A DNA stretch of 64,000 nucleotides, from assembly GCA_036768485.1 (NCBI GenBank), contig JAVLUZ010000154.1, positions 5,188,724 to 5,252,723 of the forward strand, read 5' to 3'. Source of the stretch: Mermis nigrescens. Taxonomy: Eukaryota; Nematoda; Enoplea; Mermithida; Mermithidae. Every line of letters begins with the position of its first letter. The stretch's first letter is position 1. The notes under the pieces are model-generated. The model did not search any database. It was given only the letters and a program-made list of their open reading frames with translations, and was not told the origin of the DNA. Shown here one piece after another: positions 1 through 64,000 of the stretch. Both the position numbers and the translations under genes were made by a program.

Positions 1-220
1 ATGGGAGTATGTACCCCCGAAAACCAAAACACCTCCCCCTAGAATTCAATTTTTGGAAAATTTTCCTGTTTTTTCGCAATTTTTTGATGCCAATGGATAG
101 TGCTCGATGAGAAACATTGACAAATGGTGTTTTTTCGCCATACCACTATTTGAAAGACCATTTTTGAACTTTAAAAACTTTGCACCTCTCTCCCCCAGAA
201 TTTTGGTGCTGCCCACCTAT
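1..220 (-). mobile_element. MITE-A copy 1, cut by window start
   Basis: Reverse-orientation copy of the commonest short repeat here. It ends with the family terminus, read on the minus strand as ATAGGTGGGCAGCACC. The family core (a short GC-rich end, a middle with CACTATCCATTGGCATCAAA, and a CCCCC-rich far end) is present. The other end lies outside the window. Confidence 0.85.
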
Positions 221-2976
221 GAATGCGACCATGGATTTTACACTTATTGATGCATTTTCAGACATTCATTCATTTTTTCACATTTTCGCTCATCTTGTTA
301 TAAAGCGGAACGTTTGATACATTGCAGCTCTAAGAGTCACAAGCACACCAACTTGAATCGAATATGAAATCAGGATTAAAGGCATCGAGGATTACTCAAC
401 GTTAAATTTATTAATTTTCGTTCTATCAATACAACATTACAAAACACAGTGGATAATTTTATTCCCACGAATTTTAAATAAAAGAAAATATTTATTAGTT
501 TCATTAGTTTCATTAGTCACAAATGTATGCAGGAAAGGTTGACTTACTTATACAGGCGCTTTGATAGCTCAAAACGTTAGTCCTACCTAGTATACGCGCA
601 GGAGAATAATTCAACGAAAATCAACCTTACATACGTAATCCTTTCAAATAAAAATTGACGGACAAGGTACCGACGACATAGGTAACTATCTAAAAATAGA
701 CAATTTCGGAACTTTTTCGGGAATGACGTCAATGCGGGCTCATTACGCAAAGGGCCTAGTCTTTAGATCAATTGAACGAGAGCCAAGTTGGTAAAAATAA
801 AGTTTTTCCGAAATTTTTACGGAAACTCATAATAAACAAATAGTAGCAACATATTCGGATTCACCTTGCAAAAAGACGCTGCTCCGTCGTCGATGTATCT
901 TGCCATAAAATCGAAACATTTGTCGCTAAAAAGTAAAATCGACGACGTCGCTGATCCAGCTGCCGGCTAAGCGCCCGAAATTCGATACTTCATTATCAGT
1001 GTGTTATGGTATTCAAGCGTTACGGTTAAACCATTAAAATTGATCACTTCGATCGGATCCCTTAGAGGACTAATTGGACTAACGATGCTTTATAAGCAAT
1101 ACTTAGATTCGAATCATACTAAAAATAGGCGAGAATGAGTCGAAAATTAAAATGGGAAAATTTGCATTAATCTATTTTAGGATTGAACTAAATAATTAGA
1201 AGACGCAAAATTTTATAAAAAGCGCGACAACGAGACGTGCTTGCTAGAGCCTACGTTTTTTTATAAAATCGAGGAAGATTTCTTATTCTCTAAATTTCTG
1301 ATTAAATTGGAAAATTTTTTAAAAAGGGACGAAAATCGTGTAAATCTCATAGAAAAGATCATAAAGACTGCGCTACAATGCTGAAACACGGGATATGAGC
1401 TCTTTGCAGCTCATTATTTATTCAGCCTCGTACCTATCACGCTACGATGATCCGCAGACTTTCGAACGAAGCCAGACAGTGAGCTGAGAATAGAAAATCT
1501 GGGGAGTAATGAAGGAAGGACAGAAAGCTTATAATATGCAAATTAATATAATACGATCTCATTATATATGAAAAACACAACCGGATGCCATCATCGTACT
1601 TAATTATTTAAATGTACGTCGTAGTGAGCGCAACAGCATCAATATGATAATCACTCAAGTACATTAAGACTAATTGAATATTTGAATGATACATGCCTCT
1701 ATTGATGAAAGGATAAGTACAGATATGTGAAAAATTGATCAATGAATACGTGAAAAACGATCAAACAGACAAACGCATACAAAATAAAATAGGTACGTGA
1801 ACAAAAATGTGAGATAATAAATAAATAGTTGAAGAATTGAAAATTAAATAAAAATACAAATCAAATTAAAAACGCATTTTATTTGATTGCTTCGATTCAA
1901 ATCAACGGATTAGGATTAAAATATTGAGAATGAATACCGTCATGAAATAATTTTAAACGACAGTTCCTCGCGAGAAGAACGTTGAACGATTAATGAAATT
2001 TCATAAATTATCATGAAAAACATTTTTTTTTCAAATCCAGCTCCCTGATGCAATAAATTTAAAGATAAAATGTGTTACTTAAACACTGTGGTAAATTCTA
2101 CATTTTTGATTTTTGTTTCTGTAAGCAAAGTCACTTCGTTGTTTATTAGTACGACGGAGACGAACAATGAGAACTGTTTAGCCTGACTACTAGCATTATT
2201 TTAAAAAAAGTCAAGTGGCATGATGACTAATATTTTTTCTTATGTTCCCATTTCCCTCAATTGAGCTGATATCACCAAGTTGCACTCGATATTTTGTGTA
2301 ATTGATTAAGTTTCTGAGGCAAAACGACAGTTTGGGCAAATATGTTATTTTTAGTAATACGCACACACACAGTCTTATCAAATATCCGCAAAGCTTTGAA
2401 GATTTTCGCGTACGTATTAGCTTTTGCAATTTAGGCTTTTAAGCTATTGAAATTAGCCGTCCTTAACTGCCCAAGCCGTAACAAATTGTCAATGTATTTA
2501 GAACAAAATGTAACGAAGACATGTATATATAAGGACATGTTTTCTAGTTGAAGACGTCGTTTTATTCAAGGAAATTAAACTCAAAGAACCTCAGGGATAT
2601 CCAGGAAATAGAATTTATTTTATTTTCGAACGCATCTTTTGAAGAAGCTAATCAAGTGCGCCTGCGTGGCGATTAGCACGTCGACTAAATTTCGTGGCAA
2701 TATTTTGACAGTTTGTTGTAAATTATGTTAAAAAACATAATACTTATGAAAACATACGACAAAGCGCAGGATTTGATCGATAACGGCAGAAACGTATGAA
2801 TGTATGCGCGGGAGTTGAACGTAAGAGTATTAATTGTTTAGAATGTTTTCCGATTATTTGTATTTTTTTTAATACTTTTTGAAATAAATTATTTCAATAC
2901 TATAATGAGAAAAAGCTGCGACGACTTCTAATATAGTTTGTAGCATGTGAAGTCATCATTGTGTTTATTAATTTTA
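221..2976. other. No gene recognised
   Basis: AT-rich DNA with only short random open frames on either strand. I saw no domain, splice-supported exon or clear repeat. Confidence 0.5.
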
Positions 2977-3119
<143 letters not shown>

Positions 3120-5385
3120 GATTACACAACAATTGATGTGAATTGCGAATGAATTAATCAATAAAATAACATTAGACATAAGAGATGAGTGGATAAACAA
3201 TTTTAAAATACGAAAATGCATCAAATTCGGGCAAGAAACTCCATAAAAAGTCATAAAGGCGTCTCTAGAGACCCTGAACGATTTAATAGAGATCTTAAGT
3301 TTAACGACAAGATTTAATGGTTGCATTTCCGGTCAATGATGCGACTTTATGTAGGGTTAAAAAGCTCGACTGGTAGCTTACGTCATCCGCTGCATAAGCC
3401 GGATGCATTAAATTTATGTAAGCAGGCTATTAGAATTCTAGGCAACCATTAAAGCCCGCATTACGATTAATGGGGCTTCAGAATAAGCTTAATTTAGCAT
3501 CCATTGGACCTCGCCTTTAACTCGTTAATGAGTCAGACAGAAGCAGTGCACAGCGGTCACTGACCACCTCCTAAATTTGGATTTCCTGTTTTTTTCAAGC
3601 CACTAGCAAATTTAAGAGTTTATAAGCACAACTTAAATTTCCGTTTACCAAAAAACAATAGGAAAAATTATTAGGCGTAGCGTCTTAAGCCCTTCTATAT
3701 AAGCATTTGCGTAATACAACGAATTTTTGAGGAGCGAGCAGTAAAATCGTCGTACCGGGACGACGTTATTGGTGCATTTGTATTACAATTTTTTCGGCAA
3801 CATGGAGGCCGGGGAATCATACGTGTATATATGCATGTACCTGCATGTACACACATTTGCGTTTTCTGTGATTATGACATGAATAAAACAAGGAAAGCAA
3901 TCTAGACTTAAATTTTGCAAAAAAAACTTTGGGTTTCTCTCATCTGTATTACCTTCAATGTACTTAATGTAAGTCATTGCAGCTTCCCTTTTACCGAAAG
4001 TGGTAAACAAACAATGGACAAAAATATGCGCGATTTTTCTAGCTTCTCATGACGCTGTCCAATCATCGAAGATACAGTCTCCTAGAAATTTACTGTAATA
4101 AAATATAAAAACGCGATATTTTTCATTATTTATATAAAACACAAAATACATATTTATTCATATGTCTTTTCAATAATACCTCTAAGCCGAAACGAAATCA
4201 GGAATGTTTCAAAATCAGTTTTTGCCGACGTGATAAACAAATGCGACATTTGTATGTTGCATAGGTAAGCAATTTTTGATGATGGAATTTAAACGGTAAA
4301 GAGAGCTGAAAAATCTGATGTAAAAGTGATCCTTTTCTATTAAAAGTTGAGGGTGTCAATGAATTTTAATGCGAAGTTTCAGATTATTTGTCCGAATGCG
4401 GAGGAATTGGAGAACAGAGATTACGTCTACACAGTAAAGAGGCAACGCACTTTATGAAGCTACAAGAACAATGTATCTAAGCTGACGTTTTTGTTTTACT
4501 TCCAAAATTTATGTTTATACACTGATTTTCTTTTAATATCTTCTATTAGCTTTTTTCCATTTGTTCTGTAAAAGAAAAAAATTATTTTGGTTTGATATTG
4601 TCCATCGCCTTATTACAACCACTTTCATTTAAAATATTTCAATTACACGCCTCATATTTCTATTCATATTGGCGAAATATTTTGAGAAATACTTCTGTAA
4701 AGGATTCGTGTAAAAATAGGTTTTGCGGAATTCCATGGGACTCCCGTCATTTTTTGCTTTTGTATCTTTTTTAAATTTTTTCTTCTAAATTTTTTCTTTT
4801 CGTTTCTCTTATTTACCGATATGAAGCTTATGCGGAATTTTGCGCATAAATCTTTGGCTCAAATAAGCGATCCCAAAAATAATATGTCACAAATAATCCG
4901 GCTACACGGGGCAACGGCCTAAATTGAATAAAATAGGTAATAAATAGAAAATATATAAAAATAAGCAAGTAAATAAGCTGAATTCGAAACTGTTTGTACA
5001 CAGACACGCTTAATGTCACATTACTGTAAACGTAACAGCAATTTTGTGCTCTTACCCGAAATAATCGGTTTAACGCAACAGTTGCGAGTAAGTATATGTA
5101 ATTTCCAGAATGCAAGCTTTTCATTCGCCATTTCCGTCGCTGGTAGCTAGGAAATGAGGATAAAAAAGCTCAATTTGTTGCGCTTGACGAATCAGGCCTA
5201 TCTTTTACTAATATTTGCATATTTGCGCACGTCTTATCCTATTTGCATAATGAAATTCACAACTTGGGCTGACGTAAATAAGCGAAAGCGCGCAACACGA
5301 TTCGTATTGTCAAGGCAGCCATATTGGAAAAAAGCTTATTAAACTAAGCTTAAACTTACGTTGAGGCTTGAAGGGTCTTATTTTA
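3120..5385. other. No gene recognised
   Basis: AT-rich sequence with no convincing coding frame, RNA gene or terminal repeat. Short open frames near 4592, 4828 and 5154 have no recognisable domain or splice context. Confidence 0.45.
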
Positions 5386-5790
5386 GCTTACTGTGTCGTA
5401 TGTCGGGAAAATTTGGATCTAACCCGACACTGTTTCGTTGAATTATCGCGTAAGCGCCCATCATAATACGCAAGGAAAGCATTACTTTCTTGTAATTTGG
5501 GGAGCAAGATGTAGTCAACATCCAAAAAATAGAAAATATCCAGCTAACTTGAGCTATTCTTCAGTTTCAATGAATGAAAAATAACTCATTTTGCAACGCT
5601 GAAAGTCCGGATGACGAAAAAAGGACGAATTACGCAAAACCGTCGCGTTGATGTTAGTACTGCGCAATGAAGCGTGTAAAGCATTAAGGATGCCGTTATT
5701 ACTAAATTGTATTACGCGTTTTATACCCAACTAATATTATTCGAATATCGTGATAATGTATTGAGCTTATCAAACGAAGCTTAGCTAACA
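5386..5790 (+). repeat. Direct repeat, copy I (pairs with 5818-6420)
   Basis: This segment recurs diverged about 430-640 bases downstream. Shared landmarks are TGTCGTATG followed by GAAAATTTGGAT (5396 / 6055), GACGAAAAAA.GACGAATTACG (5611 / 6251) and GTGTAAAGCATTAAG (5669 / 6315). The second copy is split by a MITE-A insertion. Confidence 0.7.
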
Positions 5791-5817
5791 TTGGGGCTTT
5801 AAAGGACCAAAAGATTG

Positions 5818-6420
5818 CTTATCGTGTCGTATGCATAGGTGGGCAGCACCAAAATTCTGGACCGGGTGCTTTTTCAAAGGTCAAAAATGGTATTAAAAAT
5901 GGTGGTGGCGGAACAAACGATTTTTCAACATTTGTGCACTATCCATTGGTATCAAAAAATTGCAAAAAACGAAAACAATTCAAAAATTGAATTCTGGGGG
6001 GTATTTTAGTTTCTGGGGGAAGTAACCCCCACGCCCACGTGTGGTCGTATGCCGCGAAAATTTGGATTTAATTCGACAATTAATCGCCTAAACGTTCATC
6101 TTTATGTCCAAGAAGCTAATTATTTTCCTCAAAAGTTCGAAGGAGGCGGGATGAAGTCACATAAAAAAATGGAAAATCTGTAGCTAGGTTTAGCTATGGA
6201 TAAGCTTTAATGAATGGAAATGACTTATTTTTCAGCGCAGAAAGCCCGGAAGACGAAAAAAGAACGAATTACGTAAACCCGTCGCATGGATGTTACTACG
6301 ACGCTATAAACGCGTGTAAAGCATTAAGAAAAGCCGTCACTACTAAAGCATATTACGCGTATTTTACACGACTAACATTATTCGAATGGCGTGAGAATGT
6401 ACATTACTTTGTAGATTAAT
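5818..6420 (+). repeat. Direct repeat, copy II, interrupted by MITE-A
   Basis: Second copy of the 5386-5790 repeat. The uninterrupted first copy acts as the empty site for the MITE-A insertion at 5835-6043. A 69-codon open frame at 6210-6419 lies inside it but matches nothing I know and is not kept open in copy I. Confidence 0.7.
5835..6043 (+). mobile_element. MITE-A copy 2 with 9-bp TSD
   Basis: Starts ATAGGTGGGCAGCACC and ends CCCACGCCCACGTGTG. It is flanked by perfect 9-bp direct repeats GTCGTATGC at 5826-5834 and 6044-6052. Non-coding, 209 bp. Confidence 0.93.
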
Positions 6421-6939
6421 ACGAGGGACAAATGGATTAAAAATAGAGATACTACAGCAACAATAACAAACTCGTGTTTATCATTAACGAATTAGCGAAT
6501 GGATTCCTCATTAAATTTTTTTGTTCGAATGGAAAGCTTAGCATTATCCAAAGAACCGGTCACAACATATAATAATTAGTCTTTCTAACATTATCGAAAA
6601 TAATATGTTCAGTAGATTCAGCACATCCAGCTTTGCTGCATCGTCGGACGTAATGAAAATTGAGACAAGGTAGCTCACAGTCGATTGTAGCGAATAAATG
6701 ACAGAAGAAAAAACGCTTAAAAAATCAATAAGTGAGATTAAGAAAGCAAGAAAAACTGTAATACGAGTAATCAAGCGACATACTGATAAGTGACTGTAAA
6801 GAAAGATCAAGAAGAAACGCGACCTACAGTGACCTTATTCATTACAGAACCGATGATTGCTAAAACGCAATAAAATAAGAGCAAGCACGGATTCGATTTA
6901 GCCAAATTTATGGCGTGAAATAATAATTTGAATTTAGAC

Positions 6940-7235
6940 AATTAGACTTGATCGCATGCATTGGCTTGAGAGTTAGGTATCCCAGAAGCCTAAGAAACGC
7001 GGAGGCGTTATTCACTACCGTGGGCGCGGAGGAGAAGGGGTTGAGAGGGAGGTTTAGACCATCCGTCAATCCGGTAGACCCCCTAATCGATAGAGCCCCA
7101 GGATCGAATTTTTGGCATTTTCTGGGATTTCTGCCGTTTTACACCACACAGATCCCCCTTCGGAATTCGGTCATCTTTGGTAGACACCTCCAAGAATTAA
7201 ACCTTTTAGCCCTGTTATGCTATTTTTCCTCATTG
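6940..7235 (+). repeat. Dispersed repeat family C
   Basis: Holds the family-C core (AATCGATAGA.CCC, then GAATTTTTGGCAT, then AATTCGGTC). Related segments lie at about 11290-11520, 16975-17045 and 49209-49345. No coding evidence; the 99-codon open frame here is not conserved among copies. Confidence 0.6.
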
Positions 7236-7639
7236 AGACCCTTGTGAGAATTTCATTGCTGCGCAAGTGAGCTTGAGTAGCTTAGAATGGTTAAGCAAGG
7301 TAACTACCTCGATTCTAACCCACATTACTTTGACTCGGTGGACCAACTGCAAGAAAAATAGAAATAGTGACTTCTCGATATATAGTCAGCTAGGAAATGA
7401 TCGAAGCATGAGCCATGGGCATTGAACTCAAAGGTTTTAGCTTAATTGAATTGAATGGGATTGTGCGTCTATAAATTTTTCAACACTTCTAAAAAAATAT
7501 CGATTTTAATCATTTTTTTCACGAAAATTTTATTTTTAATAATTTTCAAACCGCAGTCCGCTGATAGTTTTATTGATTATGGAGGTAATATGAAAATGAG
7601 GACGATATTGGTGAGTGTTTTAATGGCGGTGGCGGTGGT

Positions 7640-7890
7640 CATTGGTTGGTCCTGGGCTTGTTTAGTGAGCTTTTTTAGTCCAAGAACACAAAAATTTTTA
7701 TGAATCCAAAAATAGGTGTGAAACTAGGTAAGTCTAGGGTTTCTGGTCAATGTCAAGCGCTTTATAGGAAAATTTTCGATTTTCATCCATTATGGCCTTC
7801 AATTTGCTTCATTTTACACAAAAAAATTAACCTTTTCTATTTTTTTGGGTTCTTTACATCTCTAACAACCCAAATGCACTTCTGGTGGTG
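7640..7890 (+). mobile_element. MITE-B copy
   Basis: Degenerate copy of a second MITE-like family. The shared middle is TTCGATTTTCATCC..TATGGCCTTCAATTTGC, and the family end resembles CC.AATGCACTTCTGGTGG. Other copies are near 8790, 32778, 51640, 54298 and 55243. Confidence 0.6.
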
Positions 7891-8774
7891 GGTAGTGATA
7901 TGATAATGATGATAATTATGATAATCATGCTGATTATGATGTTGATATGTATAATTATTTTGATAATTTTATTCTATTCATTTAATAATTATTTATTTAT
8001 TTATTCAGTTGGTTGGTTATTTATTTCCTTATAATTTTATTTATTTATTCAATCGTTATTTAATTTACTCATCTTGATTTGTTTTTATTTTAATAATTAT
8101 TTCAACAATGATGAGGATGAATATGATGAGATGCTGATGACCCGGTATGATACTGGAAATGATGATAACCGACTATGATTCAATTTCGATAAATTAAGGA
8201 CCTTATTCGTTAAATTCCTTGCTACATGCATCTTTGGTCCATTGTAGGTAAACAGCTAGGTATGTACTTGATATAAATTTTGCTTTGAACATTTTTTATA
8301 TTATATTTGGGCCATGACGTGACTCACACATATACGGCAGATTAAAAACAGGTCATTAAAGACGGATTTAAGCGACGCCACTAAATTCGTCTTTTCGTTT
8401 GTACTTGACTTTATAATCGCCGATTGTTGATTCGGAAAAAGAATCTTGAAAAGAATCATCGGCAATATTGATTCGAGGCCATTAATCAAATAAGTCGTTT
8501 AGTTCTTCACGTATTTCAAATAATTTGTTCAATCTAAACCTAGTGCCCAAAATTTTTTAACTTCGTCGTGAAAATTGCTGCATGTATAGCCAAATCATGT
8601 AAATGAGCTATCGGTTGATTTTAATCAGTTTTTTGTTCGATTTGACCCCTCACTGACTTTAATTTTGCACACTAAACATGTTGAACAAGTCAATAAGTGT
8701 CATAACACCTCGTGGATCGGAAAATGATTTTTTTAAATCATACATGCACATATTGAAAATTTTATTTTGAGGTC
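7891..8774. other. No gene recognised; AT-rich simple sequence
   Basis: Contains GATAATGAT-type and (ATTT)n-like simple sequence between 7900 and 8110. Nothing else was recognised. Confidence 0.5.
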
Positions 8775-8789
8775 TTAGAATGAATAGAG

Positions 8790-9035
8790 AAAGGAAGTCA
8801 GTACCATAGGTGTACAGCATAGCTTTCCTGAGCCAAAATGACCTGAAAAATTAATTTGGGTGCAGCGTAAAAACCACGTTATAACATAGTTTTTAGCCAA
8901 TTTAAAGCATTTTTGAAGAAATTTTTCAATTTTTATCCGTTTTTGGCCTTGATTTTGCCTCATTTTCCCCATAATATTTTCCATTTTTCCATTTTGGGAG
9001 GTTCTAGATCCCCAGCCTCCACGTGCATGTCTGGT
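8790..9035 (+). mobile_element. MITE-B copy
   Basis: Has the family-B order: AAAATGACCT, then TTTTTATCCGTTTTTGGCCT, then CCATTTTGGGAGGTTCTAGATC, then CTCCACGTGCATGTCTGGT at the end. Non-coding. Confidence 0.7.
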
Positions 9036-10107
9036 TAGAACTCCAAAACGCCGCTTTTTTAACCAAATTTCTAATCAGTTTACAACTTCTCAAGATTAAA
9101 AAAATTCGATCACATTCTTCAACGAGTGCTGTTTTGATATGTAAACGCCTAATTGCTAGCCATTTTTCCTACAACTTTTTTCAAAGAGGGTTTTGCTTTT
9201 TGTATTAAGTTGTGAAAATGATTTATTTTCTCAGTGTTCTACTGAAAAAGTTTATAAATAATGATTATTCGCTCAACTGTCCGTATTTTAATCTTCAGAA
9301 AATATCAGGTCAACAGCTGAGCTTTTGTGCTTAAGCCTGATTTACTGGTTACGACGTGATTCGTATTACATGGATGCGAATTTGTAAATTCTTGGAGAGT
9401 TGAGCTTCATTTCCTTTTACATTCCATTAATTATCAACTTTTCAATACTGAGTGAAAAAGACGCGTAAATTCTCTTCATTCTCGTTTGATTGTTGCTTTT
9501 ATAAAACGTGATTAAATTTTCTATAATTCACATGACTTTTGACACTTTTGAAATAAAATTATAGGCTCTTTAAATTAATTCGGACATTCAGAAGCAATCA
9601 TACACGTTCTTGAAAGCCTAATAAGTGTTAGCTAGAAGTTTTTCTGAGTCAAAATAAACATAAACAATTATTAATATTATATAGCGAAACCTAGCTTAGT
9701 TTACAGTTGTAGAAAGCACTTTTGCAAAAGGTTTCCATTCCTGTACACTTTTTGATCTTAAGTTAAAAAAGTTTTTCCTGCTATCTCATCTAAATTCCAA
9801 AACTCTTTCAATTTATTGAAAATCAACTATTATAGTCTGTTTTTCATAACCTTTTGAAAAGTTTAATGTGGCTACAAAACTGCTTTTAATTAATACACCA
9901 AGAATGATATTCCAAAGTACAATGTATATCGAGTTAGAGGATGATCTTTAATATTATTCAGTGACAAGACTACATCAAAATCATAAGCTACTTTTGCAGC
10001 CTGATTCACGGTTGGAATGCACGATCGCTAACGTGAGCACAACCCTTAACTAGTGCACTACCGCTATCTCTAAAAAATGATCTGAATAGCATCTAAGTGT
10101 TACAAAC
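9036..10107. other. No gene recognised
   Basis: AT-rich sequence without a supported coding region or repeat. Confidence 0.45.
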
Positions 10108-10265
10108 ATAGGTGGGCAGCACCAAAATTTTTGGGCATCGAGCACAATCTATTAGCAGTGAAAAATTGCGAAGAAAACAAAAAATTTTAAAAATCGAATT
10201 CTGGGGGTATCCGGCCTTCTGGGGAGTACATACCCCGAACCCCCTTCCCCGAATGCCAACGTTTG
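10108..10265 (+). mobile_element. MITE-A copy 3, internally deleted
   Basis: Starts ATAGGTGGGCAGCACCAAAA, but the middle of the family is missing, giving 158 bp. Flanks resemble a decayed target duplication (GTTACAAAC on the left, GGTAACAAA on the right). Confidence 0.8.
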
Positions 10266-11289
10266 GTAACAAATATGTTTGCTCGACTTTAAACGAGCAG
10301 GATAATGTGATTAAATAATTTTATTATGAAAATGATGAACCACTTATGAAAATTTTTTTACTTTAATTGCAGAACGGTCAAGAGCTAATAAGTAAATTTT
10401 ACGAAACTTGGTGTAATCAAAGTGTAGCTCACCTGAACGAAAATGAGGTCTCCACTTTATCGAGTGGTTGTAGTTTTAACAATTTAGGGTTGTTTCCGAA
10501 CGTGGTAATTCTTCAGAAAAGTTTTTCCCAATTCCCAATCTAAGTGCACTCCAAACATTTAGAACCTCTTTGAGTCTCCTTGTTCCTTTGTTCCGATGCA
10601 TAAATGCCATGTCTCAAAATTGTTATGCGGATTTTAGCATCAACTGAAATAGGTTAAATAAATTTTTTTAATGCTAAATACACGTTCCGAACTTACGTCA
10701 ATTTTAAGTGTTCACGATGCTGTGGTGGTTCGTCTCATTGAAAATCCTTTGCATTACAATAGAAAATTTTAGTCCGATGAACTGTAGTAACGAAGTGAGG
10801 AATTCGGAATTTGAAATTGACATTAAAAATTAATTTTTCAAGCTCACCAAAAATATTAATTGCGTTCATTTTCCTTTTTCTTCAACTTTAGATATGTATA
10901 AATGCGAGACGAATGCCACACATTACTTGATTTTCGATTGATATTACGGTTAGCGGTTATACTAGTTAGCGGTTGTGCACTACTCGGAGTTAGCGGTTGT
11001 GCCACCTAAGCTCAGCGCGTGGCTTAGATTTAGTAAAAAACTCTAAATGAAACAAAATGCTAACAGTAAATGAGGATATTATTTATACATTTTGTCATTT
11101 AAACCATTTTAAGGCCATCGAGCTCGATATACCCAAAATGTGAGGACTATCCATTATTAATATCATTCCAAGTCTAGACTGACCCCGAAGAGCACATCTA
11201 AACCCTGAACTATACCATAATGAACATGCATGTAAAATCAATAAAATTAAAATAGCTCAAAACGACAAATAATGATATGGGTTGCCTTA
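10266..11289. other. No gene recognised
   Basis: AT-rich. The motif GTTAGCGGTT occurs three times between 10949 and 10996. No gene seen. Confidence 0.45.
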
Positions 11290-11520
11290 AGCAGCCTTGA
11301 CGAGCGGGATATGGGCAATCGCTGGGATATGGGAGGTTTCGGGGAGAAGTTTAGGACCCCGACATTTCAAATATCCCCCGAAAATTACGATAGACCCCAG
11401 AATTGAATTTTTGGCATGTTTTTTGCGATTTTTAGGACTTTGGCGTAATCCATTCTCTCCAGAATTCGGTCTCTGCTTATGCGTGGATAAGGGTCCTTGT
11501 TTCCCACCTGAAGATTTGAT
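11290..11520 (+). repeat. Dispersed repeat family C
   Basis: Contains ATAGACCCCAGAATTGAATT, TTTTGGCATGTTTTTT and AGAATTCGGTCTCTGCTTAT. The same order is seen at 49217-49345 and, more diverged, at 6940-7235. Confidence 0.65.
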
Positions 11521-14500
11521 GAAAATATTTGAATTATCCGTCCTGTATAACTTATATTTAATAACAAATTGGATGCAATAGTTGAACCGAGTAGACTCAA
11601 ATTCGTTATCATTTCAATTGTTCTTCGTTTTGGCATCAAGCCAGAAACAAACCAAAATTATTGAAAGCTCCAAATTGGCACTTCCCCTACATCTAATTAG
11701 GTACGTAATATTAATAATAGGGATGCGAATAGAACAGCAGAAGGATAATTATCCAAAACTGTGACGCAAAGATAAGAGATAACGATGCTTTATGGTATGA
11801 GCATGCTCTTGCATATCAGAGCGAGCGAAATAAATCAATTAAGCTTAAGAGTACATGCGCTAAGCTACGCATAACTCGATTAAAAAACGAATGCTTGTTT
11901 TCGTCAATAAGAAGGAAGAAGAATCGTAAGGTAAGAAAAAATCGGCCGAATGACGTTCATTCTTTCCAAACCGTTGTTCGGCATTTTTTCACGGTCAGCT
12001 ATTTTTTTACATTTTTTCCAAAAATATATATGCAATGAAGCCGGCCAAGTGATCAGCTTGCATAGTGCATATTGCCGTCGTGTGGATCCTCGTTTCACCC
12101 AACACGACAACAAGTTATTTTTGAGTGACAAAAAAGGAAATTCGACAAAAAAACAACTTGTTGTTGTCATGTTGTTGTTGTTGTTGCTTTCCTTGTCGCA
12201 CATATCGTTTAAGCTGAACAAGTGGACATGAGGCGGAAAAATAGTTTATTTCTATCCCTCTGGAAGCGCTATCAGCTTAATTACTTATTTATTGGTACGT
12301 ATATACAGAAGCGCGTGAGAGAAATTGCTTGGCGACAAATGTGATCAAGCTTCGCCAAAAATGAGTAAATACACATTACCGATATTCGCGCAGATGCGCA
12401 AACAATTTTTTGAATAGCTTAGTAAGCTTCATCGTTTTATTCTAAAAGAAAAATCATACTTTGTTCATAATTTTGAAAAATTGCGAATTGGAAAATTAGA
12501 ATGATTATTCACAAGGATTACCCTTATTATAAAAAATAAAAATAAACAAAATTAAAAAAACCCAAGTAGATATAACAAATTATTAAATAAACGATTATTT
12601 AACATTTCTTAACCTATGGAAGCTGATGCTGGAAGCACCGATATAACGGAAAACAAAACAATAAATAGAAATACTGCGAGTACATCCGGTTATCACGCGT
12701 TAGCCGGTGTCAAGGTAAAAGGAGAAGGTACCCCTGCTACTTGCTTGAAAGGACTAGAAATTTAAGATGCGAAGAAAGGCCTTAAAAGGCGACGGAACGA
12801 ATTATCTTATTTTTGTTCAAAATCAGCAAAAAGTACCCAGAAATCACTTAATAAGGCATGTTTTGAGATAAAACTCGGGAACTGGAGAAAAATCTAGTTT
12901 TAATAAATGATTGGATGTTCGCCTATTCCAACGTAGGAATCTTCGATCCCCTCATTTACGATATAACTATCATGGGCTGGATCGAAAGAGCCGCTTGGTC
13001 AGTCTGGTGATTTGGACGAAATCATTATATTCAAAACCTGCATGCATGTATTATTTTATGTTTTCGAACTGGCAAAGTTTTTAGAAGTTTGAACGCAAGG
13101 ATTATATGATTTGCTCGCGCTTTCTAGCATTTACGGTAAATTTTTATGAAAAGCGGATAATAATGGTAAAACTGTCTGTTTTCATTCAAATTCTTGAATT
13201 GGATTTTAAACTTAAAATTTTTGTTAGAGTAAGTAACGTATTTCTTGCCTAGAGTAGAAATCACTCTTAGCAACGATTTGATTGAATTTCGATTAGTATA
13301 TTGATGCATTTTCGTGTATGACTTTTCTTTTTCGCAAGTGTTTGGTGTCGATGAGTGTGGCTCAATAAGAAACGTAAAAAATAGTGTTTCAGACCATAAC
13401 ATTAATTTTTCTGCACTTTTTTGACTATCGAAAATTTTTGAACGTCCCTCTCAGAATTTATGCATATTGTATACACATGTAAAGGGATAGATCAAATAAA
13501 AATGCTTATTTTTTATTCTGTAGATCTTGAATTTTTCCATACAGATTCTCAATATCCATACAGATTCTCAATACGTATATGTCTATGCCTATACTAATGC
13601 CTAGTGTTTATCTACTGGGTTAACTTTTTCATTGACAATTTTTTGTACTAACAAGCAAAGGAATGTACCTGCCAGGATCGTCTGAATCGGTCAAAAAAGC
13701 GGACTAAGGATAAATAAAATTTGTTTAAATCTAATTATCAAATTTGTACAAAACAGTTTTGACAATTCAAGCTTCTAACAAGAAAACTGCGAATTACTAA
13801 CTTTGACTGAAGATATTTTGAGTGATTCAGGCTTTTTAAACGGAATGCTGGAGCTTTACAAAGAGAAAGAACAGTAACTGGCGGCGCTAAGCGCCGGAAA
13901 ATTTTGACGTTTTTGCACATTAAACTCAATTTATAACGCTTAAATCATATAAAGCAGACAAATAGATGCGGCGCGAAACGCCAGAAATTTTTAGAAATTC
14001 CTAACCCTTTTACATGGCTTGTTCTCCCTAAAATCTCGTTACACTGTATTCGAAAAATCGGCCAAATCTCGGTTCGGTAGTGGCCCAGTAACACTTAAAA
14101 TTGATGAACTCCTACATTGCACAAATTGATCTGAAATGCGTTTTTCGACCTCTGCTAGGTACGTAGCGCAGCAACGGGTCGCTGCCAATAAGATATAGAA
14201 AGATGTATCCATAAAAATTTTGTTCTTACCGTTTCCGGCCCATTTGTGGCCTTCTAATTAACAAAATGCAGTTCATAGAACAAGAAATGCGCAAAAACAT
14301 AAGAAAATTTGGCCATTCCTTCCAATTAAAATAGGATTATGTGTCCTTGTAAAGAAAGATAAACGAAACAAAGAATAGACAAACTGGTACACAAAAGACA
14401 AACAAAGCAGAGAATAGACAAACTGGTTCACAATCATTTTCGCACTTTTACTATCATGCTCAACAAGCATGCGCAGTTTCATTTAACGAACAAATAGTGC

Positions 14501-15150
14501 AAAGTGATGTGGAGGGCTGGATTATTTTAGCTGATTCAATCTTTTTAAATTTGTTGGATCTATATAGCAATAAATAATTATGACTCGGCGCGGAAAATTC
14601 TGACGTTTTTGCCTTTTTGAACTCAGTTTTCTGGACATTCATTATTGCAACAAAAAAGTCAAACAATATTTTCTGAAAAATTTCAGGGGGCAGGTACCCC
14701 CAATGCCCATGGCTACGCCTATGGCTGACTGCATTTGGAACATCGATAGGCTTTGAACCAGGTCTAACTAAAACAGTTGCGCGCACGATATGAATAAAAG
14801 TTGCAGTTTAAATTTATATAATGGTCACAGAAGTGAATGCATTATAAAAAAGCGTCGCTAACAGATGATTTCTTGTTTAAATTTGTTTACAATGAAGAAT
14901 AAGAAAAATTCGGCACAAATAAAATGTAACTAAAGAGCTGAATAATGGAATATGCCTAGACAGGATGCACGATATATTGTGATAATAGGAAATATTAACA
15001 TACTCGCTATTTAACATTTTACGGTCGATTATATCAAATCACATTTACATTGTGATTCAGATCGCACTTTAGAACAATATGTTCCCAGGTTTCTAATTCA
15101 ATTCTTAGCACATATTGCATAACTGCAGTGCTAATTTTAAATTTTATATT
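11521..15150. other. No gene recognised
   Basis: Long AT-rich stretch. It contains a short inverted repeat around CGTGTGGATCCTCG (about 12078), a TTG microsatellite at 12165-12187, and a short near-tandem repeat with GAATAGACAAACTGGT at about 14372 and 14413. None of the open frames shows a domain. Confidence 0.45.
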
Positions 15151-15154
15151 AGGG

Positions 15155-15255
15155 GATTCGGGTACCCGGGTATACCCGGGTACCTGAATGCCGGGTAGTA
15201 AACTCATTTTCTACCCGGGTACCCGAGTACTCGGGTCACCCGTTCGAGTACCCGC
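15155..15255. repeat. Palindromic ACCCGGGT repeat block
   Basis: Repeated GGGTACCCGGGTAT and CTACCCGGGTACCCGAGTAC units, each nearly self-complementary, form a GC-rich block in AT-rich surroundings just outside the left end of a Mutator-like element. Confidence 0.8.
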
Positions 15256-15348
15256 GTGCACGCTCTATATATGGTAAGGACTTGAAGACCTTGCAATAGT
15301 GAGGCACATTTATCATCTTTCCATGCATTAATGTGATTGGGAGCCAGG

Positions 15349-15450
15349 TGCGCTGCCTAGTCCGAGTGCGCTGCCAAGTCCGAGTGCGCTGCCAGGTCCG
15401 AGTGCGCTGCCATAGTCGAGTGCGCTGACAGGGCCAAGTGCGCTGCCAAA
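15349..15450. repeat. Left minisatellite TIR arm
   Basis: About six copies of an 18-bp unit, GTGCGCTGCCNRGTCCGA. The reverse complement of this arm matches 16661-16766 unit by unit, including the variant units with ATAGTCGA and CAGGGCCAA. Confidence 0.9.
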
Positions 15451-15463
15451 TAAACAGCATGTA

Positions 15464-15629
15464 TAGTCTGTTTCACACAACTTCGTTCATAAATTTTAAA
15501 ACTATCTCTGACAATAAGCTGACAGATTGCGATTATAGCGATTAATCTGATATATAATTATCGTAACCCACGGCTTACTGTCACTGAAAATTCTTATAAT
15601 TCATGCACAAAATTATATGAAACAGACTA
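15464..15629. mobile_element. TA-target MITE (Tc1/mariner-like), copy 1
   Basis: Terminal inverted repeats TAGTCTGTTTCACA and TATGAAACAGACTA flanked by TA dinucleotides (15462-15463 and 15630-15631). A second, diverged copy is at 30412-30572. The TA target is typical of Tc1/mariner-type MITEs; no transposase is encoded. Confidence 0.82.
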
Positions 15630-15666
15630 TAGTTACCCAAGTACGTAAGTAGGTACATCTGTACAA

Positions 15667-16287
15667 TTATGTTTTTCCTACCACTTTGTCTCTGAGTAGG
15701 TACAATTGATCACAGTGGAATCCAAAAGCGTTTTTGAGGAGATTTGAAGGAAGATCAAAACCCCAACATGGCTGATTCCAGCAAAAAAGACCCTTTCTAA
15801 ACCAACGCTTCAAAGATGTTTTCATTGACGAATATTCACGTAAGTTAGCTTCTACTGAAGCAGCATCATTTTCGTCTCTAAATCGTTCAGGAACTGCCGA
15901 ATTCATGCTAGTGTGCGCTTCTAAAGGGCGCTTGATCCCCTGACGGCATGATTCTCGAGCGTCTCGGCTTAAAACATTAGCATGGAACTCGCCGAAATCG
16001 TAACCGGGACAGCGTGAGTGATGCCCAATGTCCGGATTACGTAAAAAACGGTTGTTCTGAACCGTAATAATAGAATACGATTCGCCCTGTTCACGATCAT
16101 CGTTTTTCAATAATTTTTCACACGTGATACAATTCCAATACTCGTTCAATTCACCAGAGGACAATATTTTCGTAGCTTTTTGACGATATTGGTAAAATTT
16201 TTCAGGATTTATTATCGAATTATATTTTATCAAAGACTTTTCCAGCTTATAATTTAGAACGTAATCGGCTTGCCCGAAATCCATCAT
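15667..16287 (-). CDS. Transposase-associated zinc-finger protein, Mutator/FLYWCH-like fragment
   Basis: A complete 206-codon open frame. It resembles the N-terminal zinc-binding part of Mutator-like (MULE) transposases and FLYWCH proteins: a YWNCITC cysteine pair (C53, C56) followed by a HHSRC pair (H89/H90, C93), then a basic helix-like segment DARESCRQGIKRPLEAHTS common next to such fingers. No DDE catalytic domain follows, so if it is a transposase it is only the DNA-binding portion, or the gene is split. It lies between the inverted minisatellite arms of its element, which supports a transposon origin. The family call rests on pattern memory only; it could instead be a domesticated or captured host zinc-finger exon. 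Confidence 0.55.
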   Translation of the reverse strand: MMDFGQADYVLNYKLEKSLIKYNSIINPEKFYQYRQKATKILSSGELNEYWNCITCEKLLKNDDREQGESYSIITVQNNRFLRNPDIGHHSRCPGYDFGEFHANVLSRDARESCRQGIKRPLEAHTSMNSAVPERFRDENDAASVEANLREYSSMKTSLKRWFRKGLFCWNQPCWGFDLPSNLLKNAFGFHCDQLYLLRDKVVGKT

Positions 16288-16480
16288 TTAATCATCAACC
16301 AATTAATCAAAACATCTAATATTACTGATACATAGGTGTCGTTTTGTACGAATTAAAAAAGACAATGACCTTTATCGGACCGAAATGAGGTAATTAGTGC
16401 ATGACCTTTGTGCGGTCACCTGTTTTACACTCGTTTTATTGATCGACTTACTCCTTTCTTTTGAAGGTTTGTCAACAGAA

Positions 16481-16616
16481 GCAGGTACATAAATACTGTT
16501 TACATAAGTAGTCTACTGGAAAAACATCGTTTTTCAGTAATCAGCGGAAAAAGCAGGTACATAAATACTGTTTACATAAGTAGTCTACTGGAAAAACATC
16601 GTTTTTCAGTAATCTA
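16481..16616 (+). repeat. 72-bp tandem duplication
   Basis: GCAGGTACATAAATACTG begins two almost identical 64-base copies at 16481 and 16553 (period 72), each ending TTTTTCAGTAATC. Confidence 0.95.
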
Positions 16617-16660
16617 ATATATATTTGGCTAATCTAATAATATATTTTTTTAATATATAT

Positions 16661-16766
16661 TTGGCAGCGCACTCGGCCCTATCAGCGCACTCGACTATGG
16701 CAGCTCACCTGACCTCGGCAGCGCTCTCGGACCTGGCAGCGCACTCGAACCAGGTAGCGCACTCGG
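16661..16766. repeat. Right minisatellite TIR arm
   Basis: Units read GGCAGCGCACTCGGACCT and variants, the reverse complement of the left arm at 15349-15450 in the same unit order. Confidence 0.9.
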
Positions 16767-17254
16767 CACATACCCTATTAATGTCCAGAGCAGCGTTTAA
16801 TAAATATGGCTCTGTCTCTTTGATACCTACATGCCATATTAATTTTCACGTACACACACATATACTCGTACATATGATTTGATATTACAATTTATTTTTT
16901 GGTGCCTCGTGGCACTTCGAATATTAATTGCTTTTGAAACATCCAAATTAACGATCAAACGTAGGCTTGAGATATCGACCTCCAAAACCTGAGTACCTTC
17001 AAAAATCGATAGACCCCTAAAATTAAAGTTTTGGTGCAGTATTTAGTGAAATGGCCCTAACGGACTCCCAAAATATATCCGCTGTTGACTTACGCTGAAT
17101 CTATAATGCCAGGCATATTGCACGGGCCGTTTTCAAGAAAAAGCTTCTATTTTATTGCACAATGAACAAAAGCGGAATAGAAAGCTCATAAAGCTATTAT
17201 ATTTGTGCGCAGAAAGACAAATACACGGTTCAGAAAGCTGGGAAGCTCAATAAG

Positions 17255-17550
17255 CGATTGTGCCTATCACTCTCAATGCATCAACGACACTCCCAATATT
17301 TCAAAACTCCCATCGTCTCAATGCTCCCACTGATATTCCTAACACTACTGTTTCAACATTCCCACTGAAATTCTCAACACTCCCACTGCCTCAGCATTCA
17401 ACTGTCTCAACTCCCCTACAGTCTCAACAATCGCTCAAAAATTCTATATACTCTCATCGTCTCAACTATTCCACTGTCTCAACACGTCCACGGAAATTCT
17501 CAACACTCTAATTGTCTCAACATTCCCACTTAGTCAACACTTCTACGAAA
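17255..17550 (+). repeat. CTCAACACTCCCACTG degenerate minisatellite
   Basis: Degenerate tandem units such as CTCAACACTCCCACTG and CTCAACATTCCCAC over about 290 bases. Reverse-complement units occur at 18240-18335 and 20915-21055, so this may be one arm of another minisatellite-TIR element. The Ser/Thr-rich open frame across it is a repeat artefact. Confidence 0.8.
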
Positions 17551-18239
17551 TTTTAATAAGACTAACTTAGTTCAGATGCGCTGCCGTGTTTGAACACAAG
17601 GCAAAATTCAAGAGTGCTATGGTGGTCAGGAGAACTGCTGCGGACCAATACACTGCCAGAGTCGATCCAATTTCATCTACATATCACTCTATGTACCGAC
17701 ACTTACTGTACTTTAATTAAAGTTTCGAATATTTTAAAATTTTTCGCATCAGAAGCGATTCGCCAATCGAAAGATAACTAAAAATTGCTAATTTGTGCAT
17801 AATGGACGGATTTTTATAAGTTTTTAGAACACTAACTATTCGGAAAATGTTGGGTTTATCACTGTGTGAGGAAACTGTCGACCTGCCACTGTTTATACTG
17901 AATTGGGGACCTTCTGCATGGTAGCAAGGTACAGAGAGCAAGCTTGTCCTTCGGCACTCACTAAACTTGAGCGTGAGGTATGGATCAGTCATGTCAAAAT
18001 ACAGTCTAGATAAGAAATACAGCCAAAAAGTGCTCATAAATGGCAATGCTTGATTTAGGTACAAGCATGCATATGTACAATTAGGGATCCCTCATTGCAT
18101 AGTTACATATGCCATTCTGGACCGAAAGTAATTAGCCTTGCCAGCTCATTTTGCAGTGACAGCTCTTCCGAAAGTAAAGCGCTCTTGTACCTTACAGCGC
18201 ACATGAACCGCATCATAATTTAACAAGCCGGTTTTGATT

Positions 18240-18335
18240 GGAGCATTGAGAACGTGTATTGATTTAGTGGAAGAATTGAGGCAACGGGACTGGTGAGAGT
18301 TTTAAGACAGTGAGAGAGTTGAGAAAGTGGAATCA
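18240..18335 (-). repeat. Inverted partner of the 17.3-kb minisatellite
   Basis: Units such as GTGAGAGAGTTGAGAAAGTG and GAAGAATTGAGGCAACGGGA are degenerate reverse complements of the 17255-17550 units. This could close a 1.1-kb element (17255-18335). Confidence 0.55.
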
Positions 18336-18514
18336 CTTAGTCTTCTCGACTATACTATATTTCCGACCATGCAGCCTCCCTGACTAATGATATATTTGTT
18401 AGCTACAAATATACTTTTTGAACGCACTGGTTTCCCATATCCATGCTCAAGGGTAGAACAAAAATAAGGCGTGCATCAGCACAGCCTTTCCCAAATTTGT
18501 TCTAAATATATTCA

Positions 18515-18720
18515 GACTAGCAAAGAAAAATGCTCCGATGGAACAAAAACGACGAACATACTTGGGATTGTGGATTATTAAGAATGTAATAGGAGGGGAC
18601 TAGGAAAAAGCTACCTATGCATACATATGTCTACAGTCGCAAAATGTAATAAAAATCAGACTTTCTCCAAGCAACGCAAAAAGTCGAAGTATATTCTGCG
18701 GCCTGCAGATTGAAATAAAG
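18515..18720 (+). repeat. R1 repeat family, 3'-terminal segment
   Basis: Contains the conserved R1 end: CTAGCAAAGAAAAATGCTCC, CTTGGGATTGTGGATTATTA, AAGCAACGCAAAAAGTCGAA and final CTGCGGCCTGCAG. The same end recurs at 32585-32770 and 63440-63640 on this strand, and inverted at 26697-26830, 33355-33540 and 63785-63960. Confidence 0.85.
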
Positions 18721-19184
18721 TATTAAACCAAAAAAAAACACTTTTTATTTTATGAAAAAGCTACATTCGATTTGACAGGTCATTACTTCGGCTCACATAA
18801 ACTTCAAAGCTTCAAACTGGCTGCATTCGATAGATAAAAGTCTCTTCTTTTTGAATTTGTAAAAATTTTTGGTCAAGTCCCAGTGCTCCGGGCGCTATGG
18901 CAATTTGTTTACACCCTACTTTAATTTTGTTTAAACGCTGATAGCGTCATTGGTCCTGCCATCAATTTGCACCCTCTTTTGACGATATCCTGAAATTTTT
19001 GCAATTGGTAGGACGCGCATCTATTCTGGAGATTTAAAAATGTGCTTATTAATTTTTGTGACAGGATATATTGTAAAAATGTCAAAAAGTATACCAACAT
19101 ACACAGTAATGTAATATAATGCGGAAAGTGAGGTGTAAACTAATCGCCGTATTGCAGCTACCGCTAAAAGCTGGCCAAAATTTT

Positions 19185-19805
19185 TAACGTGATAATAAAA
19201 AAACTTAAATACTCCCCCTTTTTGTTTTTGTTTACACTCAATACCGAGCTAGGCGTGAGTGTGTAAAGTTTACATCAAAAATTCAAATGATCGGCGGAGT
19301 GCCAATTTAAAAAAAAATGATTTCCCTGATTAGTAAGTTACGAATCTGGTCTTAAATTTTTTACACTCATTAGTTGTTGCACAGGAGTGTAAATTAGACG
19401 GTTTTTTACAGTTTTCATGTGCAAGAGTATATCTAACTAATTTTTCCATTCTATGCAGTGTGATTGATTTCAAAAGGTAGACGTTTATTAAATCTAGGGG
19501 AGCCTTTTTTATTTTTTTAAGGTAATATTTTCAAATTTAGAGGCGCTTTATTGTAAAGAGTCTGGGACAAAAAAATATTTTTTTGCCATATCCTCCACTT
19601 AGTAGACAGAACGTGGTAATTATCTTTAAAATGTGCCTCGTCCTAAGCGCTACACGTCAAAATTTATTTTGTTTCTTTACAATCAATATTTCGTTATTAG
19701 TGCAGGTGTAAACTTTACACTGAAAAAATTTTTCCGCCTAGAGCGTCGTGGATGATGAATTTTAAAAATAAAATGTTCTCCGTAAGGTCAGAATAACGAA
19801 TCTGA
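19185..19805 (+). repeat. R1 repeat family, internal segment
   Basis: About 480 bases match 26220-26695 in the same orientation, from TTTACACTCAATACCGAGCT through CTGGGACAAAAAAATA to AATGTGCCTCGTCC. It is then cut by a Harbinger-type insertion at 19806. Units share GTGTAAAGTTTACA and GAATCTG. Confidence 0.85.
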
Positions 19806-20701
19806 GGCCCATTGCACCAAACTAGGAGTGTAGGAGTTAGGAGCAAATTTACTCCTGGCTCAGGAGTCTCCTAAATCGGGTTGCACCACTTACTCCTGAC
19901 CTAGGAGTAATTTTTTCATGGTTTCTAGGAGCTCTTCACTCTTAGACTCCTAACTAAGGGTAATTTTAGGAGTGTTTCTAGGAGTTTCTTGGACCGGATT
20001 TTTGTAATGTCCATAAATTTTTGAGCATTTTCAGTCAACTCAGCCAAGCTATTTGGAGAATCTGCGACTGTATGCCAAATATGTTCATTAATAAGCTGAA
20101 CAATGGATCGAATTTTCCGACAAACAGTATACTTATGCTAACCAAGAGCATCACCAACAATATCCTAAAATTTTCCGGTAGCTAAGAATCTTAGAGCTGA
20201 TAAAATCTGTTGCTTTGGAGAAAGTGTCCTGTGTAACTCTTTAGCTGTCAAAACCGTCCACTTATCAACCAAACACGTTCCGTCTTGCGCGACAGTCAAA
20301 AGCATTCTTCGAAATTATCAATATCAAAATTAATACGCTGCTTGCTTGCACTCTTTTTTGGCGTATTTGTTCAATAAATTCATCATCGCTATCACTGCTA
20401 GTACTATTCATCACATTCAAAAAAAGACTAATTCAATACAAGCGACAGCTATAGGAGAGAACGGACACTCCTAATATTTTGTGCAATGATAAGGAGTAAA
20501 TTTACTGCTAAAAAAACACTCCTAAGCATGGTGCAACCCACCTGAAAAATTACGCCTAAATTTGCTCCTAAAACGTCCTCTTTACTCCTAATGTTACTCC
20601 TACACTCCTGATTTAGGAGACTCCTAGCTCCTAGATGGTGCAACCGAAATTTACACCTTTACTCCTAAGTGTTACACTCCTAGTTTGGTGCAACTGGGCC
20701 C
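19806..20701. mobile_element. PIF/Harbinger-type element, degenerate
   Basis: Long inverted repeats: GGCCCATTGCACCAAACTAG at the left and its complement, read as GTTGCACCAAACTAGGAGTG after GGGCCCA, at the right; both arms are full of ACTCCTA / TAGGAGT motifs. Possible 3-bp TGA duplications flank it (19803-19805, 20702-20704). The minus strand between the arms carries remnants of a Harbinger-type transposase. At 0.9 kb it is a deletion derivative. Confidence 0.85.
19995..20411 (-). pseudogene. Harbinger-type transposase remnant
   Basis: Read on the minus strand from 20411, short frame pieces spell a transposase N-terminal region: an acidic start (MNSTSSDSDDEFIEQI), then LSPKQQILSALRFLATGKF, then a helix-turn-helix-like stretch ending near ENAQKFMDI. 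This follows the pattern of the N-terminal part of HARBI1-like transposases, whose helix-turn-helix precedes the DDE domain. The reading is interrupted by at least two in-frame stops and one or two frame changes, and the DDE domain is absent. It sits inside matching inverted repeats, so the assignment agrees with its context. Non-functional as read. Confidence 0.75.
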
Positions 20702-20914
20702 TGACCTTTAAGATTTTCTGCAGCCAGTGTTTGTTGAGGTATGAAGAGTTGAACTTTGAATTATACATCTATTTTCTAAATGAAATAGGATGATTTTAAA
20801 CTTTCACGGTTGGGAAGGCTATGTGGTAGGGAAGACTATGTGGTTGTAAAGGCTGCACGGACAGGGAGGATGATTGTTGGGGTGGGACCTCTGAAGGTCA
20901 GGAAGTCAGAACAC

Positions 20915-21055
20915 AATTCAAGACGTTAGGAGTGTTGAAAACTTCAGTGAAAGTGTTGAGTGGAATTTTCGAGAGAGACAATGTGAGTGTTGACCATTTC
21001 TGTGGGAATATTGAGACAATAAGAGTGTTGACATATTAGGAGTGTTGAGATAGCA
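20915..21055 (-). repeat. TTGAGTGTTGA minisatellite arm
   Basis: Degenerate units such as TAGGAGTGTTGAAAA and AATGTGAGTGTTGACC, reverse complements of the 17255-17550 units. It abuts the 3' end of the M13 peptidase gene. Confidence 0.7.
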
Positions 21056-21057
21056 CA

Positions 21058-21431
21058 TCATTTAAACGGAGTAAATGATGTACCGCCATAGTAGTCAGCC
21101 CACAATTCACACGTTTTGGCCGGAGCTTCCTGGCTCCCCACAGTACATTTGAATGCACTAGCAAAACCGCGAAAATTCCTAATCGCAAGATGTATTCGAG
21201 TCTGGTCTGGTGCGTGTACATCTTCGAAATTCAATTTTAGATTTCTCGTGCAGTAAAAACGAGTGGCCATTAAGAAGAAAATTTGATCGGGCGGAATGTC
21301 GATCATATCTGGTATAGGAGGGTCTGCGCCTTGTGTTAGACTGGCGAATTCGTAAGCCATAAAAGCAACTTTTAAGCCATCCACATCGGCCATTGTTTCG
21401 GCTAATGTCAGGTCTCCGTTGACGCATTTGC
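21058..21431 (-). CDS. M13 (neprilysin-type) metallopeptidase, terminal exon
   Basis: Last exon of a zinc endopeptidase gene. Neprilysins are usually type II membrane or secreted enzymes that cleave small peptides outside the cell. The exon reads NGDLTLAETMADVDGL, which matches the family's ENIAD helix supplying the third zinc ligand (Glu of ETMAD), then a region around VHAPDQTR with the expected His and Arg, and ends with a CELW motif plus 11 extra residues before the stop. The acceptor TTCTTGCAG precedes 21431, and the phase-1 junction joins exactly to the donor of the upstream exon at 30832. All expected active-site residues in this part are present. Confidence 0.9.
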
Positions 21432-22150
21432 CTGCAAGAATCATTTGCCATTAGTGAAACACGTCAGTATATTAATATTAGGATATGCTTGACTAAAGTT
21501 TAAAATAAAAGGTGTAACTCTCGAAGTATTATCACTCTGATAGCATGATCGATCTCTTTGGATATGGAACAATTGTTGTTCATGTATTTAGTAGATAGCC
21601 GAGAAAACTTTAATTCTTAAAATTGCAGTAGTTCAAATCTAATGAAGGTAGAATTCATTTAGTCTACAGAAATATAGAATTTAAGCAATCTTTTTCTAAT
21701 TTGATGTCATAAAGCGTCAAAACAAAGACATGCAAAAACGTTAGCTGCTCTTCTGCGATAAAAAATTCAAACTATCGTTTTCTAAATTTCCTAATCCCAA
21801 AAACCTTTCGTTTCCAATTTTTCAATGTCTCAAACCGTTGCTGCGTTTCTATTTTGTACATTGTTTACCACTTCCAGATAAATAACATAACAAAGGTAAC
21901 CTTTTCAACATTCGGCAAAAAATCTCAATTAAATTTTTTGGTACGACAGAAAGTGGATTAAGCTGGATTTACTGGATTTACAAATCGGGCATCGTAAGTA
22001 TATGCTAATCATCTACTATATATTTGTGAAAGTTTGTTTGTATGTCCGGGGTTGGCTCCGGCCATATAATACTTGGAGGGTTGACGTTTTTGCACCCTGT
22101 GCAGGGGTGTTGCGAGAGGCGCCTATGATTAAGCATGGCTGATTTCGGGA
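21432..22150. other. Intron of the M13 gene; no repeat recognised
   Basis: First part of the 9.4-kb intron (21432-30831) as read left to right. AT-rich, nothing recognised. Confidence 0.5.
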
Positions 22151-23520
22151 CATGACCGTTTTTTACAAAATTTCAAAAATCGGAATAAATTCACTTTACA
22201 ATATTTTCGGTTTATGGTACTTTTGCCGCTGCGTGCGTTATAACATAGGATCGGACGTCATATACATACATGATACTACAAGATGGGCAATGCTAAACGG
22301 TAGAGTGATGTGATATAAGATACCCTGTCTGTGCCATAACATGCAGTGATATGAGATAAAAGATACCCTCAGCTATAACTCATGAGTGATATAAGATATC
22401 ATGTGAAATATGACACCCTTTGCTACAACGAACAAAAAAATTTTAAAACATCAAAAATATGGTTTGACTAAAAAAATTTTCAAAAACATCAAAAATATGA
22501 TTTTCTCTAATGAATTTTAAAAACCATTCTGCAACGTCGAAAATATGGATTTGATCAAAAATATGTACAGTGGTGAAGCGGGAGGCGTTCCTGTGCATGA
22601 GCATGTCCGATTTTTTGCCAAATTTCAAAACTCGGATTAAATTCAGTTTACACTGTTTTCGGGTTATGGTACTTTTGCCGCTGCGTGCGCTATAACGTAG
22701 GATCGGACGTAATATAGCCTACATAAGGCTACAAGATAGGAGATACCCTCTGCTATAACATATGAGTGATATCAGATTTCATGTGATATATGACACCCTT
22801 TTTTACAACAAACAAAAAATTTCTAAGACAAAAAAATATTGGTTTGACCAAAAAATTTTCCAAAACATCCCGAAACATCAAAAATATGATTTTGACTGAA
22901 GAATTTTCAAAACCATTCTGTAACGTCAAAAATATGGATTTGATCAAAAAAATGGTTGACAAAAAATATTTTTAGAGAATGAAAAAAATGAAATATGCTT
23001 TTTAGCAACAATTTTTCTTTTTAGAAATGTCCTAAAAACATCAAAAGTCCCGCAAAATGGAAAATACAAGAGACATCCCAATTTCATATAGCTATCAGGC
23101 CTAAGTTCAGCCCAGGCAACGCCGCGTAGCTCAGCTATAGTCGGTTTCATTTAACTTTTGGGTTTTTGAAAATATTTAAAGTAACTACAAAAAAGTTTTA
23201 TACTGATACGATAAATATGATATTCTACAGTATGTCGTGTCACTTGGAGACGTATGCAAGCCGCATTATTGCATCAATAGTTTTAACCACTTTTGTAGCA
23301 CGTTTGCCAAATTTCAGAAATCTGAATAAATTCAATAATACCATTTTCGGGTACGGCACTTTTGCCGCTGCGTGCGTTATAACATAGGATCGGACGTAAT
23401 ATAGCCTACATAGTGCCACAAAATGGGCAATGCCATATGGTTCAATCATTTGATATTAGATACCCTGTCTGGGCCATAACATGCAGTGATATAAGATAGG
23501 AGATACCCTCTGCTATAACA
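22150..23520 (+). repeat. Tandem repeat cluster (GCCGCTGCGTGCG units)
   Basis: Three copies of a segment containing TACTTTTGCCGCTGCGTGCG, ATAGGATCGGACGT and GATACCCTCTGCTATAACA start near 22180, 22615 and 23305. They are separated by spacers rich in AACATCAAAAATATG (22445-22560 and 22815-22965). The third copy continues at 25036 after a Mutator-like insertion. Confidence 0.85.
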
Positions 23521-23852
23521 GATTGTGACCCGCTTGACCCACCGTCCCGCTAGACCCACCGTCCCGCTAGACCCACCGTTCCGCTAGACCCACTTTTTCG
23601 TCCCGCTAGACCCACTGAAAGTCTCGCTAGACCCACCACGTGCGTGATGAGGTGTCCCACTAGACCCATCATTATGCGACCGTCCCGCTAGTCCCACTGT
23701 TTTGGAGGACCCACCCGAAAAAATGAAGACATACATATTACATGTGCAAAAATTTTTGTAAGTATTAATTTAAAAGCAAGTTTGAGTATTTCCAAAATTT
23801 TACTCGTATATCCAAAAGTTTGGGAGGGCTAGTCCCCCCATCTCCCACAGCC

Positions 23853-24122
23853 ATCGGTGGGCGGCACCAAAGTTCTGGAGGGAGGGAAGGTGCAAGATTT
23901 ATTCAAAGGTCAAAAAATGGCCATACAAATGGTGGTATGTCGAACGAAACACCATTTTTCAACGTTTCTCATCAAGTACTATCCATTGGCATCAAAAAAT
24001 TGCGAAAAAAACAAAAAAAAATTAAAAAATTGAATTCTGGGGGTATTTTGATTTCTGGGGGGGGGGGTATTTTGGTTACTCGGGGAGTGTATACCCCCAA
24101 ACCTCCCCTACGCCGAGGTATG
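23853..24122 (+). mobile_element. MITE-A copy 4, nested in Mutator-like element
   Basis: 270 bp with family ends. Flanks CCCACAGCC (23844-23852) and CCCACAGCT (24123-24131) form a 9-bp duplication with one mismatch. Confidence 0.92.
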
Positions 24123-24312
24123 CCCACAGCTACGCCATTGCCTGGCTAATAGAAACAAAATGTTTTAAATATGAAGTAAATTTTCGAAATGATACAACGA
24201 TACTTGTCAAAAATTTAAAGAGACATAATTTGTTTCTAATAGTATTTTTCGAATGTGTATACATTGTCAACAAAATCAATAACGGACAGCTGTAAATTTT
24301 GAAATATGGAAG

Positions 24313-24322
24313 AATAAATATA

Positions 24323-24375
<53 letters not shown>

Positions 24376-24560
24376 TAATTATAATGAAAATATTAATAAT
24401 ATTAATAAAAATCATAATAATAATTATAATAATGATAATAATAATAATAATAATATTAATAACAATAATAATGATAATAATAATAGTAATAATGATAATA
24501 ATAATATTAATAATAATAATAATAATAATTATTATTATTATTATTATTATCAATAATATG

Positions 24561-24592
<32 letters not shown>

Positions 24593-24597
24593 TTTAT
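24313..24597. repeat. (AAT)n microsatellite with interruptions
   Basis: AAT/ATT triplet array of about 285 bases with scattered substitutions. Poly-Asn, poly-Ile and poly-Leu frames over it are artefacts. Confidence 0.97.
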
Positions 24598-25077
24598 ATA
24601 TTTATATATGTATATCCAGAAATTCTACTTTTAGTAACGTTTTATGTTCGCATATATTCGCAGAAAATATACACAATTTCATGCAAAAATATACAAAATT
24701 TATTTATTTATTGATTAAATTAATTGATCAGGTATTTAATTAAATGTAATTATTTTCGAATCAATTATTTAAATATTTGACTAAACATATATACTTGAAT
24801 GGATACACTTTACAAGCGTTTCTGTTTTTGCTTATAAGTGTACATAATTTTCTTCTCTGGTGTTTCTTCGAAGACAGTGGGTCTAGCGGGACGGTCGCAA
24901 AACGGTGGGTCTAGCGGGACACCTCATTATGCACGTGGTGGATCTAGCGAGACTTCCAGTGGGTCTAGCGGGACGAAAAAGTGGGTCTAGTGTGACGTGG
25001 GTCTAGCGGGACGGTGGGTCAGGCGAGACGGGACCGCTATAACATATGAGTGATATAAGATATCACGTGATATATGA

Positions 25078-25440
25078 TTGTCCGTGCACGATGCCGCCAA
25101 CCTATTGTTTCCAAAAAAATCCGAGATAAAACAAACATTTTATTCAATTTTGCTTTTGTTCATCAAAAAAGTTTATTTGATACGATGAACGACGAATTCG
25201 TATTTTTTGCTACACGGTTGTTCATTTCAAAACGGAACGACGAGCGACGAACGATGTCCGTGCACGAAGCCGCCAGCCTAATTTTTTCTACAAAAATTTG
25301 TGATTAATCAAATGTTTTACCAAATTTGTGTTTGTCCATCAAAAAGTTTATTAATATCACGAACGATGAATTCGTATTTTTTTGTTAAACGTTTTTCATT
25401 TCGAAACAAAACGACGGACGACGAACGAATTTTCGTTTTG
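25078..25440 (+). repeat. CGAACGA-rich tandem pair
   Basis: Two roughly 175-bp units each begin TGTCCGTGCACGA.GCCGCCA (25079 and 25255) and run through CATCAAAAA.GTTTAT and GA.GAATTCGTATTTTTT. A reverse-complement unit lies at 29870-30052, so the three flank the later repeats as inverted copies. Confidence 0.85.
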
Positions 25441-25554
25441 CGTTTCGTTTAAGCAAAAGGACGGACGAGAAACGAATTCCGTTCGTACTTCGTCGTTTCA
25501 TATACTCAGTTATTAACGACGAACAAGACGTATTTGTAGACAGGCGGCTATAAA

Positions 25555-26146
25555 TAGACTGGGGTTCACAAGTGCGGCATCAGGTCAAGCTGAAACGATA
25601 CGAATCACGCATGGGTGTGGTGTTTTTTGGAGGGTCGGGACGCCCCGAGAATTTTTCTGACCTAGAGAATTTAATTTCTGGTTAAATTTTCGGCGATTAT
25701 GCCCGACTGGACTCCCTCCACAAGACTAATAAAAATAAGTTTTGGAATATACATAAAATTTTTAATGGCTGGAGCATTTCAGGAGCAGGGGCCCTGTTTA
25801 TACATGCAACTAAATTTTGGGGTTTCTACGGAATGTAGTCCTATAAAATAGCACGAAAAATTCAAATCTTGGGGATCTGTCGATTTTTTCGTGGATGTTA
25901 AGATTCTGGGGGCCTACGTTGCCCTATTCATCCGAGCAGTAAAAAAATATTCTCAGGTTAGAGACGCCTTAAGAAAGATTAAATTTGTAAGAAGCAAAGA
26001 TTTGTTGAGGTTTTCATTTCATGCGCCCAAGCCATTGTAAAAGTGTAGTGTACATTATGTATATTCAAAACTCATTTTTATTAATCCTTACTTATCTTTC
26101 AAAAATGCAAAACCGTGCACAGTGTAATGAACCAGATATCATAGAT
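25555..26146. other. Intronic sequence, no gene recognised
   Basis: GC-rich patches such as GGTCGGGACGCCCCGAG (25635-25651) and a weak family-C-like stretch near 25870. No supported gene. Confidence 0.4.
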
Positions 26147-26695
26147 AGCGCGTTAGCGCGTGGGTAACATATGTCCTCCTCACAGTTATAACGGCACACA
26201 TCTGAGAGGTGCGCTTTTTTTAAAAAGGTAGATAATAAAAAACTTAAGACCCCCATTTTTTCCTTGTTTACACTCTATACCTAGCTAGTCGTGAGTGTGT
26301 AAAGTTTACACCGAAAATTCAAATGATCAGCGGAGTTAGAATTTTAGAAAAAAATGTTTTCTCCGAATAGTAGGTTACGAATCTGGTCTTAAAATTTCTT
26401 CGCACTCATTAGTTGTTGCACAGAAGTGTAAAGTAGACGGTTTTTTACTGTTTTCATGTGCAGTAGCATATCTAACTCAGTTTTGCATTCTATGCAGTCT
26501 GATTAGTTTCAAAAGGTAAACAGTTATAAAATCTAGTAGAGTATTTATTTTTTCCGAAAAAAGTAATGTTTTCAAATTTAGAGGCGGTTTATTGTAAAGA
26601 GTCTGGGACAAAAAATATTCTTTCCTGCCATACTCTCCACTTAGTAGACAGAACGTGGTAATTATCTTTAAAATGTGCCTCGTCCAAAGTGCTAC
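26147..26695 (+). repeat. R1 repeat family, 5' end and internal part
   Basis: Begins with AGCGCGTTAGCGCG, the same short self-complementary sequence that begins the copy at 61562. It continues as a near-duplicate of 19185-19665. It ends abruptly against an inverted R1 copy at 26697. Confidence 0.8.
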
Positions 26696-26696
26696 T

Positions 26697-28350
26697 TTTT
26701 AGCAGATTTTGCGACTTTAGGTAGCTTTTTCCTAGTTCCTTCCTTTTACATCCTTAATAATCCACTAATCCAAGTATATTCATCTTTTTTATTCCATCGA
26801 AGCATTTGTCTTTGCTAGTACCCTACTTTTGATAAGTATAATTTGAGTATACACATACAGTAACATGCCACAATAACGACAGCAGTCCAAGAACGCGGAA
26901 AATAATATTGTTCTTAACATCAGCATTATCCTTTTTAAACGAGACAATCTTACATTATTTAAACAGATCAAAGTTTTGCAGCATAAACTTGACGCAAATA
27001 TCAACTGTAAGCAAAACTAACACTTAGATTTGGAAGTAAAATAAATTTGTAGTATAAACTACATATTAACAACAAATGAATAGTGCAAATTTTACACAAC
27101 TACTAGATGTAGAGAAAACTAACAGTCAGATTCCCAATTTTGATTTTACGTATAACATTTTGAAAAAAATTAAGCTTCTGCAAGGCTCTAGAACTGAAGT
27201 TAATATGCAGTGTAAACTTTAAACAACCACAGAGTGTAAAGAACATTTTAGTCGGATTTGTAATTCCAACATTACTCTGATAGTACGATTAAGATTCATG
27301 AAAAAATCGAGTCTTCACAATAACCCGAGAACAAATAAACATCACTTGTAAACAACTTCACTCCACTGTTGAGTGTAAGCAAACGCGCTCAACTGGCGTG
27401 TCACATTTGATTCCTGGTACATTTTTAGACTTAAGAAAAATCAAGCTTCTGCAGGGCTCTAGAACTAAAGTTAATATGCAGCGTAATTTTTACACAACCA
27501 CAGAATGTAGAGAAAATTTCAGTCGGATTCGTAATTCTTATATTACGACCAACATTTATAGAAAAAATTAAGTCTGTACAATGGCCCGAGGACAAATAAA
27601 TATCAGATGTAAACCACCATACACCACTGTTAAGTTCAAACAAACTGGCGTATCACATTTGGTTTCTGGTTCATTTTTAGACTTGAGATTATGTCCAGAC
27701 TCATAACCCAGAACTTGGCAGGAAAAATAAGACAGAAACAAGACAGAAACACGTTTAACTCACCCATTTTTTTGACTTTACACCTCCAGAAAAAGCTAAA
27801 TATTGATGTAAACAATCACAATTTGCTGTGACGCGTGTTTCTTAGAAAGTGGCTTTATTTTTATCCTATTCGACCTCGCCCGACTTCTGAACAGAGAAAG
27901 TGGCGAATAAAAAAATAGACAAACACGTATTTTTGAATGTTCGAAATATTGTAAATTTTAAAATTTGAACTCTAACGCCCCATTTAGTGTAAATAAATTC
28001 GGTTAGGGCCAGTTTGTAGCCCTTTGATTGTAGTCCGTTTGTATGTGCCAAACTCATGTTCCGCAAACTATTTAGTATGATTTACCAATCAAAATACGAA
28101 AAACAACCTGTTTTTCGACAATTTCACACCTCCAGATTTCAAACTTTACACCCCCCATAAACAACTCAATATTACGTTTTTTGAACGCATTTTACGTCGA
28201 CGTCCCCTTAGAAGTTACTTTATTTCTATTTTATTCAATTCATCCCAACTCATAACTGTGTGGATGGAAGCCAAATTTTTTCTATAACAGTCTAAAATTT
28301 GTGCAAAAATCAGTTATTCACAGTGTAGAATAGCGTTTTTAGCCGTTTTA
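26697..28350 (-). repeat. R1 repeat family, inverted copy
   Basis: Starts with the R1 3' end in reverse (AGCAGATTTTGCGACTTTAG, then ATCCTTAATAATCCACTAAT). It then shows several degenerate units of about 100-120 bases with ACTTTACACAACTA-type and AGCTTCTGCAAGGCTCTAGA motifs. The far end is vague. Confidence 0.75.
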
Positions 28351-28910
28351 TTTTGTCTGCTTTTGTTCAGAATGATTTCTAATGCAAGAATTTTTCGGAA
28401 AATTTCACAATTTTAAGAAATTTTATGCAAAAAATGAATAAATTTCTTTCACTTAAACTAAAACTGGCTAAATATAGACAGGAAGACATATCGAGACTTT
28501 AATTACTTCATTATTCCCTGTCTTTCTGCATTCAGAGCGAATTCATTCAATCGTTTTACACAAAATTATAAACTCACAGAATTTATGCTACTAAGTGGAA
28601 GAAAACTACAGAAAATTCATTTCAACCCTCCAACAGACATAATAAATTTAATCATATCATTATATATCACTAAGTCAGTCCCCGAACAATTTAAGAAATT
28701 ACGATAGTTGATAGCCGAAAATCCTTGTAAAGTATGTAGATATAAATATATTCATCTTTCACCTAGCCAACTACTTTAGGCAATATGGTAAGTAGGCACC
28801 CCTCCCCCGCGATTCCTTCTTCTACTAGGCTTTACGCCACGTATGTGCCTGTCTCCTCCTTGCTATTCACTCGCCTGACATCTAGACGGCTAGAACTGAT
28901 ATATGACAGG

Positions 28911-29596
28911 CACTGGCGGATTTAATGGGGGCGAGGGTGACTGGCCACCCCTGTCATCAAAAAATATTTATGCGCAATGAATGATAGATGTGTGTTATTC
29001 AAGGATTCCAGCCATTATCACAATTTTTCAAATTTTTCCGGCGTTTCGCGCTGAGTCATACTCATTAAAGTCATTTACTGACTCTCTTCGCGCTCTAAAA
29101 GACTTAAATTTACGTCAGAAGAGTAGTTTATGTACAGAAAAATATTTTGTAGCCCCTTCAATAATTTATCGATTGTTTTCCGGCGATTTGTTCTGATTTC
29201 AACATTAATTTTGCTAGTTTTTCATAATAAAACTTTAGAAAGTTTAAAAAATTTTTTACTTTTTTTCGTCAGAAATAATTTAGCCTGTCAAAAGAGCAAA
29301 AAAAGTCTTAGTTTGAGCAGGCACGTAGCTGGCCGTCCTACTTTGGGGGACCAACACCAATTTTGGGGGTCCGGGCCGAGGGTCCAAAAAGGCCAAAAAT
29401 AGCACAAAATAACGTTTAAAAAGTCATATTTTTCCAGTTTTTTTTTAATTTCGGGGGGTCCGGGCGGACCCCCCATTCCCCCAGAGCTACGTGCCTGAGG
29501 TTGAGCACAATATACGAATTTTTAGACACAATTTTTGACAAATTTAGGAAAATTTTTGGTTCCGCTCCCTCGTCAATAAATCTTAATCCGCCACTG
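28911..29596. mobile_element. hAT-type element (outer), 8-bp TSD
   Basis: Ends CACTGGCGGATT and AATCCGCCACTG form terminal inverted repeats. Flanking 8-bp direct repeats are ATGACAGG (28903-28910) and GTGACAGG (29597-29604), one mismatch. Eight-bp duplications are the hAT signature. The interior has no transposase and is interrupted by a second insertion at 29318-29497. Confidence 0.88.
29318..29497. mobile_element. hAT-type MITE nested in the outer hAT
   Basis: Perfect 13-bp terminal inverted repeats CAGGCACGTAGCT / AGCTACGTGCCTG, 180 bp long. It is flanked by 8-bp duplications AGTTTGAG (29310-29317) and AGGTTGAG (29498-29505), one mismatch. GC-rich, non-coding interior. Confidence 0.93.
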
Positions 29597-29869
29597 GTGA
29601 CAGGCTTCTGTACGCTTTGCAGGTGTATACACGTTAAGAATAGGTGTATGTATCAAGTATAGGTACACTATTCTAGCACAGAGCAGGTACTCCTATGAGT
29701 GGGCGTGGTCAACAGCGTGCGTTCGTTTCTCGTTTTTCAATGCGCGTGACCATTTTCCAAAAGCGAACTAATAATGCTCGTTTTGAAGGCGCGCGACCGC
29801 TTTAAAAATGTAAAAATTTTGACAGTTCGTTTCTCGTTCGGGTCGCGGGGAGCTTTGGCAGTTGAGGGC

Positions 29870-30052
29870 ACGCACAGTTCGTTCGTTCGTCAATTTGTTT
29901 CGAAATGAAAAAGGCTTAACAACAAAATACGAATTCATCGTTCGTTTTATTACATAAACTTTTGATGAACAAACACAAATTTGGATAAAACGTTTGTTCA
30001 ATCACAAATTTTTTGTAGAAAAAATTAGGCTGGCGGCTTCGTGCACGGACAC
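29870..30052 (-). repeat. Inverted copy of the 25.1-kb CGAACGA unit
   Basis: Reads as the reverse complement of the 25078-25440 units, ending GGCTGGCGGCTTCGTGCACG. Confidence 0.85.
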
Positions 30053-30411
30053 TCTCACTCAACTCTTATGGGTTTGCAGAACAAGTAAAAAAATCAATAT
30101 TAACGCTGCAAATCTCAAAACAACGATGATCGCATCATCCAGAAAGTTGGCAAAAGTTGATATTTTCTTCGTTCTCATGATTTTTTATGTCTTTACTATC
30201 CTTTTCGTTCTTTAGGTTCTTCACTATGTTCGTTCAATGATTAGCAACAATTAACGTTCCCTTGTTTTATACGTTGCTTTTCTATAAAAATTTTTAAATG
30301 CGTACCTTTGCATATTAAATTATTAAGGTGTGTTTGACCGTATGCTTGAAAAATGACCAGTGAGTAGTTAGCCAAACAATAGCAACTCTTAAATTATTCA
30401 ACCTAAGCTTA

Positions 30412-30572
30412 TAGTCCGTCTCACATAAGTTTTAAAAATCATCTCCAGCAAAAACTTGACAGATTGTGATTATTGCATTGATCTGATATAAACGAGTAAT
30501 TATCGTAAACCACCAGCTTATTGTCGGAGAAAATTCGTGAAATTTATGCCCAAAATTATGCGAAACAGACTC
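30412..30572. mobile_element. TA-target MITE, copy 2
   Basis: Same family as 15464-15629: starts TAGTCCGTCTCACATAA, ends TTATGCGAAACAGACTC next to TA. The middle shares TTGACAGATTGTGATTAT and TAATTATCGTAA with copy 1. Confidence 0.8.
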
Positions 30573-30831
30573 TAAATTAATGTGCGTTCGCTTATCCAAG
30601 CCTTAGCCAGCATTATTTGATATGGAACTTGACAACAATGTTATAGTGGAATGCATGCAGAGCTATTCAATGACGACTAAATAAACAAAACCAGTTATTA
30701 AAATGCTTTATCTTCTAAGATATAGCCTGTGAGAATTGCTTGCAATTGGATTTGCTTGGATGTTGAAAGTTGTGGTATTAATTGCGCATATAATGTATGC
30801 TTTACGCTTCATTTAACCGATTAACGCTTAC

Positions 30832-31063
30832 TTTCTTTCATAAAGCAAAATGAGCTAATCTGCTTTCGTAGGCAATTCATTTTCCTTTCATAGGCCTGCC
30901 GACTTGCATCACTGAGCAAAAATTGAATATTGGGTGGTATATCTTTTATTCCATTTGGATCAAATCCGTGGAGCAGTTCATGTCCCAATGTCCAGCCAAG
31001 CAACCCATATTTGACTTGCACTGGAAATAATGGATGATAAGCCGGTGAAAGCAAAAAACCCAA
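30832..31063 (-). CDS. M13 (neprilysin-type) metallopeptidase, zinc-binding exon
   Basis: Internal exon carrying the zinc-binding HExxH motif as GWTLGHELLHGFDPNG. In M13 peptidases the two His bind zinc and the Glu activates water. Upstream, LGFLLSPAYHPLFP occupies the place of the usual PAGILQPPFF, so the substrate-side sequence is divergent. The exon is bounded by an acceptor (TTACAG before 31063) and a donor (GTAAGC after 30832). Its 232 bases end in phase 1, matching the acceptor of the terminal exon at 21431. The region before the donor has C.RKQ where the family usually has C..QY. Upstream exons (the N-terminal domain) were not recognised in the window. Confidence 0.9.
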
Positions 31064-32584
31064 CTGTAATGTGACCTTGAAATGAAATAGATGCTACATA
31101 ACTATTGACTCACAAATCCAATGAGTAAATTTTTATTTATAATCGATACAAAGGCAGGACAGGACCTATATAAGTTTAGCGTCCAAAGTCAAAGAGAAAA
31201 ATGTGTACGAAAATATTTCAATACATGTGTACACAGGAGCTTATTTAGTTCTTGCAGCTATGAACGAGGAAATTAATTCAATCCTAAATTTTAGGAGAAA
31301 AGAGATTTCCAATTAAAAAATGTTCTGAAGAGAATATATTATAAATACTGTGAACACAATCAAACTTTGATGAATAAGTAAACCTGCTTCCCGATACCAT
31401 CCTTAATGGAAAATAAAGAATAAGACACACAATCGTTTGTTAGAATATAATAATCCGCAGGATGACTATTAGTAACATAGAAACTGTTGTTGGAGCCACA
31501 CCCGCCTTCGCCATACCCATTACTGCAATTTACGAGTATGTGAAATAGACCATATGCATGTAGATAACATAGGAGGTGAGAAACGTCACATAATATAAAA
31601 AATAATAAAAGGGTAAATAATGGCAAAACCGTAAAGTCGTAGTGGTACGTACTATTTAGCCGATCAGGGAACAAATAAGCAGAAAAATTCAATTATTTGA
31701 TGTACTCAGAAAATTCTTGAATAAAAGACATAATCAGGTAAACATTTATTATTTTCATTATCTTAAATTTCAGTATAGTCGCATTTTAACAAGAAATAAT
31801 TCAAAAATTTATTAGAAGCGGAAATAAAATAAAATATTTCATGATTTTGAATAATTAAAAAAATGTATATGAAACAAAAGTTTGCTAAACGGCTATTTTA
31901 TGCCAAACACAATTCCTATGAAGTCGAAATAAAAGAATGTGGAGACATCGTAAATAAATGATAAGGTTTAGAATATGTACACTTTTTTAAACTAAATAAG
32001 TGCTCATCATCATGGATGCTGATGTTTTTTTATCTAAATTGATAATTTTTATAACAAAATCAGTAAAAAGCAAAACTTCGAAGCTGGCCTATTAGACAGA
32101 CTTGCTGAAGTTCGATTAAAATGGATCCAAACCGCCATTTCTGGTGCCACGTTTTCATCTTCATTAGTACACGAAAACTTCACGAGATCAAACAAATTTG
32201 AGTGTAAAAAGCAAAAATGTAACATCTCAACAATATTTTTTGGTGAATGCAAATGCGCTAACGCGATTTAAAGGATATGTGTATAAAGTGAATAATCTGC
32301 ATACACGCATGAATTCATTTTGGTAGTAAGCATTGATTTCAAAATCGGGTTCTTCGTCTCTGATTACATAGCTTGGAAGTAGGCGACATAGTCTATCAAG
32401 AAAAGCTTTCTGAATCAAATACAACACGTTTTCTAGCAAGGATTTTTTGGTATCAGGCTCGAAAGTTCTACGATCAACTTCTGTGTCGTTGTCAATCCAG
32501 TCGGGGATTCCTAAAAGTTAAAAGCCAAGTCATTGTTCTAAGAGTTAATTTGATCACGTTATGTATCGAGAAGTGATTCAAGCA
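31064..32584. other. Likely upstream intron(s) of the M13 gene; no repeat recognised
   Basis: AT-rich. Candidate exons on the minus strand were examined (about 31398-31522 and 32307-32409) but could not be joined in phase. Confidence 0.4.
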
Positions 32585-32770
32585 TTTACTAGCGAAAAAT
32601 TCTCCGACGGAACAAAAAAGGTCGAATATACTTGGAATTACGTATCATTATGGACATAAAAGGAGGGGACTATGGAAAAGTCACCTGTGCCTGTGAAAGC
32701 TGTTAGAATCTGCTAAAAATTGGGCCGCCGTAAAAAACGCAAAAGATCGAACTATGATCTGCGGCCTGCA
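32585..32770 (+). repeat. R1 repeat family, 3'-terminal segment
   Basis: AAAAATTCTCCGACGGAACA through GGAATTACGTATCATTATGG to CTGCGGCCTGCAG, a diverged copy of the R1 end. Confidence 0.8.
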
Positions 32771-32777
32771 GAAGGGG

Positions 32778-33072
32778 TTGCGCCCATAGATGCACAACAT
32801 GGCTGATCTGAGGGAAGGAGGGGTTTTGCCGGTGTGAGGGTTCGAAAATTGAGTTTTTTGGTTAAAATGACCTCAAAATTTGATATAAGCGCTAGAATAC
32901 CTTCATACTACATTATTACATAGTCTCTGGTTAATTCAAAACCCTTTTGAAGTAATTTTAAATTTTCATTCATACTTGGCCTTCATGCCTGATTTTCCCG
33001 AGAAAAACTTCCTATTTTTCCATTGTGGGGGTCCAGACGCCCCAGACCCCCATGTGCATTTCTGGTGGCGCC
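32778..33072 (+). mobile_element. MITE-B copy
   Basis: Starts CATAGATGCACAACATGGCT, has AAAATGACCTCAAAATTTGA, and ends with CCATTGTGGGGGTCCAGACG and CCCCCATGTGCATTTCTGGT. It is inserted right after an R1 end. Confidence 0.75.
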
Positions 33073-33354
33073 TCTGTCGTAAAAATAAGGAAGATTAATT
33101 ATTCCTTGAAAAAGATGATTACCAACTTAAAAATGACAATATGTTTTTTTTCACGTCAGCATAGCATGCATTGCTATTGGGCTGCAATTAACACCATGGT
33201 GTGCAATTCTTTGACGATTAACTAAATAATGATTATATATTGAAAAAGAAATTTGATTTTGATAAAAAAACTAAATCGTTTATTAAAACATATAAAATCA
33301 TCCTCATAAGCTATTTTCTGAGCCAATGAACAATGCTTTGTGAAGGCACGTTTT

Positions 33355-35650
33355 TTCAGGGGCCGCAGAATATACATCGATTTTTTGCGCTTTTACCGGA
33401 AGTTAAATTTTTAGATTTGTACAACTTTCACAGGCATATAGTCCCCTCCTTTTATATCCAAAATGATGCGTAATTCCAAGTATATTCATCCTTTTCTATT
33501 TTATCGGAGTATTTTTCTTTGCTAGTACCCTAATTTCAATTTGCAAGATTAAGTAAATCAGTCAGTAAATACATAAGATAACCATGCCCCAGTAATGACA
33601 GCAGCCTAAGAACGTAGAAAACAAGATTGTTCTGAAAATCAGTATTATCTTTTTTACAATAAGACATCATTACCTTATTTTAACAGATTAAACGTTTTCA
33701 GCGTAAACTTAACGCAAGTATCGGGTGCTAAGAACACTTACACTCAGATTCGTCATCCTGACGTTATAGAGAGCATTTAAAAAATTAAGCTCCTGCTGCA
33801 ACGCTCTGGAAATGAAGTTATTTGTAAATGTAAACTTGACACGAGTACTGGGTGCAAAGGAATCCTAACAGACAGATACGTAGTTCTTACATTATGTAGA
33901 ACATTTCGAAGAAAAATTATGCTTCTGCAATACTCTGAAACTAAAGCTCATTTCCAATTTAAACCTTACACAAGTACTACGTGTCAAGAAAACATAAAGT
34001 CAGATTTGAATTCGTGTCATTAAAGAGAACATTTTGAAAAATAATTCACATTTAGCAATGCCCTGGAAGTAAAATGAATTTTTAGTGTAAACTTTACACG
34101 TCCAAAATAATTCAATATTTGGCATAATTAAGACACAATTTCCGAGAAAATTTACCTTTCACTACAGGGATGAGCATGATGAGCAAGCAAAAAATTAATC
34201 ATACCTGAAAAAAATATATGATACAGTTTTGCACGCCAAGAACAAATTTGATATTAACTTTTGCTAAAAACCAAAATTCGTGAAGCTACAGTAATCCAAA
34301 GTTTTGCTTTTTTGTCTTTTTTTGACATTTTCACATGCTGTCGCTTTCTTATTTTCTACATCTTCAACTTTTACCACTTGCCAATGAAACTTTATAAAAT
34401 AGAGAACCATTTAATTTCCTATAAAAAAAATGTTAAAAGTTTTATTACCACGCTCATATTTCGGTTTACATGCAAGTGTAAACAGAATGTTTTGGCACAG
34501 AAAATTTTAAAATTTCGCAGCAAATTCCTCCGATCTCAGTCAATTTAAGCAGGTCACAAGAGATTTTTCAGTCATAGATGCCAAAGCATACCCTGTTAAT
34601 ACTCGTGAAAAATTATGAAAAGTTAGGGGGCCAGGCTACTTCAGCGAATGTTAAGGTATACTCATTCCGGAATTACGAATTTTGATAGTGCGCATTATTA
34701 ATGTTGTGATGAGATGAGATAATTCAAATTATCTCCAAATTTCTTAAAACCTAATGTTTTTGATAGAGTTTCTGATATTAGCACATTTCTTATGTTAACC
34801 GAATGCATAATTCTAGCTACAGTAAGCTAAAGTTTGCATTTTTATCACTTTTGACATTTTTTCACGCTTTTTTATAAACTGATTTTTCTATTCATAAACT
34901 GCTAAAAAGTTTACATGATAAAAGATTGTTCGGTTTCCTATAAAAATCTGTGAAAATTATTGACACTATGACAATAGTTGGTAAACACACAGGTGTAAAT
35001 AAAAAGCTTTAGCGTAAGGAAATTTTAAATGTCGGATTAGATCGTATCTAAGTTAGCCAATAATGATTTTACACTTGTAAATTCTTGAGTTTACTCTGTC
35101 GCAAGTTTTAAAAAATTGGAAACATCTAGATATTTTCATTATAGTATATATAACGATTTTTAGATATAGCGATATTTAGATATTTTGCTTGTAATGTTTT
35201 GCAGCAGATAAAAAGATTCATAGTATCTCAGAAGTTCTCAAAAACAATCATTTGATTTTTGTATTTAATTGAATGCTAAAATAAAAATCAAGCTACGATA
35301 ACCCGAATTTTCGGTTTTTATTTTTTGACATTTTTCATGTCGATTTTTATATCTTTAAAATATGCATGCTAATAAAACTTTATAGAATAAAATAACGCTT
35401 GATTTTCAATGTAAAATAATTAAAATTATCGACTCAGTGAATATAATTCGGACCAAAGAAAAATATACACAATTGTTAAAATTTTGAAATTGCGCACAGA
35501 ATCCCTTTTCTCTAAATCAATATGATTTTCCCATATAGGCGCCAGAACATAATCTGTAGCCATCTACCGCGGATTAGTTTAGGAAAAGCTAGGAGGCATG
35601 GCGTTTTTGACAAGCATAAGGCAGTGATTTTGATGAATATTTTGCATTCT
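33355..35650 (-). repeat. R1 repeat family, inverted copy
   Basis: Begins GGGGCCGCAGAATATACATC, the R1 3' end in reverse, and proceeds through at least three ACTTTACAC-type and GCTCCTGCTGCAACGCTCTG-type internal units to about 34150. Beyond that the match fades into AT-rich DNA with no gene. Confidence 0.65.
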
Positions 35651-35724
35651 TATTCAAGTGAGTATACAGCAACGCTTGTGCAAACAGCCTGACCAGATAA
35701 GCATGTGGAGTGGAGGTTGGGGGT

Positions 35725-35975
35725 NNNNNNNNNNNNNNNNNNNNNNNNNNNNNNNNNNNNNNNNNNNNNNNNNNNNNNNNNNNNNNNNNNNNNNNNNNNN
35801 NNNNNNNNNNNNNNNNNNNNNNNNNNNNNNNNNNNNNNNNNNNNNNNNNNNNNNNNNNNNNNNNNNNNNNNNNNNNNNNNNNNNNNNNNNNNNNNNNNNN
35901 NNNNNNNNNNNNNNNNNNNNNNNNNNNNNNNNNNNNNNNNNNNNNNNNNNNNNNNNNNNNNNNNNNNNNNNNNNN
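35725..35975. other. Assembly gap (251 Ns)
   Basis: A run of N. Sequences on its two sides need not be adjacent at the stated distance. Confidence 1.
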
Positions 35976-36039
35976 GTCCCTAGGGAGATTTTTATTTTTT
36001 ATAACAAAAAATCAATTATAATAATATGTTATAACATAG

Positions 36040-36235
36040 GCGAAATGAGGCGGAGGGGCTCAGAATCTGCTCCCTGGCTTTTCTCAGGGAGCAATGCTGT
36101 AGCATAGGCTGTGTTGTAGCATGGCAGCCTGCACCGGACCTGCCCGGGGAGGGGGCGCGCGCCAGCCCAGGGCCAGGGGCCCAGGGCCAGGGGAGAGGAA
36201 ATTCCCACTGGGTGGTTATTACCCAGGGGTGATTG
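36040..36235. other. GC-rich block of unknown origin
   Basis: GGCCAGGGGCCCAGGGCCAG and GGGGGCGCGCGCCAGCC lie in a block far richer in G+C than the rest of the window, between the N gap and the Polinton. It contains an inverted pair, GGCTTTTCTCAGGGAGC near GAATCTGCTCCCTGGC. It matches nothing else in the window. It may be a scaffold-joining artefact, contamination or a CpG-type island. Confidence 0.6.
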
Positions 36236-36239
36236 ACCT

Positions 36240-36838
36240 CCGGGGGTAACTCTTGAAGTTCCATGGCGTAACCCAGAGAACCAGCACTCGGATCGGGCTC
36301 AAATTATTACCAGAGTATGTTAAGTATATGCTGAGGGTATAAAATTTTGAAGAAGCGCAAGCCTACAGTATACCAGCATTAGTTTACACTTTTGCATAAA
36401 TCAAGAACCAATGCTTGGATTTTGTTCAAATTTTCAGGAAATGATGTATATGACGATTAGCTGTGCTATGTACAGAATTTCAGCGCGCAGCCTACAGTAT
36501 ACCAATTTACTTTACACTTTCTCATATAGTACTCTAACTTTAGAGATAGAGGGCGGATTGGATTGAAATTTTAAGGGTAGAATAAATATCCTATTAGAAA
36601 ACTATTACAAGAGTTTTGTGGAAATACCTACAGTATATCAATTTTTTACAATGCTCCCAAGAAAAATTGTGTGCACGCGCTTAGGCAGGGGCCCAGAGTC
36701 AGATGGGGGACACTACCGCCACTTTACACTGTATGATTTTCGCCGATCTACGTCAAACACTCATTGATTGATCGTTCGTGAAAGTATGCATAATATTCTT
36801 TTGTTTGCTCGCTGAAATGGTTGCCACAGATTAGCTAG
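36240..36838 (+). repeat. Polinton left terminal inverted repeat
   Basis: Matches the reverse complement of about 45353-45945. Landmarks are GGATCGGGCTCAAATT, GCGCGCAGCCTACAGTATAC, GCCTACAGTATACCAGCATT and CGATCTACGTCAAACACTCA. The inner limit is at TTAGCTAG, three bases from the truncated polymerase frame. The outer limit near AACTCTTGAAG is fuzzy. Confidence 0.93.
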
Positions 36839-36840
36839 AA

Positions 36841-37611
36841 TTAGGGCATTTTTGTTATCAGGTTATAATGATTATTAGCAGTGTGCAAGTGAATCACCTT
36901 GTCAGCTTTAGGTCCTTCAAAAACCAAAACATTGCCATGATATAGTTTTATTTGGTACTCTGGCACCAAAGCATTTTGAATTTTCTCTACAGCTTCAAGC
37001 CCATATTTATCTTCATTAATGCTAAGATTAGCTTTGTGCATCAGTTCTAATGCTAGCCGTTTTTGCAGAGTACATCGGCTCTTATCTCCTTTCCTAATAG
37101 AATCCCATTTTGGGCTCTTTTCTAGCTTTGCTATTCCTGTTACAACAGCTCGAGGTAGGGATAAATTATCATTTGAGGTGATTTCAATATATCCACCTCC
37201 ATTTTTACAAAACTCCCTCACATCAGGTTCAAGGCCAGTTCCGGTTTGTTGTTTTTTATTAACAATAACTATTTTGAAAGCTATGTCCTCGCTCAAGCAA
37301 AACTCGTTCTTAGACTGGGCTACATTTTCTATAATGCTCAAAACCTTGTCAGCATTTATATACTCACGTTGAGTAAATGGAACTAATACAGGCGCATGAA
37401 GGCACGGCTGTCTAATTTCAATACCTACCAAAGAGTCAGGAGGACAGTCATGCAACATCTGCTTAATAGCTTCCTCAAAAATCTGCTCAAAGACCTCAAA
37501 CAGATTAGGGCATTTCTTGAACCGCAGCAAAAATGCTCTTGCAGTTGTCTTAAACCTACGAACAAAAATCTCTGGGAACTCATGTACTTCAAAGTATTTA
37601 TTCAGATCCAT
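36841..37611 (-). CDS. Polinton PolB, N-terminal region only (truncated)
   Basis: 256 codons resembling the N-terminal region of Polinton protein-primed family-B DNA polymerases, recognised from the order FKKCPNLFEVFEQIFEEAIK, IEIRQP, NDNLSLPRAVVTGIAKL and LHTANNHYNLI. In complete elements this region is followed by the 3'-5' exonuclease and polymerase domains (roughly 700 or more further residues), which copy the element from a protein primer. Here the frame stops right at the inner edge of the left inverted repeat, so all catalytic motifs are missing and the product cannot polymerise DNA. The gene is read divergently from the 37732 gene. A TATA motif, read on the minus strand as GTCTATAAATA (37649-37659), lies about 38 bases upstream of the ATG. 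Confidence 0.8.
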   Translation of the reverse strand: MDLNKYFEVHEFPEIFVRRFKTTARAFLLRFKKCPNLFEVFEQIFEEAIKQMLHDCPPDSLVGIEIRQPCLHAPVLVPFTQREYINADKVLSIIENVAQSKNEFCLSEDIAFKIVIVNKKQQTGTGLEPDVREFCKNGGGYIEITSNDNLSLPRAVVTGIAKLEKSPKWDSIRKGDKSRCTLQKRLALELMHKANLSINEDKYGLEAVEKIQNALVPEYQIKLYHGNVLVFEGPKADKVIHLHTANNHYNLITKMP

Positions 37612-37648
37612 TTCTAATGTAAGAACTTTATGGAGTTATACTTGCCCA

Positions 37649-37659
37649 TATTTATAGAC
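37649..37659 (-). promoter_or_regulatory. TATA box for PolB fragment
   Basis: GTCTATAAATA on the minus strand, about 38 bases upstream of the ATG at 37611. Back to back with the plus-strand box at 37672. Confidence 0.65.
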
Positions 37660-37671
37660 ATACAATCAAAA

Positions 37672-37683
37672 TCTATAAATACT
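37672..37683 (+). promoter_or_regulatory. TATA box for small zinc-finger-like gene
   Basis: TCTATAAATACT, about 48 bases upstream of the ATG at 37732. Same consensus as at 38063, 40677, 41330 and 42634. Confidence 0.65.
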
Positions 37684-37731
37684 AATAATGGTCTACTGTT
37701 TAACTACTCTTTTTAGTACTATAAGGAGAAA

Positions 37732-38062
37732 ATGGAAGAAATCAGGGAAATCCAAAAGCGTCTTTTTCTGGATGAGGAGAAGAAGCCCTATGGCCGGTCC
37801 ATCAAACCGGCCATAGAGCTATGTGGGAGGAACTTGGATCGGCCCATGTACTGCCCTAATGATCCAGCTTTGCTATTTTTGTCAGAAAAATAGTTCTGAA
37901 AGGGACTTTTTCGAAACGAATTCTGGCAGGTGGTACTTGAATATCCAAATGTGCCCTAGGTGCAGCGAGTTTAATAGAGCCATGCAGGAAGCGGGCAAAA
38001 GAGTGCTGAAGCGCTATTCTGATCAGCAGGCTGAGGAGGAAAAGGCCAAAACAGCTTACTAA
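37732..38062 (+). pseudogene. Small Cys-pair protein of the Polinton, frame-broken
   Basis: Unrecognised small protein. The frame from ATG 37732 (starting MEEIREIQKRLF, charged) stops at 37891-37893. A second frame, open before 37891 and closing at 38062, carries LCYFCQKN and MCPRCSEF, two CxxC pairs about 27 residues apart that look like a zinc ribbon, then a charged tail. Overlap and similar composition suggest one gene of about 110 codons with a frame change around 37855-37890. A perfect hairpin lies inside it (37788-37816). Position between PolB and integrase and the shared TATA motif mark it as an element gene; function unknown. Confidence 0.6.
37788..37816. other. Perfect hairpin inside small ORF
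   Basis: CTATGGCCGGT and ACCGGCCATAG, 11-bp arms around a 7-base loop. Confidence 0.85.
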
Positions 38063-38073
38063 GTCTATAAATA
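38063..38073 (+). promoter_or_regulatory. TATA box for 38119 gene
   Basis: TCTATAAATAA, immediately after the stop of the previous gene and 45 bases before the ATG at 38119. Confidence 0.65.
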
Positions 38074-38118
38074 AGGGTGCGCATTAGGTATATTATATAC
38101 AGCTTATTAAAAGAAAGC

Positions 38119-38446
38119 ATGTCTTCACCCGGTGAACTAGCGTACCATCATTTTATCCGAAAGCTTATTGAAAAAGCTAACAATCGCTACTTGAGCGTCA
38201 GAAATGTTCAAAGTATAGGCTCTTGCTTTCTGGGGATACATGAGCGATGCGTTTAAAGAGGAACAGCGCGAAATTGATAAACGCCAAGCATTTTGGATTT
38301 TTGCATTGAGACTGAAAGCAGCCATTTTAGACAAAGATGTTGATTCTTTGTGTGGCTTGTATGCGGCTTTTGATCAAAATGGAAAGAACATGTGGGAAAA
38401 CATGTATGATAACTGTATTTTGCAACAAGTAAATCGTGTGTTGTAA
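38119..38446 (+). pseudogene. Unknown helical Polinton protein, frame-broken
   Basis: Not recognised. The frame from ATG 38119 (MSSPGELAYHHFIRKLIEK) stops at 38254-38256. A second frame, open from 38219 and closing at 38446, continues with EEQREIDKRQAFWIFALRLK and ends LQQVNRVL. The two overlap for about 35 bases, so a single gene of about 108 codons with one frame change near 38219-38250 is likely. Both parts are rich in charged and aliphatic residues and predicted helical; no cysteine motif or membrane span. It sits between the Cys-pair gene and the integrase behind its own TATA motif. Possibly a DNA-binding or structural accessory protein, but this is a guess. Confidence 0.55.
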
Positions 38447-38547
38447 ATTTACAGTAAAATGTGCGTTTTCTAAAAACGCAGGCTCCCGTTGCTCTTAACC
38501 TCCACGTGGTGGGAGCCGGAAACGATCCGTTTGATCGGCCAATAAGA

Positions 38548-38558
38548 GCATAAATATT
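38548..38558 (+). promoter_or_regulatory. Weak TATA box for integrase
   Basis: GCATAAATATT, a weaker match to the element consensus, 25 bases before the integrase ATG at 38584. Confidence 0.4.
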
Positions 38559-38583
38559 AAAAAATAAAATAAAAAATGTAAAA

Positions 38584-39642
38584 ATGGATAAATTGTTGAC
38601 AAAATTATATTATGACCCTCAAACTGGGTATACGGGGGCGAATCAACTTTTTGCTCGAGTGAAAAAGGTGCGCCCAGCTACAAAATTTGAAAAGGTAAAA
38701 GCATGGCTGGAAAAGCAACCCACATATACACTACACAAACCTGCAAAGAAACGTTATTCGCGTAACAAGGTAATAGTTAGCGGGGTTGATGAGCAGTGGC
38801 AAGCGGATTTGGTTGATCTACAATCGTTAGCCGACCACAATCATAATTTTAAGTACCTACTCAATTGTATTGATATTTTCTCAAAGTATGCATGGGCAGT
38901 TCCACTTAAATCAAAAACTGGTAAAGAAATTATCGCATCCTTTCAGAAAATTTTCAAATCGTCGGGCCGTAAACCATATAAACTGCAAACGGATCAGGGA
39001 ACTGAGTTTACAAACAAGGAATTTCAGCAATTTTTGAAATCTCAATTTATTGACTTTTTCACGACTAAAAGTGAAATGAAGGCTAGTATTGTTGAGTGGT
39101 TTAATCGTACGCTTAGAGAACGCATGTGACGATATTTCACTAAAAAGAATACATTTAATTATATTGACATTTTGCCCGATTTGCATAAAAATTATAATAA
39201 TTCTTTTCATAGGACCATTGGTACATCCCCCGCTAACGTTACCTATAAAAACGAAAGAGAAATTTTAAACAAAGCATTCAGGATTGATAAACCGAACGTT
39301 GTTTTTAAATTTGATATTGGTAATAAAGTTCGTATAAGTAAAGTGAAACGCACATTCGTAAAAGGGTTCTGGCCTAATTGGACCAAAGAATATTTCATTG
39401 TTAAAGAGAGGTTTGCTCGCACACCACCCGTTTATACTCTCGAAGATCAAGAGGGGGAAAAATTAGAGGGTATTTTCTACGAAACCGAGCTGCAAAAAAT
39501 TAGTGCAAAATCAGATGATTTATTCGTGATTTAAAAAATTATAAAAATTCGTAAAAAAGGCAAGAAAACTGATTATTTGGTGCGCTGGAGAGGTTACCCG
39601 CCTAAATTTGACTCGTGGGTTTCTGATATTGTAAAGCTCTAA
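38584..39642 (+). pseudogene. Polinton integrase with chromodomain, two in-frame stops
   Basis: Retrovirus-type integrase that would insert the element into host DNA. One reading frame of 353 codons including the stop is broken by TGA at 39127-39129 and TAA at 39532-39534. Residues 1-65 form the N-terminal part. The rve catalytic core has D75 (QWQADLVDL), D137 (LQTDQGTEF) and E171 (ASIVEWFNRTL), 33 residues between the last two. A C-terminal chromodomain follows the second stop (TDYLVRWRGYPPKFDSWVSD), as in Polinton integrases, where it probably guides insertion to particular chromatin. No frameshift is seen. The first stop falls ten codons after the catalytic Glu, so a truncated product would keep the core but lose the C-terminal domains. 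Confidence 0.92.
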
Positions 39643-39701
39643 ATAGTAAGTTAAATCTTAAGATCAAAAATGGAGTCTATTGGTAAGTGTTTTTTTCAAA
39701 A

Positions 39702-39921
39702 ATGAGCAACCAGTATAGGCAAACATTGCTCAAATTTGATGATCATGCTATTTTGAGCTTCTCAAAGTTTATCAGAAAACGCCTGAAAAAAGGGCGATCT
39801 TTGCCTGCTGTTTAACTTGTGGGAATTTTTAAGCCCTGAGGCTATGTTTTACTTTGCGAACCTCAAAACAAAAATTATTGATGAACACATAACTTCATCC
39901 ATTTCATCAGTACTGATCTGA
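39702..39921 (+). pseudogene. Small unknown Polinton gene, frame-broken
   Basis: Unrecognised. The frame from ATG 39702 begins MSNQYRQTLLKFDDHAILSF with a basic stretch and stops at 39813-39815. An adjacent frame continues with LWEFLSPEAMFYFANLKTKI and stops at 39919-39921. Together they suggest one gene of about 73 codons with a frame change near 39805-39815. Codon texture resembles the neighbouring element genes. It lies between the integrase and the minisatellite in front of the TBP-like gene. Confidence 0.45.
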
Positions 39922-40153
39922 AAATTTGCAAAGTTTGGAATAATTTTTGTAAAGTTTGGAATATTTTTTGTAAAGTCTGGAATATTTTTTGTAAAGTTTG
40001 GAACATTTTCTGTAAAGTTTGTAATATTTTTTGTAAAGTTTGGAATATCTTTTGTAAATTTTGGAATATTTTTTGTAGAGTTTGGAATATTTTTTTGTAA
40101 AGTTTGGAATATTTTTTGTAAAGTTTGGAAAATTTTTTGTAAAGTTTGAAATA
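39916..40153. repeat. 21-bp minisatellite, about 11 copies
   Basis: Unit TAAAGTTTGGAATATTTTTTG repeated about 11 times with few changes, directly downstream (minus strand) of the TBP-like gene stop. A minus-strand frame through it gives seven-residue repeats such as FTKNIPN; since 21 is a multiple of 3 that frame is open for trivial reasons. Confidence 0.95.
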
Positions 40154-40673
40154 TTAGGTATCTAACCTGCATTTCTCAAGCATTGGTGAAACTATTTTAT
40201 ATGCTCTGTGCAATTCATGCTCCTGTTTTGCACCTGTAAGGATCAATTTTCCGCTTGTGAACAGCAAAAATGTTATATTTCTGAATTTGTATATTAAGCC
40301 AGGAAACAATTCCACTTCATACATGCATTTTCTTTTCACCAGGTCATAAAATTTGCAAAGATCAATGCGGAACCCTAAATTAGCAAAGCCTACGAACATA
40401 TGGGGTTTCACCTTTAAATCATCACCCCTAGCATTTAATGCATCTACAGCTGCTTTTATAGCACTTTCACCATCTTTCACTGTTTTGGCTCCAACACATA
40501 CAATTTTACCTGATTTGAAAATCAGTATTGTTGCCTGAGGTAGTCGAAATACAATTCCTGGAAATCTCAAATAATTGTATTGTGCAGTCTCTTTGGTAAT
40601 TTCTGGTATATTTCTTCGAGGTTAGCGTATGGGGTAGTGCTGTAGTCAGTAAAATATTTTGTATAGTCACCAT
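40154..40673 (-). CDS. TATA-box-binding-protein (TBP)-like protein of the Polinton
   Basis: A 138-codon frame (40154-40570) holds the two direct repeats of the TBP saddle: RFPGIVFRL with LIFKSGKIVCVGAKT, and ELFPGLIYKF with LLFTSGKLILTGAKQ. TBP bends promoter DNA and nucleates transcription initiation. The four phenylalanines that wedge into DNA in TBP have counterparts at F3, F18, F89 and F104. The frame has no ATG; coding-like sequence continues upstream in a second frame to about 40640, with an ATG at 40673, so a frame change near 40590-40600 or an alternative start is implied. The core is about 20-40 residues shorter than the usual 180. It lies inside the inverted repeats, back to back with the ATPase gene. 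TBP is not in the standard Polinton gene set as I know it. A host-gene fragment is unlikely because it is intronless and strongly diverged. Confidence 0.85.
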
Positions 40674-40676
40674 TTT

Positions 40677-40687
40677 TCTATAAATAC
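40677..40687 (+). promoter_or_regulatory. TATA box for packaging ATPase
   Basis: TCTATAAATAC, 35 bases upstream of the ATPase ATG at 40723. It faces the minus-strand box at 40701, giving two divergent core promoters in under 40 bases. Confidence 0.7.
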
Positions 40688-40700
40688 TTCCTAATAAACT

Positions 40701-40713
40701 TATATTTATACCT
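40701..40713 (-). promoter_or_regulatory. TATA box for TBP-like gene
   Basis: AGGTATAAATATA on the minus strand, 27 bases upstream of the ATG at 40673, the usual TATA-to-start distance. The TBP-like gene may therefore be controlled by its own product. Confidence 0.6.
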
Positions 40714-40722
40714 AAAACCATA

Positions 40723-41383
40723 ATGTTCCTACATCCTTTCACCTGCCTTCTTTCAGGACCAACAAAGTCAGGCAAAACAACATTTGTCAGGCGATTAATT
40801 GAGAATAGAGCATGCCTGATTGATACTAAAATCAAAAAGATTTGGTGGTGCTTCGCAGAAAATCAGCCTCTTTATAAAAAATTAAATGATGTTTTATTCA
40901 TAGAAGGGCTTCCTGAATTCTATTTACCTAAAACAATGTAGTCATGTACCTCAACTTTTGATTCTCGGTGATCTTATGCAACAGAGCAAGGGTAATGCCC
41001 AGATTGTGCAACTTTTTACAAGGAGTTGTCATCATTGGAACATTAGCATTATACACATTGTTCAAAACGTTTTCTTTGATGGTCTAAGAACTTCACGCAT
41101 CAACTCTGATTACATAGTGTTATTCAAACACTCTGCTGATCAGCTACAGGCACAAATGCTTTCCAGACAGCTCTATCCTGCCAACGCTAAATATTTTCTA
41201 GAAGCTTATTCTGATGCTACTTATCAGCCACATGGTTACCTTTTAATTGATCTAACTCAAAATGCTAGAAATGAGCTCAGACTTAAAACAAATATTTTTA
41301 GCAGGCATCCAACTATTTATATGCATAAATCTATAAATACTAGTAGAGATATTGCAACAAAAAAATGGGTAAAGAACGATTAA
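40723..41383 (+). pseudogene. Polinton packaging ATPase (FtsK/HerA type), frame-broken
   Basis: ATPase that drives genome packaging into capsids. The first frame (40723-40941) starts with a P-loop, Walker A LLSGPTKSGKTTFVRRL. It stops at 40939-40941. The second frame, open before 40958 and closing at 41383, holds the Walker B region, IIHIVQNVF, and the family tail with ANAKYFLEAYSDA and PHGYLLIDL. The gene of about 218 codons thus has one frame change near 40930-40950. Walker B reads LLILGDLM; most relatives have a pair of acidic residues there, so one appears lost. The last 19 bases overlap the next gene. Class identified from the P-loop plus the Polinton-specific C-terminal pattern. Confidence 0.88.
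41330..41340 (+). promoter_or_regulatory. TATA box for 41365 gene
   Basis: TCTATAAATAC, 24 bases before the ATG at 41365. It lies inside the 3' end of the ATPase coding sequence. Confidence 0.65.
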
Positions 41384-41715
41384 CACGCAATATTGGTTGT
41401 TTACATCTCCTAAGTCAAGCAAGAAAACCTCAAAGAACCGCTATTATAAATACTGCCAGCAAAGATCAAATCCTTTGTCTATGTGACTGTGCAAACAACT
41501 TTCTGAATGGTAATATTCCTTTCGATAAAAAGGATATAAATAAACTTCGAAGATATCACAATCAAATTAGATACCTGGCCAACAATAAGCAGGCGACTAC
41601 AAAACAAAAGACAGATATTATAATACAGGAAGGTGGTTTTCTTCCTCTTTTACTTACTCCCATACTTACAATAGCTGGTACTTTGTTAGCTGATGCAATA
41701 GCTGGTAGAAAATGA
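41365..41715 (+). CDS. Conserved small Polinton protein with hydrophobic GGFLP tail
   Basis: 116 codons, intact. It resembles a small protein found beside the capsid genes of many Polintons: an N-terminal helical and basic part (LTRNIGCLHLLSQARKPQR), a middle with DQILCLCDCANNFLNGNIPF, and a C-terminal GGFLPLLLTPILTIAGTLL segment that could enter a membrane or act as a short hydrophobic peptide. Precise role unknown; a minor virion component is plausible from position. It begins inside the ATPase gene (19-base overlap), and its stop overlaps the next ATG (ATGA at 41712). TATA motif 24 bases upstream. Confidence 0.85.
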   Translation: MGKERLTRNIGCLHLLSQARKPQRTAIINTASKDQILCLCDCANNFLNGNIPFDKKDINKLRRYHNQIRYLANNKQATTKQKTDIIIQEGGFLPLLLTPILTIAGTLLADAIAGRK

Positions 41716-42278
41716 AACATACTGAAAAAATGATTCTTATACCCGCTGAAATCAGCGAGCGGACTAAACCTATTGATGTTGTGCTAGATTCCTTGGATAA
41801 TGAATTGCAAAAAGTTTTGCATAGCAAAAGTATGGCACCTGAAATAAAACTCATGAAATACAATCAGGTGCTTAGCAGATTTAAACGACTATATGAACAA
41901 AAGCAGCAGCCATATAGAGCTAGTATAGTTGAAGATGCAAAGAATGCATTGAGTGATGAAGATGTGCTTGTCCGTATGCCAAAAAATCAGATTCCAAAGG
42001 CAAAACTCCTTCTTCACTACATTCGTACAAACCCATTTATTGAAATTGAGCATAATGGTGAGCTTGTGATAGATGGCAATAGAATTGAAGGCTCAAACAT
42101 TACAGATTTAGTTAATGATCTTGCGCGTGTGGGTAAGAAAATAAGCAGGCACCCTGGCAGAAAAGAATTGCTGAAAGCGTTTAATCGCACAAATGTTCCA
42201 CTGGAAAGTATAGTAAATAGACAAGGTAAGGAGATTTTTGCGGCAGGTGGGGAATTCGACTGGGATGAAAGTCTATGA
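41712..42278 (+). CDS. Conserved Polinton protein of unknown function (188 aa)
   Basis: Intact 188-codon frame. It resembles a conserved unknown found next to the capsid genes in animal Polintons. Residues about 20-85 look coiled or helical and charged (LDNELQKVLHSKSMAPEIK); a middle segment with LVRMPKNQIPKAKLLLHYI is followed by FIEIEHNGELVIDGNRIEGS and an acidic C-terminus. No catalytic motif or membrane span seen. It is translationally linked on both sides by ATGA overlaps (41712-41715 and 42275-42278), suggesting a co-expressed virion-assembly block. Function not assigned. Confidence 0.85.
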   Translation: MKHTEKMILIPAEISERTKPIDVVLDSLDNELQKVLHSKSMAPEIKLMKYNQVLSRFKRLYEQKQQPYRASIVEDAKNALSDEDVLVRMPKNQIPKAKLLLHYIRTNPFIEIEHNGELVIDGNRIEGSNITDLVNDLARVGKKISRHPGRKELLKAFNRTNVPLESIVNRQGKEIFAAGGEFDWDESL

Positions 42279-42633
42279 ATACTTATCACTCCTAAGGATT
42301 ACAACATTTGGTTGGACTACTACATAGGGCACGCTGCCCAAACAGGCTATGGGTTGGAAGGGTATAAAGGCATCCCATACCAGCGGGGCGTAGGTCTTGG
42401 CAGTTTTTTCCGTTCGCTTTTTAGAATGACAGTCCCAGTTATGCAGTCAATTGGTGAGCGAGTTGGAAAACATGCTCTAGTTGCAGGTTCAAACATAGCG
42501 TCTGATTTGGCCCAGGAAAACCGCTTTTGAGTCTACTAAAGAACACTCAAAGCGAGAAGCTGCTCAATTGTTTGATGAAGCCTCTCATGCCCTTCAGCAG
42601 CAGCAAGGAGAGTGTCTTGGTAGCCGCCCAAAG
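42275..42633 (+). pseudogene. Small Gly-rich minor virion-like protein, frame-broken
   Basis: The ATG at 42275 overlaps the previous stop, but the main frame (about 42285-42530) has no ATG of its own, implying a frame change within the first few codons. The main frame has TGYGLEGYKGIPYQRGVGLG and SFFRSLFRMTVPVMQSIGE, the pattern of a small Gly/basic protein seen between the 188-aa protein and the capsid gene in Polintons, possibly a core or minor capsid protein. It stops at 42528-42530. Coding-like sequence continues in another frame from about 42515 (FDEASHALQQQQGECLG) and stays open into the capsid gene's start, so its natural end is unclear. At least two breaks. Confidence 0.65.
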
Positions 42634-42644
42634 TCTATAAATAC
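42634..42644 (+). promoter_or_regulatory. TATA box for major capsid gene
   Basis: TCTATAAATAC, 31 bases before the ATG at 42676. A nearer ATG at 42649 is only four bases past the box and therefore unlikely to be in the transcript. Confidence 0.7.
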
Positions 42645-42675
42645 TAGCATGATAGATGCTTTTTCAAAACAAAAA

Positions 42676-43967
42676 ATGGCTCTCGTAAACGGAAAATCTA
42701 TCCCCAGTACCAAGACTGAACTGGACCTTTTACGGTCCCTCCTACTCAAGTAGTGATAAAGCGTGGTTTTTGGCATGAAATTCAACCTACAAATCCTATT
42801 ACTAATGAGGGACCATATGAATTTAGAGTACCTCCTGATCCACATTACATTCAGCTCAATAAAAATTACATTTACATGCTACTGAGAATCAAAAAACCAG
42901 TAGTTGCTACTGGAGCAGCAGTGCCTGACTATGCGCCTATCAATCTTATTGGTAAGACTTTCTTTAAGCAGGTAAAATGCTTTTTAGGTGGCAAATTAGT
43001 TTTTGACAGCTCTGATAAATATGCATATAGATCGTATTTTGAAACTGAATTAAATTATGGCTATGATGCCAAGCATTCGCATTTGCAATCTGCGCTGTAC
43101 TATCATGAAGGTGGAAGTGATGTTGACACAAAAGACAATAAAGCTTTCAAAATACGTTCAAAAATGTTCAAAGATGAAAATGTTGTCGAAATTGCGGCCC
43201 CACTGCACATTGACATGTTCTTGCAAGACAGATATTTAGTTAATTTTACCGATTTCCGCCTAGAATTACACAGAAATAATAATGCATTTGTTTTGCAGTG
43301 CTTTGAGGATGTCAGCCTTGACTTGAAAGTCTCACAAATGAAATTTTTTATTCGAAAAGTTGAGGTTTTTGACATTGTGAATTTAGCTCTTGAGCAAATA
43401 ATGCTTTCCTATACAGCAAAATATCCCATAAGGAGAGTAGCTTTGACAAATTTGCACATTTCAAATCCTGCTAGAGAAATGCCCAATTATGCATTGTTTA
43501 CTGGTCAGCTGCCTAGGCGTATAGTGTTTACTTGTGTTGAAGGCAGTGCTTATCGAGGCAATCTAGCAAAATCGCCTTTCAACTTCAAACCGTTCAGCAT
43601 AAATGATGTAAAAGTAACGTGTGGAGGTATAACGTATCCTGCTTACCCCCTCAGCATTTCATTTAAACATGACAGGTACTTGCAAGCCTATACTCAGATG
43701 TTTGATGCATTACATATTGGGCATGAAGGCAATTTCATTAGCAGAGAAGATTTTAAAACAAGTCACTGCTTCTTTGTGTTCGATTTGACTCCTGATGCGG
43801 ATGATGGAGGACACTGGGACCTAGTCCGTGAAGGAACAACAAGCATCGCTGTTAGGTTTTCTGGGAATTTGCCCAATTCTGGCATTGAAATCATTATGCA
43901 TGCTGAATTTAATAACTCAATAATGATTGATAAAAACCGAAACACGTTTCATGACTATGATGCATAA
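42676..43967 (+). pseudogene. Polinton major capsid protein (double jelly-roll), one frame break
   Basis: Would form the hexon-like capsid shell. A long open stretch of 404 codons (42753-43967) carries the double jelly-roll capsid pattern of the F54H12.2-like family (FWHEIQPTNPITNEGPYEF near the start; EIIMHAEFNNSIMIDKNRN near the end). The family's N-terminus lies upstream in another frame: ATG 42676, MALVNGKSIPSTKTELDL, then a frame change around 42728-42735; that frame stops at 42751-42753. The start at 42676 was chosen because it is in frame with the conserved TELDL, lies 31 bases after a TATA box, and gives a normal family length (about 430). Followed two bases later by the protease gene. 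Confidence 0.9.
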
Positions 43968-43969
43968 AC

Positions 43970-44386
43970 ATGAACACTATTGAAATATTCAAAATTCTCA
44001 AACATAATAATACATTTGCAGGCGTTTTCCCAATAGATCGTCTGCCACCTATAAGAACCTACCCTGCGGCTCTAGTTGTAAATCTGGACCCCAGTGAGGA
44101 ACCAGGATCACACTGGGTCGCAATTTATTTTCAAAATAAGAAGCATTGCAACTATTTTGACAACTATGGCTTAGAACCACCTGTGCAATTGCATAAATAC
44201 ATTTCTGATAATGCGCTCTCATTTATATACAATAATATGCGAGTACAAGGGCTTTTCTCAATCAGCTGTGGTCATATGTGTATCTACTTTTTGGTCTGCA
44301 TGAGCAAAGGCATAAGTTTCACAAACATTGTTCTATCTATGCTCAGTGAAAAAATTTATAAATATTTCAATAAACTAAGGTTATAA
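43970..44386 (+). CDS. Polinton adenovirus-type cysteine protease
   Basis: Intact 138-codon protease of the adenain (C5) type, expected to process capsid precursors. Catalytic set in the expected order: H48 (GSHWVAIYF), D64 (CNYFDNYG), Q93 and C100 (VQGLFSISCGHMCIYFLVC), with seven residues from Q to C as in adenain. The N-terminal FAGVFPIDRLPP and YPAALVVNLDP also fit. The start is two bases after the capsid stop, implying coupled expression. No TATA box directly in front. Somewhat short compared with adenovirus protease (about 200), normal for Polintons. It is the best-preserved enzyme of the element. Confidence 0.93.
   Translation: MNTIEIFKILKHNNTFAGVFPIDRLPPIRTYPAALVVNLDPSEEPGSHWVAIYFQNKKHCNYFDNYGLEPPVQLHKYISDNALSFIYNNMRVQGLFSISCGHMCIYFLVCMSKGISFTNIVLSMLSEKIYKYFNKLRL
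44355..44367 (+). promoter_or_regulatory. TATA box for minor capsid gene
   Basis: TTTATAAATATTT, 27 bases before the ATG at 44395, inside the end of the protease gene. Confidence 0.5.
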
Positions 44387-44394
44387 AAAAGGAT

Positions 44395-45168
44395 ATGAAA
44401 CAGTTTTACATAACGCTTCCGAGCAATTCACAAGAAACAAATACTGCAGCCACATTTGTTACCAATCTGCTTAGACAAATCGCATTAACCGGCGACTGGG
44501 AGGTTGGGTTAGCTGAAATAATTTATGCAAATACATGGCACAATGTTGCTGAGGAGCAGAATATGATACAATTTTATGACATCAAAAACAATGTGCGACA
44601 AAAATTGCTTATTCCTCGAGCAAGATATTTAAATATACATGACCTCATTCAAGCCATGAGAAATGGAATAAAAACGGTTCGCCAAATAGACAAATTTGAT
44701 TACATACAATATTTTGGCATAAAGTATGATGATAATAGGAAATTTTATAAGTTAACAATCAATACTGAATATATTCAAAGTGTAAAGCTGACAAAGCATT
44801 TAATGTATATGCTAGGATTTCTATAGAGCCAGCTTAGCAATATAGATTATACTGTGAAAAAAGAATTAAACATAGTTGCGCACCATTCACCCGACATGCT
44901 AGGTGGAATGCACAACTTTTACGTATATTGCGATATAGTTGAGCCTCAAATCGTTGGAAATGTTTTTGCACCGCTTCTGCAGGTTGTGAACATAGACGGA
45001 AAATATATGGATATTGTTAATCACGCATATATTAGTCTACATTATATACCTGTGCTCAAAAAATCATTCAATACCATTGAAGTGAACATTAAAAGTGATC
45101 AAGATAAACCTGTGCCTTTTGAATTTGGCAAAACAATTGTTAAAATGCATTTCAGGTATCGGCTATAA
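44395..45168 (+). pseudogene. Polinton penton-like minor capsid protein, one in-frame stop
   Basis: Single-jelly-roll-type minor capsid protein expected at the fivefold vertices. One frame of 258 codons including the stop, interrupted by TAG at 44824-44826 (codon 144). The N-terminal FYITLPSNSQETNTAATFV and LTGDWEVGLAEIIY are typical of this family, and the C-terminal half has VYCDIVEPQIVGN, LQVVNIDG and FEFGKTIVKMHFRY. Both sides of the stop are in the same frame with no length change, so this is a point mutation rather than a rearrangement. Last of the structural block; a further small frame overlaps its end. Confidence 0.87.
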
Positions 45169-45437
45169 ACATTTTATTATCACACCTGCTTTGCCTAAAC
45201 AGCGTATCCACCTATGCCTTAGGCAGATACTTTTGGTCTAAGCTCAATGCTGAGTACAAACAAAGTTTAGTAGAAAATGATGCTGAGGCTATCAGCAATT
45301 TTTCCAATTTTCTCAAACAATGTTTTACTTTTCGTGATTTGCCTACCGTAGCTAATATGTGGCAACCTTTCAGCGAGCAAATAAAAGAATATTATGCATA
45401 TACTCACGAACGATCAATCAATGAGTGTTTGACGTAG
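45144..45437 (+). pseudogene. Unknown end-of-element ORF running into right TIR
   Basis: An open frame of 97 codons without an early ATG: GRYFWSKLNAEYKQSLVEND, then FTFRDLPTVANMWQPFSE, stopping at 45435-45437 inside the inverted repeat. Composition looks coding (charged, aromatic-rich) but I recognise no family. The first Met is about 69 codons in, so the start is lost or lies in another frame. The last third is inside the right TIR, and the left TIR carries a matching but indel-broken version. Confidence 0.4.
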
Positions 45438-45945
45438 ATCGGCGAAAATCATACAGTGTAAAGTGGCGGTAGTTCCCCCATCTGACTCTGGGCCCCTGCC
45501 TAAGCGCGTGCACACAATTTTTCTTGGGAGAATTGTAAAAAATTGATTTACTGTAGGTATTTCCACAAAACTCTTGTAATAGTTTTCTAATAGGATATTT
45601 ATTCTTCCCTTGAAATTTCAATCCAATCTGCTCTCTATTTCTAAAGTTATAGTACTATATGAGAAAGTGTAAAGTAAATTGGTATACTGTAGGCTGCGCG
45701 CTGAAATTCTGTACATAGCACAGCTAATGTCTATACATCATTCCCTTAAAATTTGAAAAAAATCCAAGCATTGGTTCTTGATTTATGCAAAAGTGTAAAC
45801 TAATGCTGGTATACTGTAGGCTGCGCGCTGAAACTCTGTACATTGCATATCTATTATATATTTAACATACTCTCAAAATTTGAGCCCGATCCGACCGCTG
45901 GTTCTTGAGTTAGGCCTCTTCAAAAATAACCCTCAGGGTAGAACA
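45353..45945 (-). repeat. Polinton right terminal inverted repeat
   Basis: Reverse-complement match to 36240-36838, with small indels and about 5-10% visible differences. Contains two GTATACTGTAGGCTGCGCGC motifs (about 45680 and 45810), the internal repeats of the TIR. Confidence 0.93.
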
Positions 45946-46665
45946 AGCAAAATCAGTTAAAATGCATAGTGAGTGCATTTTACCCCATTTAAGGACGCAA
46001 CTATTTTGACACTTTCGAGCTTTTACATTGTGGCTATTCAAAACCTGTTCAGTACTTTAGATCTAAGCAGAAAAAGTGCTTTTTGTGAATGAGGATTTTC
46101 AGTGCACACTTGACAACAGTAGTGAAAATGATGCGAACAAAAAGCGATATGTTTCTTATGCTTTCTTTGTTAATGTTAGAATTTGATAGTTTCATGCTCA
46201 AAAAAATGACTGATGTTTTTAACACCATGGTGACATGCAGAGTTTCAGAATTTAGTATAATGTACGTCACGTGTTTTGCAAGTTTTTTTGCTATATGTCC
46301 AAAAAAATTCAGAAAAATGATCTAATTTTTTGAATTGCACTAGAAAAGCTTGATTAATGCGAACCAGATTATATTATATTGCATTGCAGGAGAGCTACAT
46401 ACATAATTATTGACTTATCACTATTTACCAGTTTGAATACCAAATTCAAAAAATTGTCGAAAGCAAATATGCCTGCGTTGACCTTTGGCACGTTTTTGTT
46501 GAATTTCGTAAGCGTGGTATTTGTTCAGGCATTAATTTGTGCAAATTTGGCTTATTCCGCAAACTGTTGTGAAATAAAAAGTACGTAATTATTAATATTC
46601 ACCAGTAAAGCATCAAACGCTAAACGCTTTTCAAAGTAATATTGAAATATCTTCATTTTGAAATA
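45946..46665. other. No gene established
   Basis: Flank of the Polinton. A plus-strand frame ending at 46588 (MPALTFGTFLLNFVSVVFVQ) looks like a signal peptide, but I found no exon to join it to. Confidence 0.4.
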
Positions 46666-49600
46666 ATGTTCGGTTATCAGTTGAAGTTGTTCATTTTGGG
46701 CACATGCATACTGCTTTTAGGTAAGTGTTGGCTTATTTTTGGCAAATAACCAGTCACCGGAACAACGCAAAATATGCTTCATTTGGTATTATAGAAGTAT
46801 TTTTTGATTAAATGGCTACTGAATAATTTGAATCAGAAAAAATGGAAAGAATATGGTACAAATTGTGGTGCCTTTAAATATCAGAGAAGCAAAAAAAGAA
46901 AAAATGAAAACGAAAGACTGAGAAAAAATAAGACCCAAATTGTTTCAATGTCACCAATGAAGTCATTGATTAAATAAATGGCTTTTATTCACACATGGGC
47001 GTGGGGGGTTCAGGGGGTATGCACCCCCAGAAGTTGAAATACCCCCTCCAGAAATCAAAATAACCCCCCCAGAAAAATTTTTTTGCTTTTTTAGCAATTT
47101 TTTGATGCTATTGGATAGTGCTCGATGAGAAACGTCGAAAAATGGTGTTTTTTCGCCATACGACCACTTTTAAGACCATTTTTTGACCTTTAAAATTTTT
47201 TTCACCCCCTCTAGAAATTTTTTCACTCCCCCCCAGAATTTTGGTGCTGCCCACATATGCTTTTATTCCGATGTATCTACATATATTTCCATCAACTGAA
47301 ATTTAACTTACAACAGAAATTTCTCTTTTTCTCTAAAATAATATTTTTAGATTTTTCCAGCGAAAACTTGAGTTCTCAATCTATTTTAATGCTTACTTAG
47401 CTGTTTTGAGGCTTTTTTCATAAGCGGTATTACATAATTTTCTCAGGAATTGTTGACATCAAGCGAATCGTAGAGCGGCATACAAACGTGTTAGGTGTAG
47501 AACTTTAGGGGTCAAACCCAAAAATCTTTTTTTATGCTTTTCTTCGGCTTAGAAAAGATACTTGACGTCAAAAATGCAATTTTCTGACGTTTCTGAAAAC
47601 CCTCCTCCTCTTTAGAACATAAAAAATAATTCTTGTTAGAACACGTAACGAAACTAGACGGCTTACATGTGTATGTATATTCCAAAATGAGTATAGGTGT
47701 GGCAATAAAAAATTGATTTTTGCTACAAAATGGCTAAAATGCTTAAGATAATTTTGTTAGCTTCTCAAAAGCTAGACAATTTAGGGTAAGTCAGATGCAT
47801 TTTGTCAGAAGAAAGATCAGCTAAACGCGCTATGGTTGTCACCAGAGGACAATGCCAAAAAATAATAACACAATTCTTTAACTGTACAAAAATGAATTCG
47901 GAACTTTGTCGTTTAAGGAATTTTGTGTTTAAGAAGCAAAAATAAGGCTCCAAATAAAAACTTTTGTTGCATAGAATAAAATTTTCTTATCTTCACCACT
48001 GAGAAACATCGTTATTATTCAACTAACGTAACGACGTCAAAAAATATTACTTAGATATCATTTTTAGAGTATTTTGATTTTAATATATTTGGAAACTTGA
48101 TTTCACGAAATTGATTCAGAGTCGTGTGATGTAGTTGCGTCAAAATATATGATCAATTTCATTTTTCGTACTAGCATCATGAATGGTTCTTAAGATTATC
48201 CTAATGGCTTCGTGCTTTGAGTACTCAAATCATTAATATTATCATGGAAATCACACATTCAAGTCAGTTGACTCAAGCCCATTTGAATCATTAATATTAT
48301 CATGGAAATCACACATTCAAGTCATTTGACTCTAGCTCATTTGAAGACGATAGAATTAGTGAGAAGTCATCAATACAAGAAAGAAGCAAGAAAGAACAAA
48401 GAAAATAAAGAGAAAAATGAAGAACTTAGTTATTAATGATTCTCAAAAGAGTTCCTTTTGTCATTGGTCGGTTTAAAGACACTCCTCTTCACTGAAATGC
48501 TCTTTTTCAGAAATTTAGCTTGAATTTCAGATGACAATTGCACATAAGTAAGTCAAATCTACGATCCTGCAATGTCAGTATGGTATCCTGAATATGGCAG
48601 AAATGCGAGTTTAAGGCGTAAAATTGGTTTTGTGATGCTTTCGACGATGATGCAATAACAGAAATAAAATATTAGGAAAGCAGTATATAGCGAGTAAATA
48701 AAATAGAAAAGTGCAAAATAAAAAAACGAAATAAAATGTAATAACAGATAATGAATGTCGGCAAATCTCGAAAACCTAAAAATAATACAAAAAAATTTTT
48801 TTTTCAAATTTTTAAATAGATCACGAATTTTTTCCTACATTCATCCTGCTAATGTTTGTTCAATTATAAAAGGTTCCACTAAAGGGGCGATAGTCGCATG
48901 TGGGCGTGGAGAGGTTAGGGGCAGTTAGACCCCTGTCTATAACCCGGCAGACCATACGTGGGCAGCAAGAAAATTCTGGGGGGTGCAAGATTTTTCAAAG
49001 GTTAAAAAATTGTCTTAAAAGTGGTGGTTTGGCGTAAAAACACCACGTTCCTCATCGAACACTAGCCATTAGCATCAAAAAATTGCGGAAATAACCAAAA
49101 AACTTTTAAAAATTGAATTCTGGGGGGTATTTCGATTTCTGGGGGGATATTTTGGTTTCTCCAGGGTGCATACCCCCCAAACCCCCCCCCTCCCCACGCC
49201 CAGGTGTGCGGCAGATCCCTCAAAAATCGATAGACCCACAGAATTGAATTTTGGGCATGTTTTTTCGGGGATTTTTCCCGGTTCTACATCACTCAGACCC
49301 CTCAGGATTTGGCTACTGCTTATGTGTGTCGATAATCCTTGTGAAATTCAAACTACAACCAGCTACACTGAAAATTTGTACAATATACGAGTACATTCGC
49401 TTACAATTTCTATATTGAGTATTGTGAGAAAAAGTTGACACGACTGCGTTTTTTTCGAAGCTGTCAGCGTAGAATCCGGGAGGCGTGGGAAAAAGTCGAG
49501 TGAGAGTAAAAGTAAAAAGAGCAGCGAAAGTAAAAGCAGCAGCGAAAGTAAAAGCAGCAGCGAAGAAATAAGAAAGACAACCCCGGGCCAATTTGAGAGC

Positions 49601-50715
49601 AGCAGCAGCGAAGAAATTATTCCATGCGAAAACATTACTACTGGAGGCGAAAATGCTACAGAGCCAGGGGGCGATAATAGTACTGCAAAAAACCAGGGCA
49701 GATAAAACCCGAAGATGGCCCTTTGACAAAAGACGAATGTCAATTATTGCTCGATGAATCCGAGGAAAAATTGTTGATCAGAACGAAGGAATACTGTGAA
49801 GCCATATTAAATGGGTAAGAAAAAACTTTAATTTATAATATTTTAGCCACACGAATAATGAATTGTCACCATTGGTGGGCGGCACCAAAATTCTGGGGAG
49901 GGGTGAAAGATTTTTCAACGGTCAAAAAATGGTCTCGAAAATGGTGGTATGGCGAAAAACACCATTTTTCAACGTTTCTCATCGAACACTATCCATTGGC
50001 ATCAAAAGATTGGGAAAAAATTTCAAAAATGGAATTCTGGGGGAGTATGCTGGATACTTGGGGGGAGTACATACCCCAAACTCCGCTCCCACGCCCACGT
50101 GTGATTGTCGCTCGCACAATCACATAGATATACAAACACTCACTTCTTCATTTACATATATTTACTTGCATCTGAAATACATGTATTTAATTTTTCTGGG
50201 AAATTCAATAATGTAAGATTTAGATTAATTTGCATTTCATTAATTGACTGATCGAAGCGAAGCTCAACTGAAACAGCTTATTTATGTTGCTCTTTCGTTT
50301 ATTCAATTGTTTATTGATTTTCTTAAAATTTATTTCTTCTTATTCACGCGCACGTTTTTTCTTTATTTGCTCATCCATCTACTATTTATATACATGTTTA
50401 TTCTTTGTTTGTATATTTATTTACTCGTCTTTCTCATTTAATACTATTTTTTATCAATTCGTCTGTTTATTCCATTTATAGGTATTTTGATATAAACGTT
50501 GGATTGTTTTTCATTCTGTTATATTTTACTTGTTCCCCTTTGAAATCATTCCAGAATCAAATGTCGAAATCTTATTTTTGTCCGACTAAATCACACTTTT
50601 TCATTTTAGGAAAGAAGAAAAATACCTGAAAAAGATGTGCAAGAAAGTGCTGAAGAATCCAGAAATCGTGTCTAAAAAACTGCTTAAGTTTTGCAAGAAA
50701 AACAATTTGACGTGA
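46666..50715 (+). CDS. Secreted Ser-rich/Cys-pair protein, three exons (gene A)
   Basis: Exons 46666-46720, 49461-49814 and 50610-50715. Exon 1 is a signal peptide (MFGYQLKLFILGTCILLL) with donor GTAAG. Exon 2 begins in the matching phase 1, then a Ser/Glu/Lys-rich stretch (KSSESKSSSESKSSSEE), N-glycosylation sites (NIT, NAT, NST) and the first cysteine pair (ECQLLL, EYCEAIL). The phase-2 junction to exon 3 completes a codon and adds the second pair (KMCKKV, KFCKKN) before the stop. Spacing inside pairs is 18 and 17 residues. One frame change lies in exon 2 at the A-run near 49681-49686; it may be a sequencing error or a real lesion. Introns hold three MITE-A copies. Likely extracellular; the family is not recognised. 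Confidence 0.7.
46991..47258 (-). mobile_element. MITE-A copy 5
   Basis: Reverse orientation, flanked by a perfect 10-bp direct repeat GCTTTTATTC (46981-46990, 47259-47268). Lies in intron 1 of gene A. Confidence 0.94.
47259..48953. other. Intron 1 of gene A; no gene
   Basis: AT-rich. Contains a 58-bp tandem duplication at 48228-48343; no other feature. Confidence 0.5.
48228..48343 (+). repeat. 58-bp tandem duplication
   Basis: AATCATTAATATTATCATGG starts two copies at 48228 and 48286, nearly identical to the end. Confidence 0.95.
48954..49208 (+). mobile_element. MITE-A copy 6
   Basis: Starts ATACGTGGGCAGC. Flanks CGGCAGACC (48945-48953) and CGGCAGATC (49209-49217) form a 9-bp TSD with one mismatch. 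A family-C segment (49209-49345) follows at once. Confidence 0.93.
49209..49345 (+). repeat. Dispersed repeat family C
   Basis: AAAAATCGATAGACCC, GAATTGAATTTTGGGCATGT and TACTGCTTATGTGTGTCGAT, in the same order as at 11380-11500. Confidence 0.65.
49871..50103 (+). mobile_element. MITE-A copy 7
   Basis: In intron 2 of gene A. Flanks ATTGTCACC (49862-49870) and ATTGTCGCT (50104-50112) form a decayed 9-bp TSD. Confidence 0.9.
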
Positions 50716-51625
50716 TCAATTACAAACGAAGCTAACAGTTTCTCACTCGGCATAATTAATCACAGTAGGACTATACATATGGCGTGATTTGTAATGTGTC
50801 TGAATGTACCCACTAAAATAGCTGATTATTATATTTGTTAGGTACTTATGTTTCTGTTCATTATCTGTTTTATGGTTGCCAATGCCTTCTAGTTTTAGTT
50901 GCTCTGGATTTTATAATTTTTTCGTTCGTTATACTTATCTTCAGAACGATGCAAATTCATAAAACCGGTGTATTTTTTACCGATCAGTTTATCAATTCGC
51001 CTTACCTATTTTATACCTACTTTATGTGTATATGTAAATGTCGAGCTGTGAATTCTTAAGGGCTAAAAATTTAGATTGACTTTAGGAGGAATTAACCAAT
51101 GCCAGGCGTTATAATTTTTGATTCTGTTAAAGCGCCTAAAATTGAATAAAGAAAACTTAAAAAATATGAAAGTTTATACTGTTGGATTGACTAATTTGCA
51201 TTTTCCTCTATAATGAAAAAGTATTGGAAAAAGAAAAAATTTAAAGAACGCATTAAGTGGTCGAAAGTAAAAAGAAAATTCTGAAAAGGCGAATTCACAT
51301 CATAAAAGCATTTTATGAACCTTTCTTCGACTACCTACATATTTGCAGTTTTGCTCTTAATAAATCGAATAAAGATGCAGAATGTAATCGACCCCCTTAT
51401 TAATTGCTCCTAAAATTTCATGGTTATGAAATTGAAAACTAAATAGTCCTCTAAGAAGAAAATTCTAAAGTAAAAATTGCATTAACTTATGTATTTTGAT
51501 TTCGCCATATTGAATTACATACTGTCAAAGAATTTCGAAAATATTGACTTTCTTATTTCTTCATAGTCTTCTTTTCTTCTTAAACGGCTCTGAATAGCAT
51601 TTATTCGAGCTTTTATCGTCTTTAG
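50716..51625. other. No gene recognised
   Basis: AT-rich 3' flank of gene A. AATAAAG near 51146 could be a polyadenylation signal. Confidence 0.4.
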
Positions 51626-51629
51626 ATGC

Positions 51630-51895
51630 AACGGCCGGCCTCGGGATTAGCCGGTCTGAAGGAGAGACAGTTAATGAGTTTTTCAGGCCAAAATGACCTC
51701 AAAAACTAATCAAAATACTCGCATAAAATAAAATGTTAGTCCACTGTATCTAGTCAATTCAAGGATTTTGTAAAATTTTTGATTTTCATCAATCTTCGGC
51801 CTTTATTCGACCCACTTTCTTCAAAAAATGACCTATTTTCCCATTCTAGTGGGTCTAGATCCCACAAACCTCCAAGTCTGTTCATCGCCATCAAT
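51630..51895 (+). mobile_element. MITE-B copy
   Basis: CAGGCCAAAATGACCTCAAA, TTTTTGATTTTCATC, CGGCCTTTATTCGACCC and CCATTCTAGTGGGTCTAGAT in family order. Confidence 0.7.
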
Positions 51896-52134
51896 TTAAC
51901 TTTTAAGTATGTCCTATTCTGCCTGCAGACCAAACCCCATTCTGAGAATCCTAATGCACTACCACCAGACCTCCATGGTCAAAAGGGCTTGAAGTGAAGC
52001 GCATTTGAAATTCAAGTTCAATATTATTTTTGGAATGGTGCCTGCCTACGCAATCTCTGTTTCCTTGGTTGGTAACTAAAAGAAATGATACGATCCGATT
52101 GGACGACATTACTTTACAAAATTCGAGGAAAAAA

Positions 52135-52615
52135 CGTAGGTGTATCTTTGGAAAGTAGGTATAATTTTTGTTATACCCACTGATGCTTGGATTACAGTAG
52201 GCACTGTAATGCCGGTATCATGTGGAAATTTTTTATGCAACAAAGGAAAGCATTGGGCTTTAATCGTCATACTTATTGAGCAGCATGCAAGATCTCACAA
52301 TAAAGCTTACGTTCCATAAACTGAGTTATGTACATTCGATATACACACCAACCACCGTCATTATATGTACAAAAACGTAGGTATCTTTGGTTAGTATAAT
52401 TCTTGTTCATACTCACTGATGCTTAGATTACAGTAGGCACTGTAATGCCGGTGTCATGTGGGAATATTTTTATGCAACAAAGGAAAGCATTGGGCTTTAA
52501 TCGCCATGTTTGTTCAGCAGCATGCTAGATCTCACAAAAAAGCTTACGTTACATAAACTGAGGTATGTACATTCTATATACCTACCATCTATCGTCATTA
52601 TATATACGTACAAAA
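52135..52615 (+). repeat. About 240-bp tandem duplication upstream of gene B
   Basis: Units start near 52135 and 52375. Shared strings include TACAGTAGGCACTGTAATGC, TTATGCAACAAAGGAAAGCA and AGATCTCACAA.AAAGCTTACGTT.CATAAACTGAG. The second unit ends about 65 bases before the gene B start codon. Confidence 0.93.
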
Positions 52616-52680
52616 TTAAGCTTACTGCTGGATGCAGTCGGAAATCAAATTCGGTACATCTACAGGACTGCAGTCAAACG

Positions 52681-53824
52681 ATGATTGACCAATGGAAATT
52701 ATTAATCTTAATTATCAGCATTTTACTTTTCAGTAAGTTTTCAGATTTATTAGGTAAATAGTGGTCGTCTTGCATATTTCACAGGATGCGAATTTTTTCT
52801 CCAAAGCTTAACGCTTCTAGATGTAGTCATAAGCTAAATTAAAATATTTTTCCATTCAGCTTATAGCACCCCTTCTAATTTTATAATCTAGACGTATACC
52901 TACTACTCATACTTTAATATAGTATTTTTTGAATATCAATAAAAGCACGATAATACATACATATATACATGTATATAATATGAGGCGTCTGAATACAAAC
53001 AATGCATATGTATAGTATCCATTTCTTTAAAGTAAATTTTTTAGTATAGACAGTTACAGTACATGATCTTGAAGCAAAGAGTTGTTCGGCGGAATTCCAC
53101 CCAGGAAAGTGTTAACCCCCCAGAATTGGTGATACCAAAAATTTCCGAAACATTCGCAGAAAAGGTGCTGTTTTAATCGTTTTTGGCTATCTATTTGCTT
53201 GCTCAAAACTGTTAATTTGCCGACGCTTCCTGCCATATACTAATGTTTTGCCTATATTTTGTTCATTTTGTTGGGAGTTTTTGTTTTTATTTTAAACCTT
53301 TCTACGTTTTTATACTCGAGATAGATACAGCGTTGTCAGAAGCGCCGAAAAATGATGTTTTCGACGCGTATCCAACACTTTTAAGCCCATTGAGGCCCTT
53401 TAAAATTTCACCCGCCCTCCAGAATTTCCATGCAGTGCATGTCTGACAGTAAGCCTATCGATTCGTGAAAAGTATTGGGTTGAAAATCGCGAAAGTTCTT
53501 AGAATTGTTTTGTGGAGGGATTTTGCTTGGTAGGTATATTTCAAATTTAAAGGTTTTCCCTTAACAACCCCACATCCATGTGCGAATTTTCTGAGAAAAC
53601 TGATTCGCTTTGGCTATTAGTGCAAGTTTTGATAATTTCAATAATTCATTTGACTACCTTACTGACAGTTCTGTGAATATAAAAATATTCAAACAGCCTG
53701 CGTGAAGTTACAATCATTGCCTGCAACATTTAATAAAACTCCAGAACAATGCAAAGCGCTGTTGAAAGAGAAGAAATCAACACAGAAGATGAAGGCGTTT
53801 TGTAGACATAGGATAAGAGGGTGA
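52681..53824 (+). CDS. Small secreted four-cysteine-motif protein, two exons (gene B)
   Basis: Exons 52681-52732 and 53697-53824 give a complete product of 59 residues. Exon 1 is a signal peptide (MIDQWKLLILIISILLF) with donor GTAAGT in phase 1, the same exon structure as gene A. The acceptor after AAACAG restores the frame. The mature part has cysteines in CVKLQ, EQCKALL and KAFCRHR with 16-residue spacings, one N-glycosylation site (NKT), a strongly basic C-terminus and a stop. A polyadenylation signal AATAAA lies about 75 bases after the stop (53899). Gene A's Ser-rich region and third exon are absent. Likely an extracellular peptide. Relationship to gene A is inferred from exon phase, cysteine spacing and position, not overall identity. 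Confidence 0.72.
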
Positions 53825-54297
53825 GAGCAATAATGTACCGTTACTTCTAAATGATCAATTTGAAAAGTGCGATGAAATATGTTAAAAATAATGTAGCAAA
53901 TAAAAGAAATATTAACATTTCAATCTAGACAAATATGGAAAAATTTAAATTTTTGAGAAATGTGCGTTTGTACCTCTTTCTCAAATACAATACCTTCATA
54001 TGTACCTTCATATTTCGGTTTTCCTATTCGTACAGCCAAGAAAGTATCCGAAAAAGTGTTCCCTACTTTTTTATGCTACTCAGCCTAATTTAGCATAGGT
54101 GTATGAAAATTCTTCGTTAATAAAGCTGTGTTTGTTGCAATGCGTCACCTCAATCATGAAATCATAACTGCTTTAGGCATCGATTTTATGATACGCTGTG
54201 ATAGATATAGAAAGAAACAATAAAGTCTGCTTCAGTATCATCAATTTTTCTACATCAGAACTTTGGTCATGTCAGTTGTGTTTTGATAAGCAGAAAG
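53825..54297. other. No gene recognised
   Basis: Gene B 3' flank; AT-rich. No signal-peptide exon for gene C was found here. Confidence 0.4.
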
Positions 54298-54505
54298 GCA
54301 CGCAGGAGGTTTAGGGGGCTTCTTGACCACGCCCAGAAGGACAAAAAAATTAAAAAAGATTAAATAACATTGAGGTCAAACGTGGAAAAATTCTTATATT
54401 TTTGCAAATGTGCTTGAAATTGGCCAGAAACTGCCATTTAGGTCAAAAAAGTTGTTTGGCCGATCCTACTGAACCTTTCTGGACCTCTCAGGCCTACATG
54501 CCTGC
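54298..54505 (-). mobile_element. MITE-B copy, reversed
   Basis: GCACGCAGGAGGTTTAGGGG at one end, ATTGAGGTCAAACGTGGAAA in the middle and TGAAATTGGCCAGAAACTG near the other end, as in 55243-55485. Confidence 0.6.
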
Positions 54506-54703
54506 ATTATTCTATTCTGCTAATCATTCATTCTTTTGCTGATATAGCATCGAAGTCTTCGTATTTTGTAAAACATGCACATAGAAGCAAGGTAAGATAA
54601 GGTATGCGTGAGTAGTTCGTTTGTAGTACGACTGCATTTAAATGCGAAGTAGCAATTAGTAGTGCATTGCAGTTTTGCCCTACAAATAACAATCTTCATT
54701 TTA

Positions 54704-55006
54704 GCTAAACGATCCAAGCCTTATGCTTGCGAACAGCAGATTGATCAAGTTAGAGCATCAGGTTTTATAGTACTTTTAAAATATTTGAATGTCAAAATTG
54801 AAATATTAGCATCTCAGTCGTTGTCATATTGTACATACATACACGATTACATACATACATACGAAATTAATTTTACCCAAATTATAATTTACTTCTGTTT
54901 TAGAAAAGAAAAAAATTACATGATAGGAGTGTGTAGAAGAGCCAAAGTCCATGACGACATTGCGTCTGAAGATATTAAGCTGTACTGCGAGAAAAAGAAG
55001 CCTTGA
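54704..55006 (+). pseudogene. Partial paralogue of gene A (gene C)
   Basis: Two exon-like parts. The first follows an acceptor (TTCATTTTAG) and reads KRSKPYACEQQIDQVRAS. The second follows TTCTGTTTTAG at 54903 and reads NYMIGVCRRAKVHDDIASED then IKLYCEKKKP and a stop, with 17 residues between its cysteines exactly as in gene A exon 3. The second part needs phase 2, as in gene A, but the only donor-like GT after the first part (near 54765) gives phase 1, so the donor seems damaged. No signal-peptide exon was found upstream. The whole span is also open in one frame from 54662, so intron retention is an alternative. Confidence 0.5.
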
Positions 55007-55242
55007 TCGTTAACGGACTTTCATATACGATGAATAAGCGCAGAGGCAAGAAAATGTGAAAATATAACAAGTGGCACAGAAGAAATGATTTATTTATTTT
55101 GAGAGATCGTTTACATTTATTTTGAGTGCTTATATTCATTTTTTAGAGCTAATTTGAGCATTTTCAGAGATGATTTTATTGACTTTAATTTTGAGAAAGC
55201 TTAATGTCGCTAAAGCAACATTTGAAAAACGGTGGCGTCACG

Positions 55243-55485
55243 ACTAAACGTGCACATGAGGAGGAGAAAATGGGTAATTTATTGGGAAAAATGATGCAAA
55301 TAGGTCAAAAATAAATGAAAATCGAAAATTTTATTTAAAAGTGCTTGAAATTTGACCAGAAAGTGTACATTAATACAGTTTTCATTCTATTTTAGCTATT
55401 ATGTCAATTTCTGAGGTTATTTCGGCCCCAGCTCACTAACTGACATCCCCCGAGATCAGCCATGCTATGCATCTGTGGATGTGCG
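55243..55485 (-). mobile_element. MITE-B copy, reversed
   Basis: Starts ACGTGCACATGAGGAGGAG and ends ATGCTATGCATCTGTGGATG, with AAATGAAAATCGAAAATTTT and GAAATTTGACCAGAAAGTG between. It matches the reverse of 32778-33072. Confidence 0.65.
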
Positions 55486-56146
55486 TAACTATTTTTCAGA
55501 AAATTACATGATGTATGCAATGAAATCATAGAAATGTAGGCTAGGTAGGATATTTGGCCCCTTGTAATTTCAATAATTGCGCCATCACTTTGATAAGAAT
55601 TTACACTTTTGTTATCTCTGCGGCCGCCACTGTCCTCTAGATGCGGCATTGTTATAGAATACGAGTAGCTCAACAATGACATTAACAAAATTTGATCTAA
55701 TTAGAGGTTATCATAAGAAGTTGATTTTATGGTTAGCACGACTTATTAATCCAAGATTATCAGGATTTCTAGGTGATTGTTTTAATGATCCTTTATATCG
55801 AATTCAAACGCTAGCATTTTCGAATCAAGATCTTTTATATGCACTGAAAATGGAAAAACGACTTTTTTCTTCGAAAAAACTGCGTTTCCGTCCGACGTTT
55901 GTCCTGGCGTAAATTTCCTTACTCTGTATTGTAATATTATACGAAATTATAATCAGTCAAATTATATAACATAAACATTCAAAATTAGTTATGTTAAGCC
56001 TCTAAAACGCTTACCTTCGAATGGATACGTCACATAGCGAGCGAAAGTATTTTGGTTAAAAATTCTAGACCACGTATCTCATCTTCTCATGTCACATAAA
56101 AAAACAAACCGAGCTAATTACGGGTCAAATTTAGGCGGGCTGGGCC
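55486..56146. other. No gene established
   Basis: A 78-codon plus-strand frame at 55676-55912 has somewhat coding-like composition but no recognised domain, splice site or homologue. Confidence 0.35.
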
Positions 56147-57381
56147 CGGTTGCTCGACTTCACCTTAATTGGCTAACCATTAAGAATTGACTTTAAATGA
56201 TCATCCGGTTGCTCGACTTTTCGCTAACGCTATCGACCATCAACATTGCTTTTACGAAATTATTAAGGTCAAGGTAAAATCCTTAACTAATGGTTTTGTT
56301 AAGGTTCGTAAAAATCGGGTTGCCCGGTACCATTGAAGAAACCATTAACAAAAACTCTTAATGGCTGCATTAAGGGAAGTCTAATGGTAGCTATAAGGAA
56401 ATGGTTGTCTTGTGGTTATGTAATTCACGAGGGTTGTTTTAGTTATGTAGATATAAAACTTTGAGAACCATAGTCATTAAATTCGAAATATTCTCTAACT
56501 TATTGGTTTACCACCTGAATTTTGGTGCTGATTCGAATTTGCCTGATAATGGATTGCAGTGACAGGGATACGCTTAATGGGAGAAATGAATGAAAACGCT
56601 CCTTAGTCTGGGTGAAAGATACTTGATTGATTGTAAAGATATGGAGAAGTTGATTGCCTGTGAAGATATGAAAATTGAAGAATAAAGAAATAAAAATGAG
56701 AAACGCCATTTTGATTTTTGCTTTTTTTCGGCTTCAACTAAAAAATGGAAAAGCCAACTGGGAAGAATTCTGTCTCGAATGAAATATGTAGTAAAATTCA
56801 TTGTCACCATACTTTTTGAATCAAATTTTTAATTCAAAATTCAAATTAGAAGACTTCATTTGACTAAGGATTAGCGAGCATGCGTCATTAAATTAAAAAT
56901 AAAAATATGTAATTGAAAGAAGTGTCATTTTTAAATATAGAAAATAATCAACAAGTTCGTTAAGGTAGCTTCCGACCTACTTTTCAGAATTAACGTTAAC
57001 AAAACCATTAAAGTCGTTGAAGTAAAGCCCAGCAACCATACGTGGGCAGCAAGAAAATTCTGGGGGGGGGTAGTGCAAGATTTTTTTGAAGGTCAAAAAA
57101 TGGCCTTAAAAATGGTGGTATGGCGATAAAAACACCATTTTTCGACGTTTCTCATCAAGCACTATCCATTGGCATCAAAAAATTGCGAAAAAAACAAAAA
57201 AAAATTTCAAAAATTGAATTCTGGGGGGGTATTTTGATTTCTGGGGGGGTATTTTGGTTTCTGGGGGGTGCATACCTCCCCAAACCCCCACGCCGAGGTG
57301 TGCCAGCAACCCAATTTCCCTTAAAGAAACCATTAAACGCTTAATAGGAGCGTTAAGGCTTCAGTCGAGCAATCGGTCTTT
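56147..57381. mobile_element. Possible TIR element with GGTTGCTCGACT ends
   Basis: CCGGTTGCTCGACTTCACCT near 56155 is matched in reverse by AGTCGAGCAATCGG near 57362. Both ends are rich in ATTAA/TTAAT strings (CCATTAAG, GTTAAGG). Looks like a non-autonomous Harbinger-like element of 1.2 kb split by a MITE-A copy. No TSD called. Confidence 0.45.
57038..57302 (+). mobile_element. MITE-A copy 8 with perfect 9-bp TSD
   Basis: Starts ATACGTGGGCAGC, ends CACGCCGAGGTGTG, flanked by CCAGCAACC at 57029-57037 and 57303-57311. Nested in the 56.1-57.4-kb element. Confidence 0.95.
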
Positions 57382-59504
57382 AGGTAGCCATTAAAAACCG
57401 AGCCTTAATTAACCTTTTACTCGCCGCTCTATGAAGCAGAGCGTTTCTTGATTTCAAATGTTGCCTGTGATCTAGATTTATAGTAAATTACGTGCAAAAT
57501 TTCAGGTCAAAATCTATGATAGGTAGAAAATTACATCATGTTCCATTTTTTGAACGTTGGCGTGTAAGACATCTTATGGACAACGAGCAAACGTGCTACT
57601 TGATATGATATATGCTATTTGCTGAGTATAAAGTTAGATCTATGTTAATTTCTGCTTGTATGTTTTTAAGCTATAGAAAGAGGAGGAACATTGTTAGAAA
57701 TGCAAAAAATTTTTTTGACATAAACTTGCCATTTTTGAGCTTAAAAGGGTATTCTGAATTTCACCTCCTCCCTGGAATTCCCATACTGAGCATATATCCA
57801 GCTTTGATCATTATTCGCTTGTATTTGCACCAAAAATAAACAAAATCTTGATTTAATATAATTCTTTTTGAAACGGGCAATGATAATATGGGCTTTTACT
57901 CAAGCAGGCAATAACGATTGGGTTTCTAGTCTTTGAATTCCTTGCAACTTAACAGTGGCAAAACTTTCTTCATAACTCAGTGTGCTTTATAATACCACAA
58001 GTATTGTGTTAAAGCACTTTTGTAGGCACTTTTAATTATTTCGAAAAACCTCAAGCCTAATGAAACGGACTATGGGTACATTTGCCTCAATTGTTGCAGT
58101 CACGAAATGCTTACTTGCGTAACTGAGAAGTCTAAAAACTGGGCAGATCCGAAGACCCGCCACTGACCAGTGTTCGGTCGCCCCGAAAAATTGCGCTATT
58201 CAATCCGGAGATAAAAACGTCATCTCGACGGTCCGAACAGCGAAACGAGCTGACGGGAAAAGCGCATGAGCTCGATTAGTGTGTATGTGCGCCGCACTTA
58301 CATTTGTTTAGTACTGTAACGTGGTTACCTCAAACCCTCCGTTATGTGAGCAAAATTCTACCCGCACCGGTTTCCCGGATCTTCCGCTCTGTATCGCCTG
58401 TGTAATACCAACCGACTACTCGGGCTTTTGCTCACTTTCTGTGCAAATATTCAATATAATTCAGAAAGCATATGACATCAACCTCACGGGTTTAACTTCA
58501 AAATATCCATTTCAAATCGTGTAGTATCACTTCTGCTACAGTACATACTTTTCTGTTTTATGCATTATACTTTGAAAGCTTATTTATTCTATTTTTACAT
58601 CACGTTTTCAATAAAAGTCGTAATATATAGGGGACAAATTTTGTACAAACGATTTGTTTTCAATTTGATTAATTGACAGCATAATTGCTTATTACTGTAC
58701 AATTAATGTTTTTTAGTGTCTCAAAATCATGCTACAACATCAGTAAATAGTATAAAGAATAAAATTAGATCAGCTGCGTGCAAGCACGTAAGTAATGGCT
58801 GGATTGCCCTAAAATGTTTTTTAAGTAAGAAAAGTACACCGTTGAAAACTTTAGGCTACTTACTCTATAAGCCCTAGAATTTAGGAAATCTATAAATGAT
58901 TTTTTTGCGTCAGATAAACGGCAGATGATGAGACGAAATAAAATATATGATTGACGTTTTTGCAACGAATTCATCGAATATTTGATAGAAGTATTTACGC
59001 GTCTGTTAAATCTAAAAAATTTGTACGCTTATGTGCTTAGCCGATGTTTGCTTTTCTCGTCAGAAAAACGCGATGAAAAGCCCCGTACCATGCTCGAAAG
59101 CTCAAATACAGAATTGAGCTTGAAGCCATGAAAATCAAAAGACATAAATAACAATTTTCTCACTGAAATTATTAATTTATTTTAGCAAGACTATGAAAAC
59201 AATCTATTGATTAAACGCGGCTGAATTTTGCATTCTTGACACGATTTATTGCCTTATTTCTAAAATTAGTGCTAAAACTGCGCTTCAAAGCAAAGCAGAT
59301 AAAGTCAGCTATTTTGAGCTACGATTTCAAAAAATGCAAACAACGTGAAAAAGCGTAAGTTTCGACTACAGTTGAGTTTAACTGATAAGACTTCGATCGA
59401 GCGCTTCCTTTGATTTTTCGAGCCTATTTGTTTCGAAGCATTATTTTCGAAAATAGCTGTTTTCTGGATTTTTACAATTCGTCAAAAGCTATTGCGTATG
59501 TGCA
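57382..59504. other. No gene recognised
   Basis: Upstream region of the four-span protein gene. No supported coding sequence; composition becomes less AT-rich near 58140-58420. Confidence 0.4.
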
Positions 59505-60188
59505 ATGAATTCGGCTAAATTTGGCGAAATTCCGCCGCCTGTCCGAAAAATTCGATTATTCAACGAATATCGATGCTGCTTCGGTCAAATTCACGTGAAA
59601 AATGCGGCTTGGATCGTCGGCACTTTGGACGTATTTTTGATCATGGAGGCGGCCACCTTGCTATTATCGCATTTGGAATTTCGCCAATTCCCAATAACCA
59701 TCGTATTTCATTTGATTAAGTGGATTTTAGTCATTCTATTCGCCTCGTTACTGTTTTACGGTTTAGCCAAATTGAATCGATATTACTTCACTCCATATCT
59801 AATTTTCAAAATCGTCGATATATTGGTTTTATTCGCGTTCATTTGCAAGATGATATCTGATTTGAATTCGGCCGACTCGCGATTGGCCGATTTGGCGCCA
59901 CAATCGACCAATCAGACGCCAGTACTCGCTGTCAGCAACGAAACGACGGTGAAGCTCTGCCAATTATCGATCGATAAAAGTATTCCGCTGTTGTCTCAAG
60001 AGGACAAAAATCGTAACGCGATGATCATATTATTAATTTCATACATCGCTTCGGTGATTATTGATTTGATATTTTTTATGATCGTTCGAAGTCTTTATTC
60101 GTTTCAGTCGGATTTAGAGAAATTTAAATTGTCGGGCGATTCGCTCGAGCGTTACAGTAATCAGCCAATTACCGTATTGTCGCCTTAA
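59505..60188 (+). CDS. Four-membrane-span protein, intronless
   Basis: 227 codons in one frame, the longest clean host frame in the window. The N-terminus carries RCCFGQIHVKNAAW, a Cys-pair plus His/Lys motif seen before span 1 in LAPTM-like and related invertebrate tetraspan proteins. Predicted spans: about 33-56, 64-88, 96-118 and 171-196. The loop between spans 3 and 4 is about 50 residues with two N-glycosylation sites (N136, N145) and one Cys, so it probably faces outside or the lumen. The hydrophilic C-terminus is 30 residues. Codon choice and G+C are higher than in the surroundings. AATAAA at 60283, 95 bases after the stop, fits polyadenylation. Either a single-exon gene or a retrocopy; exact family unsure. 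Confidence 0.75.
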   Translation: MNSAKFGEIPPPVRKIRLFNEYRCCFGQIHVKNAAWIVGTLDVFLIMEAATLLLSHLEFRQFPITIVFHLIKWILVILFASLLFYGLAKLNRYYFTPYLIFKIVDILVLFAFICKMISDLNSADSRLADLAPQSTNQTPVLAVSNETTVKLCQLSIDKSIPLLSQEDKNRNAMIILLISYIASVIIDLIFFMIVRSLYSFQSDLEKFKLSGDSLERYSNQPITVLSP

Positions 60189-61561
60189 TTTCAAATAATC
60201 TGTGAGCGCGAGTAATTGTCCAAATGGAGTCTACGTAGATTCAGAGTTCAGACAAGTAATCTACAATATGATTCGTTTGAGGAATAAAGTGGCCAGCTGA
60301 AATAAAAAAATTATACTCTTCTTAGCTCGTTAGACTGCGGATCATACATAAAAAAGGAGGCAAATACGTTTAAACGGCTTACAGATTATTTTAATTTATG
60401 TTTTTTTTAATAATTTCGAGCAGTCTTTCCGGAAAAAACTCGATTTTTAGTCGTTCGGATTTGTGACTTTGCCTTTTTTCCATTTAAGGTTTCTTCTATA
60501 TTTTTATAATTGTCTCTTCCTGTTACGATTTTTCAAATGTACGAATATTTTAGATTCAATGGGAGACAAAAGAAAAGGCGAATTTGGGTCTCAACTGATG
60601 ATAAAAGTCAAAATTTTTATTGTGCCTCGGAATCATCTAGTCATTTAAGGTTTATGGATACCCTTTTGACTTTATAAAAGTACAAAAATTGATGCGATTA
60701 CTGTGCGATTGCAATTCATTGAGTATAGCCGGCCCGCCGAAGGCGACGTTTATTTTAAACGGATTCGATTCTAAATGTTCAATGAAAGGCCGCAAATGTT
60801 CTACTTCACCATATTGTAATCCTTATCAGTTAAGAACTTTTGTCGGTTGACGAATAAAATAGTTAAGAAAAGTGGAGGAATAAGAAACAAAAATCGAAAA
60901 ATGAGTGCACTGACATTTTTTAAAAGCGAATGGCGCATTTCGATTGCTAAGCGCGAAATATTAAAATTTTTCGTCTTTTAAAGTTTTTCTAAAATAAGAA
61001 TAAACGATAAAATGAAAAAGTTGATCGCACGAAGCCTGTCGTTTGAGTTGAGAACAAATTGAAAAAATCACAACACTGAAGGCCGTTTATTTGAAATACT
61101 TAAACAAACGGCCTTCAAGTAAATAGCATGAGATGACGGAGATAAATCTAGAAATTAATTTACAAACGGTCGTCGTTACAGCGTTTTTTGATTTATCTTA
61201 TTTTTACAGACAATACCCCACTTATTGAATAATGTTGCGATTGCTAAGTTTCGCTGTTACTAAGCATTGTATTTGCTTGTTTTCAGTAAACTGAACACAT
61301 ATCGTTTTATTCTAAAAAATGGTCACCGTTTTTCGAGACAGATCACCAATCGTTTCATAAAACACCTTGAGTTAGGTATCAATTGCTGCATAAAATTCGC
61401 AGGATCACTTTATTCTTTTAAGTTACTGAAACAGCTGAAATTTTGATTGAGCATTCGCATAGTGAGTAAAGTACCTACCTTGTTTACAGGTAAACACTAA
61501 AATCAGCAAAAATACCATCGAAACATTAGAAAAGTAAATTTTTTCAGTCTCTATCATAGGT
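60189..61561. other. 3' flank, no further gene
   Basis: Contains the polyadenylation signal at 60283 and a hairpin (61075-61118). No other coding sequence was recognised. Confidence 0.45.
61075..61118. other. Inverted repeat / hairpin
   Basis: TGAAGGCCGTTT and AACGGCCTTCA arms around a roughly 20-base AT-rich loop. Confidence 0.8.
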
Positions 61562-63640
61562 AGCGCGTTAGCGCGTACCTATATTATACTTGGGTACCCC
61601 TAGCATATGTGCAATCCCCTGCAGATATAAAGGGGTATAATTAAAAAAGATTTTGCAGGATTTTTTTTGTTTACACTCAATACCGAGTGTGTGATAAGCA
61701 TGTAAAGTTCTGGCGTAACCTTATAACATATACAAATCTTTGACACTTGTTTTAGGCAGCTTGTACACAACTCAGCATACTTGCCTCATACAATTTAATG
61801 ACATAGATTTGTAGAAGAAAGAATTCTCCAGATGGCGCTTTTTTGGTTTTTTAAATTTCGCATTAGTTCTTGAATGGGAGTGTAAAGAGTACGAAAATAT
61901 TGGGGTGAAAAGACACATTTTGGTCTTGTTTCGACTTGTTTATGTCTGCCAACAACTCCGGTTATGAGTCTCAAGAAATATTTTCTGACAGAAATGTACT
62001 ACGGCTTAAGGGCTACTTTCTGCTTACCAGTAAATTTTTGTAAACTCAATATAGAGTTTATAACAGGGGTTTAAACTTTACACTTTAGTGGTTTACGTGG
62101 ATAACAGATTTTGTCTAAGATTTCTCTGCCAACTTTTCCGCTTATAAACTGAGTTAAATTTTAAAAAAATAAAAAATAAAATATCCTTCTAAGGGCTACA
62201 CGTCGCAGCAAACGCATTTAAAAAAACAAAGTATTGAGTTATTTATGGAACTGTAAAGTTCGAAACCAGGGGTGTAAAATGGGTGAAAAAAACATATTTT
62301 TCCCTATTTTGATTAGTAAATACTTCAAACTGGTCCTAACCTAATTTCTTTACACTCAATGGGCGGTTGGGTTCAGATTTTGAAAGTTTGCAATGTGTTG
62401 GATGGTGGAAAATACGCTTTTGTCAGTTTTTTGTTCGCCACTTTCTCGGTTTAGAAGTCGGTTTAGGTCGAATGGAATGGAAATAAAGTACTTTGTAAAG
62501 GGTACACGTCACAGCGAATTGCGTTTGTTTATATCAATATTTAGCTTTTTCGGGAAATGCAAAATCAAAAATTGGGTGTGTTAACCCTGTTTATGTCTTG
62601 TTTTTTTCGGCCAATCTCTGGTAATGAGCCTGGACATGATCTCAAGTCTAAAAATGTACCAGGAATCAAACGTGATACTCCAATTGGATGCGTTTGTTTA
62701 CACTGAACAGTGGTGTAAAGTGATTTACATCTTATATTTATAGGCCATTGTGGAGGCTTAATTTTCTCATAAATGATGATCGTAATATCAGATTAATATC
62801 AGAATTTACAATCTGACTAAAATCTTCTTTACACTTTGTGGTTGCGTCGTAAAGTTAACACTGCAAATTAACTTTAGTTTAGAGCCTTGCGGAAGCTTAA
62901 TGTTTTTCAAAATGTTCTGCGTAACGGCAGAATTACTAATCTGATTGTTACTTTTCTCTACACCCAGTAGTTGTGTAAAGTTTGCACTATTCATTTATTG
63001 TCAATGTGTACTTTACACTACAAATTAATTTCACTTCCAGAGCGTTGCAAAATGTGAATTTTTTGGAATATGTTCCATAAGGTTTAGATTACGAATCTGA
63101 TTGTATGCTTTCTCTACACCCAGTGTTTATGTGAAGTTTACACTAAAAATTAAATTTAGTTTTAGAGCGTCGCAGAAGCTTTATTTTTTCACAATGTTTC
63201 ATGTAACGTCAGGATAACGAATCTGAGCGTAAGTGCTCTTTTCATCCAATATTTGCGTAAAGTTTTTGCTGAAAACCTTTGATCTGTTTGAATAACGTGA
63301 GGCTGTCTTGTTTAAAAAAGATAATGCTGATGTTCAGGACATATTGATTTCTGCGTTCTTGGACTGCTATCATTATTGTGGCATGTCAGTGTATGTGTCT
63401 ACTGACTGATTTACTCAAATCATTATGCTAATTAAAAGTAGGGTACTAGCAAAGAAAAACGCTCCGATGGAAGAAAAAAGACGAATATACATACTTGGGA
63501 TTGTGGATTATTAAGGAATGTTAAAGGAGAGTACTAGGAAAAAGCTACCTGTGTATACGCAAAGTCTCAAAATTTATAAAAGTCAGACTTTCTCTAAGCA
63601 ACGCAAAAAATCGAAGTATATTCTGCAGCCTCTGAAAAAG
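61562..63640 (+). repeat. R1 repeat family, near full-length copy
   Basis: Begins AGCGCGTTAGCGCG, as at 26147, and ends with the R1 terminal block CTAGCAAAGAAAAACGCTCC to ATTCTGCAGCC. The last kilobase is a series of degenerate units of about 105-120 bases, each with a (T)GTAAAGTTTACACT motif, an AGAGC.T.GCAGAAGCTT motif and GAATCTGA. No coding sequence; probably a non-autonomous element. Confidence 0.8.
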
Positions 63641-63784
63641 TGTAACCTTCTTTAAATAATTTTTAATGCTGTACATAAGAGTGTATAAACTTATAGTTTA
63701 CTCCATCTAACTTCCCACAGCTACTGCGTAGCTAACTTGCCGCGTTTTAAATCGTTTTTTGTTGAATAGTTATTTTCAATCCAC

Positions 63785-64000
63785 AGCGATTTTTTGCGTT
63801 GCTTAGAGAAAGTCTGATTTTTAACAGATTTTGAGACTTTAGGCGTATACATAGGTAGCTTGTTCCTAGTCCTCTCCTTTTACATCCTTAATAATCCAAC
63901 AATCCCAAGTGTATTCGCCTTTTTTTGTTCCATCGGAGCAATTTTCTTTGCTAGTAATATTTTGAATAGGTAGGCACATTCTGTATGAGTCATAAACATA
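63785..64000 (-). repeat. R1 repeat family, inverted copy cut by window end
   Basis: Reverse complement of the terminal block at 63440-63610, separated from it by about 150 bases, so two R1 copies are placed tail to tail. Confidence 0.85.

Follow-up and report, generated by a model that had tools for sequence, protein, structure and literature searches.

Polintons, which are virus-like transposons, carry in the genome of the nematode Mermis nigrescens a gene for their own version of the TATA-binding protein (TBP), a transcription factor that marks gene starts; to our knowledge this gene is not in the usual Polinton set. Based on sequence comparison, we propose that this conserved, anciently captured TBP probably recognizes TATA boxes of the element and recruits host RNA polymerase II (Pol II), although its control of promoters is something we infer. 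The gene was originally predicted in a window of 64,000 nucleotides, the whole stretch of DNA analyzed here (contig JAVLUZ010000154.1, positions 5,188,724 to 5,252,723).

In the window, local alignment delimits a Polinton of 9.7 kb between inverted repeats of 594 and 584 bp, the outer ends of which have diverged (Table 1). As in Polinton/Maverick elements of the animal adintovirus-like kind, these repeats of hundreds of bases enclose an integrase (rve, 1.6e-15, in an interrupted frame), a packaging ATPase recognized by its P-loop and by homology to the metagenome contig L001, capsid genes recognized by homology, and an adenain-type protease. Among the 120 capsid matches listed, four relatives carry PF21738. 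The TBP gene comes in addition to this set. Gene order runs from a polymerase-like N-terminal ORF (minus strand) through a small ORF, the integrase (plus) and TBP (minus) to a plus-strand run of ATPase, three conserved ORFs, major capsid, protease and putative minor capsid. The first of these ORFs presumably encodes the N terminus of a Polinton DNA polymerase, and we take the last gene to be a putative minor capsid (penton) protein. The TBP gene had been placed inside the inverted repeats and back to back with the ATPase, and both hold, with the aligned repeats flanking it and a space of 49 bp separating it from the ATPase start at 40723 on the plus strand. This copy is defective: interruptions break the frames of TBP, integrase, ATPase and capsid, and little of the polymerase remains, with no catalytic part seen in the window copy. 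Ten frames of the element scanned with Pfam include no RNA polymerase or TFIIB domain. Near the insertion, window positions 21061-31063 (minus strand) contain exons of a host M13 peptidase, and a second set of long inverted repeats (26774-27850 and 62490-63490, about 35 kb apart) encloses the Polinton.

Table 1. Features of the window Polinton, in window coordinates
Feature	Position	Strand	Basis
Terminal inverted repeat, left (diverged outer end, boundary approximate)	36244..36837		Local alignment with 45349-45932
Putative N-terminal part of Polinton DNA polymerase (ORF)	36841..37611	-	Matches L001 frame, E 3e-12; no Pfam match
Two divergent CTATAAATA between polymerase-like ORF and next plus-strand ORF	37649..37681	- (37649-37657), + (37673-37681)	
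o37823, a small conserved ORF of Polintons that also lies close to TBP in other lineages	37823..38062	+	ORF list, similarity
CTATAAATA before ORF starting near 38120	38065..38073	+	
Integrase (rve), frames 38584-39129 and 39172-39534, in-frame stop 39127-39129	38584..39534	+	Pfam 1.6e-15
TBP-like gene, main open frame (both saddle repeats minus first strand)	40154..40570	-	PF00352, AF2, tree
TBP start codon and first strand, other reading frame	40635..40673	-	tblastn with P0135; open frames elsewhere
CTATAAATA, 45 nt before ATPase start	40678..40686	+	
TATAAATA, about 38 nt before TBP start	40703..40710	-	
Packaging ATPase, interrupted, frames 40723-40941 and 40958-41383	40723..41383	+	P-loop GPTKSGKT; L001 homology
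CTATAAATA before ORF 41365	41331..41339	+	
Conserved Polinton ORF	41365..41715	+	Similarity
Conserved Polinton ORF	41712..42278	+	Similarity
Short conserved Polinton ORF	42312..42530	+	Similarity
CTATAAATA before major capsid gene	42635..42643	+	
Major capsid protein: frame of 404 aa, with the N terminus encoded in another frame	42753..43967	+	Best relatives 74% identical
Adenain-type protease	43970..44386	+	PF00770 1.5e-5 (C5 protease)
TATAAATA before putative minor capsid gene	44357		
Putative minor capsid (penton), frames 44395-44826 and 44854-45168	44395..45168	+	ORFs, similarity
Right terminal inverted repeat	45349..45932		Local alignment

The 138-aa minus-strand frame of the TBP gene matches PF00352 in two stretches with an E-value of 2.9e-32 and scores 110.8 bits against the curated cut-off of 22.9, a result that rejects a chance frame. 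All four wedge phenylalanines are kept. The frame also matches 35 distinct sequences of solved structures, mostly named TBP (top E 2.1e-25), with human, yeast, plant and archaeal TBPs among them, and an AlphaFold (AF2) model of the 138 residues (pLDDT 92.6) has the strand and helix order of a TBP, consistent with a predicted saddle fold. About 35 N-terminal residues of the TBP fold are absent from the frame. The start codon lies at 40673, at the head of a first strand in a different reading frame; 8 of its 13 residues are identical to those of another TBP, P0135, in a tblastn match with an E-value of only 0.032, and other copies have an open TBP frame beginning with the same residues. With its start codon and first strand out of frame, the gene is interrupted in the window copy, which probably makes no complete TBP. 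The original description of a frame with both saddle repeats and four wedge phenylalanines thus stands, refined by the displaced first strand. Directly 3' of the gene, window positions 39880-40150 hold an array of units of about 20 bp resembling caaactttacaaaaaatattc.

The interruption does not stem from a local sequencing error, since 801 bp of the window (40029-40829, covering the TBP gene and the ATPase start) recur with zero mismatches at three other loci. These three loci, on contigs C64, C68 and C190, also have a 404-aa capsid frame 100% identical to that of the window. Identity of the capsid frame and of the 801 bp at no fewer than four loci, the window included, indicates that the defective form itself multiplied, whether by transposition in trans (recent multiplication of a non-autonomous Polinton) or by duplication.

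The TBP gene is widespread among the Polintons of this genome. A PF00352 search of the 524-Mb assembly gave 150 scored rows among 2552 candidates, some genes accounting for two rows; all 150 exceed the cut-off, and many of the non-host matches lie in single open frames of 165-200 aa. Full-length open TBP frames are present in other copies. Searching with the window TBP itself gave at least 150 places at 75-99% identity, including the window (scored among 2118 candidates). For the 103 capsid genes scored among 2573 candidates, we asked how often a TBP in opposite orientation lies 1.5-9 kb upstream, using as the TBP list the 150 rows of the window-TBP search plus 20 window-type rows picked from the PF00352 search; this is so for 66, against 0.13 expected, and by the listed coordinates 60 of these distances fall between 2.4 and 3.5 kb. 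The remaining 37 may be without a TBP or may have one outside the matches listed.

By similarity to window proteins, another Polinton gene accompanies TBP in 26 of the 28 best-scoring non-host loci, each viewed in a 3.2-kb stretch (none was seen at L016 and L028), and in 16 of 20 hand-chosen 8-kb stretches, three of which surround loci already sampled. Within 8 kb, L040, L041 and L045 show no other Polinton gene and L051 only a second TBP frame. The gene order of the window is complete in L032 and L033; it is kept from integrase to capsid in L034, L035 and L046, where the polymerase fragment and small ORF are swapped, and is present in part in L039 and L042. The series integrase, TBP, ATPase, three ORFs, capsid, protease, with TBP on the opposite strand, is found in L032-L035 and L046. 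A TBP gene at the same place in other Polintons, proposed as a check of the prediction, is thus found in many copies. Further Polinton lineages of the genome have TBP at other positions. In the lineage of L036-L038 it follows the minor capsid gene and is nearer to eukaryotic TBP in the tree. L042 and L051 each contain two TBP frames of different subfamilies a few kilobases apart, perhaps in nested elements, and at L039 pieces of integrase, TBP and a polymerase-like gene stand on either side with their order inverted, like a head-to-head join of two copies. Pairwise NG86 estimates of dN/dS are 0.07-0.24 in 11 of 12 chosen TBP pairs and 0.56 for L004/L023; for L016/L043, dS is saturated. The low values point to selection on the TBP protein during the spread of the elements.

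Related genes also occur outside this genome. A scan of prokaryote-species contigs with a capsid alignment reduced 48 candidate stretches to a single locus, L001, an 11.6-kb metagenome contig in a MAG titled Planctomycetota. On it lie a Polinton capsid gene (35% identical), genes for a protease and an integrase, and an ATPase gene that is interrupted. The TBP of this contig, 172 aa long (PF00352 2.4e-45), is unbroken and full-length and, like that of the window, is transcribed away from the ATPase. Its neighbors being Polinton genes, we reject L001 as a bacterial TBP locus; its presence in this MAG is probably contamination of a GTDB species genome. A second TBP, P0001 (174 aa, 57% identical), lies on a contig of 1.7 kb. 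P0135 and the capsid P0021 are both on 'lgn' contigs of 6582 bp, the sole equal pair when the 120 capsid rows listed are set against 119 of the 120 TBP rows; chance would give 0.3 equal pairs of the same source and 1.15 over all pairs, and the match is suggestive of a third independent TBP-bearing Polinton. Scans of viral contigs with TBP, capsid, the capsid alignment, the L001 capsid and the TBP alignment found no relatives, the L001 capsid had no counterpart in a phage collection, and neither Rfam (at the gathering threshold) nor PHROGs returned anything.

The TBP of the host is a separate gene, assigned by similarity from two exon-like matches 2.9 kb apart on contig C73. It is 86% identical to human TBP, to which it is sister in the tree (99/84), and 35% identical to the window frame. 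Together with a weak DUF7027 match below threshold, it suggests a nematode host. Unlike it, the Polinton TBPs are element-borne and intronless, and they are 28-45% identical to it. A host TBP pseudogene or recent retrocopy inside a Polinton could look like this gene in being intronless in other copies and interrupted in the window copy, but the gap between 35% and 86% identity, the low dN/dS and the recurrence of the gene at the same place in many copies and in the unrelated contig L001 make that origin extremely improbable; the host comparison and the conserved position led us to reject it.

We built a tree of 50 rows, comprising 22 Polinton-type, 10 eukaryotic and 18 archaeal-type TBPs and no TRF/TLF sequences. 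Four of the Polinton-type rows are without known context (P0001, P0135, P0136 and P0186) and for four (L016, L040, L041 and L045) TBP is the sole Polinton gene in the sequence viewed. Five of the eukaryotic rows are of known source (host, human, P0002, P0008 and P0225) and five of the archaeal-type rows are named as archaeal (P0157, P0183, P0187, P0193 and P0224), the others in both groups being assigned from sequence. The Polinton-type and eukaryotic TBPs group against the archaeal-type rows (100/99), and one clade holds 20 of the 22 Polinton-type TBPs (95/91). L001 and the L036-type TBP branch outside this clade on the eukaryotic stem, with moderate support for the eukaryotic rows as one side (93/78), which leaves room for one or more captures. 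Separate captures by two or more Polinton lineages are quite possible, if short of probable: the two stem branches favor them, but a single clade of the first six sampled TBPs is not rejected (p-AU 0.126), and L001 has the shorter repeat-2 hairpin of the main clade.

Of the 21 Polinton-type rows that could be measured, 17 have that hairpin, two residues shorter with an F3-F4 spacing of 15 (the exceptions are L004, L023, L036 and P0136), and none of 28 cellular rows does; in an earlier set of 132 measurable TBPs, only the window, P0001, P0135 and L001 had it. The central Asn of repeat 2, present in all 28 cellular rows, is Leu or Met in 11 of the 22 Polinton-type rows, the window lineage among them, so DNA recognition by window-type TBPs may differ from that of classical TBP. 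The four wedge phenylalanines are complete in 19 of 22 rows; in L004 and L023 the fourth is Tyr, and P0186 is truncated. The C-terminal stirrup of TBP contacts TFIIB, and its H2 helix serves host cofactors and repressors. By eye, most rows shown retain the TFIIB-facing stirrup, in the form YExE[LIM]FPxL, whereas the basic H2 helix seen in the host protein is not conserved. These comparisons give good support to an ancient capture of a eukaryotic TBP, from which the Polinton TBP descends, and to its conservation since; the captured gene looks old and widespread. The capture originally suggested for this lineage is in this way upheld by tree, context and dN/dS, with the eukaryotic side of the tree clearly preferred to the archaeal.

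The element is also rich in TATA boxes. In the window copy, TATAAATA lies 33-59 nt upstream of 8 of the 11 gene starts that could be assigned (ORF 42312 and the second minor-capsid frame, having no clear start, were excluded), against 0.37 expected for random starts; none of 2000 sets of random starts and none of 300 shuffled sequences reached this count. Three of the counted starts (near 37733, 38121 and 40672) were placed about one base off, with counts unchanged. TATAAATA is present at each side of the 49 bp that separate TBP from the ATPase and absent from both inverted repeats. CTATAAATA occurs six times in the element versus twice across the 54.3 kb of the window that lie outside it. Window-type copies have similar numbers in 8 kb (five in L032, six in L034, three in L039 and six in L046; 0.13-0.22 expected). 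In other lineages (0.10-0.25 expected) there are six in L043, three in L047, two each in L048 and L045, one each in L041, L049, L050 and L051, and none in L036, L037, L038 and L044; L036 instead has three CTATAAAAGA/CTATATAAGA boxes 47-57 nt before ORFs. As a raw count without a shuffle expectation, TATA[AT]A precedes 15 of 22 TBP starts of this genome's copies by 35-47 nt; it lies only further upstream in L040 and L044 and is not found within 100 nt upstream in L004, L010, L023, L048 and L047. In L001, TATAAA stands 25-65 nt before 3 of 14 assigned starts (0.24-0.52 expected). All these element counts come from TBP-bearing Polintons. The boxes before 8 of 11 starts lend support to the original suggestion that the lineage may direct its own promoter recognition.

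We propose that intact family members encode their own TBP, which most likely works for the element as a general factor of transcription initiation. The protein would sit on the TATAAATA boxes upstream of most element genes, including the TBP/ATPase pair, and bend them; once bound, it would recruit host TFIIB and Pol II through the conserved stirrup. As its H2 helix has diverged, it may also escape the normal control of host TBP. Counting against this proposal are the few boxes in L001 and in several other lineages, the 7 of 22 TBP starts without a site at 35-47 nt, the interrupted TBP of the window copy, the dN/dS of 0.56 in L004/L023 and the replaced Asn of window-type TBPs. Host TBP could also read the same boxes. 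If so, the Polinton TBP might instead be a competitor or decoy that ties up host TFIIB or promoters and damps transcription of the host or of rival elements. TBP-like paralogues can repress, and the diverged H2 helix, the replaced Asn in half of the Polinton-type rows and the 5 of 22 TBP starts lacking a nearby TATA-like site fit such a role; we nevertheless consider it unlikely, given the retained wedge phenylalanines and stirrup and the strong TATA boxes on element genes. Less probable still is DNA work apart from transcription, such as bending for replication, packaging or target-site choice. The pairing of TBP with the packaging ATPase in the window type and in L001 would suit it, but other lineages put TBP beside other genes, and the TATA boxes precede genes and spare the inverted repeats. 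Returning to an initiation factor, a fuller version is possible but tentative: a private, self-encoded general factor, in which lineage-specific TBPs matched to lineage-specific TATA boxes and freed from host TBP repressors would let integrated elements start a virus-like gene program through host Pol II.

TBPs have been reported from other DNA virus lineages. In the parts of these sources available to us, mirus-like elements of Cymbomonas carry TBPs (PMC10675990), TBP is a core gene in 59% of mirusviruses versus 0% of Nucleocytoviricota (PMC10132985), Megavirus chilensis has a TBP (PMC11464507), and the giant virus CpV-BQ1 encodes TBP and TFIIB, by which its authors propose that host RNA polymerase is redirected (PMC12085832). 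By analogy, CpV-BQ1 may offer a precedent for a virus-encoded TBP redirecting host RNA polymerase. The mirusviruses and Megavirus are large and, from the same portions, also encode RNA polymerase subunits (PMC10132985, PMC11464507), whereas the ten scanned frames of the 9.7-kb element include none. We found no report of a TBP in a Polinton in the accessible portions of the literature searched; subscription papers, Repbase notes and preprints outside PMC lay beyond that search, so prior notice is possible. The available text of a planarian Polinton paper (PMC10558129) has nothing on TBP, and in that of PMC12220804 and PMC7786948 the term matches and TBP, respectively, fall in the reference list only.

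In the host, TBP is essential and serves all three nuclear RNA polymerases. Polintons with the conserved, multiplied gene described here are small mobile elements that carry a putative promoter-recognition factor of their own; in the papers cited, such a gene is given only for mirus-like elements and large DNA viruses. Having several lineages, no fewer than 150 scored copies in one genome and TATA boxes before element genes, these Polintons would let one test directly how their genes are switched on and how a TBP can be re-specialized, and their TBP bears on the source of viral TBPs.
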